From Marinobacter sp. es.048 (GTDB taxonomy: Bacteria > Pseudomonadota > Gammaproteobacteria > Pseudomonadales > Oleiphilaceae), in NCBI RefSeq assembly GCF_900188435.1, contig NZ_FYFA01000001.1, positions 2,170,001 through 2,234,000 on the forward strand: 64,000 bases of DNA. Direction: 5' to 3'. A program made the translations under genes and the position numbers. Positions within the stretch are counted from its first letter, which is position 1, and each line of letters begins with the position of its first letter. Shown piece after piece: positions 1 through 64,000 of the stretch. The notes beneath the pieces are model-generated. The model was given only the letters and a program-made list of their open reading frames with translations. It had not been told where the DNA came from and ran no database searches.

Positions 1-448
1 CCCAGCCGTCGGAGTATTCAAAGCCCTTGGTTATTTCGGGTTTGAGAGGAGAGTCCTCTTCAAAGGAAATTGATCGGGAGCCAGGCAGGATTTCCCGTTT
101 GGCAAGATGATCGTACAAAAACAAGCCGGTACGAATCATCCAGGCTGGTCTTAGATGTGAGCGGTGCGGAAGCCTGAACCGCATAGGCCACATGATGTGA
201 GGGGCGTTTCGCAACAACGCTTCGCGCTCGGCAAGGGCCTCCCGGACAAGGCGGAACTCATAATGTTCGAGATAGCGAAGGCCGCCGTGAATCAGTTTGC
301 TGCTGCTGGAAGAAGTTGCAGATGCGAGATCATCCATTTCACAAAGCAGAACTTTCAGGCCTCGCCCAGCAGCATCCAGGGCAATTCCAGAACCATTCAC
401 TCCGCCTCCAACCACAAGTACATCGAAGACATCCTGATCGTTTGCCAC
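1..448 (-). CDS. glpD: Glycerol-3-phosphate dehydrogenase GlpD, N-terminal part
   Basis: FAD-dependent, membrane-associated oxidation of glycerol 3-phosphate to dihydroxyacetone phosphate, feeding electrons to quinone. About 149 codons are visible; the rest lies beyond the left edge. The N-terminus carries the dinucleotide-binding motif VVGGGVNGSGIALDAAGRG, followed by the family's SSSKLIHGGLRYLE segment. The start is a GTG at 448-446, because an in-frame TGA lies two codons upstream and no ATG is nearby; an AGGGA lies about 9 nt upstream of it. It lies downstream of glpR on the same strand with a 92-nt gap that holds a candidate GlpR operator. Identification is confident despite truncation. 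Confidence 0.93.
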   Translation of the reverse strand, partial: MANDQDVFDVLVVGGGVNGSGIALDAAGRGLKVLLCEMDDLASATSSSSSKLIHGGLRYLEHYEFRLVREALAEREALLRNAPHIMWPMRFRLPHRSHLRPAWMIRTGLFLYDHLAKREILPGSRSISFEEDSPLKPEITKGFEYSDGW

Positions 449-503
449 TATTCACAGTCCCTGAACGGGTGTTGATTGATATATCGATTATGGGGAATGG
501 TGG

Positions 504-523
504 TCTGTTCGTAAAGGAAAAGT
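504..523. promoter_or_regulatory. Candidate GlpR operator upstream of glpD
   Basis: The segment tctgttcgtaaaggaaaagt fits the enterobacterial GlpR operator (WATKYTCGWW followed by its inverted complement) at 17 of 20 positions, by hand alignment. It lies about 55-75 nt upstream of the glpD start, where a repressor responding to glycerol 3-phosphate would act. That GlpR here uses the E. coli consensus is an inference from its conserved recognition helix. Confidence 0.45.
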
Positions 524-540
524 AGCGAAGAAAAACGAAT

Positions 541-1305
541 CTATTTGTCGGTAATGTGAAGTTCTACTCCATTCGTTTCAAGCAGCTTGCGGATCTTCTC
601 TGGCGGTGGAGCATCGGTAAAAAGGTGGTGTGCCTGCCCAATACTTCCCAGTCGCACCATGGCATTGCGACCAAACTTGGAGTGGTCTGCGGCCAGCAGT
701 ACTTCAGTAGAGTTGGCAATGATCGATTGGGAAACCCGAACTTCCCGGTAGTCGAAATCCAGCAGTGAACCGTCATGGTGAATGCCGCTGATGCCAATGA
801 TTCCGTAATCCATCTTGAACTGGTTAATGAAGTCGACAGCGGCCTCACCGACGATGCCGCCATCGCGATTTCGAACCTCGCCGCCAGCAACGATGATATG
901 GAAGTCCTCCTTTGCAGAGAGGATGGAAGCAACATGGAGGTTGTTGGTGACTATGCTCAGGCCGCGCTTTTGTAGCAGTTCTTTGGCAATGGTTTCAGTA
1001 GTGGTGCCAATATTGATGAACATGGAAGCATTGTCCGGTATGTGCCGCACAAGGGTGTTTGCAATCCGTTCCTTGGCTTCCAGATTCATGATTTTACGGT
1101 GGTGGTAAGCGGTATTGGCCGTGCTTGAGTCCACGCCCGCGCCGCCATGATGCCGACGAAGTCGATTTTGCCCCGCCAGCTCATTGAGGTCCCTTCTGAT
1201 CGTTTGTGGCGTTACGCCAAACTCGTCGACCAGCTGCTCTGTCGTAACGAATCCGGATTTTTGTATCAAGTCCATGATCTGTTCAAGACGGTGTTTCTGA
1301 GACAT
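541..1305 (-). CDS. glpR: Glycerol-3-phosphate regulon repressor GlpR (DeoR family)
   Basis: Transcriptional repressor of glycerol 3-phosphate catabolism, 254 residues, close to the 252 of E. coli. The DeoR helix-turn-helix covers residues 6-57 and includes the recognition segment TPQTIRRDLNEL and the RHHGGA turn. The DeoRC effector domain follows (about 75-232), with IGTTTETIA, VTNNLHVA and DHSKFGRNAMV, all close to enterobacterial GlpR. It sits directly upstream of glpD on the same strand, a common arrangement in pseudomonads and relatives. The effector is presumably glycerol 3-phosphate (family knowledge). No glpF or glpK is in the window; they may lie to the left. Confidence 0.93.
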   Translation of the reverse strand: MSQKHRLEQIMDLIQKSGFVTTEQLVDEFGVTPQTIRRDLNELAGQNRLRRHHGGAGVDSSTANTAYHHRKIMNLEAKERIANTLVRHIPDNASMFINIGTTTETIAKELLQKRGLSIVTNNLHVASILSAKEDFHIIVAGGEVRNRDGGIVGEAAVDFINQFKMDYGIIGISGIHHDGSLLDFDYREVRVSQSIIANSTEVLLAADHSKFGRNAMVRLGSIGQAHHLFTDAPPPEKIRKLLETNGVELHITDK

Positions 1306-1363
1306 CCTGTGGCCTTGTTGTTATGTTCGGAATCGAAAGTTTACGCAAGCCGCTGGAAAATTC

Positions 1364-1394
1364 AAAAAAAAGCCCCGCCAATTTGGGCGGGGCT
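1364..1394 (-). terminator. Rho-independent terminator of the binding-protein gene
   Basis: A perfect 9-bp stem AGCCCCGCC / GGCGGGGCT (1371-1379 and 1386-1394) with a 6-nt loop is followed on the minus strand by a run of eight T. It lies 20 nt after the stop of the gene ending at 1414 and separates it from glpR. Confidence 0.9.
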
Positions 1395-1413
1395 GTTCTG
1401 GAAGGTGTTCGAG

Positions 1414-2664
1414 CTAGAGGCTCAAAGGCTTGCCAGCCTCCCGGCGCCTCTCTTCCCATTCTTCCCGGGTCTGGGCTGCCTGATCGCCGGGCATGGAATC
1501 GATAATGCTGAAATAGTCGGAGCTGTACTCGTCCGCCACGATGGTATTACGGGGTTTCACCTTGACCACATACACTGTTTGTATGTTCTGGTGGTCGAAT
1601 GCCCGCCAGTACTGTTCGTCCTTCAGGAAAGTGTATCTGTGGCCTTCCAATGCCCGGATAAGGCTGGCGGTGTTGGTGGTTCCTGCACGTTCGACGGCAT
1701 CTTTGTACTGGTAAACAATACTGTAGGCAGATGCCGCAGCAGTTGAAGGCCGCATTTCATACCGGTCTGAGAAAGCCTCTACAAATTCTTTTCCTCTGGC
1801 GTAGTTCAGCTCGTAGGGTACGTTCCAGACCCAGGGCGAGCCACCGATAATGCCTTCCATAATGGTCGGGCCCACTTGTCGCGCCATACCGAGGGTCAGA
1901 TTGGGCACAACGATCTGCATTTTTTTGGTGAGGCCCATTTCGTAGGCAACATTGAGGGCACGAACCATGTCGTCGCCGAACAGGACCATCATCAGAACCT
2001 TGGCGTTGCTGGCGTCCGCCTGCTCAAGCGCTTCCCGGAAATCAGTGATCAGCGCCCGGGGGAACGGTGTTTTCACACCCCGGTGGCGCTGGGTGTCTTC
2101 GGTTCCCGAAAACTTGCGTACAGACTCTTCCACGGACCAGCCCCAGGTGTAGTCGGCGGTGATGTAGAAGTATTCGTCGTCGGCGTGATTGGTGGTCAGG
2201 TACTGGCTGAGGGCCTTGGCAGTCATCCAGGCGTTGTAGGGCTCCCGGAACATGTGGGAATGGCCTTCTGCGCCCGTGGTGGCATTCGAGTAGGTGAGGG
2301 TGCCGAAGTAAATCCGGTTACGGTCCCGGGCGGCTTTGCCAGAGGCAATGGCAACGGCGCTGGACACACCGCCGAACACCATCTGGACGCCTTCACGGTC
2401 AATAAGCTCTGCGGTGTTTTCCGCGCCTTGGGCCGGTTCGCCACGGGTATTCCGGATCACCAGTTCCAGCTGGCGGCCCATGACGCCGCCGGCCTTGTTG
2501 ATTTCGTCAACTGCCAGGAAGGTGCCCAGACGCTGTTGCAGGCCCTGGTCCTTGTAACGACCGGTTTGAGGATAATTCAGCCCGATTTTCAGGGTTTCGG
2601 CATACACGGTGGTGCTCGCCAGCAACAGCAGGCAAGCAGAAAAGAGTACTTTTCTGACGTTCAT
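1414..2664 (-). CDS. LIV-type ABC transporter substrate-binding protein (orphan)
   Basis: Periplasmic solute-binding protein of the branched-chain amino acid/urea type (Peripla_BP_5/6), 416 residues. A Sec signal peptide covers residues 1-22, with cleavage expected after VYA. The mature start TLKIGLNYPQTGRYKDQG is the typical first strand and binding loop; INKAGGVMGRQLEL and FGGVSSAVAIA are further family landmarks. The C-terminus is short and strongly charged. It has its own terminator and no permease or ATPase gene beside it in the window, so it either serves a remote transporter or acts as a sensor input. The ligand cannot be told from sequence. Amide, urea or amino acid ligands are typical of the family. 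Confidence 0.8.
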   Translation of the reverse strand: MNVRKVLFSACLLLLASTTVYAETLKIGLNYPQTGRYKDQGLQQRLGTFLAVDEINKAGGVMGRQLELVIRNTRGEPAQGAENTAELIDREGVQMVFGGVSSAVAIASGKAARDRNRIYFGTLTYSNATTGAEGHSHMFREPYNAWMTAKALSQYLTTNHADDEYFYITADYTWGWSVEESVRKFSGTEDTQRHRGVKTPFPRALITDFREALEQADASNAKVLMMVLFGDDMVRALNVAYEMGLTKKMQIVVPNLTLGMARQVGPTIMEGIIGGSPWVWNVPYELNYARGKEFVEAFSDRYEMRPSTAAASAYSIVYQYKDAVERAGTTNTASLIRALEGHRYTFLKDEQYWRAFDHQNIQTVYVVKVKPRNTIVADEYSSDYFSIIDSMPGDQAAQTREEWEERRREAGKPLSL

Positions 2665-2860
2665 TCAGGTTGGCCTCCGGAGTTGCAGCGCCGTTGGGGG
2701 GGATGGGCTGCGGATACTTTTTTGATTATTTGTTAAACAGAGCTAGTGTCAGCGCTGATTATGGAGTCAACAATGGGACAAAAGTGGAATTTTGGGTAAC
2801 AAATTGTAGGTTAGTGATCTGCATCTAATCTGGTTTTTGTCCTTTTACGAATTGGTTCAG

Positions 2861-2885
2861 TTGCAGTTAAGGAAATAGATATACT
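2861..2885 (+). promoter_or_regulatory. Weak candidate sigma-70 promoter for apbE
   Basis: TATACT at 2880-2885 matches the -10 consensus at 5 of 6 positions. A poor -35 (TTCAGT) lies 18 nt upstream. Transcription would start near 2892, about 47 nt before the proposed apbE start. The rest of the 274-bp divergent interval 2665-2938 is AT-rich; I see no small gene or strong repeat in it. Confidence 0.25.
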
Positions 2886-2938
2886 TCCCGGAATCGCTCA
2901 AATTGGGTATCGCCTAAGCCAATGGAGTCTTTGAGGTC

Positions 2939-3955
2939 TTGGTAACTATTAAGCGTTGGAAATTCGAACTCGGATCGACTCTCCCGTCTCTCATGGCGGC
3001 AATGGGGCTTGCCATCTTTTCAATGTCGGCCAGTGCCGACTGGTACCGGTTCTCGGATACTGCAATGACGACGCCTATCGAACTGGAGTTCTGGGCAGAG
3101 GATAAAGATCTGGCGGAGAAGGTCGGGGCTGAGGTTCTGGCGGTTTTTCATCAGGTAGATGAACAGATGAGTCGCTACCGGGAAGATTCGGAAGTTTCCC
3201 TGCTCAACCGAGATGCCCCCGGCGGGCCAGTAGCAGTCAGTGACGGGTTGTTCGAGGTGCTTGAGAAAGCACGGGAGGTTTCGCTGCTCAGTAATGGCGC
3301 CTTCGACATCACCTTTGGCTCAGTCGGTTACCTGTACGACTTCAGGGCCGGAAAAAAGCCGACGGACGAAGAGCTTCGATCTGGTTTGCCGCGGGTGAAT
3401 TTCCGGGATGTGATTCTTGATCAGGATGACCGTACGGTCGAATACCGCCAGGCGGGAATTCTGGTGGACCTGGGCGGTATCGCCAAGGGCTACGCAGTGG
3501 ATCTGGGAATTGAGCGCCTGGTCAGCTCTGGCATCCGCCATGCCCGGCTCAGTGCAGGAGGCGACATGCGGCTGCTGGGGGACAAGCGGGGACGCCCCTG
3601 GTATGTTGGCATCCGGGATCCCCGTTCGGAAGGCCGCAACGCGGTGGTTCTGCCGCTGGAAGACGTGGCGGTGTCTACCTCCGGGGATTACGAGCGGTTC
3701 TTCGTGGACGAAGCGGGCGACCGGGTCCATCACATTCTGTCTCCTGAAACCGGTAAATCCGTTCAGGGTGTTCAGAGCGTGACCATTATCGGCGAGGACG
3801 CGTTAACAACTGACGGCCTCTCCACGGCCGTGTTTGTGCTTGGGCCTGAGAAAGGACTGGAGGTGATTGAGGGTCTTCCGGGTATCGATGTTGTGGTTAT
3901 CGATGACCAGCGCATGATGCACGTTTCTGAGGGATTGGTTCCACCCCAGCCTTAA
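2939..3955 (+). CDS. apbE: FAD:protein FMN transferase, ApbE family
   Basis: Periplasmic Mg-dependent enzyme that transfers FMN from FAD to a Ser/Thr of exported proteins; 338 residues, normal size. Family landmarks in order: SRYREDSEVSLLN (79-90), DLGGIAKGYAVD (177-188), GGDMRLLG (207-214), STSGDYERF (246-254), HHILSPETGKS (264-274) and the metal-binding DALTTDGLSTAVF (287-299). The TTG start at 2939 follows an in-frame stop at 2915 and gives a basic n-region and hydrophobic signal segment; an ATG at 2993 is an alternative that would remove the basic residues. No lipobox is visible. It converges with the DUF1501 gene. No clear flavinylation motif was found in neighbouring proteins, so its target is open. 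Confidence 0.9.
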   Translation: MVTIKRWKFELGSTLPSLMAAMGLAIFSMSASADWYRFSDTAMTTPIELEFWAEDKDLAEKVGAEVLAVFHQVDEQMSRYREDSEVSLLNRDAPGGPVAVSDGLFEVLEKAREVSLLSNGAFDITFGSVGYLYDFRAGKKPTDEELRSGLPRVNFRDVILDQDDRTVEYRQAGILVDLGGIAKGYAVDLGIERLVSSGIRHARLSAGGDMRLLGDKRGRPWYVGIRDPRSEGRNAVVLPLEDVAVSTSGDYERFFVDEAGDRVHHILSPETGKSVQGVQSVTIIGEDALTTDGLSTAVFVLGPEKGLEVIEGLPGIDVVVIDDQRMMHVSEGLVPPQP

Positions 3956-3974
3956 TAGGATGGAACCAGCCAGA

Positions 3975-5522
3975 TCAACTACCGATAGTGCCGTTAACCA
4001 AATTTTCGAATGCGATCAGCCTATCCTGCGAAGCGGAATTGCCCAGCCCGTGGCCCATGAAGCGGGAACTGAAATCGCCTTGTTCCCCGTGCAGCGCCAT
4101 GTAGTTGAGCAGCACAGTCTGGACCAGTTGATTGACGTTATTGGCGGCAGGGCTTGAGGCAGTTTCCACGGACGCGTCTGCGCGCATGTGGCCTATCTGG
4201 TTGCGAATTGCTGTTGGTCGGCCAGCTGGGTTGTACACCAGAAAAAAGGAGGCAGCGGTCTGCTGATTGTCACCGGTCCATTCGCCTTTGCCGCGGCCGT
4301 CTATAGAATCGTCTATGCGACCGTTGCTGGAAACGGATCCATCACTGAACACGTAGAGCATCAGCGGGATTTGTTTTCTAGCTGCGTACTCAAGGCAAGC
4401 GCCCATGCAACGTCCCGCTTGTTCGTCTCGGCGTTCGCCTGTGCCGCGTTCGCCGGTGTGGTAGTCATATCCGCCCATTGTTATAGTGCCAGCGCCAGCG
4501 TACCCCTCCAGCACAAGCTTCATTACCGAAGCTGTTTTTTGATATTCCCGATTACCGTCGAACTCGGAACTGGAAAAAATGCCCGCCGGGCCGACGATAT
4601 CGGGGTCAGCGATTGGGTCCAGGGAGGCAGGATTTCCGAACTGGTCAGCCAGGTCTGCGCTCTTTACATACCCGCATTGAACGAGGTCCTTCACGACATC
4701 TGATGTAGTGATCTGGTTCATTTTGGCATCGCTGATACGTTGGATGGACTCCATTACAGCGACTGCATCCTGTTGATCGAGAATGCCGATAAGATCACCC
4801 ACATCAACCAAACCAGTGACATCAGACGGCCGATCAATTTTGGTGGGACGGGCTTTGGGGTCAATTAGGTTCATTGGAGCTAGCGAGTTGCCTCCGGATT
4901 CCGAACTCTGTGACCCTACAAGGGAGAGTAGAAGGCCATCAGCGCCTGCACGATGAATTCCGTACATTGGGTTGTGGGGATTGTTGCCGGTATCGTTCTC
5001 TGAGCGCGCAGCAATGATGGCGCCATTGGTCGCTGCAAGAGTGCCAGCACTGGCGCTTTGAACTATGCCTCGAAGAAAACCACTGTCTGAATGAAATGCC
5101 AGACCGAGATCTGTATTCAGGAAGGCGGGATCGTTTGGCAGCATGTCACCCGGCAGGCCGAGCTTGTTATACCCGGCGGTGCTCAGGAAGTTCATCTGCC
5201 CGCCGTCTTGTCCCATCAGCACGTTGGAGCCGGCGATGTTGGCACCACCTGCCAGGTCAAAACAAATAAATGGAATCTTTCCTGCGCCCTTAACGGCAAT
5301 GCCACAGTTCTCCTTGAGGGTTTGCAGTTCCGGTGAGAGTTCAGCCGCCGCCATTCTCGGATTACCGAAAAGACTGAAAACTGACGCCCCGAAAACAGTG
5401 GCGGAGCCGGCCATCAAACCTTGCGCTATGAATTCGCGACGCGTCTTCGGTTTGCCGTGATCATCGTGGAGGAGCGGACTGCCGTTCGCCAAGGGCTTTT
5501 TACGTGTTTTGCGTATGAACAT
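3975..5522 (-). CDS. Tat-exported DUF1501 family protein
   Basis: Protein of 515 residues with a twin-arginine signal: TRREFIAQG at 27-35 followed by a hydrophobic stretch ending near AAA at about 60. The body has the DUF1501 pattern: ICFDLAGGANIAGSN near the mature N-terminus, a TMGGYDYHTGERGTGERRDE region, and a YVFSDGSVSSNGR region. DUF1501 proteins resemble alkaline phosphatase/sulfatase folds. Their biochemical role is not established, and they often sit beside exported cytochromes. It is last of three co-oriented genes (9273 to 3975), 12 nt after the LamG diheme gene. Tat export suggests folding, and perhaps cofactor loading, before export. Family assignment is good; function unknown. 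Confidence 0.8.
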   Translation of the reverse strand: MFIRKTRKKPLANGSPLLHDDHGKPKTRREFIAQGLMAGSATVFGASVFSLFGNPRMAAAELSPELQTLKENCGIAVKGAGKIPFICFDLAGGANIAGSNVLMGQDGGQMNFLSTAGYNKLGLPGDMLPNDPAFLNTDLGLAFHSDSGFLRGIVQSASAGTLAATNGAIIAARSENDTGNNPHNPMYGIHRAGADGLLLSLVGSQSSESGGNSLAPMNLIDPKARPTKIDRPSDVTGLVDVGDLIGILDQQDAVAVMESIQRISDAKMNQITTSDVVKDLVQCGYVKSADLADQFGNPASLDPIADPDIVGPAGIFSSSEFDGNREYQKTASVMKLVLEGYAGAGTITMGGYDYHTGERGTGERRDEQAGRCMGACLEYAARKQIPLMLYVFSDGSVSSNGRIDDSIDGRGKGEWTGDNQQTAASFFLVYNPAGRPTAIRNQIGHMRADASVETASSPAANNVNQLVQTVLLNYMALHGEQGDFSSRFMGHGLGNSASQDRLIAFENLVNGTIGS

Positions 5523-5534
5523 GATCGGCTTCCT

Positions 5535-8030
5535 CTACTGAACCAGGGTGGTGGCGCTGCCAAGCACAGCGGCGCAACTTGCCTTGACAATGGTTTCGGT
5601 GCGGTCGATTGCACATTCGTTACCGCCGCAGAGTTTCAGGGTATCAATGAGCTCTCCCACGACGGTCTCGATCTTGCTGTCGCTGGGTTGAGAATTCAGG
5701 CCGCTGCCGACGAAGTGAGACAAGAGCGGGGCGATAATAAGGCTCTTGCCTCCGTGATCAAATGCGGTGTTGGATGGGACTGAAAAATCAAACCCTGGGA
5801 ACATATCCATTCGGAGCTGTGTGTTTGACACTAGTGCATCACAATATTGGATTGCCATCTGAGTAATAGCCATTTGTTGAGACGACAGGAAGCCCTGGAT
5901 GTTTTCAACAGTAGGTAGTTGCTGTTTTACAGTGTTGTAAGTTGCGGAGACTGCCGAGTTGGTTGTGGGTACGCCTGTCATCCGGGACATGGATTCGTTA
6001 ATCTCGTCAAACGTTTTAAGGCCAATCGCTGACGGTGTTTCGTCAGGATAATCTGGTGTGGGCTGGGGCAGCTCTTCAGGTTCTGTCCGGGCAAAAGTAT
6101 TGTTACCAAGCTTGTCGAACGTGAGGAAGAACTCATCATTTTCTGCCCCATTTTCCTGGGCAATAATCGTGGCGAGGCGGGACAGTGGCTGGCCAGTGCC
6201 GGGGTCATAAGCCTCGCTATCAAGAACGATGTTGAGATTTGCCCAGGCCTGTCCCACCGTTGCCTCATTTCCATTGATGCCCAACCTCATGCCCTGCAGC
6301 GTTATATCTGAAGGTTCAACAGAGCCATCCAGGCTGATAAAGAACGGGCTGGCAAATCGATAGGCATGGTTGTCGAATTCACTGACTTCGAAGACGATAA
6401 AGCTTTGCGGCAAACCTATCAGGTCTGACACACTGAAAAGTAAGTAAAATTTCTGCCCGACACCCACCTCAAAGTTAGCCTGAATCTGTTCCGATGTCAG
6501 AGCACGATTATGGATGGCAGCCATTCTTATTGTCCCTTGCCATGGAGACTGACCATCTGTCTCATTGCCAAGTACGAGCGCGAAGCTGTCATCCCATTCG
6601 GTTAACAGTCCACCGTTGTCTGGGTCGACATCATCGGTCGGAACGCCATTAACAAATATCTGGCGTCCGGTCGCCGGAGTGTAGTTCACTACAATGTGCT
6701 GAAGGGTTGCCTGCAGAAGCATGTCGGCGTCCTGGGTAGAGAACGGCGTATTTTCATCGCTGGTGGTGCTGCGATGCAGTACTTCGTATCGCTGGAGCGA
6801 CTGGCTGAGAGTGACATTGCGAGTGGTGGATGAGCCAGAGTAGGTGATGATGCGGGCATCTTCCTGGCTTATATTCGCTGGTGCTACCCATGCCTCGATG
6901 CTGTATTCGCCAGAGGCGGTCAAGATAGTATGAAGTTTCTGGCTCGCTGTGGTACTGCCCTGGGCCTTGCCGGCAGGAATCATGAACCCTTGCTCATTTT
7001 CTCCTTCTGGCCCGAAGTTGATTCCCCAGGCGTTAACCCATTCAAAGTTTCCGCTGATGGTGAGGTCAATTTCAGGGGATACACCGCTGGTATCGAAGGC
7101 CGTCTGGCCTTCACCGGTCTTAAATTCGTAAAGAGCAATAATGTTGTCTTCATAACGGCCGCCGGAGTTGGCTTCTAGCCCGTCCGCGCTTAGTGTCAGA
7201 GCTTTGCTGGTAACAAGCGACTCATCAACGTCCTGAAACTGCAGGTCTTGAACAAGTTCCAGTATTTTGGTTTCCATCAAGGCGGCAGATGCCAGACAGT
7301 TGTCGTTCCAGCAATTGTGATAGTCGAACTCAAGTCGTTCAACGAGTCGTGATGATTTCGGGTTCATAGGGTCGATGCGACTCTTTGCCTGATCATAGGC
7401 TGTCTCTATATTCGCACTGGCGATGTAGGGGGTCTGTCCGCCGTCGGCATGACACTCGCTGCAATATTCTTCCAACAGCGGGTATACCGTGGTGGAAAAC
7501 AGGCCAGTGTCGCTCGGTAGGGAAACCGTGGCGCCCGGTTCTTTGAGCGCTGGGGCGCGAAGTTCCACGGTTTTGGCAGAGCCTTCTGAGCCGCCTGCCC
7601 AGTTGGAAATATAGGTGGTTAGAATGTCGACACAGGCAGAATTGCTGGTAAGCCAGCAATTATGACCACCGGCTACTTTAGTCACCATCTCTGACTGGGA
7701 CGGATCCGAAAGATTGACTATGGTATTTGCCTGGGCATAAGCAAGGTTGACGTCTTGCTCGTTGACGAACGTCGGTGTCTGACCATCTGAACCGTGGCAC
7801 GCGCCACATTTCGCCTGGGTTACCAGATTGTCCCAGACATTGCGCTTGAAGTTGGCTACATCATCCGTTGAAGGGGGTGGGCCGTTGTAGGTAACCGTGC
7901 CGGAGTTCGGATTGGTATTCGGTAGTTGTTCAGTGGATTCTCCGCCGCAGGCCGCAAGTAGCAAGGCGATGGCGATAAGTGCGAAGGCCGATCTGCGAGA
8001 GTTCACCGATATTCCTTTGAATGTGTTCAT
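5535..8030 (-). CDS. LamG-domain diheme c-type lipoprotein
   Basis: An 831-residue lipoprotein with lipobox LLLAAC (Cys28). Two c-type heme sites, CGACH (75-79) and CSECH (190-194), lie in repeated modules. Each CxxCH is followed 45-115 residues later by an HNCW motif and another Cys, pointing to an internal duplication. Residues of about 280-510 look like a LamG/concanavalin-like lectin fold (IIALYEFKTGEG, a YSIEAWVAPANIS strand, GNETDGQSPWQGTIR). The C-terminal 300 residues include a second beta-rich segment and a Cys-containing helical tail that I do not recognise. Middle gene of a three-gene unit with the monoheme protein and the DUF1501 protein. Likely an extracytoplasmic electron carrier with a carbohydrate- or surface-binding domain (inference). 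Confidence 0.75.
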   Translation of the reverse strand: MNTFKGISVNSRRSAFALIAIALLLAACGGESTEQLPNTNPNSGTVTYNGPPPSTDDVANFKRNVWDNLVTQAKCGACHGSDGQTPTFVNEQDVNLAYAQANTIVNLSDPSQSEMVTKVAGGHNCWLTSNSACVDILTTYISNWAGGSEGSAKTVELRAPALKEPGATVSLPSDTGLFSTTVYPLLEEYCSECHADGGQTPYIASANIETAYDQAKSRIDPMNPKSSRLVERLEFDYHNCWNDNCLASAALMETKILELVQDLQFQDVDESLVTSKALTLSADGLEANSGGRYEDNIIALYEFKTGEGQTAFDTSGVSPEIDLTISGNFEWVNAWGINFGPEGENEQGFMIPAGKAQGSTTASQKLHTILTASGEYSIEAWVAPANISQEDARIITYSGSSTTRNVTLSQSLQRYEVLHRSTTSDENTPFSTQDADMLLQATLQHIVVNYTPATGRQIFVNGVPTDDVDPDNGGLLTEWDDSFALVLGNETDGQSPWQGTIRMAAIHNRALTSEQIQANFEVGVGQKFYLLFSVSDLIGLPQSFIVFEVSEFDNHAYRFASPFFISLDGSVEPSDITLQGMRLGINGNEATVGQAWANLNIVLDSEAYDPGTGQPLSRLATIIAQENGAENDEFFLTFDKLGNNTFARTEPEELPQPTPDYPDETPSAIGLKTFDEINESMSRMTGVPTTNSAVSATYNTVKQQLPTVENIQGFLSSQQMAITQMAIQYCDALVSNTQLRMDMFPGFDFSVPSNTAFDHGGKSLIIAPLLSHFVGSGLNSQPSDSKIETVVGELIDTLKLCGGNECAIDRTETIVKASCAAVLGSATTLVQ

Positions 8031-8037
8031 AGCGTCC

Positions 8038-9273
8038 TCACTCCCCCATGCAATACACGGCAGATTCTGCGAACACCTGCTTCAGGTTACCCTGACTGGC
8101 GAAGCCTGCTGCCATACTGCTTATTTTAGAGCTGTCTGCGCTGCTCGAGGGAGGTCGTAAGCAGACATTCTCGAACACTTTCTTGACCTGACACTCGGCA
8201 AAGGCGTCCGAATAGGCGAACTCCTTACCCAGGCTTTTCGCACCTTTGCCGGACCCCGGCATTGACTCATCCCAACCGAGACGGCGGTTTGCGCCCTGAC
8301 GCCAGTAGTTGACCCAGCTATCATCCGGCGTCACATAGCCCTGCTCGAAAGTTGCGGAGTTTATGTGATATTTGGCTTTTACCCTGGTTCCCGTCTCAGG
8401 ATCTGTTTCACCAACAGCGTTGTACACGAGTCTGCCGCTCTCACCCTCAGGATCAGTGTTCTGGTTGTATTCGTAGTCGTAGTAGGCAAACGCCTGGGTC
8501 ATGGGATCCATGCCCGTATGGCAGCCCACACAGTTGTTCAGGAAGACTCGACTGTCGCCACCGGGGCTGCGGGAAACATCCTGGCGAATGCGATCTGTCG
8601 GGAGTGTAACGTCCGCAACCTGCTCCAGGTCGTTGCACATGTGGTTGATCAGCGTGAAGCGGAACATTGCACGGTTGGTGCCGGCACTGAAGAATGCGCG
8701 GGCTGAAGCTCTTGACGTGATGACGCCGGCGGTGGCAGAAGAGGGCAAACCGTTATAATTCGATTGGGGTTGCCGGATTAAGTGATCTTTGTTGCTGAGG
8801 TCGATAGCTTGTGTCTCAAGCCACTCATAATGTTCGTTGTCGTTTGTGGAGTAATTCGGAGCATTCAGATCAGGGGCACCAACGTATAGAACATCTTCAT
8901 AGAGAATGGTTCGGAAGTCTGCTTCATCTCTAACGACACCGATTACTGTTGCAATGTAATCGTTCAGGGGCACGAATTTTGACATCGCCTCGTTGGTCCA
9001 GGGAGCCGCGAAGTTCTTGAGAGTCACGTTGTAAAAAGCGGGATCGTTCATGGCAATGAACGCTGCACCTTCTGGATTAGAAGGAATCATGCTGGTCATG
9101 GAATCCAAAACGCTCTCAGAGGGTGGTACGCCGGCAATCCGGTCGTGAATTCTTTTGGCCTGCTCCCTGGGCCCGGCCTGAACAAGGCTGACCTGTCCAG
9201 ACACCAATGCGATGAGAACTGCGGTACTGCAAGCCTTGCAAAGCAGGCTTCTGATCCTGTTCCGGGCGGTCAT
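8038..9273 (-). CDS. Exported monoheme protein with DUF1588-like region
   Basis: 411 residues from the ATG at 9273, chosen over a longer frame to 9324 because GAGGGAAAGGA lies immediately upstream. A signal peptide ends near VQA (32). The C-terminal half has one c-type heme motif CVGCH (248-252) followed by TGMDPMTQAFAYYDY. This resembles the DUF1588/DUF1592 cytochromes (CxxCH, mDP, then a D/Y-rich segment) of planctomycete and proteobacterial surface redox clusters. The preceding ATAGVITSRASA stretch resembles the GVLT segment of those proteins. It leads the unit with the LamG diheme lipoprotein (7 nt downstream) and DUF1501, and is divergent from the HzsA-related gene. Substrate unknown. 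Confidence 0.72.
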   Translation of the reverse strand: MTARNRIRSLLCKACSTAVLIALVSGQVSLVQAGPREQAKRIHDRIAGVPPSESVLDSMTSMIPSNPEGAAFIAMNDPAFYNVTLKNFAAPWTNEAMSKFVPLNDYIATVIGVVRDEADFRTILYEDVLYVGAPDLNAPNYSTNDNEHYEWLETQAIDLSNKDHLIRQPQSNYNGLPSSATAGVITSRASARAFFSAGTNRAMFRFTLINHMCNDLEQVADVTLPTDRIRQDVSRSPGGDSRVFLNNCVGCHTGMDPMTQAFAYYDYEYNQNTDPEGESGRLVYNAVGETDPETGTRVKAKYHINSATFEQGYVTPDDSWVNYWRQGANRRLGWDESMPGSGKGAKSLGKEFAYSDAFAECQVKKVFENVCLRPPSSSADSSKISSMAAGFASQGNLKQVFAESAVYCMGE

Positions 9274-9317
9274 GTCCTTTCCCTCGGTGATCGATAGCAT
9301 GTGCACATTAATGCTTT

Positions 9318-9352
9318 TTGACAATTGTTAAAAGTTTACGGCTTGCTATATC
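9318..9352 (+). promoter_or_regulatory. Candidate promoter with overlapping inverted repeat in the divergent interval
   Basis: TTGACAATTGTTAA (9318-9331) is a near-palindrome of the TTGAC-N4-GTyAA type, similar to FNR/ANR half-sites. It overlaps a possible plus-strand promoter: TTGTTA (9325-9330), a 16-nt spacer, then an extended -10, TGcTATATC (9344-9352). A second short palindrome, ATGTGCACAT, lies at 9300-9309 toward the minus-strand gene. Together they fill the 170-bp interval between the two halves of the redox/envelope region, so one regulator could govern both. Hand inspection only. Confidence 0.35.
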
Positions 9353-9443
9353 CTTCGTTTTGAGCCGTAGGCCACGTTATTACATTGCGTTACGTAAAAC
9401 CCTTGGAGCCTGCCAGCGGAACCGACTTAATTTATGTCATGGA

Positions 9444-12128
9444 ATGTCATCCGAAACAGGGTTTGTCACGTTGGAAATTAAGTCGCCCGCTCTAAACATC
9501 TCTCGCAGTGCTCGCCTGGCTATCGCACTCGGCTCGCTTGCTGCTCTGTCTGGCTGTTTTTCGAGCAGCGACAGCCAGCAGGCAGATCCGGTTGTCGTCG
9601 AGAACCCTGTGGCTTATGTCGAACGGGCTCTGCTTTTTGACGAAAACACCGGGGCCCTGGTCGAGGACAACCTGGCCGACCCGAGCGCCTTCCGCCCCGG
9701 AGCGAGACTGTTTCTGAAGGCCAGTGCTACTGCGGACGCCGAGACGCGGGATATTGCCTCCAGGGCCTTCGCCGGGCCGCAATTCCTCGATGACAATGGT
9801 CAATTGCGCTATGACGTGAAAGATCTCCACGTTTCCCACGGCGGCTCCAGACTGCTGTTTGCCATGCGTGCGCCGGAAATCGAGGACGCAGACGACGAGG
9901 ATCAGCCAACCTGGAATATCTGGGAATACAACGTTAGTGCCGACATCCTGCGTCGGATCATCGATTCAGACGTTACCGCCCGGGCCGGGCAGGACGTTGC
10001 GCCAGCCTATCTGCCTGATGGCAGAATCGTTTTCTCGTCAACCCGTCAGCGGATTTCCAAGGCGGTGCTGCTTGATGAAGGCAAACCCCAGTATTCCGGT
10101 CTGGACGAGGAGGGTGACAGCCCCGGGTTTGTTCTGCATGTGATGGACGACGATGGTCAGAACATTGAACAGATCACATTCAATCAGAGCCACGACCTCG
10201 ACCCCATGGTGGCGGATGATGGCACCATTGTGTTCAGCCGCTGGGACAATGCCGGCCAAACCCGGAACAACGGTGTAAACCTCTACCGCGTCAACCCTGA
10301 CGGCACCGGCCTGAGCTATCTCTTCGGTCGTCACTCCCACGATTCGGTTCCAGAGGCGAGCGATATACAGTATCTGCAGCCACGCAAATCAGACAGCGGC
10401 AATCTGCTGGTGCAGCTAAGGCCGTTTGAAACGGATGATTACGCGTCTGTGTTGGCGGAAGTCGATGTTGACCAATTTGTTGAGGCCAATCTGCGTATCG
10501 ATGGCACCGAAGGTTCAGGTCAGCGCTCACTTGTGCCCGGTGTGGGCCTGGATGGGCAGCTGTCGCTGAAAGGCAGTTATGCATCGGTTTCACCACTGCT
10601 GGATGGTACCAACCGCTACCTGGTCAGTTGGACACCTTGCCGGTTGCGTGAAACAGCAACCGACCGGATCGTTAACTGCACAGAAGACCGCCTGCAATCC
10701 GAAGATTATGAGCCCGCTGAGCCCGTCTACGGTTTGTGGCTTCTAGATATCAACAGCGAGACCCAGCGGCCGGTGGTCCCGCCGGTGGAGGGCGTTCAGT
10801 TTGATGAGGCAGTCCTGATGAAGGAGCGGACTCTGGAAGGCTTCATTCCGGAATCCCAGTTTACGGGTGATGAGGGTGCACTTGGGGATGCAGGCTATGG
10901 CGTCCTGCATATTCGCAGTGTGTATGACATTGACGGCGTGGACACTACACCAGCGGGTATTGATGTGATGGCCGACCCGGTGGAGACCCCGCCTGAAGAT
11001 CGTCCGGCCAGATTCCTTCGCCTGGAAAAGCCGGTAGCCATTCCCGATGAGAACGTACGGGATTTTGATAACAGCGCTTTTGGCAGAAGCCGCGCCCAGT
11101 TGATGCGGGAAATACTGGGTTACGTACCAATAGAGCCGGATGGATCGGTAAAGGTGGCGGTGCCTGCCAATGTCGCGTTTGCGATTAGTATCCTGGATGA
11201 GCAGGGGCGGCGCATGGACGGGGTTTTGGGCAACAGGCATCAGAACTGGCTAACGGTACGCCCCGGTGAGACCCTTGAGTGCTCAGGCTGCCATGACCCC
11301 GGTAACCCGGCACCCCATGGCAGGCCTGACGCTGGTCCGGAACCTGCGTGGAGCGGGGCAGAAACCACCGGCATTTCGTTTCCCAACACCGACTCAGGTC
11401 TGTTTACCGATATGGGAGAAACCATGGCCGAGGTCTTTGCCCGCATCAACGAGATTCGGCGGCCGACGCCGGATGTAATCTTTGCCGATGAGTGGTCCGG
11501 TGATGCTGTAAACCCAAAGCCTGATAGCTTTGCCTACGCCTACGCCGATCTGCAGACTTCGCCCCCCATATCCGGCGTGTGCGCGACAGAATGGGCACCC
11601 AACTGTCGGATTGTGATCAACTATGAGCAGCACATCCACCCCATCTGGGGGGTAGACAGGGAAATTGAAAACCCGGGAACTACATGTACGAATTGTCATA
11701 GCAACAGAGATGCTGAGGGCGCGGCTGTAGTACCGGTGGCTCAATTGGACTTGAGTGACGGTCCATCACCGGACGAGCCGCTGCATTTCAAAGCATATAG
11801 AGAACTGCTTTATCCGGATAATGAGCAGGAGTTGATAGATGGTGCTCTCATAGACCGACTCGTGGATTCCGGGGAGATATTGAGAGATGGGGAGGGTAAT
11901 CCTATTCTCGATGAAGATGGCAACGAGCAACCTACGCCACCTGTTACAGTCCCGGTTCAGCCTTCGATGTCAGTAGGCGGCGCTCGTGCCAGTAGTTTCT
12001 TCGACGCATTTGCGGAAGGCGGAACTCACGAAGATCGCCTCACACCCGCCGAACTCAGACTGATCGCAGAATGGCTGGATATTGGCGGCCAGTATTTCAA
12101 CAATCCGTTCGACGCCCCGGAAGACTGA
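9444..12128 (+). CDS. HzsA-related lipoprotein: beta-propeller plus diheme
   Basis: About 894 residues from the ATG at 9444; a TTG at 9471 with a better spaced AGGG is an alternative. Lipobox LSGC gives lipid-anchored Cys38. The first ~400 residues have TolB/PD40-like blades (for example AYLPDGRIVFSSTRQRIS, MVADDGTIVFSRWDNAG). The second half holds two c-type heme motifs, CSGCH (613-617) and CTNCH (748-752). This is the layout of proteins annotated HzsA-related after the hydrazine synthase alpha subunit. The catalytic context of hydrazine synthase is absent, so hydrazine chemistry is not implied. First gene of the long plus-strand run, 22 nt before the SH3/barrel gene. Probably a surface or periplasmic redox protein (inference). 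Confidence 0.72.
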   Translation: MSSETGFVTLEIKSPALNISRSARLAIALGSLAALSGCFSSSDSQQADPVVVENPVAYVERALLFDENTGALVEDNLADPSAFRPGARLFLKASATADAETRDIASRAFAGPQFLDDNGQLRYDVKDLHVSHGGSRLLFAMRAPEIEDADDEDQPTWNIWEYNVSADILRRIIDSDVTARAGQDVAPAYLPDGRIVFSSTRQRISKAVLLDEGKPQYSGLDEEGDSPGFVLHVMDDDGQNIEQITFNQSHDLDPMVADDGTIVFSRWDNAGQTRNNGVNLYRVNPDGTGLSYLFGRHSHDSVPEASDIQYLQPRKSDSGNLLVQLRPFETDDYASVLAEVDVDQFVEANLRIDGTEGSGQRSLVPGVGLDGQLSLKGSYASVSPLLDGTNRYLVSWTPCRLRETATDRIVNCTEDRLQSEDYEPAEPVYGLWLLDINSETQRPVVPPVEGVQFDEAVLMKERTLEGFIPESQFTGDEGALGDAGYGVLHIRSVYDIDGVDTTPAGIDVMADPVETPPEDRPARFLRLEKPVAIPDENVRDFDNSAFGRSRAQLMREILGYVPIEPDGSVKVAVPANVAFAISILDEQGRRMDGVLGNRHQNWLTVRPGETLECSGCHDPGNPAPHGRPDAGPEPAWSGAETTGISFPNTDSGLFTDMGETMAEVFARINEIRRPTPDVIFADEWSGDAVNPKPDSFAYAYADLQTSPPISGVCATEWAPNCRIVINYEQHIHPIWGVDREIENPGTTCTNCHSNRDAEGAAVVPVAQLDLSDGPSPDEPLHFKAYRELLYPDNEQELIDGALIDRLVDSGEILRDGEGNPILDEDGNEQPTPPVTVPVQPSMSVGGARASSFFDAFAEGGTHEDRLTPAELRLIAEWLDIGGQYFNNPFDAPED

Positions 12129-12150
12129 TCCAAGGACTGAAACTCGCACC

Positions 12151-12903
12151 ATGCCCATCGCCATTCTTATGTTTCTTTTGTTGTTGCCGGCCCAGAGCTG
12201 GGCTGGCTGGCTGTGGGGGCAGGCTGAAGATGATGCATTGCAAGTGCAGGTAACGGAGCCCTATGTGTCCTGGCGAACCGGACCGGCAACGGGCTATCCG
12301 GTTTTTCATACCAGCGAAAAAGGGGAATGGCTGACCATTCTTCAGCGCAAGACAAGTTGGATCAAAGTGACGGATACCCGTGGCCGGGAGGGTTGGATAG
12401 CGGTTGCGGATATTGCACAGATGGTGGATGCCACGGGTAATCGTGTGGATCTTCAGGTGCCCGATTTTGAGGCCTTTGGAAGCCGGCGGCTGGAAGCCGG
12501 ATTTATGATGGGGGAATTTGATGGTGCCGCTGTCACGGCAGGCTACGGCGGCTTCTGGATGACCAGAAACCTGTCCGCCGAGCTTTGGGCTTCTCAGATT
12601 CTTGGCAGCGCCTCGGAAATTCGAATGGTCAATGCGAATCTGGTGCATCAGCCATTTCCTGATTGGCGGGTATCACCCTTTTTTACCCTGGGGGTCGGGC
12701 ATATCTGGGTTGACCCCAAGGCCACACTGGCCCAGCCCGAAGAGAGGGATAACAGTATTGGCCATGCGGGGCTTGGTATCCGCGCCTACATTACCGATCG
12801 ATATTTCATCCGTGCCGAAGTGAAGGACTACAAAGTGTTCACTACCCGGTCCACCAACGAAGAAGCGACAGAATGGAAAATCGGACTAAGCATCTTTTTC
12901 TGA
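12151..12903 (+). CDS. SH3-domain outer-membrane beta-barrel protein
   Basis: 250 residues from the ATG at 12151 with CAAGGA upstream. A signal peptide (1-18, ending SWA) precedes a bacterial SH3 domain (about 31-92: VSWRTGPATGYPVFHT, GEWLTILQR, WIKVTDTRGREGWIAVADI). The remaining ~145 residues alternate polar and hydrophobic and end in WKIGLSIFF, a terminal-Phe barrel signal. So it is probably a small outer-membrane barrel with a periplasmic peptidoglycan-contacting SH3 domain. Its frame overlaps the next barrel gene by 31 nt, implying coupled expression. It fits the GltA/GltB-type barrel slot of Agl-Glt machines by position and type; direct homology was not tested. Confidence 0.7.
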   Translation: MPIAILMFLLLLPAQSWAGWLWGQAEDDALQVQVTEPYVSWRTGPATGYPVFHTSEKGEWLTILQRKTSWIKVTDTRGREGWIAVADIAQMVDATGNRVDLQVPDFEAFGSRRLEAGFMMGEFDGAAVTAGYGGFWMTRNLSAELWASQILGSASEIRMVNANLVHQPFPDWRVSPFFTLGVGHIWVDPKATLAQPEERDNSIGHAGLGIRAYITDRYFIRAEVKDYKVFTTRSTNEEATEWKIGLSIFF

Positions 12904-13517
12904 AACCGCTGTGCCTCGGCGCAGGGCTATGCGTAGCCGTGGGCGCCCATGCCCAGGATGATCGGCCGCTGATCGAGCCTGATGTTACCCCGGTGCCGGT
13001 CACCGAGGCGCTGATCGACACCGAGAACTTTGAGGTTGGGGCTTTTGTGGGCGTGCTCAATATCGAGGACTTCGAGTCGTCGCTGCTTTTTGGCGGCAAG
13101 CTCACCTATCACCTCAGCGAGTCTTTCTTCTTCGAAGCAGGAGTCGGATTCGCGGAGGGCGGCGAAACCAGTTTCGAGAAGCTGGCCGGTAACGTCGAGG
13201 TGCTTACCGACAGCGAGCGGGATTACAGCTATTACAACATCAACCTGGGTTACAACGTGCTTCCTGGCGAGGCCTTCCTCACCGAGAACTACGCATTCAA
13301 CACCAATTTCTACCTGATCGCAGGTGCCGGCGCTACCGATTTTGCGGGTGATACCCGGTTTACCCTGAATGCCGGTGCGGGCTATCAGGTTCTGTTGACG
13401 GACAGCGTTGCAGTTCAGATTGGCGTAAGGCAGCACTACTACCGAATAGATGTTCTTGGGGCCGAGAAAACCTCCATGAACACAGAGGTCAGCACTGGCC
13501 TGTCGGTCTTTTTCTGA
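12873..13517 (+). CDS. Small outer-membrane beta-barrel protein
   Basis: 214 residues: basic n-region, signal peptide ending AHA (about 27), a short Pro-rich linker, then about eight amphipathic strands (FEVGAFVGVLNIEDF, YHLSESFFFEAGVGFAEG, FTLNAGAGYQVLL) and a final GLSVFF. It resembles the outer-membrane beta-barrel domain described from myxobacteria (OMP_myx_plus type). The ATG at 12873 lies inside the preceding gene; a GAAGAAG precedes it. It pairs with the SH3-barrel gene, suggesting two barrels working together, as GltA and GltB do in Myxococcus. Barrel call is firm; the specific family is from recognition only. Confidence 0.7.
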   Translation: MENRTKHLFLKPLCLGAGLCVAVGAHAQDDRPLIEPDVTPVPVTEALIDTENFEVGAFVGVLNIEDFESSLLFGGKLTYHLSESFFFEAGVGFAEGGETSFEKLAGNVEVLTDSERDYSYYNINLGYNVLPGEAFLTENYAFNTNFYLIAGAGATDFAGDTRFTLNAGAGYQVLLTDSVAVQIGVRQHYYRIDVLGAEKTSMNTEVSTGLSVFF

Positions 13518-13534
13518 TTACAGGAGCAATGGTT

Positions 13535-14032
13535 ATGAAAGCATCCATAAAATCATTGGCGGTGGCGGGCGTCCTGGCCTGTCTTAGCCCCATGGCCGGC
13601 GCCGAGGCCATCAATGTGCCAGCTCCGGATTTCACCCTGGAGAGCCGTTCCGGCGAAAATCTGAGGCTGGAGGACCATCGTGGCGAAGTGGTGATGCTGA
13701 ACTTCTGGGCGTCATGGTGTGGCCCCTGCCGCCAGGAAATGCCGCTGATGGATGAGCTTTACAGCCAATACAAGGATCTCGGCTTCACGATTCTGGCGGT
13801 CAACGTGGATGAGAATCGGGAAGAAGCTCATCGTTTCCTGGACAAGGTGCCCGTGAATTACCCGATCCTTTACGATCCGGAGAGTTCGGTGAGCGAGCTT
13901 TATGAGGTGCAGGCCATGCCAACCACCGTGATGATTGATCGCGATGGTAATGCCCGTTATCTCCATTACGGGTACCAGCCGGGTTACGAAGACGAATACG
14001 AACAGCAGATTCGTGAACTGGTGCGCGAGTAA
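13535..14032 (+). CDS. TlpA-like exported thioredoxin (thiol-disulfide oxidoreductase)
   Basis: 165 residues. ATG 13535 is preferred over ATG 13529 because AGGAG ends 8 nt before it. A signal peptide (ends AGA-EA) is followed by an AhpC-TSA/TlpA thioredoxin fold: PAPDFTLESRSG, redox motif WCGPC (Cys62, Cys65), and cis-Pro loop AMPTTVMIDRDG. TlpA-family proteins reduce or isomerise exported cysteines, including CxxCH apocytochromes and copper sites. It sits between barrel genes and the cysteine-tailed DUF4266 lipoprotein, so its substrate may be that protein's two C-terminal cysteines or the neighbouring apocytochromes (inference). Confidence 0.88.
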   Translation: MKASIKSLAVAGVLACLSPMAGAEAINVPAPDFTLESRSGENLRLEDHRGEVVMLNFWASWCGPCRQEMPLMDELYSQYKDLGFTILAVNVDENREEAHRFLDKVPVNYPILYDPESSVSELYEVQAMPTTVMIDRDGNARYLHYGYQPGYEDEYEQQIRELVRE

Positions 14033-14050
14033 TTTTCGGACGGAACGTTT

Positions 14051-14287
14051 ATGCGTAATTTGTCGATCTTCACTGTGTCCGCTCTTCTGGTCGCCACGTT
14101 CACGGTTTCCGGATGCAGTTCAGTAAAGCCGTGGGTGAAACCCTACGAACGGGATAATCTGGCGGATCCGGTCATGAGTCTCAGTCGTCACGGCAAAGCG
14201 GATTCCTACATGCATCACGTCTATCAGTCCCGGGAGTCTGCGCGGGGAGCGGAAGGCGGTTCGGGAGGTGGTTGTGGCTGCAACTGA
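14051..14287 (+). CDS. DUF4266 mini-lipoprotein with Gly/Cys tail
   Basis: 78 residues. The signal ends in lipobox TVSGC (Cys22), then VKPWVKPYERDNLADPVM, a histidine pair near 55 (YMHHVYQSRES) and an extreme C-terminus GGSGGGCGCN with Cys75 and Cys77. This is the DUF4266 signature; the family has no known function. The two closely spaced cysteines plus two histidines in a tiny lipid-anchored protein suggest metal or redox cofactor binding, or a modified peptide tail (inference). The final codons overlap the start and ribosome-binding site of the DUF3570 gene, so the two are translationally coupled and probably act together. TlpA-like thioredoxin lies immediately upstream. Confidence 0.85.
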   Translation: MRNLSIFTVSALLVATFTVSGCSSVKPWVKPYERDNLADPVMSLSRHGKADSYMHHVYQSRESARGAEGGSGGGCGCN

Positions 14288-15434
14288 CAGGCGACGGTTG
14301 GTACGGTCCGCATTCCTTTTGCTCGCGCTGGTGCTGTTCGGGCATCAGGCGATTGCGGCAACCCTTCCGGTCGATAACGTCGATGTTCTCTATCACCGCT
14401 ATGACGGCGGTGGCATGATCATCGACGGTCCGTCAGTATTGGTGCGCAAGGGTATCGGCTCCCAGGTTTCGTTTTCTGGACAGTACTATGTCGATTCCGT
14501 TTCGGCCGCCTCTGTCGACGTCCTGGCCACGGCCAGCCCCTATGAGGAAGAGCGCAACGAGTACACCTTTGGCGTGGATTATCTGCACGACAAATCCATT
14601 ATGAGCCTGGGGTTCACCAACAGTACGGAAAACGATTACGAAGCCAATACCGTTTACTTCTCGCTCAGTCAGGAGTTTTTCGGTGGCATGTCAACGGTCA
14701 CCATGGGCTATGCCAGTGGCTGGGACGAAGTGGGCCGGGTTGGCAACGATTCCTTCAGCGAGGAAGCCGATCGTCGGAACTATCAGCTCGGACTGAGCCA
14801 GGTCGTCACCCGCAACAGTCTGGTAGGCCTGGATCTTGAGGTGGTTACGGATGAGGGCTTCCTGCAGAACCCTTACAGACAAAACCGCTACATCGACCCG
14901 AACGATTCCACAGCGTTCCTGTATCAACCAGAGCGTTATCCGGAAACCCGGACCAGTACCTCCGTGGCCTTGCGAGCGCTCTACTATCTGCCGTATCGCG
15001 CCTCAATTCGCGGTGAATACCGCTATTTTTCCGATACCTGGGGTATCAACGCCCATACGGTCGAACTGGGATACGTGCACGGATTGAACCAGCACTGGAC
15101 CCTTGAGGGTTCCGTTCGCTACTACAGCCAGAGCGAGGCGGACTTTTACAGTGATCTTTTCCCGTTCGAGAATTCCCAGACACACCTTGCCCGGGACAAG
15201 GAGCTCAGCTCTCTTTCGGGAACAACCTTGGCGGTGGGCGCGGTATACGAATGGAAGCAGACGTCTCTCCCCGGCATTGATCGCCTGCAGTTCAGCTTAC
15301 TGGTGGACTGGCTGAATTTTGACTATGACAACTTCCGGGATGTCACCGCAGCCGGGGACTTTCTCCCCGGCGAAGAACCCCTTTATTCCTTCGATGCCTA
15401 CGTAACCCGGGCGTCGTTGATTCTTGAATACTGA
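14274..15434 (+). CDS. DUF3570 family protein, probable outer-membrane barrel
   Basis: 386 residues from the GTG at 14274, chosen because GGGAGG ends 5 nt upstream; another GTG lies at 14268. Signal peptide ending AIA, then DVLYHRYDGGGMIIDGPSVL, the family's N-terminal feature. Long amphipathic strands follow (QVSFSGQYYVDSVSAAS, EYTFGVDYLHDKSIMSLGFT, ASIRGEYRYFSDTWGINAHT) and the protein ends ASLILEY, an aromatic C-terminus. Strand density is consistent with a 14- to 18-strand barrel. DUF3570 genes are typically found with DUF4266, TlpA-like and ApbE genes, as here. Function unknown; a port or docking barrel for the DUF4266 lipoprotein is a reasonable guess. Confidence 0.82.
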   Translation: MAATDRRRLVRSAFLLLALVLFGHQAIAATLPVDNVDVLYHRYDGGGMIIDGPSVLVRKGIGSQVSFSGQYYVDSVSAASVDVLATASPYEEERNEYTFGVDYLHDKSIMSLGFTNSTENDYEANTVYFSLSQEFFGGMSTVTMGYASGWDEVGRVGNDSFSEEADRRNYQLGLSQVVTRNSLVGLDLEVVTDEGFLQNPYRQNRYIDPNDSTAFLYQPERYPETRTSTSVALRALYYLPYRASIRGEYRYFSDTWGINAHTVELGYVHGLNQHWTLEGSVRYYSQSEADFYSDLFPFENSQTHLARDKELSSLSGTTLAVGAVYEWKQTSLPGIDRLQFSLLVDWLNFDYDNFRDVTAAGDFLPGEEPLYSFDAYVTRASLILEY

Positions 15435-15453
15435 GCATGCAGGAAGAACGACC

Positions 15454-16005
15454 ATGGCCACTTGCTTGAACCATCGAATCCCGGCGCTTTTAGCAGTATT
15501 GACCCTCGCCCTGACAGGCCCCGCATTTGCGCAGACCAATCCTGGGACGGAGAAGGACGACCCAGCCGTCGCCGAGCAGGTGGAGGCGCTCAAGAAGAAA
15601 GTGATACGCCTGAACCGTGACCTGTTCATCCTCGAGGAGGATCTGCTTTTTCCGGCCAATACCCAGGTTGCCGTGTTTCTCAGCGTTGATACCGGAAAGT
15701 TTCTGAAGCTGGATGCAGTGAAGCTGAAGGTCGACGATGAGATCGTTGCCTCTCATCTCTATACGGCGCGTCAGGTGAGCGCACTTGAACGCGGCGGCAT
15801 GCAGCGGCTGTTCGTGGGCAACCTCAAATCCGGAGTACACCAGGTCACGGCATTCGTTGAGGGAATCGGGCCGGATCAGCGGCCTTACAAGCAGGCGGCC
15901 TCCCTGGAGTTTGAGAAGGGCACTGGAACAGCCGCTCTGGAAATCCGTGTTGAAGATCGCTCCTCCAACTACCAACCCTCCGTATCCATTATGGAGTGGG
16001 AGTAA
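15454..16005 (+). CDS. Conserved exported protein of unknown function
   Basis: 183 residues; ATG 15454 with AGGAAG 7 nt upstream. A signal peptide ending AFA is followed by a short acidic stretch, a coiled-coil helix (VAEQVEALKKKVIRLNRDL), then a beta-rich domain (TQVAVFLSVDTGKFLKLDAV, GGMQRLFVGNLKSGVHQVTA) that looks immunoglobulin- or transthyretin-like. Similar proteins in gammaproteobacterial databases are, as I recall, sometimes mislabelled AraC regulators; there is no helix-turn-helix here. Located between the DUF3570 gene and the TPR genes with gaps of 19 and 8 nt. Likely a periplasmic scaffold or adaptor of the machine (inference). No firm family name. Confidence 0.65.
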   Translation: MATCLNHRIPALLAVLTLALTGPAFAQTNPGTEKDDPAVAEQVEALKKKVIRLNRDLFILEEDLLFPANTQVAVFLSVDTGKFLKLDAVKLKVDDEIVASHLYTARQVSALERGGMQRLFVGNLKSGVHQVTAFVEGIGPDQRPYKQAASLEFEKGTGTAALEIRVEDRSSNYQPSVSIMEWE

Positions 16006-16013
16006 GCCGCGTC

Positions 16014-17957
16014 GTGGGATTGAAAGCAAGCCAGCCGTCAGGTCGACGCCCGTTCGTTTACGCGGGTGCCCTACTGTGGCTGATGATGGCCCCGGTCCAT
16101 GCCGACGAGGCGCAACCCGAGCGGGCGAAGGACCTTCGTTATGGTTGGGCGCTGTACGAATACCATCAGGGTAACGCCTTCGAGGCTCTGACCCAGCTGG
16201 CCGTGGCGCGCGAACGGGGCGGCATCGAAGGACACGGAGATCACCCGGCTCTCGTCGAGGGCGGGCTCATGCTGTCCTGGGGGATGACCCGAGAGGCGAG
16301 CAGGTTGTTCAGGCAGCTACTCGGGGCTGATGGCGCCGGCAGCAATCTGTCGCCCGATGTGCGTAACCAGGCCTGGTTCTATCTCGGCAAGGTGTTCTAC
16401 CTTGAGGGGAATCAGGCGCTCGCAAGCGAGAACCTCGATCGTGTCGATGGCGAGATACTGGCCGAGGCCGACCACGATCTGTTCCGCGAATGGATTTATC
16501 TACGCTCCCGGCTGGCCATGATGTCTGCCCGCCCTGATGATGAACCCGATCTGGCCTCGCTTCGGGAGCAACTGGATGACACGGACATCTGGTCCCTTTA
16601 CCTCCGGTACAATTCCGCGGTCTCCGCTCTCGATGCGGGAGCCGGAGCCGCCGCCGAAGAGGAACTGAAAAAGCTCATCGCCATCCTCGACGAGTCCATT
16701 GACTCCGTCGAGCCAGATGCCGAACGGGAGGGCCTGCGCGGCCGCGCTCGCCTCTCGCTTGCGGGCCTGTATCTGCGTGACAACCAGTTTGAGGCAGCTC
16801 TGGAGGTCCTGGGAGCCATGCCCCTGACTGGCGTTTTCGCCGATCAGGCTCTCTTTGACTACGCCGTTGCCGCGGCGGGCCAGGGCAGGCCGGAGAGGGC
16901 TCTCGACGCCCTTGATACTCTCGCGAACCGTGAACTGTTTTTGCCCTGGCGCCAGCAGGTTCCCTTTGCCCGGGCCTATGTTCTTGAGCAGATGAACGCT
17001 CCGCAGCGAGCATTGCCCGCGTTTAAACAGGCAGCCGACCATTACGAGGCCCGTATCAGGGAGCTCGGAAATATCCGGGATCGGCTCGATGAAGAAAATC
17101 TGATGGCCCAGCTCGAGTTCAGCCGCGATAGCGACGGGATTCTTACAGATTCCTATGGCCGGCTGCGCGTGCAGCCCCTCGAATCTGGTATGGCGGAAGT
17201 GCTGGCTTCGGAAACGTTCCAGCAGGCTCTTGCCGAATTGAACGAACTCTACCGAATGCAGTCCTTCATCGCCGAGCGGCAGTCCAGGTTCCAATCGTTC
17301 CGGATCATGCTGGAGACCCGTGAGCAGCAACGGCAGATTCGTATTGCCCAGACCCGTCGGGCACTCGAAACCCAACAGGCAGACCAGTGGGAGCAGTTGC
17401 ACGAGGACTTCACGGACAGAATTTCCTCGGCACTGGCAGACGAAGATGCGGGATTCTTCATGACCTCGCAACAAAAGGCGCTCAGCGACAAGCTTGATGA
17501 GGTTGAGAAAACTCTGGCGAATTTGCCCAACGACGCGACGACCGCCAGGCAGCGTGCGACTTATCGGCGGATGCGTGCCTACTTCGACTGGTGGATTGCG
17601 GATGACTATGGGACCAATCGCTGGGCTGCGCAAAAACAGCTAAGGCAACTGGATCGCGAGATGGAGCGCTTTCAGACCCAGCGGCAACGGGTTGAAACCC
17701 GGATGGCCGACGATGCCCGCCATGCCGAACTGGCTCGGCGAATCGCTGCCAGCGAACGGGAGCTCGCGACCCTTGGAACAGAGGTGTCCGAGGCATTAGG
17801 CCGTGCCCGGCAAACCCTCCTGACTCAGGTCGACCGTATGCTGGCAGCCCAGCAACAGGAGCTTAATGGATACCTGCTGGCCTCGCGCCACGCCCAGGCG
17901 AGGCTGGCGGACCAGTTGTTCCGCGCATCGCAAAATGCAGGTGCCGGTGATGAATAA
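16014..17957 (+). CDS. Large exported TPR/coiled-coil protein
   Basis: About 647 residues from the GTG at 16014 (GGGAG 11 nt upstream); GTG 15996, inside the previous gene, is an alternative. A signal peptide ends HAD. Residues of about 35-350 are helical TPR-like repeats (RYGWALYEYHQGNAFEALTQL, QAWFYLGKVFYLEGNQALASENL, GQGRPERALDALDTLAN). Residues of about 380-640 are long Arg/Gln/Glu-rich helices, probably coiled coil. It resembles the periplasmic TPR components (GltC/GltD type) of Agl-Glt systems in size and setting. It overlaps the next TPR gene by 8 nt. Expected role: bridging inner-membrane motor and outer-membrane proteins across the periplasm (inference). Confidence 0.65.
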   Translation: MGLKASQPSGRRPFVYAGALLWLMMAPVHADEAQPERAKDLRYGWALYEYHQGNAFEALTQLAVARERGGIEGHGDHPALVEGGLMLSWGMTREASRLFRQLLGADGAGSNLSPDVRNQAWFYLGKVFYLEGNQALASENLDRVDGEILAEADHDLFREWIYLRSRLAMMSARPDDEPDLASLREQLDDTDIWSLYLRYNSAVSALDAGAGAAAEEELKKLIAILDESIDSVEPDAEREGLRGRARLSLAGLYLRDNQFEAALEVLGAMPLTGVFADQALFDYAVAAAGQGRPERALDALDTLANRELFLPWRQQVPFARAYVLEQMNAPQRALPAFKQAADHYEARIRELGNIRDRLDEENLMAQLEFSRDSDGILTDSYGRLRVQPLESGMAEVLASETFQQALAELNELYRMQSFIAERQSRFQSFRIMLETREQQRQIRIAQTRRALETQQADQWEQLHEDFTDRISSALADEDAGFFMTSQQKALSDKLDEVEKTLANLPNDATTARQRATYRRMRAYFDWWIADDYGTNRWAAQKQLRQLDREMERFQTQRQRVETRMADDARHAELARRIAASERELATLGTEVSEALGRARQTLLTQVDRMLAAQQQELNGYLLASRHAQARLADQLFRASQNAGAGDE

Positions 17958-20835
17958 TCGGATGGCCGGCAGGACTGTTAAAGGCCTTCTCATGGTTACG
18001 GCCCTTGTCATGGCGAGTGGCTGCCAGATGTTGCAGTCGATGATGCCTGCTGGTGGCGAAGAAATGCCGCGAGTCCGTGAAGGCACTCTGGCTGCGCTTC
18101 CGGCGATCGAAACGCGGCAGGAAAGTGCAGATGCAGGGGCCGGCAGCGGCCCCCCAGAAGATGTTTCCATTGAAACGGTGATGGACAGTTACAAGGCGCT
18201 TTTGCCACTCGTAGAGGATCCCCGGAAGCAGGTTACCATCAGGCATCGGTTGGCCGATCTGGAATTCCAGCGTGCGGAGCGGAAAATGGCGGATTCCGCT
18301 GTCGATGAACTCTCCGGAGCCATTGATGCCTACCAGCGTCTTCTGTCGGAATATCCAGAGCGCGAGGGCAATGACCAGATCTATTATCAGCTTGCCAGAG
18401 CCTGGGAGCTCCGAGGCGCGACGCCGCAGCAGCTTGATGCCCTGAATACTCTGGTCCGCCGCTACCCGGATTCAGAATACTGGGTTGAGGCCCAATTCCG
18501 CCGCGGCGATCTGTTGTTTATCGATGGCCGATACCGGGAAGCGAAGCAGGCCTTCGACGAGGTTACCCTCGCCAGTCAGGAGCACATGGCCGATGCCTCG
18601 TTCCTGGTGAACGCGCATTACATGAAAGGCTGGAGTCTGTTCAAGCAGGCGCAATACCAGGAGGCGCTCTTCAGTTACGTAGAAGTGCTTGATCTGGTGA
18701 TGCCTGAGGGCAAGCCGGTGGCAGACGTCGATCAGCGGAGCCAGACGCTGATCGAAGATCTGTTCAGGGTAGTAGGGCTGTCCCTGTCGTACCTTGACGG
18801 AGCGGAAACCCTCCAGGCGCTTTTCCGCCAAACGGGTGGTCGCCCATACGAAATCCTGGTCTACGACCGCTATAGCGAGCTCTTGCTCGAGAGAGAGCAA
18901 TATAGTGATGCCATCGATGTCTTCGAGGCCTACATAGAAGACCATCCGGCGAGTCCCTGGGCGCCGCGTTACCACATCCGGATCATCGATACCCTTGAGC
19001 TGGCCGGTTTCACCCGTACGATCCCTGAACGAAAGGCCGGCTTTGTCAGCCTTTACGGAATTTACAGCGATTACTGGCAGTCAGCGGGTTCCGATGCGAT
19101 TGGTTTTATCGAGCAACAACTGGAACAACTGTTGCCGGAACTGGCGGACCGCCAGTATTTGCTGGCAGGGGAGGCGACGGATGATCAGCAGGCGGACGAT
19201 CATTACCGCAAAGCCGCCAGTTATTACGCCGAATTTGCGACTACCTTCCCGGACCATCCCCGCACACCGGAGCGTCTGTTCCTTCTGGGTGAGACGTATC
19301 TGGAGCTGGAAGACTGGCCGGCAGCAATCGCAGCCTTCGAACGCGTGGCCTATGACTATCCGGAAGACACGGTAGCCGATCGGGCAGCTGAAGCCGGGTA
19401 TGCCTCGGTGCTGGCATTCCGGGAGTACTCGCAAACCTGGGAGAGTGAGCCAGTATCGGAGCGGATGGTCTATCAGGAGCTGCAACAACTGAACCGGCTG
19501 CGGTTTGCAAATGCATTCCCCGGCGACGCCCGGGCACCTGCGGTGTATTACATTGCGCTGCAGCGTGAATTTGACCTGAACAACTGGGAAGAGACTGTCA
19601 ATATGGCGGCCCGACTTGTTACCTGGCAGCCCACGCCTCCGGCTGAATTGACGACGGAAGCTTTGCTGTTATCCGGGCACAGCCTCTCCGAACTGGCCCG
19701 ATACGCCGAGGCGGAACAGGCTTACCGTGACGCCTTGGCAACAATGGCCGAAGACGATGAACGCAGAAGCGGCGTTCGTGAAAATCTGGCCGCCGCGGTC
19801 TATCGACAGGCGGAGCAGTTGGCTGATGCCGGAAATGTGGAGGCTGCGGTCAGCGAATTCCTGCGAGTCGGGACGGCTGTTCCAGAATCCGCTCTGCGGG
19901 CAAACGCCGAATACGATGCTGCCTCACTCCTTATCACTGCCAATCTTTGGGACCAGGCTATCGGTGTGCTGACCAGTTTCAGGCGGTCTTTCCCGGACCA
20001 CGAGCTGATCGACACAGTCCCTGCAAAACTGGCGTTGGCCTACCGTGAAACGGAGCAGTGGGAGCGAGCCGCCGACGAACTCCAGCAAATGGTATCCCTC
20101 GCTAAAACGCCGGAAGAGCGAAGGGAGAACCTGTTGATTGCAGCAGAGCTGTACGATCAGGCCGGTAACCGGGAAAAGGCGATTGATACCTGGCGAAATT
20201 ACGCCAACAGCCACCCGGAGCCGACGGACGTCTACATGGAAGCAGCCAATCGGCTGGCTGAGCTCTATCAGGAAGACGGGGATGCCGAAAGCAGGGATTA
20301 CTGGTTGCGAAAGCAGATGGAAACGGTGGACCGGGACCTGGACGCCGCGGACGATCGCATGCGTTACCTTGCGGCGTCAGCCTCTGCAATCCTCGCCCGC
20401 GATGCCCTTGCCCGGTATGACAGCATCAGGCTGACTCTGCCACTCAATCAAAGCATGACAGCGAAGACTGATGCACTTGAAAGAGCGGTCAACGCTTACA
20501 AGAAGACGGCCAGCTATGGCCTTTCATCATTTGCAACCGAGGCCGGTTACCAGATCGCCCACATCTATGCACGCCTCGGTGCCGATCTCATGGACTCGGA
20601 GCGGCCCACCGGATTGAGCGAGCTTGAACTGGCGCAGTACGAGCTTCTCCTGGAAGAGCAGGCCTACCCGTTTGAGGACAACGCCATCGATATCCACGAG
20701 CAGAATATCCGGCGGGCCCGGGAGGGCATTTTCGATGAATGGGTCAAGCGCAGCTACGAGTCCTTGAAAGCCCTGTTGCCCGGACGTTATCGGAAAGAAG
20801 AAGTTACCCAAGGGGTTGTCTATGAGCTCGATTAA
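17950..20835 (+). CDS. Giant TPR lipoprotein
   Basis: About 961 residues from the ATG at 17950, which overlaps the preceding stop by 8 nt; a further in-frame ATG lies at 17962. Lipobox VMASGC anchors it to a membrane, presumably the outer one because Gln follows Cys. The body is almost entirely TPR-like helical hairpins with recurring patterns such as AIDVFEAYIEDHPASPWAPRY and YYAEFATTFPDHPRTPERLF, the outer-membrane-lipoprotein style of TPR (YfiO/BamD-like). In position and architecture it matches the large TPR proteins of gliding machines (GltD/AgmU or GltE class). Co-translated with its neighbours. Role is likely structural. Confidence 0.68.
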   Translation: MNNRMAGRTVKGLLMVTALVMASGCQMLQSMMPAGGEEMPRVREGTLAALPAIETRQESADAGAGSGPPEDVSIETVMDSYKALLPLVEDPRKQVTIRHRLADLEFQRAERKMADSAVDELSGAIDAYQRLLSEYPEREGNDQIYYQLARAWELRGATPQQLDALNTLVRRYPDSEYWVEAQFRRGDLLFIDGRYREAKQAFDEVTLASQEHMADASFLVNAHYMKGWSLFKQAQYQEALFSYVEVLDLVMPEGKPVADVDQRSQTLIEDLFRVVGLSLSYLDGAETLQALFRQTGGRPYEILVYDRYSELLLEREQYSDAIDVFEAYIEDHPASPWAPRYHIRIIDTLELAGFTRTIPERKAGFVSLYGIYSDYWQSAGSDAIGFIEQQLEQLLPELADRQYLLAGEATDDQQADDHYRKAASYYAEFATTFPDHPRTPERLFLLGETYLELEDWPAAIAAFERVAYDYPEDTVADRAAEAGYASVLAFREYSQTWESEPVSERMVYQELQQLNRLRFANAFPGDARAPAVYYIALQREFDLNNWEETVNMAARLVTWQPTPPAELTTEALLLSGHSLSELARYAEAEQAYRDALATMAEDDERRSGVRENLAAAVYRQAEQLADAGNVEAAVSEFLRVGTAVPESALRANAEYDAASLLITANLWDQAIGVLTSFRRSFPDHELIDTVPAKLALAYRETEQWERAADELQQMVSLAKTPEERRENLLIAAELYDQAGNREKAIDTWRNYANSHPEPTDVYMEAANRLAELYQEDGDAESRDYWLRKQMETVDRDLDAADDRMRYLAASASAILARDALARYDSIRLTLPLNQSMTAKTDALERAVNAYKKTASYGLSSFATEAGYQIAHIYARLGADLMDSERPTGLSELELAQYELLLEEQAYPFEDNAIDIHEQNIRRAREGIFDEWVKRSYESLKALLPGRYRKEEVTQGVVYELD

Positions 20836-21391
20836 GGCCTGCGGACTCTTTCTTTTCGTGATGTTTTCGCTTTCGGGGTGTGTGACGGCTCCGACGCCCC
20901 CGGAGTCTGCGGTAGAAGTTGAACAGGCTGCACTGGAAGCGTCATTCGCCAAGGCAGTGAGTGCGATGGAGGAGGGAAATCTTGCCGAAGCAAAAACCCG
21001 ATTCGAGCAACTGGCGAGCGACTATCCCGCAAAAGCCGGCCCCATGGCCAACCGTGGCATTATTGCTTTCAAGGAAGGGGATACCGAGACCGCGAAAAGT
21101 TGGTTTGAACGCGCGCTGGCGGTGAGTCCTGAACATGTCCAGGCGTTGAATCATCTGGGAGTGATTGCCCGGAGCGCTGGAGAATTCGATGAAGCAGAAC
21201 GATATTATCGCGCCGCCCTATCTGCTGATCCGAATTACGCGCCTACGATTCTTAATCTGGCCTTCCTGCTTGATATCTACCTGGGTAAACCTGCCGAGGC
21301 GGTTGCCCTTTATGAGCGTTATCAATCGGCGGCCAGCGAGCCGCACCCCAGACTGGAAGACTGGATCTTCGATGCGAAAAACAGAATCTGA
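20822..21391 (+). CDS. Small TPR lipoprotein
   Basis: 189 residues; ATG 20822 follows AAGGGG by 6 nt and overlaps the preceding gene by 14 nt. Lipobox SLSGC (Cys20). Residues of about 45-170 form three to four TPRs (AVSAMEEGNLAEAKTRFEQLA, GIIAFKEGDTETAKSWFERAL, HLGVIARSAGEFDEAERYYRAAL, LNLAFLLDIYLGKPAEAVALY), followed by EDWIFDAKNRI. This is the layout of PilF-type pilotins and of GltE/AglT, an outer-membrane TPR lipoprotein of Myxococcus gliding. I favour an outer-membrane assembly or docking factor for this cluster's machine. Not a PilF substitute, as no type IV pilus gene is nearby. Confidence 0.72.
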   Translation: MSSIKACGLFLFVMFSLSGCVTAPTPPESAVEVEQAALEASFAKAVSAMEEGNLAEAKTRFEQLASDYPAKAGPMANRGIIAFKEGDTETAKSWFERALAVSPEHVQALNHLGVIARSAGEFDEAERYYRAALSADPNYAPTILNLAFLLDIYLGKPAEAVALYERYQSAASEPHPRLEDWIFDAKNRI

Positions 21392-21406
21392 TGTGGAATA
21401 TTTGAT

Positions 21407-21712
21407 ATGAAACGTCCTGCACTGATCGCTCTTGCAGTCTCCGCCCTGATGCCCACGGCGCCCACGCTTTACGCCCAGGACTCGCCCGGCGTTGTGACTA
21501 TTGAAGGCACACGAATCCGTGGTGATCAGGAAGTGCCCACAGTGATGTATCTGGTGCCTTGGCAGCCACCGGAAGTAGACGAGTTGCGTGCCCCGGACGA
21601 GCGCCTGATGGTTGATCAGGGCCTCACGCCCCTGGAGCGCTACGAGTTCCAGCGATTTATCAAGTACCACGAGGCGTTCATCAGGCAGACCCAGGCATCA
21701 ACTGGGGAATAG
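21407..21712 (+). CDS. Small exported protein of unknown function
   Basis: 101 residues with a clear signal peptide ending LYA-Q (about 23). The mature part starts DSPGVVTIEGTRIRG, then TVMYLVPWQPPE, and ends in a charged helix (LERYEFQRFIKYHEAFIRQT). The IEGTRIRG stretch recalls the plug/TonB-box region of receptors, but no barrel follows. It is the last gene before a 139-bp interval and the ExbB-like gene, 15 nt after the TPR lipoprotein. I do not recognise a family. Given its place it may be an accessory of the motor or of the outer-membrane complex. Confidence 0.6.
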   Translation: MKRPALIALAVSALMPTAPTLYAQDSPGVVTIEGTRIRGDQEVPTVMYLVPWQPPEVDELRAPDERLMVDQGLTPLERYEFQRFIKYHEAFIRQTQASTGE

Positions 21713-21789
21713 AGTGTGGTGCGCGTCACATTCTGAGTGTGTCCCTGCGCAAGATTAAACAAACCCTCACACAGACTTTCGCGAACTTA

Positions 21790-21805
21790 CCCTCCAAGGG
21801 GAGGG
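21790..21805. other. Short hairpin in the interval before the ExbB-like gene
   Basis: CCCTCC AAGG GGAGGG forms a 6-bp stem with a 4-nt loop about 47 nt upstream of the ExbB-like start. No T-run follows, so it is not a convincing terminator. The 139-bp interval may hold an internal promoter, but I found no good -35/-10 pair. Confidence 0.3.
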
Positions 21806-21851
21806 GCGCGCATAGACTGATCTGAAAACCGGACCATGGAGTGCCCAGAAA

Positions 21852-22559
21852 ATGATCGATACCGCCGTTCGCTTCTTCCAGGAAGGTGGCTTTTTTATGT
21901 TTCCGATTGCTGTTGTGCTGATCGTCGGACTCATTGTTGCCATTGAACGTTACGTTTACCTTTCCGCCCAGAAACTGACCAACCGTCGGGACTTCAACCG
22001 CCTGCATCAGATGATCGCCAAGCGTGACCTGAAAGGCGCCCTGAACTACACCCAGGAATCCGGCAGTGCCATGTCGACCATGATCGGCTTCGGCCTCCAG
22101 CGCCTGGCCCGCCGCCAGGGTCGTGAAGAGATCGAATACGCGATGGAAGAGGGGTTGCTGGATGTGATGCCGCGGTTGGAAAAGCGCACCCAGTATCTGG
22201 CAACGCTGGCCAACATTGCCACGCTGCTTGGTCTGCTGGGTACCATTATCGGGTTGATTGCAGCGTTTACGGCGGTAGCTGCAGCGGATCCGGCCCAGAA
22301 GGCGAGCCTCCTGTCCCAGAGTATCTCGGTTGCCATGAACACCACCGCCTTCGGCCTTATGTCTGCTATTCCAATGCTGCTGATCCACTCACTGCTGCAG
22401 ACCAAGACCAATGAGATCGTCGACAGCTTCGAGATGGCGGGCATCAAGGTGCTGAACCTGCTCAGCGATGGTTCCGGCAGTAAGACCGCCGCTCAACCAC
22501 AGGGTCAGAATGCCGCTGCGCCGGCACAGGTAGCGACTCCGGCCGGTAGCCCGGCCTGA
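21852..22559 (+). CDS. MotA/TolQ/ExbB-type proton channel protein
   Basis: 235 residues; GGAG lies 9 nt before ATG 21852. Three membrane segments: one near the N-terminus (FFMFPIAVVLIVGLIVAIERY), then the paired core helices LATLANIATLLGLLGTIIGLIA and SVAMNTTAFGLMSAIPMLLI. Between TM1 and TM2 is the usual cytoplasmic domain. The GLLGT and TTAFGLMSAIP motifs are diagnostic of TolQ/ExbB/AglR. The tail is Ala/Gln-rich and low complexity. With two ExbD-like partners downstream it should form a proton-driven motor, as AglR does with AglQ and AglS in Myxococcus. It is too short and lacks the PomA/MotA cytoplasmic charges expected for a flagellar stator. Confidence 0.9.
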   Translation: MIDTAVRFFQEGGFFMFPIAVVLIVGLIVAIERYVYLSAQKLTNRRDFNRLHQMIAKRDLKGALNYTQESGSAMSTMIGFGLQRLARRQGREEIEYAMEEGLLDVMPRLEKRTQYLATLANIATLLGLLGTIIGLIAAFTAVAAADPAQKASLLSQSISVAMNTTAFGLMSAIPMLLIHSLLQTKTNEIVDSFEMAGIKVLNLLSDGSGSKTAAQPQGQNAAAPAQVATPAGSPA

Positions 22560-22584
22560 TAACCAGTCAGAAGGATGTCAGGCC

Positions 22585-23097
22585 ATGAGACGGAAGCATC
22601 GTCGCCTACAAAGTGAGGCCGATCTCGACATCACGCCCTTCATGAACCTCATGATTGTGCTGGTGCCGGTACTGCTGCTGAATATGGTGTTCGCCCACAC
22701 CAGCGTTCTGGAACTCAACTTCCCGACCGGTGAGAGCCTGTCGGCCGAGCAGGCGGAAGAGCTGCAGATCCAGGTGGTGATCTATGAGGATCGCCTGGTC
22801 GTTGCGGATAACCAGGGCGGCGTTATCAAGAACATCCCCCAGCGCGAGGGCGAGTATGATTTCGTTCTGCTTAAGGATGTCATGAAGGAAATCAAGAGCC
22901 GTGTGCCAGACAAGAAGGATGTGATTATTATGCCGTCCCAGCAGACGTCCTATCAGTCTCTGGTCTCGGTAATGGACACGGTGCGCTCATACGAGGCGGT
23001 GGTGGCTGGTAGTTTGGTGGAAGCGGAGCTGTTCCCCGAGATCTCTCTCGGCGATGCGCCCGCCCAGCCTTCGGGATCCGCGGAGGTGAGTTCATGA
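22585..23097 (+). CDS. ExbD/TolR-like protein with Asn in place of the TM Asp
   Basis: 170 residues: short basic cytoplasmic N-terminus (RRKHRRLQ), one membrane helix (PFMNLMIVLVPVLLLNMVFA), then a periplasmic ExbD domain (VVIYEDRLVVADNQGGVIK, MPSQQTSYQSLVSVMDTV). In ExbD, TolR and MotB-related proteins the helix starts with a conserved Asp (P-x-x-D) that carries protons; here the aligned residue is Asn21 (codon aac). The companion gene keeps Asp. It overlaps that gene by 4 nt, so both are made together, probably as a heterodimer within the ExbB-like channel. Similar in layout to AglQ/AglS. Loss of the Asp suggests a structural rather than proton-carrying subunit (inference). Confidence 0.87.
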   Translation: MRRKHRRLQSEADLDITPFMNLMIVLVPVLLLNMVFAHTSVLELNFPTGESLSAEQAEELQIQVVIYEDRLVVADNQGGVIKNIPQREGEYDFVLLKDVMKEIKSRVPDKKDVIIMPSQQTSYQSLVSVMDTVRSYEAVVAGSLVEAELFPEISLGDAPAQPSGSAEVSS

Positions 23098-23594
23098 AAG
23101 AATCTGCCAAGGCCCGCCGCCAGAAACGCCATTACCGGCGCAATAAAAGCCAGGGAAAGATGAACCTGGTCTCGTTGATGGATATCTTCACGATCCTTGT
23201 GTTCTTCCTGATGGTGAACTCCTCCTCCGACGTACAGGTATTGAACCAGAACAGCACCATCAAACTGCCGGATTCCACCGCTCAGCAACCTCCTGGTGAT
23301 GTCTTGGCCCTGACCGTTACGGACCGGGATATCCTGGTAAACGGTCGGCTGGTGGTGAAACGCGACGCGTTCCAGACGTTTGACGGACAGGTGGAGCCTT
23401 CCCTGAAGCAGGAACTGGACTATCAGGCCAGTCGCTCGTCGTCACCTGCGCCGGATTCGGGGCGACCCATTACCATTCTTGCAGACCGCGAACTGCCCTA
23501 CGAGCTGCTGAAAAAAATCATGTCCACCTGTGTGGACGCCGGTTACGCCAGTATTTCCCTGGCGGTTAATCAGCGTGCGGAACAGGGAGCCTGA
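23094..23594 (+). CDS. ExbD/TolR-like protein with conserved TM Asp
   Basis: 166 residues. Very basic N-terminus (KARRQKRHYRRNKSQGK), a membrane helix with the canonical proton-binding Asp30 (LVSLMDIFTILVFFLMVN), then a periplasmic domain ending ADRELPYELLKKIMSTCVDAGYASISLAV, the classic ExbD C-terminal segment. Its start codon overlaps the stop of the first ExbD-like gene (ATGA), and its stop lies 5 nt before the TonB/AgmX-like gene. It should supply the proton path for this motor. Belongs to the AglQ/AglS/TolR group by context. Confidence 0.9.
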   Translation: MKESAKARRQKRHYRRNKSQGKMNLVSLMDIFTILVFFLMVNSSSDVQVLNQNSTIKLPDSTAQQPPGDVLALTVTDRDILVNGRLVVKRDAFQTFDGQVEPSLKQELDYQASRSSSPAPDSGRPITILADRELPYELLKKIMSTCVDAGYASISLAVNQRAEQGA

Positions 23595-23599
23595 CCACG

Positions 23600-24598
23600 A
23601 TGGATTATAGGTACGGATTGCCCTGGAATCAGGAGCGTGGTGAACGTAAGCGGTTGTTGGTCGCCGCTGTCTTTGTGATGCCATTATTCCTCGCATTTGC
23701 AGGTTATGTCAGCTGGGTAGAGCTGCCAGAACGTGACAGGCAGGAACAGGAAGCTCTGCCGCCTCAGCTGGCCAAGCTGATCATCGAGAAAAAGGAGCCC
23801 CCAAAACCGGTGTTGCCCGAGCCGGAGCCCGAACCGCCGAAGCCTGAGGAAAAGCCGGTGGAACAGGCCAAACCTGAGCCCAAGCCGGAGCCGGTTCCTG
23901 AACCGGTGATGCCGGAACCCGAGCCGGAGCCTCAGGTGGCCGAAAAACCTGAGCCCAAGCCAGAACCCAAGCCTGAAGAGGTCGCCAAGGCGCGGGAGAA
24001 GGCAAAGAATACCGGTATTCTGGCAATGGGGAACGAACTGAAGAAACTCAGTTCGCTTGCGGAGTCGGTCAAGCTGGATGGCCCGGTTGCCAATACAGCG
24101 GAACCTATTGCCCGCAAAACCGGTGATACTCTGGCCTCCCGCGCGACCGCTAGCGCGAAGAGCAGTGGGGTGAACGAGGAAGCGCTCAATCGGGAGGCCG
24201 GTCAGGTCGCCCTGGCCGAGCGCCAGCGCGCGGAAGTCGCCGAAGCAGAGAGAGTTGCTGCGGTCAAAGAGGCGGCACGCAAGGAACAGCAGGAAACTGC
24301 GGCCAGAACCCGGAGCAAGGAAGAGTTGCGCCGGACCATGGATGCCAACAAATCCGCGATCTATAGCATTTACAACCGGGAGCTTCGGCGCAAACCGTCG
24401 CTGCAGGGAAGTATTACCCCGGAGTTGGTTATTGAGCCGAACGGTGCAGTATCGAGTTGTTCGGTGGTGGAATCTACACTCAATGAGCCAGCACTGGAGA
24501 GCAAGATCTGCAATCGTCTGAGGTTGGTGGATTTCGGGGCCCGACCGGGCGTTGATCAAACCAAGATCCGTTATCCGATCGAATTGCTGTCCAGCTAG
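23600..24598 (+). CDS. TonB-like energy transducer with AgmX/PglI C-terminal domain
   Basis: 332 residues. Cytoplasmic N-terminus, one membrane helix (about 19-40), a long Pro/Glu/Lys-rich stalk (about 60-135, many PEPKPEP units) that could span the periplasm, then an Ala/Arg/Glu-rich helix and a C-terminal domain from about 245. That domain has SIYNRELRRKPSLQGSITPE, VIEPNGAVSSCSVVESTLNE and RLVDFG, the AgmX/PglI (GltG/GltJ) variant of the TonB C-terminal fold. In Myxococcus such proteins link the AglRQS motor to periplasmic Glt proteins. Two Cys in the domain could form a disulfide. Last gene of the run; an inverted repeat covers its stop. Confidence 0.85.
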   Translation: MDYRYGLPWNQERGERKRLLVAAVFVMPLFLAFAGYVSWVELPERDRQEQEALPPQLAKLIIEKKEPPKPVLPEPEPEPPKPEEKPVEQAKPEPKPEPVPEPVMPEPEPEPQVAEKPEPKPEPKPEEVAKAREKAKNTGILAMGNELKKLSSLAESVKLDGPVANTAEPIARKTGDTLASRATASAKSSGVNEEALNREAGQVALAERQRAEVAEAERVAAVKEAARKEQQETAARTRSKEELRRTMDANKSAIYSIYNRELRRKPSLQGSITPELVIEPNGAVSSCSVVESTLNEPALESKICNRLRLVDFGARPGVDQTKIRYPIELLSS

Positions 24599-24613
24599 GG
24601 CGCTGGACAGCAA
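24584..24613. terminator. Perfect 12-bp inverted repeat across the transducer stop codon
   Basis: TTGCTGTCCAGC (24584-24595) and GCTGGACAGCAA (24602-24613) pair perfectly around a 6-nt loop that contains the TAG stop of the transducer gene. It lies between two convergent genes, 9 nt from the end of the symporter. There is no T-run on either strand, so it may be a bidirectional, Rho-assisted or RNA-stabilising 3' hairpin rather than a classical terminator. Confidence 0.5.
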
Positions 24614-24622
24614 GGATGCCGC

Positions 24623-25987
24623 TTAGCGTTTCCGGGTTGTGGTCGCGATCACGACACTGACCAGTCCGGAGCCTACCAGGGCACCAACGAAAGGCATCAG
24701 GGTGGGAATGCTGCCGGGGAAGCTGGCAGCTTCCAATCCGGCCATCAAGCTGCCACCGGAAATCCACCCGGGCAGAATCGCCCCGAAAAGCCCTGCCAGA
24801 CAGCCCAGAATCGCCGCCCGCGTGGTCATTTTGCCCCAGAGCCCCATCAGTACAGGCAGCACTGCCGTGGCACAAAGAAGGTCGGCGATCAGGAAAAGCC
24901 GCAATACCGAAATTCCCTGCAGAGCCACCAGAACCACAGGAATCATCAGCAGCACGGTAAACCATCGGGCACTGACAATGGACAACCCCTGTTTCTCAGT
25001 GACTGCCAGGGAGGCCAGGGCATTCTGAAGGGTATCCACGGAGGAGGCCACCAGGGTGATTGCCAGAATCAGGGCCGGCAAGGCCAGCCAGGCTGGGGCA
25101 TCAGCAAGCAGTGCAAAGAACGGGATCGGCGGGCTGCCAAGGTCGGCGCCACTCATGGCCGCCAGCATTCCAAGCCCGCCAACCACGGCGACAACGGCGA
25201 TGGTGACCACGCCGCCCAGCAGTGCTCCCCGGCTCAGGGCGTCGGTATCACGAGCCGACCACAACCGTTGCCAGTATCCCTGATGGAACAGGTTGGCGGC
25301 GGTTACGGCGATCACCAGAGTCAGCGCCACGCTCAGGGCCGCAGAGGTTGGTATGTCGGGCAAGGCTGCGGGAGCGGCCTCCGGAAGTTTGCCAAGCGCG
25401 ACGAAACTGACAATCGCCAGCAGGCCGATTAGCAACAGTGCCTGCCACTGATCAGTAACGATGCTGGCCCGGAGGCCACCGACAGCCGTGTATACGAGTG
25501 TGGTAACCGCAACGCCAATGACCACAATGCCGCCGTCAATACCGGAAAGCAGCGAGGTGATGGCACCGATAGCGGTGAGCTCCGCGGTGAGAAAGCAAAG
25601 CATGTAGAGCACTGAGATCATCGAGACGTAGCGTCGAACGCCATTGCCATAACAGGCGTTGGCAAACTCGCCGATGCTGCGCCCCTCGGGTAAAAAGCGG
25701 CGGATAGCCGGGCCACAGAAGGCGAACACGATAAACGGCAGCGCGGCACCCAGGGCGTAGCCTGCAAGTGCCAGAGGACCGACCAGCGCGCCCACCTCTG
25801 GCGGCGCAAACAGAATCCAGCCGCCCATTCCGGAGGCGAGGAAAGAAAGCCCCAATGCCCTGGCGCCCTGACTGTTCCTTGCCGTTACATAGTCATCCAG
25901 ACCGCCGTCCGCGAGACGGGCTCTTAGTCCGAGCCAGGCAAACAGGATCATGGCGACCGCAATCGCCGCGAGGGTGGTGTAAAACAT
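24623..25987 (-). CDS. Sodium:solute symporter family protein
   Basis: Inner-membrane transporter of the SSS family, 454 residues, with about 12-13 membrane helices. Landmarks: DDYVTARNSQGARALGLSFLASGMGGWILFAPPEVGA (the family's unwound first helix with the substrate/sodium region), VYTAVGGLRASIVTDQWQ (the conserved GG-x-x-A-x-x-x-T-D-x-x-Q signature) and LASSVDTLQNALAS. Shorter than PutP (about 500) because the C-terminal helices are trimmed. Substrate cannot be told. It converges with the transducer gene and follows phaC by about 100 nt, so it may be transcribed on its own. Confidence 0.85.
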   Translation of the reverse strand: MFYTTLAAIAVAMILFAWLGLRARLADGGLDDYVTARNSQGARALGLSFLASGMGGWILFAPPEVGALVGPLALAGYALGAALPFIVFAFCGPAIRRFLPEGRSIGEFANACYGNGVRRYVSMISVLYMLCFLTAELTAIGAITSLLSGIDGGIVVIGVAVTTLVYTAVGGLRASIVTDQWQALLLIGLLAIVSFVALGKLPEAAPAALPDIPTSAALSVALTLVIAVTAANLFHQGYWQRLWSARDTDALSRGALLGGVVTIAVVAVVGGLGMLAAMSGADLGSPPIPFFALLADAPAWLALPALILAITLVASSVDTLQNALASLAVTEKQGLSIVSARWFTVLLMIPVVLVALQGISVLRLFLIADLLCATAVLPVLMGLWGKMTTRAAILGCLAGLFGAILPGWISGGSLMAGLEAASFPGSIPTLMPFVGALVGSGLVSVVIATTTRKR

Positions 25988-26053
25988 CGGGAGCTTCTCC
26001 GCCAGTCATCAAGCGGGCCATAGTGCCACAACGGCGGATGCGGGGCGAGAAGC

Positions 26054-26079
26054 GGTGGCCCACAGGATTGCGGGCCACC
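26054..26079 (-). terminator. Candidate hairpin after phaC
   Basis: GGTGGCCC (26054-26061) and GGGCCACC (26072-26079) form an 8-bp stem with a 10-nt loop, starting 8 nt past the phaC stop on the minus strand. No T-run follows, so termination is uncertain. Confidence 0.35.
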
Positions 26080-26086
26080 CAAAGGT

Positions 26087-27889
26087 CTACTGTTTAACTG
26101 CTTCTGCAGCTTTGACTTTGACGTAGCTACCCGGTGCGTTCTCGATCGCAGGCAATTTCCCTTCGCCCGGGATACGAGCCGGTACTTCACCGTCCGAGAA
26201 GCGCGCAATCCACTCAAGCCAGTGGGGCCACCAGGATCCTGGATGGTGTTCGGATTGCTCGAACCAGGTGTCTGCATCCGGCACCAGGGTGTCATTGGTC
26301 CAGTAACCGTACTTTTCCTTGTAGGGCGGGTTGATTACGCCTGCAATGTGGCCTGAGCCGGAAAGCACAAAGTGGACATCACCACCGTGGGCCAAGGCTC
26401 CTTTGTAGGTGGTTTTCCATTTGGCGATGTGGTCCTGTCGGGCGGACAGGAAAAAAGAGGGTACGTCGATTTCGGACAGATTGATGGACTCACCCAGCAG
26501 GCTCAGGGAGTCTGGCTTTACCAGGCGGTTATTCAGGTACATTTGACGCAGATAGTAACTGTGCATCCGTGCCGGCAGATTGGTGCCATCGGTGTTCCAG
26601 TACAGCAGGTCAAATGCTGCCGGTTTCTGGCCTTTCAGGTAGTTATTGGTCCAGAACGACCAGAACAGTTCGTTTTCCCGCAGCAGGTTGAACGTGAACG
26701 CCATGGCGCGACCGTCCAGGTAGCCTTTGCGCTCCAGCATTCTCTCAATCCCCCGGATCGAGTGATCGTTGATGAATACCCCGATTCCGCCAGGGTCCGA
26801 GAAATCCAGCAGAGTAGTCAGATACGTTGCGCTGGTCACCGGATTGCGGCCTTTTTTCTTGAGCCAGGCCAGTGTTGAGCCCAGCAGAGTGCCGCCGATG
26901 CAGTAACCGATCACGTTCATCTGTTCTTCGCCGGTGGCCTCGGTAACAGCGTCCATGGCAGCCAGTGGCCCGAGCTCCATGTAGTCTTCCCAGCCCTTGT
27001 CCCGGAGGGAGGGACCTGGATTGCGCCAGGAAATAATGAAAACGGTCTGTCCCTGGTTCACCAGCCATTGGATAAAGGAGTTCTTGGCGGTCAGATCCAG
27101 AATGTAATACTTGTTGATCCAGGGCGGAACAATCAGCAAGGGGCGTTTGCTGACGGTTTCTGTGGTTGGAGAGTACTGTATCAACTGCATCAGTTCGTTC
27201 TGGTACACCACCTTGCCCGGAGTGGTCGCCAGGTTACGTCCCACCTCGAAGGCGGAGCGATCGGTCATGCCAACATTGAACAGGGACGGATTCTGGCGCA
27301 GGTCTTCGATCAACTGTCGACCACCGTCCACCAGGTTCATTCCCTTCCGTTCCCAGGTGATCCGGAGCACTTCCGGGTTCGTGGCCGGAAAATTCGAGGG
27401 TGACAGTGCGCTGGTCAGGTGCCGGGCGTAGAACAGCATCTGGTCCCGTCCTGCCGGGGGAATTCCTTCCATGCCGGCTGCCCAGTTCAGAAAGGCCCGT
27501 GAGTTGATCAGATAGGCCTGGTGGAGAACATCAAAAGTCAGATGCTTGTGCCAGTCCTCGGCCTGGAAACGCCGGTCGTCGGGCTCTGGTTCGGCAACGG
27601 GCATCTTATCCTTGCCCACGAGCCGGGCGAGGGTGTAATACCCCAGAGCGGCATGCTTGCGGGCCAGGTCCAGCTCTGCGCCTGCAAACCGGAGCGGGTG
27701 CAGCAGCAGGTCTTCTGCCATTGTCCGATAGGCATCAGACATTTCCGTTATCGTGGAGAGGGTTGCCGCATCCAGGACCCCATTATCTCCCAGCACTTTC
27801 TCCAGTTGGTGCTGTCCCTGGCGGACGTTGGTTTCGAAACCGTTGACGAGCTGACCAACTGCTTTCCCGAGCGTATCCAGACCGAACAT
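26087..27889 (-). CDS. phaC: Class I poly(3-hydroxyalkanoate) synthase PhaC
   Basis: Polymerises hydroxyacyl-CoA into storage polyester at the granule surface. 600 residues, the class I size. The lipase-like box NVIGYCIGGTLLGS carries the nucleophile Cys330; Asp486 (SARQDHIAKW) and His514 (LSGSGHIAGVINPP) complete the triad. The PhaC N-terminal domain (PSNFPATNPEVLR, near 165-175) is present. The ribosome-binding site AAGGGA overlaps the end of the phasin gene, 9 nt upstream, so phasin and synthase form a two-gene operon. No phaA, phaB or phaR is in the window. Confidence 0.95.
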   Translation of the reverse strand: MFGLDTLGKAVGQLVNGFETNVRQGQHQLEKVLGDNGVLDAATLSTITEMSDAYRTMAEDLLLHPLRFAGAELDLARKHAALGYYTLARLVGKDKMPVAEPEPDDRRFQAEDWHKHLTFDVLHQAYLINSRAFLNWAAGMEGIPPAGRDQMLFYARHLTSALSPSNFPATNPEVLRITWERKGMNLVDGGRQLIEDLRQNPSLFNVGMTDRSAFEVGRNLATTPGKVVYQNELMQLIQYSPTTETVSKRPLLIVPPWINKYYILDLTAKNSFIQWLVNQGQTVFIISWRNPGPSLRDKGWEDYMELGPLAAMDAVTEATGEEQMNVIGYCIGGTLLGSTLAWLKKKGRNPVTSATYLTTLLDFSDPGGIGVFINDHSIRGIERMLERKGYLDGRAMAFTFNLLRENELFWSFWTNNYLKGQKPAAFDLLYWNTDGTNLPARMHSYYLRQMYLNNRLVKPDSLSLLGESINLSEIDVPSFFLSARQDHIAKWKTTYKGALAHGGDVHFVLSGSGHIAGVINPPYKEKYGYWTNDTLVPDADTWFEQSEHHPGSWWPHWLEWIARFSDGEVPARIPGEGKLPAIENAPGSYVKVKAAEAVKQ

Positions 27890-27898
27890 GACTATCCC

Positions 27899-28231
27899 TT
27901 ATTTGGCGGCTTTCGGGCCGGGCTTGGCTGACACTTCGGATGCCTTCTCGAACACCTTCTGAATCTGCTCCCGGCTTTCGTTGAGGTAGTCCTGCCAGGC
28001 TTTCCAGTCTGCGGTGAGCTGCTCGCTCAGTGATTTCAGGGTTTCCGCCTGGTCTCCGGTCAGGCTTTTCAGCCCCTCCAGATCGCGGACTTCAGACACT
28101 TTTTTAGCCTGCTCCATGGTGACATCGGCATAACGGCGGAAGGCGTTTATCTGTAATTCCACAGCCTTGCCAAACTGCTCGAACAGGGTTTCGTTCAGGC
28201 GGGTCGCTTTTTCGAAAAACTCGGTGTTCAT
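27899..28231 (-). CDS. Phasin family protein
   Basis: Small amphipathic helical protein that coats PHA granules. 110 residues from ATG 28231, which has AAGGAG 8 nt upstream; a longer frame to 28288 is rejected. Phasin-type features: MNTEFFEKATRLNETLFEQFGKAVELQINAFRRYAD, no membrane span, and an Ala/Lys-rich tail (SAKPGPKAAK). It is first in the phasin-phaC operon and divergent from the DksA-like gene, with a 143-bp interval between them that should hold both promoters. The PHA synthase neighbour makes the phasin role likely. Confidence 0.88.
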   Translation of the reverse strand: MNTEFFEKATRLNETLFEQFGKAVELQINAFRRYADVTMEQAKKVSEVRDLEGLKSLTGDQAETLKSLSEQLTADWKAWQDYLNESREQIQKVFEKASEVSAKPGPKAAK

Positions 28232-28374
28232 AGACACAACTCCTTTGCATACAGGTTTGATATGGTTCCATTTTGCCCCATCCAGCATGACGCAATTTTG
28301 ACAAGCATCAATCCGGGGTTCAGCTTATGCTTTACTGTAGGAACATGTTTTCCCGGCAAGGCAGGAGGCGCCAC

Positions 28375-28695
28375 ATGACTGACCGGAAATCCGAACTTGA
28401 AACACTGAGGGCAGACCTGACGGCCAGGCTTTCCCGATATGAAGCTCACCAACACCGTGAGGGTGGTGCGCTGGACAAGGATTTCGAAGAGCAGGCTACC
28501 CAGACCCAGAATGACGAGGTGGTCGACTCGCTTGAAACGGAAACCCGCTCCGAACTTGCTCAGATCGAACACGCCCTCGCACGTATTGACAACGGTATCG
28601 GTGAGCAATGCGAATCCTGTGGTGAGGCCATCGATCCCCGCCGCTTGCAGGTGCTGCCTTACACCACGGTTTGCGTGGATTGTGCCCAAGACTGA
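28375..28695 (+). CDS. DksA/TraR family zinc-finger protein
   Basis: 106 residues from ATG 28375 (AGGAGG 7 nt upstream; longer frame rejected). N-terminal coiled coil ([21 protein letters not shown]), an acidic middle and a four-Cys zinc finger: CESC at 79-82 and CVDC at 100-103 around [17 protein letters not shown]. Shorter than DksA (about 150), like the DksA2/TraR-type variants, and with [14 protein letters not shown] at the coiled-coil tip instead of the usual DxxDxA. It may bind RNA polymerase's secondary channel, but tip divergence makes ppGpp synergy uncertain. 8 nt before the ABC ATPase gene, so probably cotranscribed. Confidence 0.85.
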
Positions 28696-28703
28696 CTGAA
28701 ACC

Positions 28704-29435
28704 ATGGAGCCAGGAAAGCAAGCCAGGACCGGCTCAGCAGTATTCCAGACCCGGGGCCTCACCAAAACCTATGACCAGGGTGAGGTTCAGGTTCATGCAT
28801 TGCGTGGGGTCGATCTGGACCTGTATGGCGGTGAACTGGTCGTCATGCTGGGCGCTTCCGGCTCTGGCAAATCCACCCTTCTGAACATCCTTGGTGGGCT
28901 GGATGTGCCATCGTCCGGTGAGGTCCGGTATCGCGATATTGATCTGAGTGCAGCCGGAGACCGCGAACTGACGCGCTACCGTCGTGAGCATGTTGGTTTC
29001 GTGTTCCAGTTCTACAATCTCATCCCCAGTCTCACCGCTCGGGAAAATGTCGCGGCCGTCACCGAGATAGCGATAAATCCGATGGCACCCGAAGAGGCGC
29101 TGGAATTGGTTGGACTGACGAGCCGCATTGACCATTTTCCGGCCCAGCTTTCCGGTGGTGAACAGCAGCGCGTTGCCATTGCGCGGGCGATTGCCAAGCG
29201 TCCGGATGTGCTCCTTTGCGACGAGCCAACCGGCGCCCTCGACTCGGCCACTGGTATACTGGTGCTCCAGGCCCTGGACAAGGCCAACCGGGAGACAGGC
29301 ACTACCACCGTCATCATTACCCACAATGCTTCCATCGCGGGCATGGCGGATCGCGTGATCACGCTCTCGGACGGCAACATCAGCGGTGAGCGCCTTAATG
29401 AGCGGCGCCAGGATCCCCGCACATTGTCCTGGTGA
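28704..29435 (+). CDS. ABC transporter ATPase, LolD/MacB type
   Basis: 243 residues from ATG 28704. Walker [11 protein letters not shown]-loop [15 protein letters not shown], signature [14 protein letters not shown], Walker [14 protein letters not shown] and switch His (ITHN) are all intact. The Q-loop [11 protein letters not shown] and D-loop GALDS are typical of the LolD/MacB/FtsE group that drives FtsX-type permeases from the cytoplasm. It is followed after 21 nt by such a permease and then by a HlyD-type adaptor, so the substrate is probably moved or extracted at the outer leaflet or periplasm. Substrate unknown. Confidence 0.92.
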
Positions 29436-29456
29436 CGGCAATAAAGAGTAACAGCA

Positions 29457-31838
29457 ATGTTCCCGAAGGGATTGAACACGGTTCTGAACGTAAAGTTGCG
29501 GCGGGAACTCTGGCAGATGCGCGGTCAGGTACTGGCCATCGCACTGGTTATTGCCGGAGGCGTGGGCGTGTGTGTGATGTCCCTTGTGAACTATTCATCG
29601 CTGTTGGCAACCAGAGCACAGTATTACGACCAACACCAGTTTGCCGAAGTGTTTGCTCCGGTTAAACGGACCCCACGTCATACTCTCAAGGAAATAGGTT
29701 CCCTTCCTGCCATCGCAAGGTACGAGGGGAGAGTCGAGGGAGCTGCAAAACTTGAGATGCCGGGGTTCCCGGATCCCGTGTCGGCCCGATTGGTGTCTAT
29801 TCCTCCGGAGGGTCAGCCCGAGGTCAATCGCTTGTTTATCCGTCAGGGACGACTTCCGGGAACCGGTCGCAGTCAGGAAGTCGCGGTCATCGGAAGCTTT
29901 GCCGAAGCACATGAGTTGGCACCGGGTGATCAGTTCCAGGCAATTATCAACGGCCGTCGACAGGAGCTGACCGTAACCGGCATTGTTGAGTCACCGGAGT
30001 TCATATACGTTATCCCCCCTGGCGGCATGCTACCTGACTATCGGCGTTATGGTGTGCTGTGGATGAACAGGGAGGCTCTGGAATCCGCCATGGACATGAG
30101 GGGCGCATTCAACAGCCTGGTAGTAACGCTGAGACCGGGTCATTCCGTAGCCTCCGTGGTCGATACCCTGGATCGGCTGCTGGCCCGTTATGGGGCGACG
30201 GGAGCTTTTGGCCGGGATGATCAGTTTTCTCATCGCTTTCTGAGTGACGAGCTGAACCAGTTGAAAACCATGGCGACGGTTTTCCCCCTCATTTTCATGA
30301 GTGTAGCCATGTTTCTGCTGAATGTGGTGATCGGCCGTCTGATCAGCACTCAACGGGATATCGTCGCTGTACTCAAGGCCTTTGGCTACAGCAACCGCCA
30401 AATCGCCTGGCATTACAGCAAACTGGTCATTGTGATTGCGGTTATCGGTTTGCTGGTGGGGATTGTCCTGGGGCTTTGGCTTGGGCGGTCGCTGGGGGAA
30501 CTCTACATGGATTACTACAGATTTCCCGGGTTGTTGTTCCGTATCGATCCCCTCTGGGTAATGCTATTGGGGATGATGACCATAGCGGTCGCCTGGCTTG
30601 GTGCCTGGAGAGCCATCAGGCAGGCGGCCTCCCTGCCGCCAGCCGAAGCTATGAGGCCTGAAGGTCCCGCCAGATACCGGGTGACCGTCGTAGAAAAGCT
30701 GCTCTCGGGAATCCGTTTCTCCCAACCCTCCCGAATGATCGTGCGCCAGCTCTCCCGTCGACCGGTCCGGACACTGCTATCCATGAGTGGGGTTGCCATG
30801 GCTACGGCCATCGTAATGGTGGGTAACTTCCAGTTCGATTCAGTATCCCTGATGGTGCACACGCAGTTTGCGCGTGTGCAGCAACAGGATCTGGCCGCGA
30901 CCTTTATTGATCCGGTAAATAGCGCGGCGCTGTTTGGCTTGCAGAGGCAGCCCGGGGTCCGATACGTCGAGGGTCGCCGCTCGGTACCCGCCCGTCTGGT
31001 TTCCGGGCATCGTGAGTGGCGAAGTGCGGTCACCGGAATACCGTCGGATGCGCGGCTGCAATTTGTTATCGACAGCAATCTGCAACCGGTTCCGTTGCCC
31101 AGGGAGGGGCTGCTGTTGACCGATTATCTGGCCGATGAATTGGGTGTCGGGCCAGGAGATGTTTTGCAGCTGGAGCTGCTCGAAGGTGACCGGCGAACGG
31201 TTATGGTTCCGGTCGCCGGTATCACCAGCGAGTTTCTCGGGGTAGGTGCCTATATGGGCCTCGATGCCCTGAACCGGGCACTGGGTGACGGGCCCCTGAT
31301 CAATCAGGCCATGATAAACCTGGACCCTGACATGGCTTCTGACGTCTACAACAGTCTTCGCGAAACACCGGGGGTGCTTGGCTTGAGTATCCGTCAGGCC
31401 ATGCTGGACAGTTTCTATGACACTCTGGCGCGGACCTTTCTGACGTTCACCTTTTTCAATAGCCTGATGGGCGGGATCATCGCCTTCGGCGTGGTCTACA
31501 ACACCATTCGGATTTCCCTGGCTGAAAAAGGTCGGGAGTTGGCGAGCCTGAGGGTGCTGGGGTACACCCATAATGAAGTTGCGCATATATTGTTGGGAGA
31601 GGTTGCACTCCTGCTGGTATTTGGCATTCCGCTCGGTTGGCTGATTGGCCAGGGGCTGGCACTCATGATTGTTACCGCCATGCAAACGGAGCTGTACAGG
31701 GTGCCCCTGACCATAACCAGTCAGACCCTTGGAATGTCCGCATCGGTGGTAGTGATATCGGCGATCGCTTCCGGGGTGATTGCCTGGTGGCGCCTGAAAG
31801 CGCTGGATCTGGTAGCGGTGTTGAAAACACGGGAATAG
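29457..31838 (+). CDS. FtsX-type ABC permease with duplicated transmembrane domain
   Basis: 793 residues. An N-terminal helix ([20 protein letters not shown]), a MacB-like periplasmic domain, then three helices around 270-390 ([37 protein letters not shown]). A second copy follows: helix near 440, periplasmic region, and three more C-terminal helices ([38 protein letters not shown]). This duplicated, eight-helix layout is common in type VII mechanotransmission ABC systems. With the preceding ATPase and following adaptor it forms a complete export or extraction system. Substrate is unknown. Confidence 0.88.
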
Positions 31839-31870
31839 GTGCGGAAGCAATCGGGGAGTGAACTGAGGTT

Positions 31871-33076
31871 ATGGCGAAAAAAGGGTTTGCCGGAAAGTGG
31901 TTGTTTTGGAGCGTGTTTGTGTTGCTCGCCGGTGCTGCAGTCGTGGTCACGATCCGGCCCGATCCGGTCTGGGTGGACCTGGCGCCGGTAACCCGTGGAC
32001 CAATGGAAATCACTATCAAGGAAGAGGGAAAAACCAGGGTGCGGGACCGTTATGTGGTGTCTTCCCCGGTTGCCGGATACTTACACAGGGTATTGCTGGA
32101 GGTGGGGGATCCGGTCATTCCGGGAGAGCTGCTGACAGAGGTGGACCCCATGCCGGCCAGTACCCTCGATGCCCGAAGCCGCGCCGAAGCCGAGGCCAAG
32201 GTACAATCGGCCCGCTCAGCGCTCAATTCTACCCGTCAAAAAGTCGCAGCCGCTGAGGCCGAAGCAGACCTTGCGGTTCGGGAACTCGCCCGTTTGCAGG
32301 CTCTCAGTGATGATCATTTTGTTTCCGACGAGCGTTTACAACAGGCGAGGGCCGCTGCAGACAGAACACAGGCTATTCTGCGTTCCGCCCGCTTTGATGA
32401 GGAAGTGATGGCCCATGAACTGGCAGCAGCCAGAACCCGCCTTGAAGTGTCTGCGGCGCGGGCTAATGGCGATGGCGTGGTTGAACGTGTGCCGGTCAGG
32501 TCTCCGGTGAATGGCTCAGTCCTCGGTATAGTCCGGAAAAGTGAGGGCGTGATTCAGGCCGGTGAGGCCATTCTGGAACTGGGTGATCCCGGGGCACTCG
32601 AGGTGGTTGTCGATGTGTTGAGCTTTGATGCCGTGAACCTCCGGCCCGGTATCGAGGCGCGCCTCACTGGCTGGGGCGGCGGCACCCTGGATGCCGTTGT
32701 CCGGCGGGTTGAGCCGGTGGGCTTCGAGGACGTGTCGGCCCTTGGCGTGGAGGAAAGACGGGTACAGGTGGTTGCGGACATTACCAGCCCCGCGGATGCC
32801 TGGCAGAGCCTCGGAGACGGGTACCGGGTGGACGCCGAGTTTCTGCTCTGGCGGTCAGACAATGTTCTGCAGGTGCCGGAATCTGCCGTTTTTGTCAGGG
32901 GCGGCCAGCATCAGGTATTCCGCGTTGTCGATGACAGGGCGGTTCTTACAGACGTGTCGGTCGGCCGTACAAACGGGTTTCATACAGTAGTCCAGGATGG
33001 ATTGACCGAGGCAGACCGCGTCGTCCGGCACCCGGATCGTCAGCTGGAAGACGGCAGCCGGATCAGGCTTCGGTAA
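31871..33076 (+). CDS. HlyD-type periplasmic adaptor protein
   Basis: 401 residues. One N-terminal membrane anchor (about 10-29), then a biotinyl/lipoyl half (VVSSPVAGYLHRVLLEVGD), a helical hairpin (about 90-200: AEAEAKVQSARSALNSTRQK, LAAARTRLEVSAARA), the second lipoyl half (VPVRSPVNGSVLGIV) and a beta-barrel domain ending LEDGSRIRL. This is the order of MacA/HlyD/RND adaptors. It should connect the FtsX-type permease to an outer-membrane partner, though no TolC gene is in the window. 32 nt after the permease gene. Confidence 0.88.
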   Translation: MAKKGFAGKWLFWSVFVLLAGAAVVVTIRPDPVWVDLAPVTRGPMEITIKEEGKTRVRDRYVVSSPVAGYLHRVLLEVGDPVIPGELLTEVDPMPASTLDARSRAEAEAKVQSARSALNSTRQKVAAAEAEADLAVRELARLQALSDDHFVSDERLQQARAAADRTQAILRSARFDEEVMAHELAAARTRLEVSAARANGDGVVERVPVRSPVNGSVLGIVRKSEGVIQAGEAILELGDPGALEVVVDVLSFDAVNLRPGIEARLTGWGGGTLDAVVRRVEPVGFEDVSALGVEERRVQVVADITSPADAWQSLGDGYRVDAEFLLWRSDNVLQVPESAVFVRGGQHQVFRVVDDRAVLTDVSVGRTNGFHTVVQDGLTEADRVVRHPDRQLEDGSRIRLR

Positions 33077-33174
33077 TGGCCTGCATTGCCAGGTCCGAGC
33101 GTTAAAATGAGAGGACATATCACGTTTCGCTGGCTAGACTGACGGCATAAAACAACAAAAAGGAGCTTGGCACG

Positions 33175-34923
33175 GTGAATCAGTTTGATACTCTCATTAT
33201 CGGTGGTCACTATTTTGACGGTACCGGAGGACCCTCCCGCATAGCCCATGTTGGGGTCAAAGATGGACGGGTTGCCGGGGTATTTGATGAACAGCCGGAC
33301 ACCGGTCTCGCGACGCGCACAATTGATGCCAGCGGTTGCTGGGTGACACCGGGGTTTCTCGATACCCATACCCATTACGATGCCGAGCTGCTGGTAACGC
33401 CGTCCCTGTCTGAATCTGTGCGTCACGGTGTCACCACTGTGCTGATCGGAAGCTGTTCCCTAAGCATGGTGTGCTCTGATCCGGAGGACGCCTCAGACAT
33501 CTTTACCCGGGTTGAAACCGTTCCCCGGGAAAAAGTGCTTCCCATTCTGAAACAACACAAGTCCTGGCAGACACCAAAAGAGTGGGCGGCGTTCATGGAC
33601 CAGCATCCACTGGGGCCCAATGTCATCAGCTTTCTCGGCCACAGTGATCTGAGAACGGCGGTCATGGGGCTTCAGCGCGCCACCGACCGTAGCGTGACTC
33701 CGACTGCAGAAGAGCAGCGGCAAATGGAAGCCCTGCTTGAGGAGGCTCTGCAGGAAGGTTTTCTCGGCCTTTCCACCATGTGCCTTAAATGGGACAAGGT
33801 GGATGGTGATCGGGAATGGTCCAAGAGCCTCCCGAGCACCTACGCCCGCTGGCGTGAGATCAGCCGTCTTAATGCGCTTTTGCGTCGTTACGGACGGGTG
33901 CACCAGGGCGCACCCAATGCGGCCAATCCTCTTCAGGTAACACAATATCTGAAAGAGACCCTGGGCTGGTTGAGAAAGCCCCTGAAAACAACCCTGATTG
34001 CGATGATCGACCTCAAGGGCAACCCCACGGTCAAACCGATGGCGAGTCTTGTCGGATGGCTGGCCAACAGCTTTGGTGGTAATTTTCGCTGGCAGCTGCT
34101 GCCGACACCGTTCACGGTCTATGCCGATGGCATGGATATCGTGCTGTTCGAAGAATTCGGTGCCGGTGAAATGGCCCTGGATATTCGGGATCAGCTTGAG
34201 CGCAACGATCTCCTCAAGGACGAACAGTACCGCCGGAAATTCCGGAAATTCTATAAGGAGAAGCTCTCTCCGCGCGTTTGGCAGCGGGATTTCGGTGATG
34301 CTGTCATTCTCGATTGCCCGGACAAGAGTGTCGTCGGGCGAAACTTCGCTGAACTGGCGGCAGACCGCGGCATCCATGTTGTCGATTTCTTCCTCGACAT
34401 GGTGGTGGCCCATGGACGTTCGCTGCGCTGGTTTACCACGGTCGGGAATCACAGAAAGGATAGGCTCCGAAAAATGGTGACCAATCCGGGCGCGCTGATC
34501 ACCTTCTCCGATGCCGGCGCCCACATCCGGAATATGGCCTTCTACAACTTGCCGCTTCGGTTTCTGAAGCTGGTTAATGAAAGCCACGAGGAGGGCGAGC
34601 CGATCATGTCCCTCGAACGTGCCGTGCACCGATTGACCGGCGAACAGGCAGATTGGCTTGGCGTTGATGCAGGTCATATCAGGATAGGGGACCGGGCCGA
34701 TATAACGGTACTTGATCCTCGTGGCCTTGATCAGGATCTGGAGCAGGTTGAATGGGGCGAGATGGAAAACTTCGGGCTGGAAAGAATGGTTAACCGTGTC
34801 CCTGGTTGTGTCAGAGAGGTGCTGATCAATGGCCGGCCCGCGGTAAAGAATGGTGAGGTGCAACCTGCGTTGGGCAGGGAATCTGGATACGGACACTTCC
34901 TGCGCGCCGGGGCGTCTGGATAA
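33175..34923 (+). CDS. Amidohydrolase family 3 / D-aminoacylase-like protein
   Basis: 582 residues, GTG start at 33175 with AAGGAG about 12 nt upstream. Metal-dependent hydrolase of the urease superfamily: metal motif PGFLDTHTHYD, GSCSLSM where D-aminoacylases have GNCGFS (Cys metal ligand), GRVHQG, and late Asp SDAGAH. The second-metal His position appears to be Asp (AMIDLKGNP), as in a common subgroup without assigned substrate. The C-terminal beta strand VLINGRPAVKNGEVQPALG is the family's closing region. It could cleave N-acyl-D-amino acids or another amide; unproven. Next genes are a DUF2238 membrane protein and a DASS transporter, perhaps for its substrate or product. Confidence 0.78.
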   Translation: MNQFDTLIIGGHYFDGTGGPSRIAHVGVKDGRVAGVFDEQPDTGLATRTIDASGCWVTPGFLDTHTHYDAELLVTPSLSESVRHGVTTVLIGSCSLSMVCSDPEDASDIFTRVETVPREKVLPILKQHKSWQTPKEWAAFMDQHPLGPNVISFLGHSDLRTAVMGLQRATDRSVTPTAEEQRQMEALLEEALQEGFLGLSTMCLKWDKVDGDREWSKSLPSTYARWREISRLNALLRRYGRVHQGAPNAANPLQVTQYLKETLGWLRKPLKTTLIAMIDLKGNPTVKPMASLVGWLANSFGGNFRWQLLPTPFTVYADGMDIVLFEEFGAGEMALDIRDQLERNDLLKDEQYRRKFRKFYKEKLSPRVWQRDFGDAVILDCPDKSVVGRNFAELAADRGIHVVDFFLDMVVAHGRSLRWFTTVGNHRKDRLRKMVTNPGALITFSDAGAHIRNMAFYNLPLRFLKLVNESHEEGEPIMSLERAVHRLTGEQADWLGVDAGHIRIGDRADITVLDPRGLDQDLEQVEWGEMENFGLERMVNRVPGCVREVLINGRPAVKNGEVQPALGRESGYGHFLRAGASG

Positions 34924-34943
34924 TCACGGACAAAAGGAAACTT

Positions 34944-35549
34944 ATGAGTCAGCGATTTGCACCCGCAATCTGGGTGGTGGTCTTTCTTGCTGTATTTGTC
35001 TGGTCTGCCATCGGGCCCAGGGATCGGGCCACGTGGGTTCTGGAGGTGCTGCCTGCCGCCATTGGTTGCGCTGCGGTTGTCTGGTGTTTCTTCCGTTATC
35101 CACTCACGCCGCTGGTTTACGTTTTGGTTCTGGTGCATGCCATCATTTTGATGGTTGGCGGGCACTATACCTACGCGGAAGTACCTTTGTTCGACTGGTT
35201 TCGGGAATGGTTTGACTGGGAGCGTAACAACTACGACAAGCTTGGCCATCTGGCGCAGGGTTTTATCCCCGCAATGGTCGCCAGGGAAGTGGTCATTCGT
35301 TTCGAGGTGTTCTCCAGTCGCCGCTGGGCTGCGTTTTTTATTGTCTGCTTCTGCCTTGCGGTGAGCGCCTTTTACGAGTTGATCGAATGGTGGGTGGCCT
35401 TGCTCAGCGACGAAGCCGCCGAGGCATTTCTGGGCACCCAGGGTTACGTCTGGGACACTCAGTCGGATATGGCCTGGGCGTTGTCCGGGGCCATCCTGGC
35501 CCTTATCCTGCTCGGGCGTTTTCATGATCGCCAGCTTGAGGCGCTTTGA
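34944..35549 (+). CDS. DUF2238 (YjdF-like) inner-membrane protein
   Basis: 201 residues with about six membrane helices. The DUF2238 hallmark is present: WERNNYDKLGHLAQGFIPAM, then FYELIEWW and GTQGYVWDTQSDMAWALSGA. Ten or so conserved charged or aromatic residues (YDxxGH, YELxEW, DxQxDM) lie at the membrane boundary. No biochemical role is known for the family. It is 20 nt after the amidohydrolase gene and 49 nt before the DASS transporter, so probably cotranscribed. Confidence 0.88.
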   Translation: MSQRFAPAIWVVVFLAVFVWSAIGPRDRATWVLEVLPAAIGCAAVVWCFFRYPLTPLVYVLVLVHAIILMVGGHYTYAEVPLFDWFREWFDWERNNYDKLGHLAQGFIPAMVAREVVIRFEVFSSRRWAAFFIVCFCLAVSAFYELIEWWVALLSDEAAEAFLGTQGYVWDTQSDMAWALSGAILALILLGRFHDRQLEAL

Positions 35550-35598
35550 CGCTTTGCTCGATGCTGATGTTGAAGTTTGAATAACGGAATAGAACTGT

Positions 35599-37065
35599 AT
35601 GTCTGAAGAACTCAACGCTGACAAACAAACCGAGGGACTGCCCCGCAGCCAGGTGATCGGACTGATCCTTGGGGCAACGTTTCTGTTGGCAACCATTATC
35701 CTGCCGCCCCCGGAGACCATGACGGCGCAAGCCTGGTCTGCCCTGGGGTTGATGCTGCTCATGGCGACCTGGTGGTCCACCGAAGCCATTCCGATCCCCG
35801 CCACTGCCCTGTTGCCAATTGTGCTGGTTCCGGCGCTCGGACTTGGCACGGTTGGTGAGGCCACTAAACCCTATGCCAATCCAATCATTTTCCTGTTCCT
35901 CGGTGGCTTCACCCTCGGGCTTGCGATGCAGCGATGGAACTTACACCGTCGAATTGCCCTGATGACGCTGAAGGCTGTGGGCAGCAAACCCCGGCGGCAG
36001 ATCGCCGGATTCATGTTGGCTACCGCTTTTTTGAGCATGTGGGTCAGCAATACGGCAACGGCCATCATGATGCTGCCGATTGGTCTATCTGTGGTGGCTA
36101 TGATGGATAGCAATGATAATCCCGAGGGTGTGCGGCGTTATGCGACCGCACTCCTGCTTGCTATCGCCTATTCCGCCAGTATCGGTGGTATTGCCACCCT
36201 GATCGGTACACCGCCAAATGCCTTGCTGGCGGCCTATCTGAGCGAAAATCAGGGTATTTCTGTTGGCTTTGCTCAATGGATGCTGCTGGGAGTTCCGGTG
36301 ACGGTCGTCATGTTGGCGCTGGCCTGGTGGTGGCTGACCCGGAGGGACTTCGGGCTGGGCAGCTCCGGCGACGGCGGCAAGGCCATACGGGAGGAGCTTG
36401 ACGCGTTGGGGCCGCTGCGCAAGGGCGAAAAGCTGGTGGCCCTGGTGTTTCTGATCACTGCCGCTGCCTGGATCTTCAGGCCTCTGTTATCCGAGAACCT
36501 CATGCCCTGGTTGAGCGACACCGGCATTGCCATCGCAGCGGCTATCGCCATGTTCCTCATGCCCGTCAATACCCGTACCGGCGAATTTGTGCTCGACTGG
36601 GAGACTGCGAAAGGCATTCCCTGGGGTGTGCTACTACTGTTCGGAGGAGGTCTCGCCATGGCCGGCGTGATCAGTAGCTCGGGACTGGCAGAATGGATTG
36701 CTCAAAGCCTGGGTGTGGCCGGCACTCTGCCAACGCTTGTCATGATTGGGCTGGTGGCGGGCATCATCATCTTTCTGACCGAAGTTACCAGCAATACCGC
36801 AACTGCGGCGGCGTTCCTGCCGTTGCTGGGGGCGCTGGCCCTGAGCCAGGGCGTGTCACCGTTACTGCTCACTGTGCCTGCGGCCATCGCAGCCAGTTGT
36901 GCCTTCATGATGCCGGTGGCCACGCCACCCAATGCCATCGTGTTCTCAAGTGGTCACATGCAGATCGGCGACATGATCAGAGCCGGATTTGCTCTGAACC
37001 TGCTCGGTATCGTTGTAGTCACTGTCTTGAGCTACCTGTTACTCGGGGTGGTCTTTACCCTCTGA
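35599..37065 (+). CDS. DASS (SLC13/ArsB-like) anion:sodium symporter
   Basis: 488 residues with about 12 membrane helices. Family landmarks: WWSTEAIPIPATALLPIVL, the SNT motifs of the two inverted repeats (FLSMWVSNTATAIMMLPI and EVTSNTATAAAFLPLL), IGTPPNALLAAYL, and PVATPPNAIVFSSG near the end. The SNT and TPPNA pairs bind sodium and the carboxylate substrate in VcINDY. Likely takes up dicarboxylate, sulfate or a related anion; the exact substrate is not readable. A 7-8 bp GC hairpin follows the stop. Confidence 0.92.
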   Translation: MSEELNADKQTEGLPRSQVIGLILGATFLLATIILPPPETMTAQAWSALGLMLLMATWWSTEAIPIPATALLPIVLVPALGLGTVGEATKPYANPIIFLFLGGFTLGLAMQRWNLHRRIALMTLKAVGSKPRRQIAGFMLATAFLSMWVSNTATAIMMLPIGLSVVAMMDSNDNPEGVRRYATALLLAIAYSASIGGIATLIGTPPNALLAAYLSENQGISVGFAQWMLLGVPVTVVMLALAWWWLTRRDFGLGSSGDGGKAIREELDALGPLRKGEKLVALVFLITAAAWIFRPLLSENLMPWLSDTGIAIAAAIAMFLMPVNTRTGEFVLDWETAKGIPWGVLLLFGGGLAMAGVISSSGLAEWIAQSLGVAGTLPTLVMIGLVAGIIIFLTEVTSNTATAAAFLPLLGALALSQGVSPLLLTVPAAIAASCAFMMPVATPPNAIVFSSGHMQIGDMIRAGFALNLLGIVVVTVLSYLLLGVVFTL

Positions 37066-37069
37066 CCTC

Positions 37070-37090
37070 CAGGCCCGGCAAGCGGGCCTG
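37070..37090 (+). terminator. Candidate terminator after the DASS gene
   Basis: CAGGCCCG (37070-37077) and CGGGCCTG (37083-37090) pair as an 8-bp stem with a 5-nt loop, 4 nt after the stop codon. The following sequence (cctccttatt) is only weakly T-rich. The rest of the 164-bp interval to 37230 shows no clear gene. Confidence 0.5.
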
Positions 37091-37229
37091 CCTCCTTATT
37101 CCTGCCGATGTCTTGAAGCAGTTCTCAAATCCCCTCCTTAAGGCCCCTCCTGCAGCGACAGATTTGAGGCACAGTTATCTTTAAGGGCACAGGCTTTTCG
37201 GTATCTTACCGTAACAACATGTAACCCGA

Positions 37230-38069
37230 TTGATAACGTGGCCAATAAAAACAGGGACTTCGTCTGTCATGCTGCTGGTGCTCGCTGGATCCATTCTTAC
37301 ATTCACCATGGTGCAGGAAGCGACCGTGGTGGAGCCTTTTGAGAAGGGTCAGATCGTTATCGAGCAGGATGTGGATTCGAGCCCCATTGAGCTGCGGTCC
37401 GACGTCAGGGTTGAGCCCCTTGTTGAACAGAAATTCCGGAATATCGTGCGTCAGGCCTATGACTACAGTTGTGGAAGCGCCGCGCTGACTACCGTACTGA
37501 ACTTCTACCTTGGGCGGACCCTTTCAGAACGACAGGTCATGGAAGGACTGCTCCATTACGGCGAAAGTGAACGCATTGTTGAGCGCCGCGCGTTTTCCAT
37601 GCTCGATATGAAGCGGCTGGTTACGGCACTCGGTTACCCTTCAGGTGGCTTTCGGGCCACCATTGATGACCTCAAGGACCTCGATCACCCGGCAATCGTG
37701 CCAATCCATCACGCGGGCTTCACGCATTTCGTGGTGTTACGGACGATTCGCGACGGGCGCGCCTACCTGGCCGATCCTTCAGTCGGCAATATCTCCTTTA
37801 CTCTGGCCCAGTTCGAGGAAAAGTGGGACGACAACGTGCTTTTCATCGTCTTTCCGGGCAGTGACAAGCCCCTGGACAACCTCGAGCTGAAAGAGGAAGA
37901 CCTTCGCTTTGTGGATGACCAGACAATGACCCTTCTGGCGCTGGAAAGGATACCGGCGTTTCACGAGTCCACCCAGCGGCGGATCCAGAATCTGCTTGAA
38001 AGCCAGAAAAACAATCCCGACGGCAGTGTGGATAACACCCGCAAGCAGTTGCACTACCGGCGGAACTAA
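37230..38069 (+). CDS. Exported C39-family cysteine peptidase (FapD-like)
   Basis: 279 residues with a TTG start at 37230 that gives a basic n-region and membrane/signal helix; ATG 37269 is an alternative with no basic residue. The C39 peptidase fold has nucleophile Cys81 (AYDYSCGSAALTT), His166 (AGFTHFVVLRTI) and Asp182 (YLADPSVGNI). C39 domains cut leader peptides at double-Gly sites in ABC exporters; here the peptidase stands alone and faces the periplasm. This resembles FapD, the peptidase of functional amyloid operons, and a FapF-like porin follows after 53 nt. No amyloid subunit gene is nearby. The last 60 residues form a charged helical tail. Confidence 0.85.
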   Translation: MITWPIKTGTSSVMLLVLAGSILTFTMVQEATVVEPFEKGQIVIEQDVDSSPIELRSDVRVEPLVEQKFRNIVRQAYDYSCGSAALTTVLNFYLGRTLSERQVMEGLLHYGESERIVERRAFSMLDMKRLVTALGYPSGGFRATIDDLKDLDHPAIVPIHHAGFTHFVVLRTIRDGRAYLADPSVGNISFTLAQFEEKWDDNVLFIVFPGSDKPLDNLELKEEDLRFVDDQTMTLLALERIPAFHESTQRRIQNLLESQKNNPDGSVDNTRKQLHYRRN

Positions 38070-38122
38070 TTTACCGGGTAGTCCCGGGTCAGGAACACTA
38101 CAAATAAAATAAGGGAGTCAGG

Positions 38123-39133
38123 ATGAATCGTTGGTTTGTGCGAGGTTTTATCCTTGTTTCCGTGGCAGGTCTGCTTCCGGGCATGGCCCTGGCGCAGGAA
38201 GGGAGTGTGGACCAGGCGAGGGAAGCCCTGGCCAAACAAGAGGGTGACGAAGATGCTTCGCAACAACTGGAGGAGGTGTTCCAGGCTGCCGAGAAGAACT
38301 ATTCGTTGCAGAAAAAGGGCTCTCATTCCCTGAATTACTCGTTCGACTATTCCTACACTGCAGACCAGCGGTTGGACCTAGAAATCACCGGTGGATCGGT
38401 GCGAAACCTGGACGTGGTGCCGTCAGCAACCCACAGTTTTACGAATTCCTTTTCCTACGATTATGGCCTGCTCGATAACCTGACGGTGGGAACCCGTATT
38501 CCGCTGGTGGTTAAATACGACACGCAGGACGAGCTGAATATTTACGATTTCGGCGACATTTCGTTCACGGCGCGCTGGCAACCGTTTGCCTATGTGCCCG
38601 GCAAGATGTCGACCACGCTGTTTGGAACCCTGTCCACCAAGACCGGCGTCAGCCCCTACGAGATCGACATCGGTGAGCAGCTGTCCACCGGAAGTGGCTA
38701 CTATTCGATCGGTGGTGGCGCAAGTTTTTCCAAAGTCCTCGACCCTGTGGTGTTGTTTGGTTCGGTCAGTGCCACCTATAACCTGCCGGCGGAAAATTTG
38801 CAGCAGGTTCGTGGGGCGCGGTTGCTGACAAAAGTGGACCCCGGTTTCGGGTTGTCCGGTTCCGCCGGCTTCGCCTACTCTCTGTCCTACGATATTTCAT
38901 TAAGCATCTCCGCCCAGCTCAGCTATAGCGATGAAACTATTCTGAACTTCTCGGTTGGCGACCCGGCTTTTGCCCAGGACCAGATGACCGGTTTCCTTAG
39001 CATGTCCTTGGGAACGCGCATCAGCGATACCACCATCGTGAATACCAGTCTCGGGATTGGTCTTACCGAGGACGCCCCGGACTTTTCTCTTGGGCTCTCC
39101 CTGCCCATTAACTTCTCCGGTCTCAAAGAGTGA
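38123..39133 (+). CDS. Outer-membrane transporter, FapF-like
   Basis: 336 residues; AGGGAGTCAGG precedes ATG 38123. A signal peptide ends ALA. Then a short coiled-coil helix (about 28-60: VDQAREALAKQEGD, QQLEEVFQAAEKN) leads into a beta-barrel (HSLNYSFDYSYTADQRLDLEI, DFGDISFTARWQPF, GSGYYSIGGGASFSK) ending SLPINFSGLKE. An N-terminal helix plus barrel is the layout of FapF, the trimeric pore that secretes amyloid subunits. Proteins of this type are sometimes mislabelled acetate kinase in databases. With the preceding C39 peptidase it forms a FapD-FapF-like pair. Confidence 0.72.
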   Translation: MNRWFVRGFILVSVAGLLPGMALAQEGSVDQAREALAKQEGDEDASQQLEEVFQAAEKNYSLQKKGSHSLNYSFDYSYTADQRLDLEITGGSVRNLDVVPSATHSFTNSFSYDYGLLDNLTVGTRIPLVVKYDTQDELNIYDFGDISFTARWQPFAYVPGKMSTTLFGTLSTKTGVSPYEIDIGEQLSTGSGYYSIGGGASFSKVLDPVVLFGSVSATYNLPAENLQQVRGARLLTKVDPGFGLSGSAGFAYSLSYDISLSISAQLSYSDETILNFSVGDPAFAQDQMTGFLSMSLGTRISDTTIVNTSLGIGLTEDAPDFSLGLSLPINFSGLKE

Positions 39134-39171
39134 TTGGTGTCGTTGACGATCTACGGGAAGGGAAGGACTTC

Positions 39172-40797
39172 ATGGGACAGAAAATCCACAACCGTCAGAT
39201 TCTCGCGGCGCTGATTGCCACGACCCTATCGTGTGGTGCCCAGGCCCAGCTGGCGCAGAACCTGACCATTCACCCCAAGGCCCTCGGGCTCGGCAATGCC
39301 GTGACTGCCGATCCGCCGGGGATCATGGCAATTCACTACAATCCAGCGGGCCTGACCAAACTGGACGGGCGCCAGTTGGAAGTAAACCTGATGAGCGTCT
39401 ATCTCGACATTGATGCGGACTTCACAGCGCCGGAAGGGTATGAAATTTTCGGTATCGACGGCCTCGAAACAGATCCGCTGACCGGAAAGCAACGGGACCT
39501 TGTTGCCAATACTCACAGCCACACCAACAACGTGGCCCTGTATTTGCCCGGATACGGTATTCTTCGCGCGCCGCCAGGGCCGGCCTTGGCCCCTTCGGCG
39601 GGGATCAGTATCAACCCGCCGGGCTCGAAACTGACCTTTGGTAATGCGTTCTACCTGCCGCTGGCGGCCGGCTTTTATCGCGACAAGGACGACCCTGGCC
39701 GTTACCAGCCCCAGGCCACGGCGCTGCAGCGCACGACTTATCTCTCACCCACGGTCGGTTACGAAATCAATGACGACTGGTCCGTGGGTGCCGGTATCCA
39801 CCTGTCCCATATGGGTATCGCGGCAGACCAGTACATGCGGGCGCCCAACCTGCTGCTGGGGGTAGCTGAAGTTCTACAGGACGCCTTCAACTGCGAGAGT
39901 GGTGACGAGCCCCTGCAGCCCTGGCTGGCGCTTTGTGGCGGTAATGTCGGTCCCTGGGATGACATTGGTGCCCTGAACATCAATGTACAGGAAACCCTGT
40001 CCCCCACCTATGCGCTAGGGGTGATGTGGGAGCCAACCGACTGGTTCAGCTGGGGGGCGAGCTATACCTCTGAAGCTGAAATGAACATGAAGGGCACCTT
40101 CGAAATCCAGTACACCGACGACTGGTCCGGCTTCTGGCAGAGCGTTAACGGATCCGTGCTGGGTGCGATTACCTCGGCGATCCTGAGTCTTCCGTCAGGT
40201 GCGCCCAAGGAATCCGGCAACGTCAGTATGGACCTGGTGTACCCCCAGCACTTCCAGACCGGTATCAGTGTCGACGTGCACCCAAAACTGACCCTTAACG
40301 CCGACATTGGCTGGACCGATTACAAACAATGGGATGCCTTTGTTTTCCGGTTTGACCGCAACCTGGAGTTTCTCAATGCGGCGCGGATCCTGTCACCGGA
40401 CAATGCCACGCCGAACACCCTGAGGCTCCCGCTGGGCTTCAAAAGCCAGTGGAACTGGGCGTTTGGCATGGAGTTCCATGCGTCTTCCCGGCTGGATCTG
40501 CGTGCTGGCGTGGAAATTCGGGATTCCGTCATCCCGGATGATCAGCGACAGGTTATGGCACCGTTCGGCGGGGCAAACCTCTACAGCATTGGTATGGGGT
40601 ACCAGTGGGACAAGGACACCGAGATTGACATGAATCTCAGCTATCTCCATTCGGTGGAGTCGATTCCCGCAGACACCAGTTGTAACCTGAACTGCGATAA
40701 CATCACCAACATTATCTACAACCCTTATGCGGGCCTTGATGTCAAAACCTCGCTACGGGTTGTGATGGCGGGCCTCAGTTTCCGGACCAAGTTCTGA
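39172..40797 (+). CDS. FadL/OmpP1-type outer-membrane protein
   Basis: 541 residues from ATG 39172 (GGAAGG 5-6 nt upstream; the longer frame from 39130 is rejected). Signal peptide ends AQA. The mature protein has the FadL hatch start (LTIHPKALGLGNAVTADPPG) and the NPAGL motif (YNPAGLTKLDG), then barrel strands to a terminal-Phe end (VVMAGLSFRTKF). Two Cys near the C-terminus (TSCNLNCDN) and two in the middle may form loop disulfides. FadL proteins take up long-chain fatty acids, alkanes or aromatics. Marinobacter uses a FadL homologue (AupA) with a lipoprotein partner for alkanes, and a lipoprotein gene follows here. Confidence 0.85.
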   Translation: MGQKIHNRQILAALIATTLSCGAQAQLAQNLTIHPKALGLGNAVTADPPGIMAIHYNPAGLTKLDGRQLEVNLMSVYLDIDADFTAPEGYEIFGIDGLETDPLTGKQRDLVANTHSHTNNVALYLPGYGILRAPPGPALAPSAGISINPPGSKLTFGNAFYLPLAAGFYRDKDDPGRYQPQATALQRTTYLSPTVGYEINDDWSVGAGIHLSHMGIAADQYMRAPNLLLGVAEVLQDAFNCESGDEPLQPWLALCGGNVGPWDDIGALNINVQETLSPTYALGVMWEPTDWFSWGASYTSEAEMNMKGTFEIQYTDDWSGFWQSVNGSVLGAITSAILSLPSGAPKESGNVSMDLVYPQHFQTGISVDVHPKLTLNADIGWTDYKQWDAFVFRFDRNLEFLNAARILSPDNATPNTLRLPLGFKSQWNWAFGMEFHASSRLDLRAGVEIRDSVIPDDQRQVMAPFGGANLYSIGMGYQWDKDTEIDMNLSYLHSVESIPADTSCNLNCDNITNIIYNPYAGLDVKTSLRVVMAGLSFRTKF

Positions 40798-40830
40798 GTG
40801 GTGCCATTAACCAGAGGGTAGTCATTCGCA

Positions 40831-41889
40831 GTGATTAACGGCTCTTTACTGAAATCAGCCTTGTGTCTTTTTCTGGTAGCGGTTCTCGGAGGCTGCCAGG
40901 GTGGCGGGTCCACGGTATCCGAGCGAGAGGGCTATTTTACCTGGGTAGACGAGCAGGGCAGAGTGCGGTATTCCCCCATCGCAGGAGCCGAGAATAGTAA
41001 GGCTGACAAGGACGCTGAAGCGCTGCCCGATCCGGGGTCCGCGGAGGAACCAGCGCAGCCAGATGATGGGGCGAGCCCTGAGTCGGGGCTGAAGGAAGAA
41101 AACGAGTACACACTTGAAAACTATCCGGATGCTGGAGAGCTTGAAGAAGACGGCTACGTTCGACCGGGGGAGCGGCAACCCTATTTCACCTGGCGTGACG
41201 CCGAAGGCAATGTCCGGGTCAGCTATTACCGGCCGGACACCCGCTCTGATCTTGAGAAAGGGCTGGTTGAGCCACCTGTTCAGATCACCGAAGCCAGCAT
41301 TTACCACGCGGATCCCGATGGACCGGACCAGACCTCGGTAGAGGGCTATGACCCGGACGCTTTTGCGATCCTGGGCATTGAGGCTCCGACCGATGACTTC
41401 TTTACCCGGTTTTCAGCCACCTGTTGCGAGACACTGGATGCTTTCAGTCGGCAAGGGTGGCAATCGGAACGAGAGTTCGGCGTTACTCTCTCGGACGGTT
41501 CAGAAACCCATCCCTTTCTTACGGGAACCAGCCCCTATCAACTGATTGCGCTCCCGGACGCGGATAAGCATGCCAGTCTGGTCATCCGCCTGCACTCCTA
41601 TGCAAAAGACGGGGTGTTCGTGCCCTCCCTGGTGTTTCTGGATCAGAAGATGGCACCGTTAAGGCTGGTAACAGACCTGGTTATGGATTTCACCCCGGAG
41701 AACTGGCACCGGCGCGGCTACCTGGAAGCATGGGTTCCCGCTTTTCCAGGCCAGGGGGAGCGTTGGTTGGTCCTGTTTACCCGGGAGCAGGATCTGGAGG
41801 GCCAGACCGTTATAGAAACCCGTGTTGGCCCGCAGAAAATCCCCCACATCAGGCACGGTGAAATTGGCCTGATGCAGGTAGAGGAATGA
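40831..41889 (+). CDS. Lipoprotein with DUF4124-like repeats and MalM-like domain
   Basis: 352 residues, GTG start at 40831. Lipobox VLGGC (Cys22). Two short repeats resemble DUF4124 (YFTWVDEQGRVRYSPI near 33 and YFTWRDAEGNVRVSYY near 117), separated by an acidic, Pro-rich linker. The C-terminal half resembles the MalM family (RGYLEAWVPAFPGQGERWLV, then LFTREQDLEGQT, and PHIRHGEIGLMQV). MalM's function is itself poorly known. It follows the FadL-like gene by 33 nt and converges with the deacetylase gene, ending four bases before it. Probably a periplasmic partner of the FadL-like or FapF-like porin (inference). Confidence 0.68.
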   Translation: MINGSLLKSALCLFLVAVLGGCQGGGSTVSEREGYFTWVDEQGRVRYSPIAGAENSKADKDAEALPDPGSAEEPAQPDDGASPESGLKEENEYTLENYPDAGELEEDGYVRPGERQPYFTWRDAEGNVRVSYYRPDTRSDLEKGLVEPPVQITEASIYHADPDGPDQTSVEGYDPDAFAILGIEAPTDDFFTRFSATCCETLDAFSRQGWQSEREFGVTLSDGSETHPFLTGTSPYQLIALPDADKHASLVIRLHSYAKDGVFVPSLVFLDQKMAPLRLVTDLVMDFTPENWHRRGYLEAWVPAFPGQGERWLVLFTREQDLEGQTVIETRVGPQKIPHIRHGEIGLMQVEE

Positions 41890-41893
41890 GGCC

Positions 41894-42925
41894 TCAGTCC
41901 TCAGGTTTGCTCAGATCCAGCCACTGCTGGGACAACCAGTAGTAGCTGCCATCGCCGGCAGGGTGGGTGCAGTTGTAACGGAATCGCCGGCTATTGAAAG
42001 CCTCTGGTGCCTGCACGTCCACATTGCCGTCAATCACGTCAAAGTCGATACGTCCCTGACCAGAGGCAAAGCACGTCAACCGGTTAGCATCGACGGGTTC
42101 AACCAGAGGGAAAACCAGGGTGGGCGGATTCTCCGAGACCACGCCATCTGGCAGCTTGCCGGTATCAATAGGGAAGGCTTTGCTGCGAAGTTTGTTTTCA
42201 AGACTACCCAACTGACCATAGGCGTTCGCCATCGGAAAGCGAGGCAATCGGGTTTTCTCGGTTTTTGGGCCAATGGCGCCGGATTGCTGGCCGAAGCCGT
42301 ACCAGCCACGCTCGGCAACTTTGCGTTCCAGTGCCTCGTCAAACTCTCCGTAAGGGTACGCGAACATGTGCGCTGGCGCGTCAAGCTCCCGGTTAAGGGT
42401 CGCCTGGGCCGAATCAAGACTGTTGGTAACCCGGGCTTGCCAGTCACTTTCGCTTTCACTTGGCTTCCGGGCCAGATGACCATGGTCTGCACTGTGGTTG
42501 GCAATGGTTACGCCAGGTCGTTCGGCAAGTTCTCTGATCTGGTCCCAGGTCATATAGCCATTGCGGCCAACGGCTTCGGTGTTGACAAAAATCGTGTAGG
42601 GGTAGGCTTTATCAGCCAGCAGCGGCGCGGCCGCATGGTAGACGGAGTCGTAGGCGTCATCAAAAGTAATGGCAATGCGGTTGTCTCGCCCGTCGGCTCC
42701 GGCCAGGGTTGTTTCGGTGCCTTTCAGCAGATCCACGACCTTCAGCTTCAGATCAGAGATCATTTCCAGCTGGCCTTCGAACAGGGACACGGACGTGCTG
42801 GTGGCCGGCGGCGTTGCATCGCTGACATGATGATACTGGAGGACAACCAGGTCAGCGCGGGCTGAGATGGCTGTTGCCGTCATAGCGACGAGAAGGGAAA
42901 GTTTCAGGAATGCTTTGAGCGGCAT
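41894..42925 (-). CDS. Exported polysaccharide deacetylase (NodB/PgaB-N type)
   Basis: 343 residues with a signal peptide ending SARA (about 24). NodB-homology motifs: LQYHHVSD at the start, motif 1 ITFDDAYDSVYHAA (catalytic and metal Asp), motif 2 IANHSADHGHLA (metal His pair) and AYPYGEFDE. The order and the QYHHV start resemble PgaB/IcaB and related N-deacetylases of exported glycans. The last ~75 residues (TCFASGQGRIDFDVIDG) look like a small carbohydrate-binding or beta domain. Periplasmic deacetylation of poly-N-acetylglucosamine or peptidoglycan fragments is the likely role; no pga genes are beside it. Confidence 0.85.
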   Translation of the reverse strand: MPLKAFLKLSLLVAMTATAISARADLVVLQYHHVSDATPPATSTSVSLFEGQLEMISDLKLKVVDLLKGTETTLAGADGRDNRIAITFDDAYDSVYHAAAPLLADKAYPYTIFVNTEAVGRNGYMTWDQIRELAERPGVTIANHSADHGHLARKPSESESDWQARVTNSLDSAQATLNRELDAPAHMFAYPYGEFDEALERKVAERGWYGFGQQSGAIGPKTEKTRLPRFPMANAYGQLGSLENKLRSKAFPIDTGKLPDGVVSENPPTLVFPLVEPVDANRLTCFASGQGRIDFDVIDGNVDVQAPEAFNSRRFRYNCTHPAGDGSYYWLSQQWLDLSKPED

Positions 42926-42970
42926 ATCGTCTCCTGTGTTTCTGTGCCTCGGTCAGCCCGAACAGACCGG

Positions 42971-43645
42971 TCAGAGGCTGTGACGGAAGTGGGCTTTGAG
43001 TACGGCAAAGGCCTGATTGAGTTGCTGAATGGTTTCGGTCCTGCCGCCGCGGTCCGGATGGGCGTGCATTACTGCCCGGCGAAAACGCTTCTTGACGGTT
43101 GGAAAGTCGGTGGGAATAGTCTTGAAGCCCAGTGCTTCGGCTGCTTCCCTCGTTTCTGACTGGGCCGGTGCCTGGCCGGGAGTTCCTGCCCAGAAATGAT
43201 TCATCATCTGCCGAATCGCTTCCTCCGGCAGACGATACTGGGAGAGGTCCAGATAGAAATGGCGCAGTGTGTCGACGCTGTTGGGAACCCCCTCGCCACT
43301 GACTACAGTCTCCGCTTCGATGCGTATGTTAAGAGGCGAAATCTTTAGGCTCTCGCTGGCCTCGGACAACTGGTCCCGGAGACGGTAGAGTACATGGAAC
43401 AGGAGAAAATGAACCGGGTAGAGCTTTTCGGGTTCGCTGAAAACCACATCTCCAAGCAGTTCCCATGGCGGTTTCTGGAGCGCTTTGATCAGTGATAATT
43501 CATTCATTCCGGCCGGTGCGGACCTGATTTCGTGCTCAACGGCCACCAGCAAGTGCTGAATCTGTTGATCGAGGCAGGCATCTTCACTCGCTGCTTTGGG
43601 GCGAGAGGCATGTGTCGGGGAATGGCTGTTTGTCATAGAGCCCAT
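42971..43645 (-). CDS. J-domain protein (DNAJ-related)
   Basis: 224 residues from ATG 43645 (GGAG 9 nt upstream); ATG 43636 is also possible. The N-terminal two-thirds fits the DNAJ_related domain (NELSLIKALQKPPWELLG, YPVHFLLFHVLYRLRDQL). The C-terminal ~60 residues are a J domain with the HPD tripeptide (AVMHAHPDRGG) followed by QQLNQAFAVLKAHF. The HPD stimulates DnaK ATPase. No membrane segment, so a cytosolic co-chaperone. It follows the TetR gene by 19 nt on the same strand and may share its transcript. Confidence 0.88.
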   Translation of the reverse strand: MGSMTNSHSPTHASRPKAASEDACLDQQIQHLLVAVEHEIRSAPAGMNELSLIKALQKPPWELLGDVVFSEPEKLYPVHFLLFHVLYRLRDQLSEASESLKISPLNIRIEAETVVSGEGVPNSVDTLRHFYLDLSQYRLPEEAIRQMMNHFWAGTPGQAPAQSETREAAEALGFKTIPTDFPTVKKRFRRAVMHAHPDRGGRTETIQQLNQAFAVLKAHFRHSL

Positions 43646-43664
43646 GTTAGGGTACTCCCGGCCA

Positions 43665-44309
43665 TCAGGGAAGTGCGGCCAGCCGGGGAAGGCCACCCAT
43701 GAACAGAGCCGTTGAAAACTGCGTTGCGGTCAAAGCTTCAGCATCCGCTGAATCCGGGTTCCTGTGGGCCCGTTTTGCAAGAGTCAGACTGGTTTCATAG
43801 GCGACGCCGAAAAAAGCGGCGCACAGGTATTCGTGGTCAATGCGGGGAAGTAGCCCCCGCTCTATCGCTTCGCGAACATCCTCTTCCAGAGATAGCATGG
43901 TGAGACCGAGGATATCCGAACCAAACAGCTCGCGAAGCGCGCGATCATTGCGGTGAGCCAGCTCATAAACCAGTGGGTCCCTGGCGGTAGCGGTAAACAG
44001 GGCCATATAGGCGGAATGGATGAAATCCTCGGTGGTGTCTGCCCTGCGACGACGGTGGGTGAGGTTGTTGTTCAGGTTGGTAAAAAAGTCGGTTAGCAGG
44101 GCGGCGAAGATATCCTGCTTGCTGGAGAAATAATTGTAGAAAGTTCCGGCGGCCAGGCCCGTGCGGCGTACGATATCGCGGATAGTCGAATTCTCGTAAC
44201 CCCGTTCTCGAAAGCACTCCCGGGCGGCATGCAGGATCGCCCGGCGGTTCCGGATCCGGTTCTGTTCCCGTTTACCCGCGACCTCTTCACTCGATTGCAA
44301 CATATCCAT
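43665..44309 (-). CDS. TetR-family transcriptional regulator
   Basis: 214 residues from ATG 44309 (AGGA 8 nt upstream); a very long extra reading frame upstream is discounted. The helix-turn-helix spans about 16-62: [45 protein letters not shown], a textbook TetR DNA-binding domain. The ligand domain is unassigned. Divergent from ttcA with 72 bp between the starts, and upstream of the J-domain gene. Might regulate itself and ttcA or the chaperone gene. The ligand is unknown. Confidence 0.88.
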
Positions 44310-44381
44310 GTCGGTATCCTGTCCCTGAATCCATGTGACGCGTATAATCCCACGTCCACTTGCCTTATGAACGTAGTTGGT

Positions 44382-45296
44382 ATGTCCGAAGCAATGATCG
44401 CCAGTTCCGAACAATCCCTCAACCCAGAGCGGGAGCGCCGCCAGAAACTGGAGTTGAACAAGCTGCAGAAACGTCTGCGCCGCGATGTCGGGCAGGCGAT
44501 TGCCGATTTCTCGATGATTGAAGCCGGCGATAAGGTCATGTGCTGCCTCAGCGGCGGCAAAGACTCCTACGCCATGCTCGATATTCTGCTCAACCTGCAG
44601 AAGAGCGCTCCGGTTTCGTTCGAGCTGATTGCCGTCAACCTTGACCAGAAGCAACCCGGATTTCCGGAAGAGGTGTTGCCCGAATATCTGTCCTCCATGG
44701 GTATCGAGTATCACATCATCGAGAAGGACACTTACAGTATTGTTAAGGAAAAAGTGCCGGAAGGGAAGACTACCTGCGGTCTGTGTAGCCGGCTACGACG
44801 CGGAATTCTCTATAATTTCGCAGAGGAGCACGGGGTTACCAAGATAGCCCTGGGCCACCACCGGGACGACCTGCTGGAAACCCTGTTCCTGAACATGTTC
44901 TACGGCGGCAAGCTGAAGTCCATGCCTCCGGTTCTGCACAGTGACGATGGCCGCAATACGGTTATCCGGCCGCTGGCCTACAGCCGGGAAAAAGATATAG
45001 CCCGCTATGCGGGTCTTCGGGAATTCCCCATCATCCCGTGCAATCTGTGTGGCTCCCAGGAGAATCTTCAGCGCCAGGTGATCAAGGACATGTTTCAGAC
45101 CTGGGACAAGCAGCACCCCGGTCGGCTGGAGACGATGTTCCGCGCCATGTGTAACGTGGAACCCTCGCACCTGGCGGATACCCATCTCTACGATTTCAGG
45201 GAAGGCAAACGCCTGGGTGGCAAACGCCAGGCTGCACAGACGGCGGAACCCGAGGCAGAGCAGGACTTCGGTCGCCTTGATGTTCTGAATATCTAG
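44382..45296 (+). CDS. ttcA: tRNA 2-thiocytidine(32) synthetase TtcA
   Basis: Thiolates C32 of tRNA using ATP and an iron-sulfur cluster. 304 residues from ATG 44382; longer frames run into the TetR gene. The PP-loop [14 protein letters not shown] is intact, and the two cysteine pairs CGLC and CNLC that hold the [4Fe-4S] cluster are present. Other family blocks: [27 protein letters not shown] and [12 protein letters not shown]. Ends a few bases before the convergent DsbD_2-type gene. Confidence 0.95.
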
Positions 45297-45300
45297 CCAG

Positions 45301-45990
45301 CTAGTGTCCGGCCAGACGCAGGAAAGGCAACGTCCAGAGACCGAACAGAATAAGAAGGCCGCCCGTCACCTTTCGGAACAGCTTGTGGCTCTGTAAGCCT
45401 CGAATCCAGTTGGCCGCGAAACCCGTGGCCAGCATGGAGGGCAGGGTACCAAGCCCGAAAAACAGCATGGTGAGCGCCGCCGAGCCGACCGTCGGCTGTA
45501 ATGCCGCCCACCCCAGCGTGCTGTAAACCAATCCGCAGGGCAGCCAGCCCCAGAGCGCCCCGAGGGCAAGTGCCTGCCCGCCGTGATTCACTGGCAGGAG
45601 GCGGCGGGTTAATGGGGAAAGACGTGCCCAGATCGGAGCTCCGATCCGTTCAACGTAGCGAATCCCCTGCCACCATTGCCCCATGGACAAACCCATAAAG
45701 ATCAGCAGAATCCCCGCCAGGGTCCGAAGCACAAGGCCTGCTTCGGTCCATTGGCTGGCGGCCGAGGTACTGAGTAGCGCAACCAGCGTGGCGATCAGCA
45801 CATAGCTGCCAATGCGACCGAAGTTAAAGGCCAGCAGCATTACCGTTTGCCGGAACCGGAATCCCCGGCCCACCGGCAGTGCCATGGAAAGGGAAGCGCT
45901 GATACCGCCGCACATGCCAAGGCAGTGTGTGCTGCCGAGCAGTCCGATCAGAAATGCGCTCGGATAGCTGAGGTAGAGTTCCGGATTCAT
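45301..45990 (-). CDS. DsbD_2/TauE-SafE-type membrane protein of the cco locus
   Basis: 229 residues with about six membrane helices. HCLGMCGG near residue 22 and GWLPCGLVYS near 150 are the paired Cys motifs of the CcdA/DsbD-like (DsbD_2) family, often labelled sulfite exporter TauE/SafE. It overlaps ccoS by 4 nt at the end of the ccoGHIS unit, the usual place for this gene in pseudomonads and relatives. Position points to copper or thiol handling for cbb3 oxidase maturation rather than sulfite export (inference from context). Confidence 0.82.
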   Translation of the reverse strand: MNPELYLSYPSAFLIGLLGSTHCLGMCGGISASLSMALPVGRGFRFRQTVMLLAFNFGRIGSYVLIATLVALLSTSAASQWTEAGLVLRTLAGILLIFMGLSMGQWWQGIRYVERIGAPIWARLSPLTRRLLPVNHGGQALALGALWGWLPCGLVYSTLGWAALQPTVGSAALTMLFFGLGTLPSMLATGFAANWIRGLQSHKLFRKVTGGLLILFGLWTLPFLRLAGH

Positions 45991-46247
45991 CCTTTTTGGG
46001 ACTTATCCTCATCCGGATTGGCGGCGTCGCTGACTTCGGCTACTTGCTCCGAGGTTTGTTCCTCTGCGGCCGGTTTGTCGGTGCGAGCGTCGTCCGGAAT
46101 CATGTCCTTGTCATCATCGTAGAGTATCCGATGGGCCGGACCCTCGAGATCATCGTACTGACCGTTCTTTACCGACCATGTGAATAGCGCGACGCCAACC
46201 GCCACCAGCATGAGCATTACCGGTACCAGAAACATTACGATTTGCAC
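45987..46247 (-). CDS. ccoS: Cytochrome cbb3 oxidase assembly protein CcoS
   Basis: 86 residues: one N-terminal membrane helix (about 5-25), then FTWSVKNGQYDDLEGPAHRILYDDD, the CcoS signature, and a long acidic low-complexity tail beyond the usual ~50-70 residues. Needed for cofactor insertion into cbb3 oxidase in studied bacteria. Lies 37 nt after ccoI and overlaps the DsbD_2-type gene. Confidence 0.92.
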   Translation of the reverse strand: MQIVMFLVPVMLMLVAVGVALFTWSVKNGQYDDLEGPAHRILYDDDKDMIPDDARTDKPAAEEQTSEQVAEVSDAANPDEDKSQKG

Positions 46248-46284
46248 GGCAAGACCTCACAGAAAAGATTATAAAGACACGTTA

Positions 46285-48732
46285 TCAGGACAGAGCCTGG
46301 GCGCCAACCGCCGGATTGTGCTGACCCGGTTGCTTTGGTTCCCTACCGAGTCTCAGCGCATTCAACACAACCACCAGGGAGCTTAGTGACATGCCGATCG
46401 CTGCCAGCCAGGGAGGTACCATGCCTGCAGCCGCGAGGGGTAACGCGCAGACATTGTAGGCGAGCGCCCACCAGAGATTCTGGCGGATGATGCGCCGGGT
46501 CTGACGGCTGATTTTCAGGGCCTCAACCAACTGCAGCAACTGGCCATTCAACAGAACCGCATCGGCCTTGAGTTGGGTCAAGTCTGCAGCTGTGCCCATG
46601 GCAACTGAGATTCCGGCGCCGGCCATGGACGGGAGATCGTTCAGTCCGTCGCCTACCATCATGATGTGTCGGCCTTCAGATTCCAGTTTCTGCAGGACTG
46701 CCAGTTTGTCTTCTGGAGAGGCCTGTCCGATCGCTTCATCAATGCCCAGCATGCCCGCGACCTGCTCAACATGCCCGGAGCGGTCGCCACTCAGGAGCAA
46801 TGTGCGAATTCCAGCCTCCTGAAGAGATCTGATCGCCGCACCGGCGTCGGCTCGGGGTTGGTCGTCCAGCCGGAAACAAGCCAGCCACTCGCGGCCTGAT
46901 GCCAGCCAGATCTCCATGCCCTGATGGAGTTCAGTGTTGGGGGCTGGTGCAATGATATGCTGTTCGACAAAACCTCGATGGCCGATGAAAACTGGCATAT
47001 CACCCAGTTGGCCAGACAGTCCCCCGCCGACGTGGTTTTCCACGTGCTCGACCGAGGCAGTGTTTCGCCGGTGGAATACCCGGGCAATCGGATGCTCGGA
47101 ATAATTCTCGAGCCCGGCGGCGAGCCTCAGGCAGGCCTCCTCATCCATACTGCCGACAATATCGATGCCCGTGAGGCTGAGCTCGCCGCGGGTTAGTGTT
47201 CCGGTTTTATCGAATACCACGGTATCGATGGTGTTCATTGATTCGAGGGTATGGCCCCGAGTGGGGAGAAACCCGAGGCGCCGCAGTCGGACGGTGGCAG
47301 AGGTGATGGCGGTTGGGGTTGCCAACGACAAAGCACAGGGGCAGGTTACCACCAGTACCGACAGGGTGATGTCGAAGGCGTTGTCGGCGCCTGCCAGCCA
47401 CCAGCCGATCCAGACTACGGGCGACAGTATCAGTACCCGTCCGACAAATTTCCCTGCCATCCGGTCGGCCATCATCGCGACCTGGGGCTTTTCGGATTGC
47501 ACCCGGTCCAACACCCGGAGAATGCCTGAAAGCCGCGTTTGCGCGCCCGCCTTTACCACGCGGACATCGAGCGGATTCTCGCCGTTCACACTGCCGGCAT
47601 GAACCGTGTCCCCGGGATAACGGGTTTCTGGCAGATATTCTCCCGTCAACGCCGCCTCGTTCAGGGTGGACTCTCCCCGCACGATCTCTCCATCCACTGG
47701 CAGAGTCTCACCGGGCCGAACCCGAACGACATCGCCGGGCCGAATCTGGTGGGCCGGGACAATGTCCGTATCATCACCGTTCACCAATGTGGCAACGGTC
47801 GGCTGGAACCCCGCAAGGGCATTACCGGTCAGCCCGGCACGGTAGCGGGCCTGAACTTCGATATAACGGCCCAGCAGCAGGAAGAACGTAAACATGCACA
47901 CAGACTCGAAATAGACTTCCTCGCCGCCAAATAGGGTTACCCAGGCACTGGCGAGGTAGGCGAGCCCGATTGCAATGGCAACCGGCACATCCATGGTCAG
48001 GTGCCGGCTCTGGATATCCCGGCGGGCGTTGCGGAAAAAGGGGGCGGCGCTATAGAGAACTACAGGAGTGGCAACCAGCAGACTGAACCAGCGGAAAAAG
48101 CTGACAAATTCTGGTGACAGGTCGTTGACCAGTTCGAAGTACAACGGAAATGCCAGCATCATGCTCTGAAAAGAGCCTATGCCCGCGATGGCGACCCTGA
48201 TCAGCATGGACCGGTGCTCTGCCTTTAGGGCCTGTTCTGCCTCGTCTGCCTGATAGGGGCGGGCCGTATAACCAAGCTCATGGATGGCAATCAGAAGGTC
48301 GCTCAGCGGCGCCTGGTCCTGGGACCAGACCAGCCGCGCCCGTTGTGTGGTGTGATTCACCGAAAAAGACACGACACCAGGTTGCTGCTTCATGTGATTT
48401 TCAAGCAGCCAGATACAGGCAGCGCAGGTGATACCACCAATCAGCAACTGAGCTTCCTGCGCGCCTTTAACCGGTGCAACAAAGGATTCCTGAACCAGTG
48501 GGTGGTCAAGTTCCCTGAGGCGGTTTAGCTCTGCATTGGTCAGTTGCTTTGGTGTAACGGCGGGTTTTGTCCGGAAATCATAAAAACCCGTCAGACCCTC
48601 GTTGTGGATAGTCTGGCAAACCGCTTTGCAGCCCTGGCAGCAGAAGTGGCGTGTTGCGCCATCGAGCTCAAGTGTAATGGGCGGCTCACCGTCTGCCGGT
48701 TCACCGCAGTGGAAGCAATCCAGGCGCGTCAA
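46285..48732 (-). CDS. ccoI: Copper-transporting P-type ATPase CcoI/FixI
   Basis: 815 residues. Exports copper to the periplasm for cbb3 oxidase assembly. N-terminal Cys-rich zinc-ribbon-like segment (CFHCGEPADG, CCQGCKAVC), heavy-metal domain with CAAC, eight membrane helices, ion-binding CPC (VVTCPCALSLATP), phosphorylation site DKTGTLTRGE and hinge GDGLNDLPSMAGAG. The ferredoxin-like Cys cluster ahead of the HMA domain is the CcoI/FixI type rather than CopA. Overlaps ccoH by 4 nt. Confidence 0.95.
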   Translation of the reverse strand: MTRLDCFHCGEPADGEPPITLELDGATRHFCCQGCKAVCQTIHNEGLTGFYDFRTKPAVTPKQLTNAELNRLRELDHPLVQESFVAPVKGAQEAQLLIGGITCAACIWLLENHMKQQPGVVSFSVNHTTQRARLVWSQDQAPLSDLLIAIHELGYTARPYQADEAEQALKAEHRSMLIRVAIAGIGSFQSMMLAFPLYFELVNDLSPEFVSFFRWFSLLVATPVVLYSAAPFFRNARRDIQSRHLTMDVPVAIAIGLAYLASAWVTLFGGEEVYFESVCMFTFFLLLGRYIEVQARYRAGLTGNALAGFQPTVATLVNGDDTDIVPAHQIRPGDVVRVRPGETLPVDGEIVRGESTLNEAALTGEYLPETRYPGDTVHAGSVNGENPLDVRVVKAGAQTRLSGILRVLDRVQSEKPQVAMMADRMAGKFVGRVLILSPVVWIGWWLAGADNAFDITLSVLVVTCPCALSLATPTAITSATVRLRRLGFLPTRGHTLESMNTIDTVVFDKTGTLTRGELSLTGIDIVGSMDEEACLRLAAGLENYSEHPIARVFHRRNTASVEHVENHVGGGLSGQLGDMPVFIGHRGFVEQHIIAPAPNTELHQGMEIWLASGREWLACFRLDDQPRADAGAAIRSLQEAGIRTLLLSGDRSGHVEQVAGMLGIDEAIGQASPEDKLAVLQKLESEGRHIMMVGDGLNDLPSMAGAGISVAMGTAADLTQLKADAVLLNGQLLQLVEALKISRQTRRIIRQNLWWALAYNVCALPLAAAGMVPPWLAAIGMSLSSLVVVLNALRLGREPKQPGQHNPAVGAQALS

Positions 48733-49244
48733 CCTTGGGCAGACTCCCCGGCCTTGATGGTAATGCCGTTTTCAGAAGGTAACCAGGCTTCACCTTTCAG
48801 GCGCCATTCGTTGGCCGGACCCCGGAGGTCGTAGTACCAACGGCCGTCGATATCGCTGTGGAGTTTCCCGGCAAATCGCCCTGGGGCAACCTGCTGGAAC
48901 TGGACAGTGCGGTCTTTGTCCGAGAGTGTCGGATGGAACAGGTTGAGAATCAGGTATGGGAAATCCGCCGGGCCTTCAACGGTGTTCAAGTCGACCGTGA
49001 CATTGCGGTTCTGAAAGTCAATCTGAGCTTCCATGCCAAGGTCAGCTGCTTTCTGGTCCCTAGCGATGGACATGTTGATCCCACGGCCTTCTTTGGACCA
49101 GTCGTCAGTGACCATCGCATTCTCTGTACTTACCGCGATGGTGATGGCAATGGCGCAATAAATGATGGATGCGCCCGGGAAAATCAGCAGGAACCAGAAC
49201 CAGGGTTGGCGGTACCAGGGTGCTACGGGTGTTTCAGCTGTCAT
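48729..49244 (-). CDS. ccoH: FixH/CcoH family protein
   Basis: 171 residues: one N-terminal membrane helix (about 11-37: PWFWFLLIFPGASIIYCAIAI), the FixH block VTDDWSKEGRGINMSIARDQKA and a periplasmic beta-rich domain. CcoH stabilises the cbb3 complex in studied species. 44 nt after ccoG and overlapping ccoI by 4 nt. Confidence 0.92.
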   Translation of the reverse strand: MTAETPVAPWYRQPWFWFLLIFPGASIIYCAIAITIAVSTENAMVTDDWSKEGRGINMSIARDQKAADLGMEAQIDFQNRNVTVDLNTVEGPADFPYLILNLFHPTLSDKDRTVQFQQVAPGRFAGKLHSDIDGRWYYDLRGPANEWRLKGEAWLPSENGITIKAGESAQG

Positions 49245-49288
49245 AAATCAGTATCTCGTATGAACGGTCAGAGCCGCTTGATCGGAAA

Positions 49289-50719
49289 TCAGCGCGTTGG
49301 ACCGACAAATCGGCTTTCAGTTTCAAGGCTCAGCGAAGAATCTGTCTCGGATTGCGCCCTGAATAAGATATCGTTATTGGATTCGGTAATGGATTCTGGC
49401 GGCACGTCGACGACGGTCGGCAATGAGCGGTTTTCACCACTTTCAACGGTTACCGAAGTGTCAGTCAGGATCCGGATTCCCTCAAGGCCAGTCACTGCGA
49501 GAGTGAAGGTCTGGGGCACTTCCGTCATATTGGCGATCTTCAGCGTGTAGGAATTCTCAACCCGACCCTCGCCATTGAAGTTGTACAGGGCACCGCGATC
49601 ACGAAGGGCATCCATCTGGGCGGGAACCCGTGTGGCAATTGTGAAGATAATTGCCGCAATCATGAGAAACAGGACTGCCCCATAACCGAAAGTGCGTGGC
49701 CGCAAGAGTTTCGAGGTCTTACCTTCAAGCTCATTCTCCGTCGTGTAACGAATCAAACCCCTCGGGTAATCCATCTTGTCCATGATCTCGTCGCAGGCAT
49801 CAATGCACAGCGCACAGCCGATGCATTCGTACTGAAGCCCGTCCCTGATATCAATTCCCGTTGGACACACCTGAACACACTGGCCACAGTCGATGCAGTC
49901 GCCCAGCCCTGCCTCCGCCGGATCTACACCTTTTTTGCGGCCGCCCCGGGGCTCGCCGCGGTTGGGATCATAGGAGACCACACGGGTATTGGGATCAAAC
50001 ATGACCGACTGGAAGCGGGCATAGGGGCACATGTAAAGACAAACCTGCTCTCGCATCCAGCCTGCATTGAGGTAGGTGGCGACAGTGAAGAATGCAACCC
50101 AGAAATAGGCCCAGCCATTGGCCTGCAAGGTGAATAGATCTGTGATCAGTTCGCGGATCGGATAGAAGTAGCCAACAAATGTGAGGCCGGTAGCCAGTGC
50201 TATGAGCAACCAGACGGTATGCTTGGCGGATTTCTTCGCAATTTTGTTTGCCGAGCTAGGCGCTTTGTCCAGCTTCATCCGCTTGTTTCGGCTGCCTTCA
50301 ATGCGTTCTTCAACCCACATGAAAATGAAGGTCCAGACAGTCTGGGGGCAGGTATATCCGCACCAGACCCGGCCAAATAGCGTCGTAATAAAAAACAGAC
50401 CAAAAGCGCTGATAATCAGCATTCCCGAGAGCAAGATAAAATCTTTCGGGTAGAAAGTCGCTCCGTAAAGATGGAATTCACGGGCAGGAAGGTCGAAATG
50501 AATCAACGGTTGCCCGTCCAGGGTGAACCAGACAAAAGCAAAGTACATACCCATGAGCAACGTCAGGCTGACGTTCCGAATGCGCTGAAAGAAGCCTTTC
50601 ACTTCCTTGACGTAAATCTTCTTACGGCTGGCGTATAACTCGACGGTTCCGGGTTTATTGTTGTTGTCGGAGGGGTCAGAGGATGGGTCAACCTGTTTGA
50701 CCGGGATCTCACTGCTCAT
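49289..50719 (-). CDS. ccoG: CcoG/RdxA/FixG iron-sulfur protein
   Basis: 476 residues from ATG 50719 with GGAGGTAACG directly upstream. Membrane helices (about five), then two [4Fe-4S] motifs, CIDCGQCVQVCP and CIGCALCIDAC, and a C-terminal Ig-like periplasmic domain. WCGYTCPQTVWT and CLYMCPYARFQS supply further conserved Cys. CcoG is a cupric reductase supplying copper(I) for cbb3 maturation in studied bacteria. Separated from ccoP by 128 bp with two hairpins. Confidence 0.95.
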   Translation of the reverse strand: MSSEIPVKQVDPSSDPSDNNNKPGTVELYASRKKIYVKEVKGFFQRIRNVSLTLLMGMYFAFVWFTLDGQPLIHFDLPAREFHLYGATFYPKDFILLSGMLIISAFGLFFITTLFGRVWCGYTCPQTVWTFIFMWVEERIEGSRNKRMKLDKAPSSANKIAKKSAKHTVWLLIALATGLTFVGYFYPIRELITDLFTLQANGWAYFWVAFFTVATYLNAGWMREQVCLYMCPYARFQSVMFDPNTRVVSYDPNRGEPRGGRKKGVDPAEAGLGDCIDCGQCVQVCPTGIDIRDGLQYECIGCALCIDACDEIMDKMDYPRGLIRYTTENELEGKTSKLLRPRTFGYGAVLFLMIAAIIFTIATRVPAQMDALRDRGALYNFNGEGRVENSYTLKIANMTEVPQTFTLAVTGLEGIRILTDTSVTVESGENRSLPTVVDVPPESITESNNDILFRAQSETDSSLSLETESRFVGPTR

Positions 50720-50772
50720 CGTTACCTCCAGGAAAATGGTAATACGGGGCAACAGGCCTTTAGGCTGCTGAT

Positions 50773-50815
50773 CTTTTCAAGCCTGTGCCCGCATCACAGA
50801 CACAGGGTTGAAAAG
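50773..50815. other. Long imperfect inverted repeat between ccoP and ccoG
   Basis: CTTTTCAAGCCTGTG (50773-50787) pairs with CACAGGGTTGAAAAG (50801-50815) with one mismatch, leaving a 13-nt loop. It lies just upstream of ccoG on the transcript, next to the GC hairpin at 50820-50840. It could protect a processed mRNA end or act as an attenuator. Confidence 0.55.
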
Positions 50816-50819
50816 ACCG

Positions 50820-50840
50820 GGCCGGGGCTATACCCCGGCC
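50820..50840 (-). terminator. Hairpin after ccoP
   Basis: GGCCGGGG (50820-50827) and CCCCGGCC (50833-50840) form a perfect 8-bp GC stem with a 5-nt loop, 8 nt past the ccoP stop on the minus strand. A CTTTT run follows a few bases later. It is probably a partial terminator separating ccoNOQP from ccoGHIS. Confidence 0.6.
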
Positions 50841-50847
50841 GGCTGAC

Positions 50848-51738
50848 TCAGTTCGAGAGGCTATAGACGTAAGCCGCGAGAATCTGAATCTGATCGTCTG
50901 ATAAAAGACGATCCTGAGCGGGCATCTGGTTCTGGCGACCGTTCATCACGGTCTCCTTGATCCATTCATAGGTCGAGCCATAGAGCCAGGTGTTGTCTGT
51001 CAGGTTGGGTGCGCCCAAAGCCTGCATACCCTTACCCTGAGGGCCGTGACAGGCCACACAAGCCTGTGCGAAGACCTGTTCACCTGCTTTGGCCGCTTCG
51101 GCGTCCTTTTCCCGACCACTGAAGCTCAGAACATAGTTCACAACCTGGTCAACCTGCTCGTTGGTCATGCTGGGCATGGTGCCTTTGGCCGGCATATTAC
51201 CCATACGGCCATTGTGCAGGGTTTCCAGGATTGCTTCCGGTGTTCCACCCCAGAGCCAGTCGTCGTCCGTCAGGTTGGGGAAGCCCACCTGGCCGCGAGC
51301 GGCAGAGCCATGGCAGACCGCACAGTTGTTGGCAAAAAGGCGCTGCCCGATTTTCATAGCATCGCCGTTTTCAGCCAGCTCGGGTACCGGAGTCTGTCCG
51401 AACTGTGCGTAAATCGGGCCATACTTTTCTTCAGCCTCGGCAACCTCGGCTTCCCATTGGTTGGTCGAGGTCCAACCCAGCAAGCCCTTGAAGTTGCCGA
51501 GACCGGGATAGAGCGCAAGGTATCCCAACGCAAATATGCAGGTAGCGAGGAACAGGTAGAACCACCACTTGGGGAGTGGATTGTCATATTCCTCAATGCC
51601 ATCAAAGGAATGGCCCATGGTGCGGTCGGTTTCGGTATCGCTAGTCTGGCTCTTGCGGGTCGCCCAAAGCAGCCACCAGCAGCCAAACACAGTACCCAGC
51701 GTGATCACGCTGATCCAGATGCTCCAGAAGGTACTCAT
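50848..51738 (-). CDS. ccoP: Cytochrome cbb3 oxidase diheme subunit CcoP
   Basis: 296 residues. Two membrane helices: one near the N-terminus and one at about 58-77 (WWFYLFLATCIFALGYLALYP), the long form of CcoP. Periplasmic domain with two c-type hemes, CAVCH (139-143) and CVACH (227-231); Met ligand candidates in NMPAKG and QMPAQ. FDGIEEYDNPLPKWW is the CcoP signature. Passes electrons to the CcoO/CcoN core. Overlaps ccoQ by 4 nt. Confidence 0.95.
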   Translation of the reverse strand: MSTFWSIWISVITLGTVFGCWWLLWATRKSQTSDTETDRTMGHSFDGIEEYDNPLPKWWFYLFLATCIFALGYLALYPGLGNFKGLLGWTSTNQWEAEVAEAEEKYGPIYAQFGQTPVPELAENGDAMKIGQRLFANNCAVCHGSAARGQVGFPNLTDDDWLWGGTPEAILETLHNGRMGNMPAKGTMPSMTNEQVDQVVNYVLSFSGREKDAEAAKAGEQVFAQACVACHGPQGKGMQALGAPNLTDNTWLYGSTYEWIKETVMNGRQNQMPAQDRLLSDDQIQILAAYVYSLSN

Positions 51739-51920
51739 TGTTTTTTCTCCGCTTTTTCCTGTTCGAGCGTACGCTGTTCAACGTCGTCATCATCAAAGGG
51801 CAGGTGAGCTGCCTCATCGTTGGCCTTCTTTCTGTGGGCGCTGTATGCCCACCAGACAATGCCAAAGAACACCGCCATTACAAGAATCGTGTGAATCCCG
51901 CGTAACTCATTGATATCCAT
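51735..51920 (-). CDS. ccoQ: Cytochrome cbb3 oxidase subunit CcoQ
   Basis: 61 residues: one membrane helix (HTILVMAVFFGIVWWAYS) and a charged cytoplasmic tail (AHRKKANDEAAHLPFDDDDVE). Standard small CcoQ subunit in the N-O-Q-P order, 4 nt after ccoO and overlapping ccoP. Confidence 0.92.
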   Translation of the reverse strand: MDINELRGIHTILVMAVFFGIVWWAYSAHRKKANDEAAHLPFDDDDVEQRTLEQEKAEKKQ

Positions 51921-51924
51921 TAAT

Positions 51925-52533
51925 TCACCGTCTTTCTGAAATCACTGTGCCCAGCTGCTGCAGATAAGCGACCAGAGCCTCGATTTCGAATTTGCCTTCC
52001 ACCTGAGCAGACGCTTCTGCAATCTGCTCGTCAGTGTAGGGCACGCCAAGTGTCTGAAGCGTTTCCAGTTTTGCAGCGGTCTTGGTGTGGTCTACCTTGT
52101 TTTCGAACAGCCAGGGGAATGCCGGCATGTTGGACTCGGGTACCACGCTGCGCGGATCGTAAAGATGCTGGCGCTGCCAGGCATCCGAGTAACGACCGCC
52201 TACGCGGGCCAGATCCGGACCGGTGCGCTTGGAACCCCACAGGAACGGGCGGTCATAAACAAACTCGCCCGCAACGGAGTAGTGGCCATAACGTTCAGTT
52301 TCTGCCCGAAATGGACGAATCTGCTGGGTATGGCACACGTGGCAGCCTTCACGGATGTAGATGTCCCGGCCTTCCAACTCAACGGCGCTGAGTGGCTTGA
52401 GACCCTCGATAGGCTCATTAACGCTCTTTTGGAAGAACAGAGGCACTATCTCAGCCAGAAAGCCGCCACTGATGGTCAGGACGATCAGTACGATCATCAG
52501 GCCAAGGTTTTTTTCGACTATTTCATGTTTCAT
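51925..52533 (-). CDS. ccoO: Cytochrome cbb3 oxidase monoheme subunit CcoO
   Basis: 202 residues. N-terminal membrane anchor (about 10-30), then one c-type heme site CHVCH (64-68, [14 protein letters not shown]), and the conserved [15 protein letters not shown] and NMPAFPWL blocks, whose Met is the likely sixth ligand. Receives electrons from CcoP and passes them to CcoN. 15 nt after ccoN. Confidence 0.96.
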
Positions 52534-52548
52534 TCTGATTCTCTCCCG

Positions 52549-53979
52549 TTACGCCGGCTGTGCTGCCGCGTTGTCCTGCGCAACCGCATCTTTCTGGCGA
52601 ACGGTCATATAAACGTTGTAAGCCATCAAGAGCATACCGCTCACGAAAATAGCCCCACCGATGAAGCGAACGAAGTAGCCCGGATAAGAAGCTTCCAGAG
52701 CCTCAACGAAGCTGTAGGTCAATGTGCCGTCTTCGTTAACTGCGCGCCACATCAGGCCTTGCATGATGCCGTTTACCCACATTGCGACGATGTAAAGAAC
52801 AACACCGACAGTGGAAAGCCAGAAGTGAACGTTAATCAGAGCAGTGCTATACATCGCCTGAACACCCCAAAGCTTGGGTACGAGATGATAAACCGCACCG
52901 ATACTGATCATGGCAACCCAGCCAAGAGCACCCGAGTGAACGTGGCCGATGGTCCAGTCAGTGTTGTGGGAAAGTGCGTTCACAGTCTTGATGGCCATCA
53001 TCGGACCTTCAAAAGTGGACATGCCGTAGAACGACAGGGAAACCACCAGGAAGCGCAGAATGGGGTCGGTACGAAGTTTGTGCCAGGCGCCTGACAGGGT
53101 CATCATGCCGTTGATCATGCCGCCCCAGGAAGGTGCGAGCAGAATCAGGGACATAACCATGCCCGCAGTCTGTGCCCAGTCTGGCAGCGCAGAGTAGTGC
53201 AGGTGGTGACCACCGGCCCAGACATAGGTCGCGATCAGGGCCCAGAAGTGGACGATAGACAGGCGATAGGAGTAAACCGGACGGTTGGCTTGTTTGGGAA
53301 CGAAGTAGTACATCATGCCCAGGAAGCCAGCAGTCAGGAAGAAGCCAACTGCGTTATGGCCATACCACCATTGCATCATGGCATCAGTAACGCCAGCGTA
53401 GGCTGAGTAGGATTTGAAGGCGCTGACTGGCAGGGCCAGATTGTTGCCGATGTGCAGAGCCGCAACGGTGATGATGAATGCACCATAAAACCAGTTGGCC
53501 ACATAAATGTGCGGCGTACTGCGCTTGGTAATGGTTCCGAAGAACACCAGAGCGTACGTTACCCAGACAATGGCAATGGCGATATCGATCGGCCATTCAA
53601 GCTCTGCGTACTCTTTGGTTGAGGTAAGGCCAAGCGGCAGAGTGATAGCTGCCGAGACAATGATCGCTTGCCAGCCCCAGAAAGTGAACGACGCGAGACC
53701 ATCCGAAATCAGACGGGCCTGACAGGTGCGTTGCACAACATAATAGGAGGTAGCGAAGAGGGCACTTCCACCAAAGCCGAATATGACGGCGTTGGTATGC
53801 AGCGGCCGCAGGCGGCCGAAGTGGGTGAAGGGCAGGTCGAGGTTGAGGGATGGCCAGACCAGCTGTGCTGCGATCAGCACACCCAGGGACATACCTACAA
53901 TACCCCATACCACTGTCATGATGGTGAACTGCCTTACCACCTTGTAGTTGTATGTCAGGTTTGCATTTACTGTGCTCAT
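52549..53979 (-). CDS. ccoN: Cytochrome cbb3 oxidase catalytic subunit CcoN
   Basis: 476 residues, about 12 membrane helices. Heme-copper oxidase subunit I of the C family: [13 protein letters not shown] has a low-spin heme His, [18 protein letters not shown] carries a CuB His, and [14 protein letters not shown] has further heme/CuB histidines. Reduces oxygen at high affinity under low oxygen. First gene of ccoNOQP; a candidate FNR/ANR promoter is upstream. Confidence 0.97.
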
Positions 53980-54014
53980 AGCCTTACCAATGGGTTTAAA
54001 GTGGGGAAATATGC

Positions 54015-54080
54015 GGGCGCAAGTATGGAGAAACGATTAGCTGTTTGCAATGACTCAGGTCAACTCCTGACATCCGTCAA
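54015..54080 (-). promoter_or_regulatory. Candidate FNR/ANR-activated promoter of ccoNOQP
   Basis: Two adjacent boxes, TTGACGGATGTCAG (54080-54067) and TTGACCTGAGTCAT (54063-54050), each match the FNR/ANR site TTGAT-N4-ATCAA at 7 of 10 defined positions, with centres 17 bp apart. If the nearer box is centred at -41.5, a -10 like CATACT falls exactly at 54027-54022 and the start at about 54015, 36 nt before ccoN. cco operons are classic FNR/ANR targets. Confidence 0.5.
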
Positions 54081-54199
54081 ATGCGCCGAAATCAGCAACA
54101 TGGCTTCCTTTTCAGTGCCGTTATTGGAGTTGTTTCAGCGTAGGGAATATGTGTTGCCTGCTAGCAATGATAGTCGCTTAATTGGATGAGGTGAATCCT

Positions 54200-54847
54200 G
54201 TGGAGTTGATTAAGACCAAAGGCTATGTGAGTCACTCGGAAGTCGTACTGATTCTGGCTCATGGCGCGGGCGCGCCGGCTGACTCTTCGTTCATGGAGGA
54301 GCTTGCCGTGGCGCTTGAGCGGGAAGGTATCGGGACGGTTCGCTTTGAATTCCCCTACATGCAGAAACGACGCCTAGATGGAAAGAAGCGTCCGCCCGAC
54401 CGGGAGCCGGCATTACTGGAGTATTTTTCCACGGTCGTTGACCAGCTTCGCACAGAGCTCGGGAGCGGAAGCATGATCCTGGTTGGAGGCAAGTCCATGG
54501 GCGGCCGCATGGCGAGCATCCTGGCCAGCCGTCGGGATGGCATCGATGGTGTTGTCTGTTTTGGTTACCCGTTCCATCCGCCGGGAAAGCTGGACCGTTG
54601 GCGCACAGCACATTTCCGGGATCTGAACTGCCCCATGCTGGTGCTTCAGGGGACAAGGGATCCGTTCGGCAAGCCCGCCGAGATGGACGATCACGAACAG
54701 GAACTGGAAGCGATCCGTTTGCGCTGGCTGGAAGGTGGCAATCACGATTTCCAGCCACTGAAAAGCCAGGCCTGGACACAGGGCGATCTGATTGCTTCAG
54801 CTGCACGGGAAGCCCGGATTTTTGTGGATGAGCAGCTTTTAGCCTGA
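54200..54847 (+). CDS. Alpha/beta hydrolase, KANL3/Tex30-like family
   Basis: 215 residues from GTG 54200, favoured because GATGAGG ends 8 nt upstream; TTG 54182 and GTG 54191 are alternatives. Alpha/beta hydrolase fold: ILAHGAGAPADSSFM with the oxyanion HG, nucleophile elbow GGKSMGGRMAS (Ser), Asp in LQGTRDPFG, His in GGNHDFQPL. This is the bacterial hydrolase family related to KANL3/Tex30; substrates are unknown. No signal peptide. Convergent with the diguanylate cyclase gene, 3 nt apart. Confidence 0.85.
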   Translation: MELIKTKGYVSHSEVVLILAHGAGAPADSSFMEELAVALEREGIGTVRFEFPYMQKRRLDGKKRPPDREPALLEYFSTVVDQLRTELGSGSMILVGGKSMGGRMASILASRRDGIDGVVCFGYPFHPPGKLDRWRTAHFRDLNCPMLVLQGTRDPFGKPAEMDDHEQELEAIRLRWLEGGNHDFQPLKSQAWTQGDLIASAAREARIFVDEQLLA

Positions 54848-54850
54848 TCT

Positions 54851-56692
54851 TCACTCCACTCCAATAGTTTCAGATAGTTGAGCATGGTTGCGGCCCTCGC
54901 TTTTTGCGCGGTACAGGGCTTCATCTGCGCGCTCGAATAGCTGGTTCTGCGTCTCGCCCGGGGTGAGCGACGCGATGCCAGCGCTCAGAGTCATTCTCAC
55001 CTCGGTGCCGTCCGGCGACAGAAGCGGCGTGTTGGCGATATCTTTCAGCAGTAGCGCACAGACGTTCAGGGCCCCTGCCGCATCGGTTCCGGGTAGCAGC
55101 AGAGCGAACTCTTCACCGCCGAAACGGATGGCTACATCTCTCGGGCGTTTTACATGCCGGCTAAGCAATTCGGCGATGAACTGAAGGCAGGTGTCCCCGA
55201 AGCCATGGCCCCATGTATCGTTAATGTTCTTGAAATGGTCGGCGTCTACCAGGGCCAGCGTCAGGGGCTGGGAGGTTCGACGTGCTTCAGCGCAAAGCTC
55301 GGGGAAAATGTTATTCAGATGCCTTCGGTTATAGAGGCCGGTGAGGGCGTCGTTCAGGCTCATCGTTGACAGCTTGCGATTGGCCTTTTCCAGTTCACGC
55401 ATAGTATTTCGCAACTGTGAAGTGCGTTCGTGGACCTTGAATTCCAGCTCTGTCCTGGCGCTGTGCTCGACATCCAGAAGCTTCTGGTTGAGGAGGCGCC
55501 ATCGCTGCACCATGGCATAGTTCAGCAGAATCACCTGTCCCCCCACCGCGGATTGCATCAATGCTTCTCTTGCAAGGAAGTCATGGAGGTAGCCAAAGGC
55601 CGCCAGGGCGTATATCAGGCCACCAACCAGCATGATAAGCCACGCCAGCAAGTACCACATGGCAGGCTGATAGCCCTGCTTCCACCGAACGGCTGCGATG
55701 ATGAACAGGCTTGAGATAACAGTCAGAGCCAGAACGGTATTGAGGAGAATGGTCTTGTTGTAGGGCAGCACCAGAGTCAGCGCCAGGAACCCGACGCAGA
55801 ACCAGGCCTGACCCTTGAGCAGGGTATCTGAGATAGTTCCCCTGTCAACTTCCAGGAACGAGCGGCCAAAAAGTATCATGGCGAGAGCGCAAAGTGACAA
55901 CGACAGCGGAATGGACGTATTGGCAAAGCTGGCATTGTCTGGCCAGAAGTACTGGTTGGCGAATCCGCCCATAGCAAACAGAAAGAGCCCCAGCGCCGCT
56001 AGGTAGAATGCGTTATAGAAGTAATAGCCTGTTCCGGAGCTGAAAAAAAGCAGCAGGTTGAAGACCGCGAAGACCAGGAGGGCTCCGTAGAAAAGCCCAT
56101 GAGTCAGTGTCAGGTGATTGCTGCGGGCAATCACTTCTGCCGCAGTTTCAAAACTGAGCGGCACGTTCAGTGCGCCATTGCTGTGGATCCGGATCGTCAG
56201 AGACCGGGTCTCACCGCCATTCAGGGTGACGGGGAGCAGGAAATATCGGTAGGCTACCGCTCGAGATGCGAAAGGGCGCTGATCACCGGTAACAACTGTC
56301 TCTGTAGTATTATTCCCGGTTTGCCAGAATGTAACTTCGTCCAGCAGAGGATAGTTGACTTTCAGGTACCAGGCGGCACGTTCAGTCCCGGAGTTCCTGA
56401 CCTGTAGGTGGACCCAGTAAACGGATTTGGTATGGCTGAAAACCAGGTCCCGCCCGTTCGCTGGCGTCCACTCCAGCCCCTCCGAAAGCTGGTCAGGATT
56501 CGTTGCCGTATGGCCGGGCGCGCCCGGCGGGGCGCTGTAATAGCAAATGTATTGCATCAGGGAAGCGCGGGCAGCAGGATCGGTTGCCTCGAGAGTGGGA
56601 CAGCCCAACGGGGCGGATCCCTTGTCTGGCAACGCCAAGGCAGGGGTCAGCAAAAGGCTGAGAATGGCAATCAAGCGCAAAACGGACGTCAT
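54851..56692 (-). CDS. Diguanylate cyclase with 7TM-DISM sensor
   Basis: 613 residues. Signal peptide (1-20), an extracytoplasmic 7TMR-DISMED2-type beta domain (about 40-180), seven membrane helices (about 190-400), a short coiled coil (ELEFKVHERTSQLRNTMRELEKANRK) and a C-terminal GGDEF domain. The A-site is GGEEF, and the inhibitory RxxD site (RPRD) lies five residues before it, so an active, feedback-controlled cyclase is expected. Makes c-di-GMP in response to an unknown periplasmic or membrane signal, often carbohydrate-like for this sensor type. Confidence 0.93.
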   Translation of the reverse strand: MTSVLRLIAILSLLLTPALALPDKGSAPLGCPTLEATDPAARASLMQYICYYSAPPGAPGHTATNPDQLSEGLEWTPANGRDLVFSHTKSVYWVHLQVRNSGTERAAWYLKVNYPLLDEVTFWQTGNNTTETVVTGDQRPFASRAVAYRYFLLPVTLNGGETRSLTIRIHSNGALNVPLSFETAAEVIARSNHLTLTHGLFYGALLVFAVFNLLLFFSSGTGYYFYNAFYLAALGLFLFAMGGFANQYFWPDNASFANTSIPLSLSLCALAMILFGRSFLEVDRGTISDTLLKGQAWFCVGFLALTLVLPYNKTILLNTVLALTVISSLFIIAAVRWKQGYQPAMWYLLAWLIMLVGGLIYALAAFGYLHDFLAREALMQSAVGGQVILLNYAMVQRWRLLNQKLLDVEHSARTELEFKVHERTSQLRNTMRELEKANRKLSTMSLNDALTGLYNRRHLNNIFPELCAEARRTSQPLTLALVDADHFKNINDTWGHGFGDTCLQFIAELLSRHVKRPRDVAIRFGGEEFALLLPGTDAAGALNVCALLLKDIANTPLLSPDGTEVRMTLSAGIASLTPGETQNQLFERADEALYRAKSEGRNHAQLSETIGVE

Positions 56693-56804
56693 TCATGGCT
56701 TCCCGCGGTTATCAGAGCGGGAAGTGTAGCCAGAGAGGACAATCTGCGCTGTTAAACAGATTCAACTTTTACCGGTTGGTCTCCAACCCCGATTCAGGAA
56801 ATAC

Positions 56805-57881
56805 ATGGAACAGATTCTTGTGTTTTGCCGGCCCGGCTTTGAAACGGAAGCCGGGCGTGAAGTGACTGACTCAGCCGCAGAAAGCGGTATTTTTGGCTAT
56901 TTCGAACCTGTTAAAGATCAGGGTCTGGTGCGTTTCTACCCGACCGCTCCAGAAACCGCGGATGATGTGATGGCCCGCCTCAAGCTTGATGAACTGGTGT
57001 TTGTTCGTGACTGGATCGTGGTCCTGGGGCAATTCAGCTTGCCCGAGGTCGACAGGGTTGGCGCGGTTATAGAAGGGCTCCAGGGGCTAGGGCGAGGCTA
57101 TCCCGGATGTGCGCGGCTTGAGGTCAGGTTGCCGGAAAATAATGCGGACGGTGATCTTGGAAACTTTGCGCGGAAGTGGGTATCGCCTCTCTCCCGTGGC
57201 TTGCGTGGAGCTGGTCTCCTTAAGGCCGACCAGAATGCTTCGGCCCCGGCCCGACTGGAGGTTTTCCTGCAGGACTTCGGTTCGGTTGTTGTGGGGTTCA
57301 GCCTTGCGGATAATCGGGCCCGGTATGTCGGTGGCATCCCGCGATTGCGGCTGCCGGCATCGGCGCCCAGTCGATCTGCCCTGAAACTGGAAGAGGCCTG
57401 GAAGGTGTTTTTGCCGCCGGAACAGGAGCTCGACTACCTCGGTGGTGGCAAGAAGGCCGCCGATCTGGGGGCCGCTCCAGGTGGCTGGACCTGGCAGCTT
57501 GTGCGCCAGGGAATGATGGTAACCGCGGTGGATAACGGCCCCATGAACCCCGAATTGATGGCTTCGGGGCAGGTGGAGCATGTGGAGGCGGATGGCTACG
57601 GGTGGCGTCCCAAACGGGGTATCGACTGGATGGTCTGCGATATTGTGGATCAGCCCCGGAAAACTGCGAAGCTGGCCGTCACCTGGCTCGGTGAGGGTCT
57701 TTGTCGTTACACGGTATTCAATCTCAAGTTACCGATGAAAAAGCGCTATGACGAGTGGCTGATCTGCCGTGATATTCTTGTCGATGGCCTGAAAGAGGCG
57801 GGCATCGGTTTTCGCCTGAAAGCCCGCCACCTGTATCATGACCGTGAAGAAATTACCTGTTTTATCGAGCGGACGGGTTAA
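56805..57881 (+). CDS. rlmM: 23S rRNA C2498 ribose methyltransferase RlmM
   Basis: 358 residues, the normal length. Methylates the 2'-O of cytidine 2498 in 23S rRNA using SAM. N-terminal THUMP-like part (ILVFCRPGFETEAGREV), then a Rossmann methyltransferase with motif I AADLGAAPGGWTWQLV, and later DWMVCDIVDQP, FNLKLPMKKRYDEW and LKARHLYHDREEITCF. These blocks are diagnostic of RlmM (YgdE). Ends overlapping the convergent ABM gene by 4 nt. Confidence 0.95.
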   Translation: MEQILVFCRPGFETEAGREVTDSAAESGIFGYFEPVKDQGLVRFYPTAPETADDVMARLKLDELVFVRDWIVVLGQFSLPEVDRVGAVIEGLQGLGRGYPGCARLEVRLPENNADGDLGNFARKWVSPLSRGLRGAGLLKADQNASAPARLEVFLQDFGSVVVGFSLADNRARYVGGIPRLRLPASAPSRSALKLEEAWKVFLPPEQELDYLGGGKKAADLGAAPGGWTWQLVRQGMMVTAVDNGPMNPELMASGQVEHVEADGYGWRPKRGIDWMVCDIVDQPRKTAKLAVTWLGEGLCRYTVFNLKLPMKKRYDEWLICRDILVDGLKEAGIGFRLKARHLYHDREEITCFIERTG

Positions 57882-58168
57882 AAGGCGCTTTGTTCCAGAA
57901 CCGTGATGTGTTCTTCCTCATCCATCATGGGGATTAACTCCAGCATGAGTGCTCGGCGTGCGTCGGAGTGAAACCAGCGGTCCCAGTCTGCTTCAGACCG
58001 CCAGTTCGCCAGTGTTATCCGGTGATTGGGGTCGTGGCTGTCAACCAGGGTTTCGCCGGATATAAAGCCGGGGGCACTGACAGCCTGCTGGAGAACCTTG
58101 CGCGAACGTTCTTCGTAGGCTGTTTCCAGGGTTTCAGCAATATGGCGTTCGATCAGAACCCGGATCAT
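57878..58168 (-). CDS. ABM-domain (antibiotic biosynthesis monooxygenase-like) protein
   Basis: 96 residues forming a single dimeric alpha/beta-barrel domain: MIRVLIERHIAETLETAYEE, SGETLVDSHDPNHRITLANW, DRWFHSDARRAL. The family includes heme-degrading and quinol monooxygenases and many proteins of unknown role. No extra motif decides between them. It stands alone, with a promoter presumably in the 86-bp divergent gap before tusA. Confidence 0.82.
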   Translation of the reverse strand: MIRVLIERHIAETLETAYEERSRKVLQQAVSAPGFISGETLVDSHDPNHRITLANWRSEADWDRWFHSDARRALMLELIPMMDEEEHITVLEQSAF

Positions 58169-58254
58169 GGCAAACCTCCAAGTGTTTTAACTGTTATAAA
58201 CAATAATTTAGCAGGTTTTCACGAAAAATCAGGTTCATTGACAGGAGACCTAGT

Positions 58255-58494
58255 GTGAGCGCAACCGAATACGACCTGGAGCTGGATGCCCGTGGCCTTT
58301 TCTGCCCGGAACCGGTGATGATGCTTCATAACCGGATCAATGATGTTCAACCCGGCGGTGTGTTGCGAGTTGTTGCCACTGATCCTTCCACCACCCGGGA
58401 CATACCGAGGTTCTGCCAGTTTCTTGGTCACGAGCTGATAGATCAGTCCGAAGACAGTGACCTGTTCATCTACCTGATACGACGAGGGCAATAG
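58255..58494 (+). CDS. tusA: Sulfur carrier TusA
   Basis: 79 residues, GTG start at 58255 with AGGAG 8 nt upstream. The TusA/SirA signature [15 protein letters not shown] contains the sulfur-accepting Cys (residue 17); [21 protein letters not shown] is the second conserved block. Relays persulfide sulfur for tRNA thiolation and related pathways. Convergent with dsbD. Confidence 0.93.
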
Positions 58495-58506
58495 CTGCCC
58501 ATCGTG

Positions 58507-60375
58507 TTAAACCTCCGGGCGCAGCGTCCGGAGGTGGCCAAGGAATTCCGCACGATCCATTTCGCCTAGCACCCTCCGCCGGGAGAGCTCTTCTCCATTG
58601 CTGCCGTAGAACAGGATGGCGGGCGGCCCAAAGAGACCAAGGTCGTCCAGCATGGCCTGTTGTTCCGGTGTGTTGTCGGTCATGTCGATCTGCAGCAAAG
58701 TATAGGGCGCAAGCGCCTGGATCACATCCGGCTTGCTGAACACATTGCGCTCCATGACCTTGCAGGAAATGCACCAGTCGGCATAGAAATCAAGCATCAC
58801 GGGCCGGCCCTGTTCCCGGGCCTGTTGCAACATCGCCCGTATTTCAGCGGGCTGTTCGACGCGGACAAAATCAGCGTGCTGGAGACCTCCGGCGCCAACG
58901 GCACCGGATGACGCGGAAGCCATGGTAAAGGGTGCCAGAGGTTTCAACGGATCGTTGGCCCCGCCCACAGCGCCTGCGAGCAAAGCGAGGCCGTAGGCGA
59001 AAAGAACCAGGCCAAGGCCTTTGCGAGTTCGCTCCCAGCCTGCCTTGGCGGCATCAAAGGCGCCCAACTGGACGCCGGTGATGGCAACAAGGAGGCCCCA
59101 CAGGGTCAGTGCCAGCCACCCCGGGACCAGGCGCTCAACCAGCCAGATGGCCACCGCCAGCAACATGACACCATAGAAGTGTTTCACCGCAGTCATCCAG
59201 TGGCCGGTTGTGGGCAGCAGTTTTCGACCACCCACTGCCACCAGAATCAGTGGAATGCCCATGCCAAGGCCAAGTGCAAAAAGGGCGACACCCCCGATGA
59301 CGGCATCTTGGGTGGTGGAGATATACAAAAGGCTGCCGGCCAGCGGAGCTGATACGCAGGGCGATACAATCAGGGCAGACAGAGCGCCAATACCGAAAAT
59401 ACTGAACACCCGGCTTCCGGTGAGCCGGTGGCTGGCGTCATTGAGTGGTTCACGAATGAAGCGCGGTAGCTGGATTTCAAACACGTCGAACATGGACAGT
59501 GCAAATACCACGAACAGCAGGGCAAAGACGCTCAAAACCCAGGGTGATTGCAGTTGTGCCTGAAGGTTGAAGCTGGCGCCGAGCAGGCCGGTCAGCACGC
59601 CGGCTGCAGCGTAGGTCAGTGCCATGCCCAGAACGTAACTGCCCGACAAGAGCAGGGCATGCCCAGCGGTTCGTGTGTTCCTGCCGGAAACCAGGGACGA
59701 AATAATGGGTACCATGGGCAGAACGCAGGGGGTGAAGGTCAAACCCAGCCCCAGCAAAAGAAACACACCTGCGATCACAAGGGTAGATTGCTGAGCCAGA
59801 AAACCCGCGAGTCCGGTGGCGGTTTCCGTGTTGACAGGTACGCTGCCGCCTCCCGAAAAACCGGCTGCCGACGATGATGGCGAGCCGGAGCCGCCACTGC
59901 CCTGATAGAAGAGTGCATCCCGGGTCTGGGGCGGGTAACACAGCCCGGCTTTGGCGCAGCCCTGATAGGTTACCTGCAGCTGTGCCTCCCGGACGCCGGC
60001 TGGAAGAGAGACCGGAACACGGGCTTCAATGGGGTCAAAGAATACCGTGGTTCTTCCGAAGAATTCGTCTTCAGTCACCGTTCCTGATGCCGAAAATTCC
60101 GGTTCGCCAAGTTCGACATCGGGATTGGTAGCAGTGATGCTTACCCGTTTGCGATAAAGATAGTGCCCGGGTGTGATGTCCCAGGTGAGAACCACGGCGT
60201 CAGCGTCGGTGGTGAAACTGAAGGGCAGAGCTTCGTCGACCGGAAGGAAATCATTACTCTGGCCGCCAAACAGGGAGCCCCCATTACTGCCAAGGGCCCA
60301 GGCAGAAGAGGAGGCCAAAAGCATCAGGCTGAGTGCAAGAATCAGGTTTAGTGGATGCACCCGTTGGCGTTTCAT
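58507..60375 (-). CDS. dsbD: Thiol:disulfide interchange protein DsbD
   Basis: 622 residues from ATG 60375, which gives a clean signal peptide ending AWA; upstream ATGs at 60402/60399 in a long extra frame lack good ribosome-binding sites, so the start is uncertain. Domains: N-terminal immunoglobulin-like nDsbD (residues ~30-150) with its Cys pair in YQGCAKAGLCYPP, eight-helix DsbD core with TFTPCVLPM and VSPCVSAPL, and C-terminal thioredoxin with WCISCK. Transfers reducing power from cytoplasmic thioredoxin to periplasmic DsbC and c-type cytochrome maturation. It could also serve the TlpA-like protein of this genome. Confidence 0.93.
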   Translation of the reverse strand: MKRQRVHPLNLILALSLMLLASSSAWALGSNGGSLFGGQSNDFLPVDEALPFSFTTDADAVVLTWDITPGHYLYRKRVSITATNPDVELGEPEFSASGTVTEDEFFGRTTVFFDPIEARVPVSLPAGVREAQLQVTYQGCAKAGLCYPPQTRDALFYQGSGGSGSPSSSAAGFSGGGSVPVNTETATGLAGFLAQQSTLVIAGVFLLLGLGLTFTPCVLPMVPIISSLVSGRNTRTAGHALLLSGSYVLGMALTYAAAGVLTGLLGASFNLQAQLQSPWVLSVFALLFVVFALSMFDVFEIQLPRFIREPLNDASHRLTGSRVFSIFGIGALSALIVSPCVSAPLAGSLLYISTTQDAVIGGVALFALGLGMGIPLILVAVGGRKLLPTTGHWMTAVKHFYGVMLLAVAIWLVERLVPGWLALTLWGLLVAITGVQLGAFDAAKAGWERTRKGLGLVLFAYGLALLAGAVGGANDPLKPLAPFTMASASSGAVGAGGLQHADFVRVEQPAEIRAMLQQAREQGRPVMLDFYADWCISCKVMERNVFSKPDVIQALAPYTLLQIDMTDNTPEQQAMLDDLGLFGPPAILFYGSNGEELSRRRVLGEMDRAEFLGHLRTLRPEV

Positions 60376-60562
60376 CTTTGTTACTGCAGCGAAAGCCATC
60401 ATTGATTGTAGGATTTCCCGGTTAGTGTCTCTTTGATCAGACTGTTTCAAAGTCGGACTGTTACAGCGCAGTCGCAGCCGGCTCACGCCAGCAATGGACA
60501 TGAGGGGGTTGTCAAAGTTCCCTCTGGTATTGGGGGCGGTAAAGTCGCACAATAGCCACCCA

Positions 60563-61153
60563 ATGAATCACAGTCCAAATGATCTTATCATGCTGTTTAA
60601 TGACCTTTTCCGGGAAGCATACCGGACAGTTCTGGTCAAAGGCAGCGATGAACCTGAATACTTGCCTGCCAGCGGGCCCGAAGGCTTGGCTCAGGTTGTT
60701 TTTGCTCACGGCTATTATGCCAGCGCTTTGCATGAAATAAGCCACTGGTGTATTGCTGGTGAGTACCGGCGCACACTTCACGACTATGGTTACTGGTACT
60801 GTCCGGATGGCCGTACACTGCAGCAGCAAGAGGCTTTCGAGCAGGTCGAGGTAAAGCCACAGGCCATTGAATGGTTGTTTTCGGTGGCTGCGGGTTCCCG
60901 ATTTAACATCAGCGTGGACAACCTTTCCGGAGTTGGCGCCGCCAATGAAGAGCGTTTCCGACGCAACGTACGGAACCAGGCGGGCGAGTATCTGTTAAGG
61001 GGTCTGCCGCCCCGGGCCCAGACATTTTTTGATTCGCTGGCAACATTTTATGGAACCGGAGAAGCCATTGAAGAGCGCTGGCATGAAGATGCCCGGCGTA
61101 TCGCTCCGTTATATTCTGAATCAGGACATTCCCAGGAAACTGAGACTTTATGA
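60563..61153 (+). CDS. epmC: Elongation factor P hydroxylase EpmC
   Basis: 196 residues from ATG 60563, the start matching the family N-terminus (MNHSPNDLIMLFNDLF). Hydroxylates the modified Lys of elongation factor P. Diagnostic blocks: LVKGSDEPEYLPA, VVFAHGYYASALHEISHWCIAGEYRR, GYWYCPDGR and VEVKPQAIEWLFSVAAG, with His/Glu metal ligands. Overlaps rhlB by 4 nt and is divergent from dsbD. epmA and epmB are not in the window. Confidence 0.93.
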   Translation: MNHSPNDLIMLFNDLFREAYRTVLVKGSDEPEYLPASGPEGLAQVVFAHGYYASALHEISHWCIAGEYRRTLHDYGYWYCPDGRTLQQQEAFEQVEVKPQAIEWLFSVAAGSRFNISVDNLSGVGAANEERFRRNVRNQAGEYLLRGLPPRAQTFFDSLATFYGTGEAIEERWHEDARRIAPLYSESGHSQETETL

Positions 61154-62433
61154 CATCTGACCCAAAACACACCGGCGATCTGAGATTCAGCGATCTGAAC
61201 CTCGACAAGCGTTTGCTGGATGCCATTACGGCCATTGGTTTTGAATACTGCACACCCATTCAGGCAGAAACACTGCCCTGGACCCTGGCCTGCGAAGATC
61301 TGATTGGTCAGGCGCAGACCGGCACTGGTAAAACCGCTGCGTTTCTGATTACGGCAATCCAGAGTCTGCTTGAGACTCCGATTCCAGAAAAAGACCGTTT
61401 TGCCTCTGAGCCGCGTGTTCTGGCCCTGGCGCCAACCCGGGAACTGGCGATGCAGATCGCGAAAGACGCCGAGCAATTGTGCCAGCATACCGGGCACAAC
61501 GTGGTTACCGTTGTGGGCGGCATGAACTATGACAAACAGCGCGACCAACTCCAGAATGAGATCGTCGACATTCTCGTTGCGACTCCGGGGCGCCTGATCG
61601 ATTTCCTCGGCTCCCAGGACGTATTCCTGGATCAGCTCGACATCCTGATTCTGGATGAGGCTGATCGCATGCTGGACATGGGGTTCATTCCGGATGTTAA
61701 ACGGATTATTCGCAAGTGCACGCCCAAAGATGAGCGCCAGACACTGCTGTTCAGTGCCACGTTCAACCAGGATGTGCTCAACCTCGCCTCCATGTGGACG
61801 AGCAACGCAGAGTTTGTTGAGATTGAGCCCGAACAGAAGACGGCTGAACGAGTTGAGCAAACAGTGTACCTGGTCGGCGACGATGAGAAGCTTCCGGTGC
61901 TCGTGAATTTCCTGAAACGGCCCGAAGTGGAAAAGGCATTGGTGTTCGCCAACCGGCGGGATCAGTGTCGCGACCTGGAAGAAGACCTGAGAAACCAGGG
62001 GGTCAAGGTGGCGCTGATGTCTGGAGAGATCGCCCAGAACAAACGCCTCAAAACCCTGGATCAGTTCAAGAAGGGAAGTATCCAGGTGCTGGTCGCCACC
62101 GATGTGGCCGGCCGTGGCATTCACGTAAACGGCGTTACCCATGTATTCAACTATAATCTGCCGGATAATGCCGAGGATTACGTGCATCGTATCGGGCGCA
62201 CGGGCAGAGCTGGCAAGCATGGGGTTTCCATCAGTTTCGCCGGTGAAGACGATTCTTTCGCACTCCCGGCCATCGAAACCTACATCAGCCAGAAACTGAA
62301 GACTGCGGTGCCCGATGAGGCGCTCATGGCGCCGATGGAAAACCCGCCGATTACCCGAAAACGCGGCCGGCGGCCGCAGGGTTCAGGCGGTCGTGGTCAG
62401 GGTGGCCGTAATCAGCGTCAGCGCAGGAACTGA
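61150..62433 (+). CDS. rhlB: DEAD-box RNA helicase RhlB-like
   Basis: 427 residues. ATP-dependent RNA helicase: Q motif (GFEYCTPIQAETLP), AQTGTGKTAAF, APTRELAMQ, TPGRL, DEAD (ILDEADRMLDMGF), SAT, and C-terminal ATDVAGRGIH and HRIGRTGRAG. The tail is Arg/Gly-rich (KRGRRPQGSGGRGQGGRNQR), as in RhlB. Likely unwinds RNA with the degradosome. The RhlB rather than RhlE/SrmB label is by overall resemblance. Confidence 0.88.
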   Translation: MTSDPKHTGDLRFSDLNLDKRLLDAITAIGFEYCTPIQAETLPWTLACEDLIGQAQTGTGKTAAFLITAIQSLLETPIPEKDRFASEPRVLALAPTRELAMQIAKDAEQLCQHTGHNVVTVVGGMNYDKQRDQLQNEIVDILVATPGRLIDFLGSQDVFLDQLDILILDEADRMLDMGFIPDVKRIIRKCTPKDERQTLLFSATFNQDVLNLASMWTSNAEFVEIEPEQKTAERVEQTVYLVGDDEKLPVLVNFLKRPEVEKALVFANRRDQCRDLEEDLRNQGVKVALMSGEIAQNKRLKTLDQFKKGSIQVLVATDVAGRGIHVNGVTHVFNYNLPDNAEDYVHRIGRTGRAGKHGVSISFAGEDDSFALPAIETYISQKLKTAVPDEALMAPMENPPITRKRGRRPQGSGGRGQGGRNQRQRRN

Positions 62434-62450
62434 CAGGGCCGGACATCATC

Positions 62451-63602
62451 ATGTTGATCGTAGCAGACGAAAACATTCCTCTACTGGACTCATTCTTTGG
62501 CGACATAGGTGAGATTCGGCGGGTGTCCGGTCGCTCCATGTCGAGCGACGATGTCCGGGACGCCGATATACTGCTGGTTCGTTCCGTCACCAGAGTAAAT
62601 CGCGAGCTTCTGGAGGGCAGTCGGGTCCGATTTGTGGGTACAACCACCATCGGTACTGATCATGTCGATCTCGACTGGCTTGAGCAGGCTGGCATTCGCT
62701 TTTCTGCGGCGCCGGGCTGCAACGCCAACAGTGTGGCCGAGTACGTGTTGTCCGTGCTGTCACTGCATGCTGAACGACGTGGCTTGTCGGATTGGTCCCA
62801 GCTAAGCGTCGGAATCGTCGGTGTCGGTAATGTTGGTGGGGAGCTGGCCCACAAGCTGGAACGCCTTGGATTCGATGTGTGTCTTTGCGATCCGCCCAGG
62901 GCGGACCGGGAAGAGGACGACCAGGAGTTTGTGGTGTTGGAAGAAGCCATGCGGTGTGATGTGGTGTCCCTGCATACGCCTCTGACAAGTGAAGGTGACC
63001 ATCCCACTCTGCACATGATCGGTTATCCAGAGCTTGAGGCGCTGGGTGCAAACCAACTCCTTATCAATGCCGGGCGTGGAGAAGTCATCGATTCTTCAGC
63101 GTTGCTGGTCCGGCTTGAACAGGGCCATGCGCCCGCCGTCGCCCTGGATGTTTGGGAGCAGGAGCCCAGGATTCATCCCGAGCTGGTTGACCGGGTCTGG
63201 CTGGCGACACCGCACATTGCCGGGTACAGCCTGGAGGGCAAGGTTCAGGGAACGGAAATGATCTATCAGGCCCTGAGCCAGTTCCTGGGGCTGCCGGTTC
63301 GCAAAAAAGCGGGCCAGTTTCTACCGGAGCCAGCCCTCAGCAAGATTTCCTTTACCAGCTCGGCGGACGAAGAGGATGCGATTCGCATTGCGCTGAGGGC
63401 CTGTTACGACCCTCGCCGGGACGATGCCAGGCTTCGCAATGCCATGATAGGCTCATCTGAAGAGCGGGGTGCGGCGTTTGACAGACTGCGTCGGGACTAC
63501 CCGGTTCGTCGGGAGTGCTCCAGTCTCAAGATCCAGCTCAAGGGAACCAGTAAATCGCTGCAGGACAGTTTCCGGGCTATCGGATTCAAGTTGAAGATCT
63601 GA
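62451..63602 (+). CDS. pdxB: Erythronate-4-phosphate dehydrogenase PdxB
   Basis: 383 residues. Oxidises 4-phosphoerythronate in pyridoxal phosphate synthesis. D-2-hydroxyacid dehydrogenase fold: VGTTTIGTDHVDLDWL, NAD-binding VGIVGVGNVGGELA, catalytic Arg in NAGRGEVID, and His in TPHIAGYSLEGKVQGT. The C-terminal ~90 residues are the PdxB-specific dimerisation domain. 17 nt after rhlB, followed by a strong terminator. Confidence 0.95.
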   Translation: MLIVADENIPLLDSFFGDIGEIRRVSGRSMSSDDVRDADILLVRSVTRVNRELLEGSRVRFVGTTTIGTDHVDLDWLEQAGIRFSAAPGCNANSVAEYVLSVLSLHAERRGLSDWSQLSVGIVGVGNVGGELAHKLERLGFDVCLCDPPRADREEDDQEFVVLEEAMRCDVVSLHTPLTSEGDHPTLHMIGYPELEALGANQLLINAGRGEVIDSSALLVRLEQGHAPAVALDVWEQEPRIHPELVDRVWLATPHIAGYSLEGKVQGTEMIYQALSQFLGLPVRKKAGQFLPEPALSKISFTSSADEEDAIRIALRACYDPRRDDARLRNAMIGSSEERGAAFDRLRRDYPVRRECSSLKIQLKGTSKSLQDSFRAIGFKLKI

Positions 63603-63622
63603 TTGAGCAACGCCGGCACAAC

Positions 63623-63650
63623 AAAAAACGGGGCATGGCCCCGTTTTTTT
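63623..63650. terminator. Bidirectional terminator between pdxB and htpX
   Basis: AAAAAACGGGGC / GCCCCGTTTTTT pair around a 3-nt loop; the A and T flanks give a T-run on both strands, so it can end pdxB (+) and htpX (-). It starts about 20 nt after the pdxB stop and overlaps the htpX stop. Confidence 0.92.
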
Positions 63651-64000
63651 ATAGCTTGGCGCTCTGCAGCGCCTCTATCCGGTCTTCCAGTGGCGGATGC
63701 GTCATGAAAAGGGCACTCAGGCCGCCCCGGGCTCCGCGATTAATACCGAACGCCTGGAGGGAGTCCGGCATCTGATCTGGCACTTCACTTTCCTGTTTTA
63801 GCCTTGCCAACGCGCTGATCATGGCTGAGCGACCTGCCAGTTGAGCACCGGCGATATCCGCCCGGAATTCCCGGCGGCGGGAGAACCAGAACACGATAGT
63901 GCTGGCGAGTATGCCCAGAACGATTTCGGCAACGATGCTGACGGCGAAGAAGCCGAGCCCATGCCCGCTTTCATTCTTGAAAATCACCCGGTCGACGAAG
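63649..64000 (-). CDS. htpX: Protease HtpX, C-terminal part
   Basis: About 116 codons of an M48 membrane metalloprotease; the N-terminal part with HExxH lies beyond the right edge. Visible are [12 protein letters not shown], a membrane helix ([23 protein letters not shown]), the zinc-ligand Glu block [17 protein letters not shown], and the typical end [14 protein letters not shown]. HtpX helps clear damaged membrane proteins. Its stop sits in the shared terminator with pdxB. Confidence 0.93.

Follow-up and report, generated by a model that had tools for sequence, protein, structure and literature searches.

A conserved locus of Marinobacter sp. es.048 joins a machine of the Agl–Glt type to a set of predicted redox proteins. 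We find it somewhat probable that this is a trans-envelope machine powered by the proton-motive force (pmf) and working on a redox complex in the outer envelope, by assembling it, moving it or supplying it with energy. The genomes surveyed strongly support the pairing, and the pairing in turn suggests the action. The operon is real and its gene calls are correct, but the co-directional run is part of a larger object composed of two separable modules, a machine module (g7–g15, 15454–24598) and a redox module (2939–15434).

Organisation of the locus

The window is the whole stretch of 64,000 nucleotides that was analysed, and its features are collected in Table 1. The earlier note reported one co-directional run in which neighbouring genes overlap or lie no more than 25 nt apart, with one exception of 139 nt, which is what we see for the 14 same-strand genes g2–g15 (12151–24598); the sole larger gap lies between g11 (end 21712) and g12 (start 21852). 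Where does the run begin? The gap between the HzsA-like g1 and g2, which share a strand, is 22 nt, so the run starts one gene earlier than was thought, and a border at 12151 splits the redox module in two. Three divergent genes on the minus strand (A, B and C, 9324–3975) and apbE are also members of the conserved neighbourhood. The machine module encodes a coiled-coil protein, three TPR proteins, a small exported protein, an ExbB/ExbD/ExbD set and a transducer with an AgmX/PglI tail. The redox module encodes ApbE, a Tat-exported protein, two exported CxxCH proteins, an HzsA-like, predicted di-heme lipoprotein, an SH3-barrel protein, a barrel, TlpA, DUF4266 and DUF3570. The reading of the block as one complete Agl–Glt-like machine thus gives way to a core, g7–g15, and a separable redox module. 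The two outer-membrane barrels are present as described, g2 with a weak barrel match beside its SH3 domain and g3 with a strong one, but they belong, like DUF4266 and DUF3570, to the redox module and not to the Glt-like core. TlpA-type genes adjoin either module in a survey of homologous loci.

Table 1. Features of the two modules, with positions in the window
Feature	Position	Strand	Module	Evidence
ApbE, FAD:protein FMN transferase	2939..3955	+	redox	PF02424 265.9 bits; second independent search agrees
C, Tat-exported, 515 aa, tentatively alkaline-phosphatase-superfamily-like fold	3975..5522	-	redox	RR signal by eye; Foldseek
B, lipoprotein, two CxxCH, LamG/ConA-like domain	5535..8030	-	redox	PF13385 70.8 bits; lipobox by eye
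A, exported, one CxxCH, remotely PSCyt3/PSD2-like	8038..9324	-	redox	PF07624/PF07627 weak matches in homologs
g1, HzsA-like lipoprotein, two CxxCH, PD40 repeats; first of co-directional run	9444..12128	+	redox	PF18582 HZS_alpha 56.5 bits; PF07676 PD40
g2, exported SH3 domain and outer-membrane barrel, 250 aa	12151..12903	+	redox	PF06347, PF08239 above cut-off; barrel below cut-off
g3, outer-membrane beta-barrel, OMP_myx_plus family, 214 aa	12873..13517	+	redox	TIGR04565 158.9 bits, cut-off 60
g4, TlpA/ResA-like thiol-disulfide protein	13535..14032	+	adjoins either	PF08534, PF00578
g5, DUF4266 lipoprotein, C-terminal CXC	14051..14287	+	redox	PF14086 83 bits
g6, DUF3570, first flavinylation-type site SAAS	14268..15434	+	redox	PF12094 141 bits
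g7, exported coiled-coil protein, module marker	15454..16005	+	machine	no Pfam match; 20-member alignment
g8, exported TPR/coil protein, GltC-like by size and position	15996..17957	+	machine	TPR structures by profile match
g9, large TPR lipoprotein, GltD-like by size and position	17950..20835	+	machine	TPR families; lipobox by eye
g10, small TPR lipoprotein, GltE-like by position	20822..21391	+	machine	TPR families; lipobox by eye; GltE model 40.5 bits, cut-off 225
g11, small exported protein	21407..21712	+	machine	upstream of ExbB in most motor-bearing loci
g12, ExbB/TolQ/AglR-like channel	21852..22559	+	machine	PF01618 99.6 bits
g13, ExbD-like, Asn in place of membrane Asp	22585..23097	+	machine	PF02472 53.6 bits
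g14, ExbD-like with membrane Asp	23094..23594	+	machine	PF02472 64.9 bits
g15, transducer, one TM helix and Pro/Glu/Lys linker (by eye), AgmX/PglI tail	23600..24598	+	machine	NF033768 67.4 bits, cut-off 40

The machine module and its relatives

The protein classes assigned by the earlier note were borne out: three exported TPR proteins (g8–g10) of which two are predicted lipoproteins, one ExbB/TolQ-like and two ExbD/TolR-like proteins, and a transducer tail of the AgmX/PglI type. The match is not to generic Tol/Ton families only, as the tail exceeds the AgmX/PglI cut-off; in Pfam the sole match of the g15 C-terminus is TonB_C, below cut-off, and a Pfam scan found no FHA domain. The TPR nature of g8 is visible only by profile (A4 against TPR structures, best E 3.8e-31), with nothing over cut-off in Pfam itself. 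Of 24 further genomes in the genus, 8 encode a protein 54–98% identical to g9. The marker g7 has 29 invariant columns in its alignment and is present in 60 of 274 gammaproteobacterial genomes. At the membrane Asp position, a site essential on AglQ (PMC9120999), homologs of g13 have N in 94 of 112 cases and D in 18, whereas D is found in 111 of 112 homologs of g14.

How close is this module to the gliding machinery of Myxococcus xanthus? Agl–Glt and Agl–Nfs likewise have an ExbB-like protein (AglR), two ExbD-like proteins (AglQ and AglS), an AgmX/PglI-tailed transducer, exported TPR proteins and outer-membrane proteins, as well as a motor able to serve different cargo complexes: AglRQS is common to Glt and Nfs, and Agl–Nfs moves a surface polymer (PMC3858216). 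There are also differences. GltG of Myxococcus has an FHA domain (PMC3169522, Table 1) and g15 does not; a 4132-aa GltI-like gene is absent from the block; the GltG, GltJ and GltE equivalog models stay far under their cut-offs (45.3/650, 15.7/450 and 40.5/225 bits); one ExbD-like subunit, g13, carries the Asn; and both g7 and the cytochrome/flavin module are additional. The lack of FHA and of any match near the GltE, GltG and GltJ cut-offs speaks against strict membership in the gliding set. Also comparable is the core complex of Luciano 2011 (PMC3169522), which put gammaproteobacterial Agl–Glt core clusters in print, two Marinobacter among those mentioned; as the earlier note stated, no function is given for them in the portions of that article available to us, where the word 'cytochrome' is also absent. 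The core was judged insufficient for motility there, with gliding undocumented in most bacteria that bear it. It consists of linked AglRQS and GltC, D, E and G-like genes plus one extra gene lacking a myxobacterial homolog. The anatomy of g7–g15 fits this complex as far as its published description goes, and our guess is that g7 may be the extra gene.

The redox module

The profile of g1 matches hydrazine synthase alpha (PDB 5c2v, E 3.3e-20). Like HzsA of anammox bacteria, g1 has an HZS_alpha middle domain (cut-off 26.6 bits) and two CxxCH motifs, and its PD40 repeats are found by Pfam; it differs in being a lipoprotein, in its gene setting and in scoring 51.2 bits with the HzsA equivalog model, far under the cut-off of 800. 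In B the CxxCH motifs stand at 75 and 190, and LamG was found in 12 of 12 members scanned. CxxCH is kept in 67 of 68 homologs of A, whose family matches PF07624 PSD2 in 14 of 17 members (best E 7.1e-6) and PF07627 PSCyt3 in 9 of 17, with E up to 1. The likeness of A to the planctomycete PSCyt3/PSD2 cytochromes is weak, the window member reaching 12.7 bits against a Pfam cut-off of 27; B, for its part, has LamG and cytochrome c matches. No family of Pfam or NCBIfam matches C. Its AF2 model (pLDDT 75.8) finds sulfatases and alkaline phosphatases as best Foldseek matches, at a TM of only about 0.2–0.3. DUF1501 gave no match to C by hmmscan and a non-significant one by hhalign (probability 6.8%, E 0.0054, control A5 0.1%), in an alignment that ends at GG[YW]D[YT]H. 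All barrel matches of g2 are below cut-off. The name of the g3 family, TIGR04565, points to myxobacteria.

Another feature of the module is a flavinylation gene set that is complete at the locus, with thioredoxin-like, DUF4266, DUF3570 and ApbE members, ApbE lying 10.3 kb upstream of DUF3570. The CXC C-terminus is present in 64 of the 64 g5 homologs found. DUF3570 (g6), presumably a barrel, has SAAS at site 1 and no canonical [ST]GA[ST] flavinylation site; 17 of 69 homologs are canonical at site 1. Within the available stretch, apbE lies near 18 of 39 redox-type loci and 2 of 33 others. TlpA, DUF4266 and DUF3570 had been noted as extra parts with no counterpart in the gliding set. They are there, and DUF4266 and DUF3570 do fall outside the Glt-like core, but the gene set is already known as a flavinylation-type system (PMC8238504). 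Meheust et al. 2021 counted 316 thioredoxin-like/DUF4266/DUF3570/ApbE clusters without DsbD. The families here are identical, and the locus departs from those clusters in having SAAS in place of [ST]GA[ST]; DsbD is absent among the block's genes. The terms ExbB and TPR do not occur in the part of their main text available to us.

Pairing of the modules across genomes

Is the neighbourhood of the two modules more than an accident of one genome? We took g7 as machine marker. Of the gammaproteobacterial genomes that carry it, 38 of 60 encode an HzsA-like protein, and of those that lack it, 1 of 214 does; for C the counts are 33 of 60 and 2 of 214. The association follows close g7 (at least 128 bits): HzsA-like proteins occur in 36 of 38 genomes with close g7 and 2 of 22 with distant g7 only or, by family, in 25 of 26 against 1 of 14. 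A draw of 249 genomes from the phylum agrees, as 6 of 6 HzsA genomes have close g7 and none of three distant-g7-only genomes has HzsA; each of these two groups shares two genomes with the class sample. The Fisher tests treat genomes without regard to relatedness, and much of the co-occurrence is that of a single linked block. The block is conserved: at least one redox-family gene lies within the available stretch in 67 of 80 named g7 loci, an association that is not chance, and the same is true of 53 of the 59 named loci whose available sequence extends 9 kb or more upstream of g7. Two main arrangements are seen, C-B-A divergent from g1–g6 followed by g7–g15, and g2-g1 divergent from A-B-C followed by TlpA and g7–g15.

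Separation of the two modules does not abolish the pairing. Of 13 named genomes without an HzsA-like gene in the g7 stretch, 11 have one elsewhere; among the 13 are six with no redox gene in an upstream stretch of 9 kb or more, and five of these six have the HzsA-like gene elsewhere. Conversely, an over-cut-off AgmX tail is found elsewhere in the genome for motor-less redox-type loci in 15 of 15 sampled genomes and likewise in 4 of 4 named cases, adjoining ExbB-ExbD-ExbD in 9 of 9 genomes examined for it. This recalls the sharing of AglRQS between Glt and Nfs in Myxococcus. There are counter-cases. In G034 the frames of A, B and C are long and open, the hzsA-like gene is split and there is no machine; G035 has C, B, A and g2–g6 but no HzsA-like gene, and its relative G178 (72% complete) has g2–g6 only; G017 has the machine, DUF3570, TlpA and barrels but neither an HzsA-like gene nor C; and the L127 genome gave no HzsA match. 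Redox-linked members are not one clade in the g9 tree (9 changes), and a minimum of 8 changes is required by the g7 tree, although its starred branches force only 1. Since 20 of the 22 distant-g7-only genomes have the core and no HzsA-like protein, the core is a general machine. Co-occurrence shows at best dependence, not the direction of force.

What does the machine do?

The earlier reading of a proton-driven trans-envelope machine is kept; its output, then called undescribed, now has a hint in the conserved partner, a set of CxxCH proteins. This redox pairing suggests that the machine serves an outer-envelope redox device rather than movement. In the inner membrane, an ExbB-ExbD-ExbD channel for protons would drive the transducer g15, and a TPR scaffold made up of the exported g8 and the lipoproteins g9 and g10 would carry its stroke to the outer membrane. 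The partner there would comprise the HzsA-like and LamG lipoproteins (both di-heme, as predicted from CxxCH), the mono-heme PSCyt3-like protein, the Tat-exported AP-like protein, the barrels g2 and g3 and the TlpA/DUF4266/DUF3570/ApbE thiol-flavin set. The pmf would be used to export, assemble or move this predicted heme complex at the surface or the outer membrane, so that it could act on something external, be it an electron donor, an electron acceptor or a polymer.

Could the machine nevertheless be a gliding or adhesion system, with the redox genes as accessories or chance neighbours? Its protein classes are those of Agl–Glt, the family name of g3 has a myxobacterial ring and the LamG domain of B could bind a surface. 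However, the partners kept across arrangements are CxxCH proteins, the Glt models and FHA are missing as described above, and the 2011 work judged the core insufficient for motility; we find this explanation quite improbable, and gliding as output is not supported. That the modules merely travel jointly, by descent or transfer, is highly improbable: joint inheritance is expected for the many loci that are a single linked block, but pairing persists with the modules apart and with the motor elsewhere, in two arrangements and in nearly all families with close g7.

Two further explanations keep the modules working together. In an energised uptake system, the redox module would oxidise or cleave an external polymer or ligand and the motor would import the product through barrels, TonB-like. 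The ExbB/ExbD/TonB-type motor, the LamG domain, the barrels g2 and g3 and perhaps DUF3570, which we take to be a barrel, would suit this. So would, weakly, the AP/sulfatase-like C, and PSCyt genes elsewhere lie near sulfatases and carbohydrate-binding modules (PMC5615132, as far as available to us). But the window proteins that were scanned include no TonB-dependent receptor, the barrels g2 and g3 are small and the TPR scaffold is unlike TonB systems; we consider uptake unlikely. The machine might instead secrete or anchor the hemoproteins once and have no lasting mechanical role; TPR lipoproteins and the SH3-barrel suit an export path, and the motor can be encoded at another place in the genome. 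Repeated work is suggested instead by the dedicated proton motor and by the precedent of Agl–Nfs, which moves a surface polymer (PMC3858216), and we give such a one-time aid a low probability. Returning to a pmf-powered machine acting on a redox complex, a bolder and tentative version is that a dedicated Agl–Glt-type class operates a predicted surface cytochrome/flavin complex by pmf, a mechanically energised extracellular redox device whose motors may be shared among cargo complexes as in Myxococcus.

Significance

The gammaproteobacterial Agl–Glt core was published in 2011 with no job assigned to it, and the module with which it is tightly paired now offers a candidate. The pairing sets redox-linked cores apart from unlinked ones and places HzsA-like lipoproteins, PSCyt3-like proteins, DUF3570 and DUF4266 in one testable system, which is present in cultured marine genera such as Marinobacter.

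Gene run and gene orders

The earlier note described a co-directional run of genes in the window, and gene calls and domain matches bear it out as described. Its start had been placed one gene too late: g1 lies upstream of the SH3-barrel gene g2 across a gap of 22 nt. This g1 (HzsA-like) is a lipoprotein with PD40 repeats; it carries two CxxCH motifs and the middle domain of hydrazine synthase alpha, and its profile matches PDB 5c2v with an E of 3.3e-20. On the opposite strand, pointing away from g1, are A with a single CxxCH, B with two and a LamG domain, and C with a Tat-type signal; ApbE is farther out. Lipoboxes were recognised by eye in B, g1, the DUF4266 protein g5 and the TPR proteins g9 and g10. 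The downstream neighbours of the run, a sodium:solute symporter, a PhaC synthase and a phasin-like gene (the last by eye), are ordinary.

How is this run organised in other genomes? The coiled-coil family of g7 (20-row alignment) served as the survey marker. The named loci are the best 80 of 502 confirmed g7 matches, and the class sample holds 72 long g7 loci, with the window's own, G067:C97, G186:C69, two G264:C143 fragments and G076:C301 excluded; the named set overlaps the unnamed one at L106 (G017), L126 (G043), L057 (G296) and L058 (G291). A locus was called redox-type if its stretch holds any of A, B, C, g1, g2, g3 (barrel), g5 or g6 (DUF3570), or if its g7 reaches at least 200 bits with the g7 profile built here. 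Among these best 80 of 502, 17 are titled Marinobacter, all titles name gammaproteobacteria or unclassified Proteobacteria, and two main gene orders recur. The first has C-B-A on the minus strand (C mostly outside the stretch covered), then g1-g6 and g7-g15, and is found in Marinobacter, Oleiphilus, Hahella, Alteromonas, Aliiglaciecola and Shewanella. The second, chiefly from metagenome bins, has g2-g1 on the minus strand, then A-B-C, TlpA and g7-g15, without DUF4266 or DUF3570. A third set, Kangiella and Aliikangiella, has only TlpA, g7-g15 and ApbE at the locus itself, and some loci have g1-g6 with A-B-C absent within reach of the stretch. Within the same best 80 of 502, redox genes accompany g7 in 53 of the 59 loci covered for at least 9 kb upstream, and all three motor genes are present in 59/63 covered for at least 9 kb downstream. 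A relative of g9 is found in 29/38 near genomes (3 of these 29 by weak TPR matches only) and, at 54-98% identity, in 8 of the 24 further genomes examined from the genus, many with paralogs of ~30%. Two further proteins recur: one of ~174 aa (a CxxxxCH stretch in one example) in nine redox loci where A, B and C are absent from the stretches covered, and one of ~470 aa with a zinc-ribbon-like N-terminal stretch near C in the second order.

Locations of the features discussed
Feature	Locus, genome or contig	Positions	Strand
Downstream neighbours of the run	window	24623-28288	minus
A, B, C and split HzsA-like gene	L229 (G034)	6438-13797	
Second core of the window's genome	L134 (G000:C2:37000-56999)	~9871-12049	
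Unlinked core, Hahella	L224	first 2 kb	
Unlinked core, Oleiphilus bin	L226	first 2 kb	
Lone motor set	L220 (G179)	3318-12999	
Motor-less redox-type g7 loci	G035, G036, G056, G064, G075, G077, G081, G128, G178, G179, G193, G197, G203, G204, G206		
~174-aa protein	L132, L145, L148, L150, L168, L176, L185, L195, L199		
~470-aa protein	L084, L087, L088, L089, L090, L109; by eye L232, L233, L236		
N-terminal matches to the HzsA-like profile	G318:C31, G320:C1, G324:C1		

One operon or two modules?

Are these genes a single-function operon in which g2 and g3 serve as the Glt barrels? Thirteen named genomes were chosen whose g7 stretch lacks the HzsA-like gene, and 11 of them, all but those of L106 and L127, carry this gene elsewhere; in the stricter subset of six (at least 9 kb upstream, no redox gene there) it is elsewhere in five. 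When the second place was examined in 14 genomes (16 stretches), 12 had C-B-A next to g1-g2 together with others of g3-g6; the stretches of G317 and G326 are among those ended by contig ends, and in G075 and G203 the two halves of the redox module lie apart from each other. On one contig, the modules are separated by ~24 kb (G184), ~16 kb (G322), ~1.1 Mb (G320) and ~105 kb (G498); in the remaining genomes they are on different contigs, and where these are short the modules may be adjacent. Because these second-place stretches carry redox genes apart from g7, g1-g6 with A, B and C form one module, which includes the barrels g2 and g3, and g7-g15 form another. The single-operon reading is rejected because, at separated sites, g2 and g3 are found with the redox genes. 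In three genomes the HzsA-like profile also matches, by its N-terminal part, open frames of ~1650-1716 aa, perhaps a larger relative.

The class sample comprises 274 genomes taken evenly across the class; g7 occurs in 60 of them, the HzsA-like protein in 39 and C in 35. The HzsA-like protein is present in 38/60 genomes with g7 vs 1/214 without (Fisher p 9e-30, kinship ignored), a count independent of any bit threshold for g7, and C in 33/60 vs 2/214 (Fisher p 1e-23, kinship ignored). With a threshold of 128 bits, chosen post hoc at the gap from 128.5 to 113.7, the HzsA-like protein is present in 36 of 38 genomes with a close g7 and in 2 of 22 with just a distant one. Each family is represented by one or a few genomes; counted by family, the figures are 25/26 with close g7 vs 1/14 with distant g7 only. 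In a draw of 249 genomes from the phylum, all six HzsA genomes have a close g7 and none of the three with distant g7 only has HzsA (two of the six and two of the three are shared with the class sample); the matches listed are all in the window's class, the number of genomes drawn from other classes not being given. The pairing of redox and machine modules is well supported. The trees do not point to one origin of the redox-linked cores: the g9 tree (FastTree) has nine changes and the g7 tree eight, and neither shows one clean redox clade. In G034, A, B and C stand in long open frames, with the HzsA-like gene split over two frames and without the machine; the tail search found no AgmX tail (C-terminus of the transducer g15) in this genome, which lacks g7.

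Where is the motor?

Fifteen sampled genomes have a motor-less redox-type g7 locus, meaning at least 7 kb covered downstream of g7 without an ExbB/ExbD match (G076 and G187 were excluded as incomplete stretches). An AgmX tail over the cut-off is encoded elsewhere in 15/15, as in all four named cases (Hahella, an Oleiphilus bin, two other bins). ExbB-ExbD-ExbD-transducer stand together in all nine of these genomes that were inspected, as a lone four-gene set in G056 and G193; the motor of G204 is known from its tail match only. Among the 23 motor-bearing redox-type genomes, a further tail over the cut-off is clear only in G137 and G167, leaving aside G239, G048 and G093, where contig ends cut the loci short. 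Second g7 loci occur in 10/15 motor-less genomes vs 3/23; the tail counts are preferred because the decayed copy in the window's genome was counted there as a second locus. We infer that a distant motor drives the redox-type core, an arrangement resembling Myxococcus, where AglRQS is reported as common to Glt and Nfs (PMC3858216). The lone motor set of G179 adjoins type VI secretion-like and phosphatase-like genes (by eye).

The membrane Asp is retained in g14 in 111/112 cases, the lone exception being the decayed second copy in the window's genome. In g13 the position holds Asn in 94/112, and all 18 with Asp are in redox-type loci. Because Asp is kept in g14 and is mostly Asn in g13, in most loci one ExbD-type subunit probably carries protons.

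The decayed second copy is a remnant with g7, a 46-aa exbB piece and short exbD and transducer pieces, without g9. Read by eye, its neighbours are a MoxR-like AAA gene and one resembling VWA/CoxE. In Hahella and the Oleiphilus bin, the unlinked core begins beside a gene of the same kind as this remnant does (by eye), so cores of this type may have a partner of their own.

Redox proteins

One CxxCH is found in 67/68 homologs of A and two in 63/72 of B; g1 homologs have two in 60/79, three in 10 and fewer in 9, some of the genes being incomplete. All 64 DUF4266 homologs end in CXC. The first sites of DUF3570 (n=69) read [ST]GA[ST] in 17 and [ST][AS]A[ST] in 48, the pattern being unmatched in 4. 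Judged by its sequence, A is a remote relative of PSD2/PSCyt3; nothing is given as known of PSCyt function in the available text of He 2017 (PMC5615132). For a model of C, Foldseek gives matches from the alkaline phosphatase superfamily that superpose poorly, and its predicted fold is tentatively of that type. Membership of C in DUF1501 is not supported, as the profile comparison is not significant.

Relation to known systems

Homology to Glt is judged here from NCBIfam models and from Luciano 2011 (PMC3169522). That paper describes the gammaproteobacterial core as being of unknown function and names two Marinobacter in this context. The set of thioredoxin-like, DUF4266, DUF3570 and ApbE proteins is reported by Meheust 2021 (PMC8238504), in whose main text, as far as available, ExbB and TPR are both absent. 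A search thin on subscription journals and without bioRxiv preprints found no literature linking this set with the Agl-Glt core, and a search by name for a Marinobacter biofilm locus gave no match.

Is the core then a gliding machine? On the tests of Agl-Glt membership, gliding is rejected as the best reading. The preferred reading is that g7-g15 would form a trans-envelope machine, driven by the proton motive force and dedicated to a putative heme/flavin complex.
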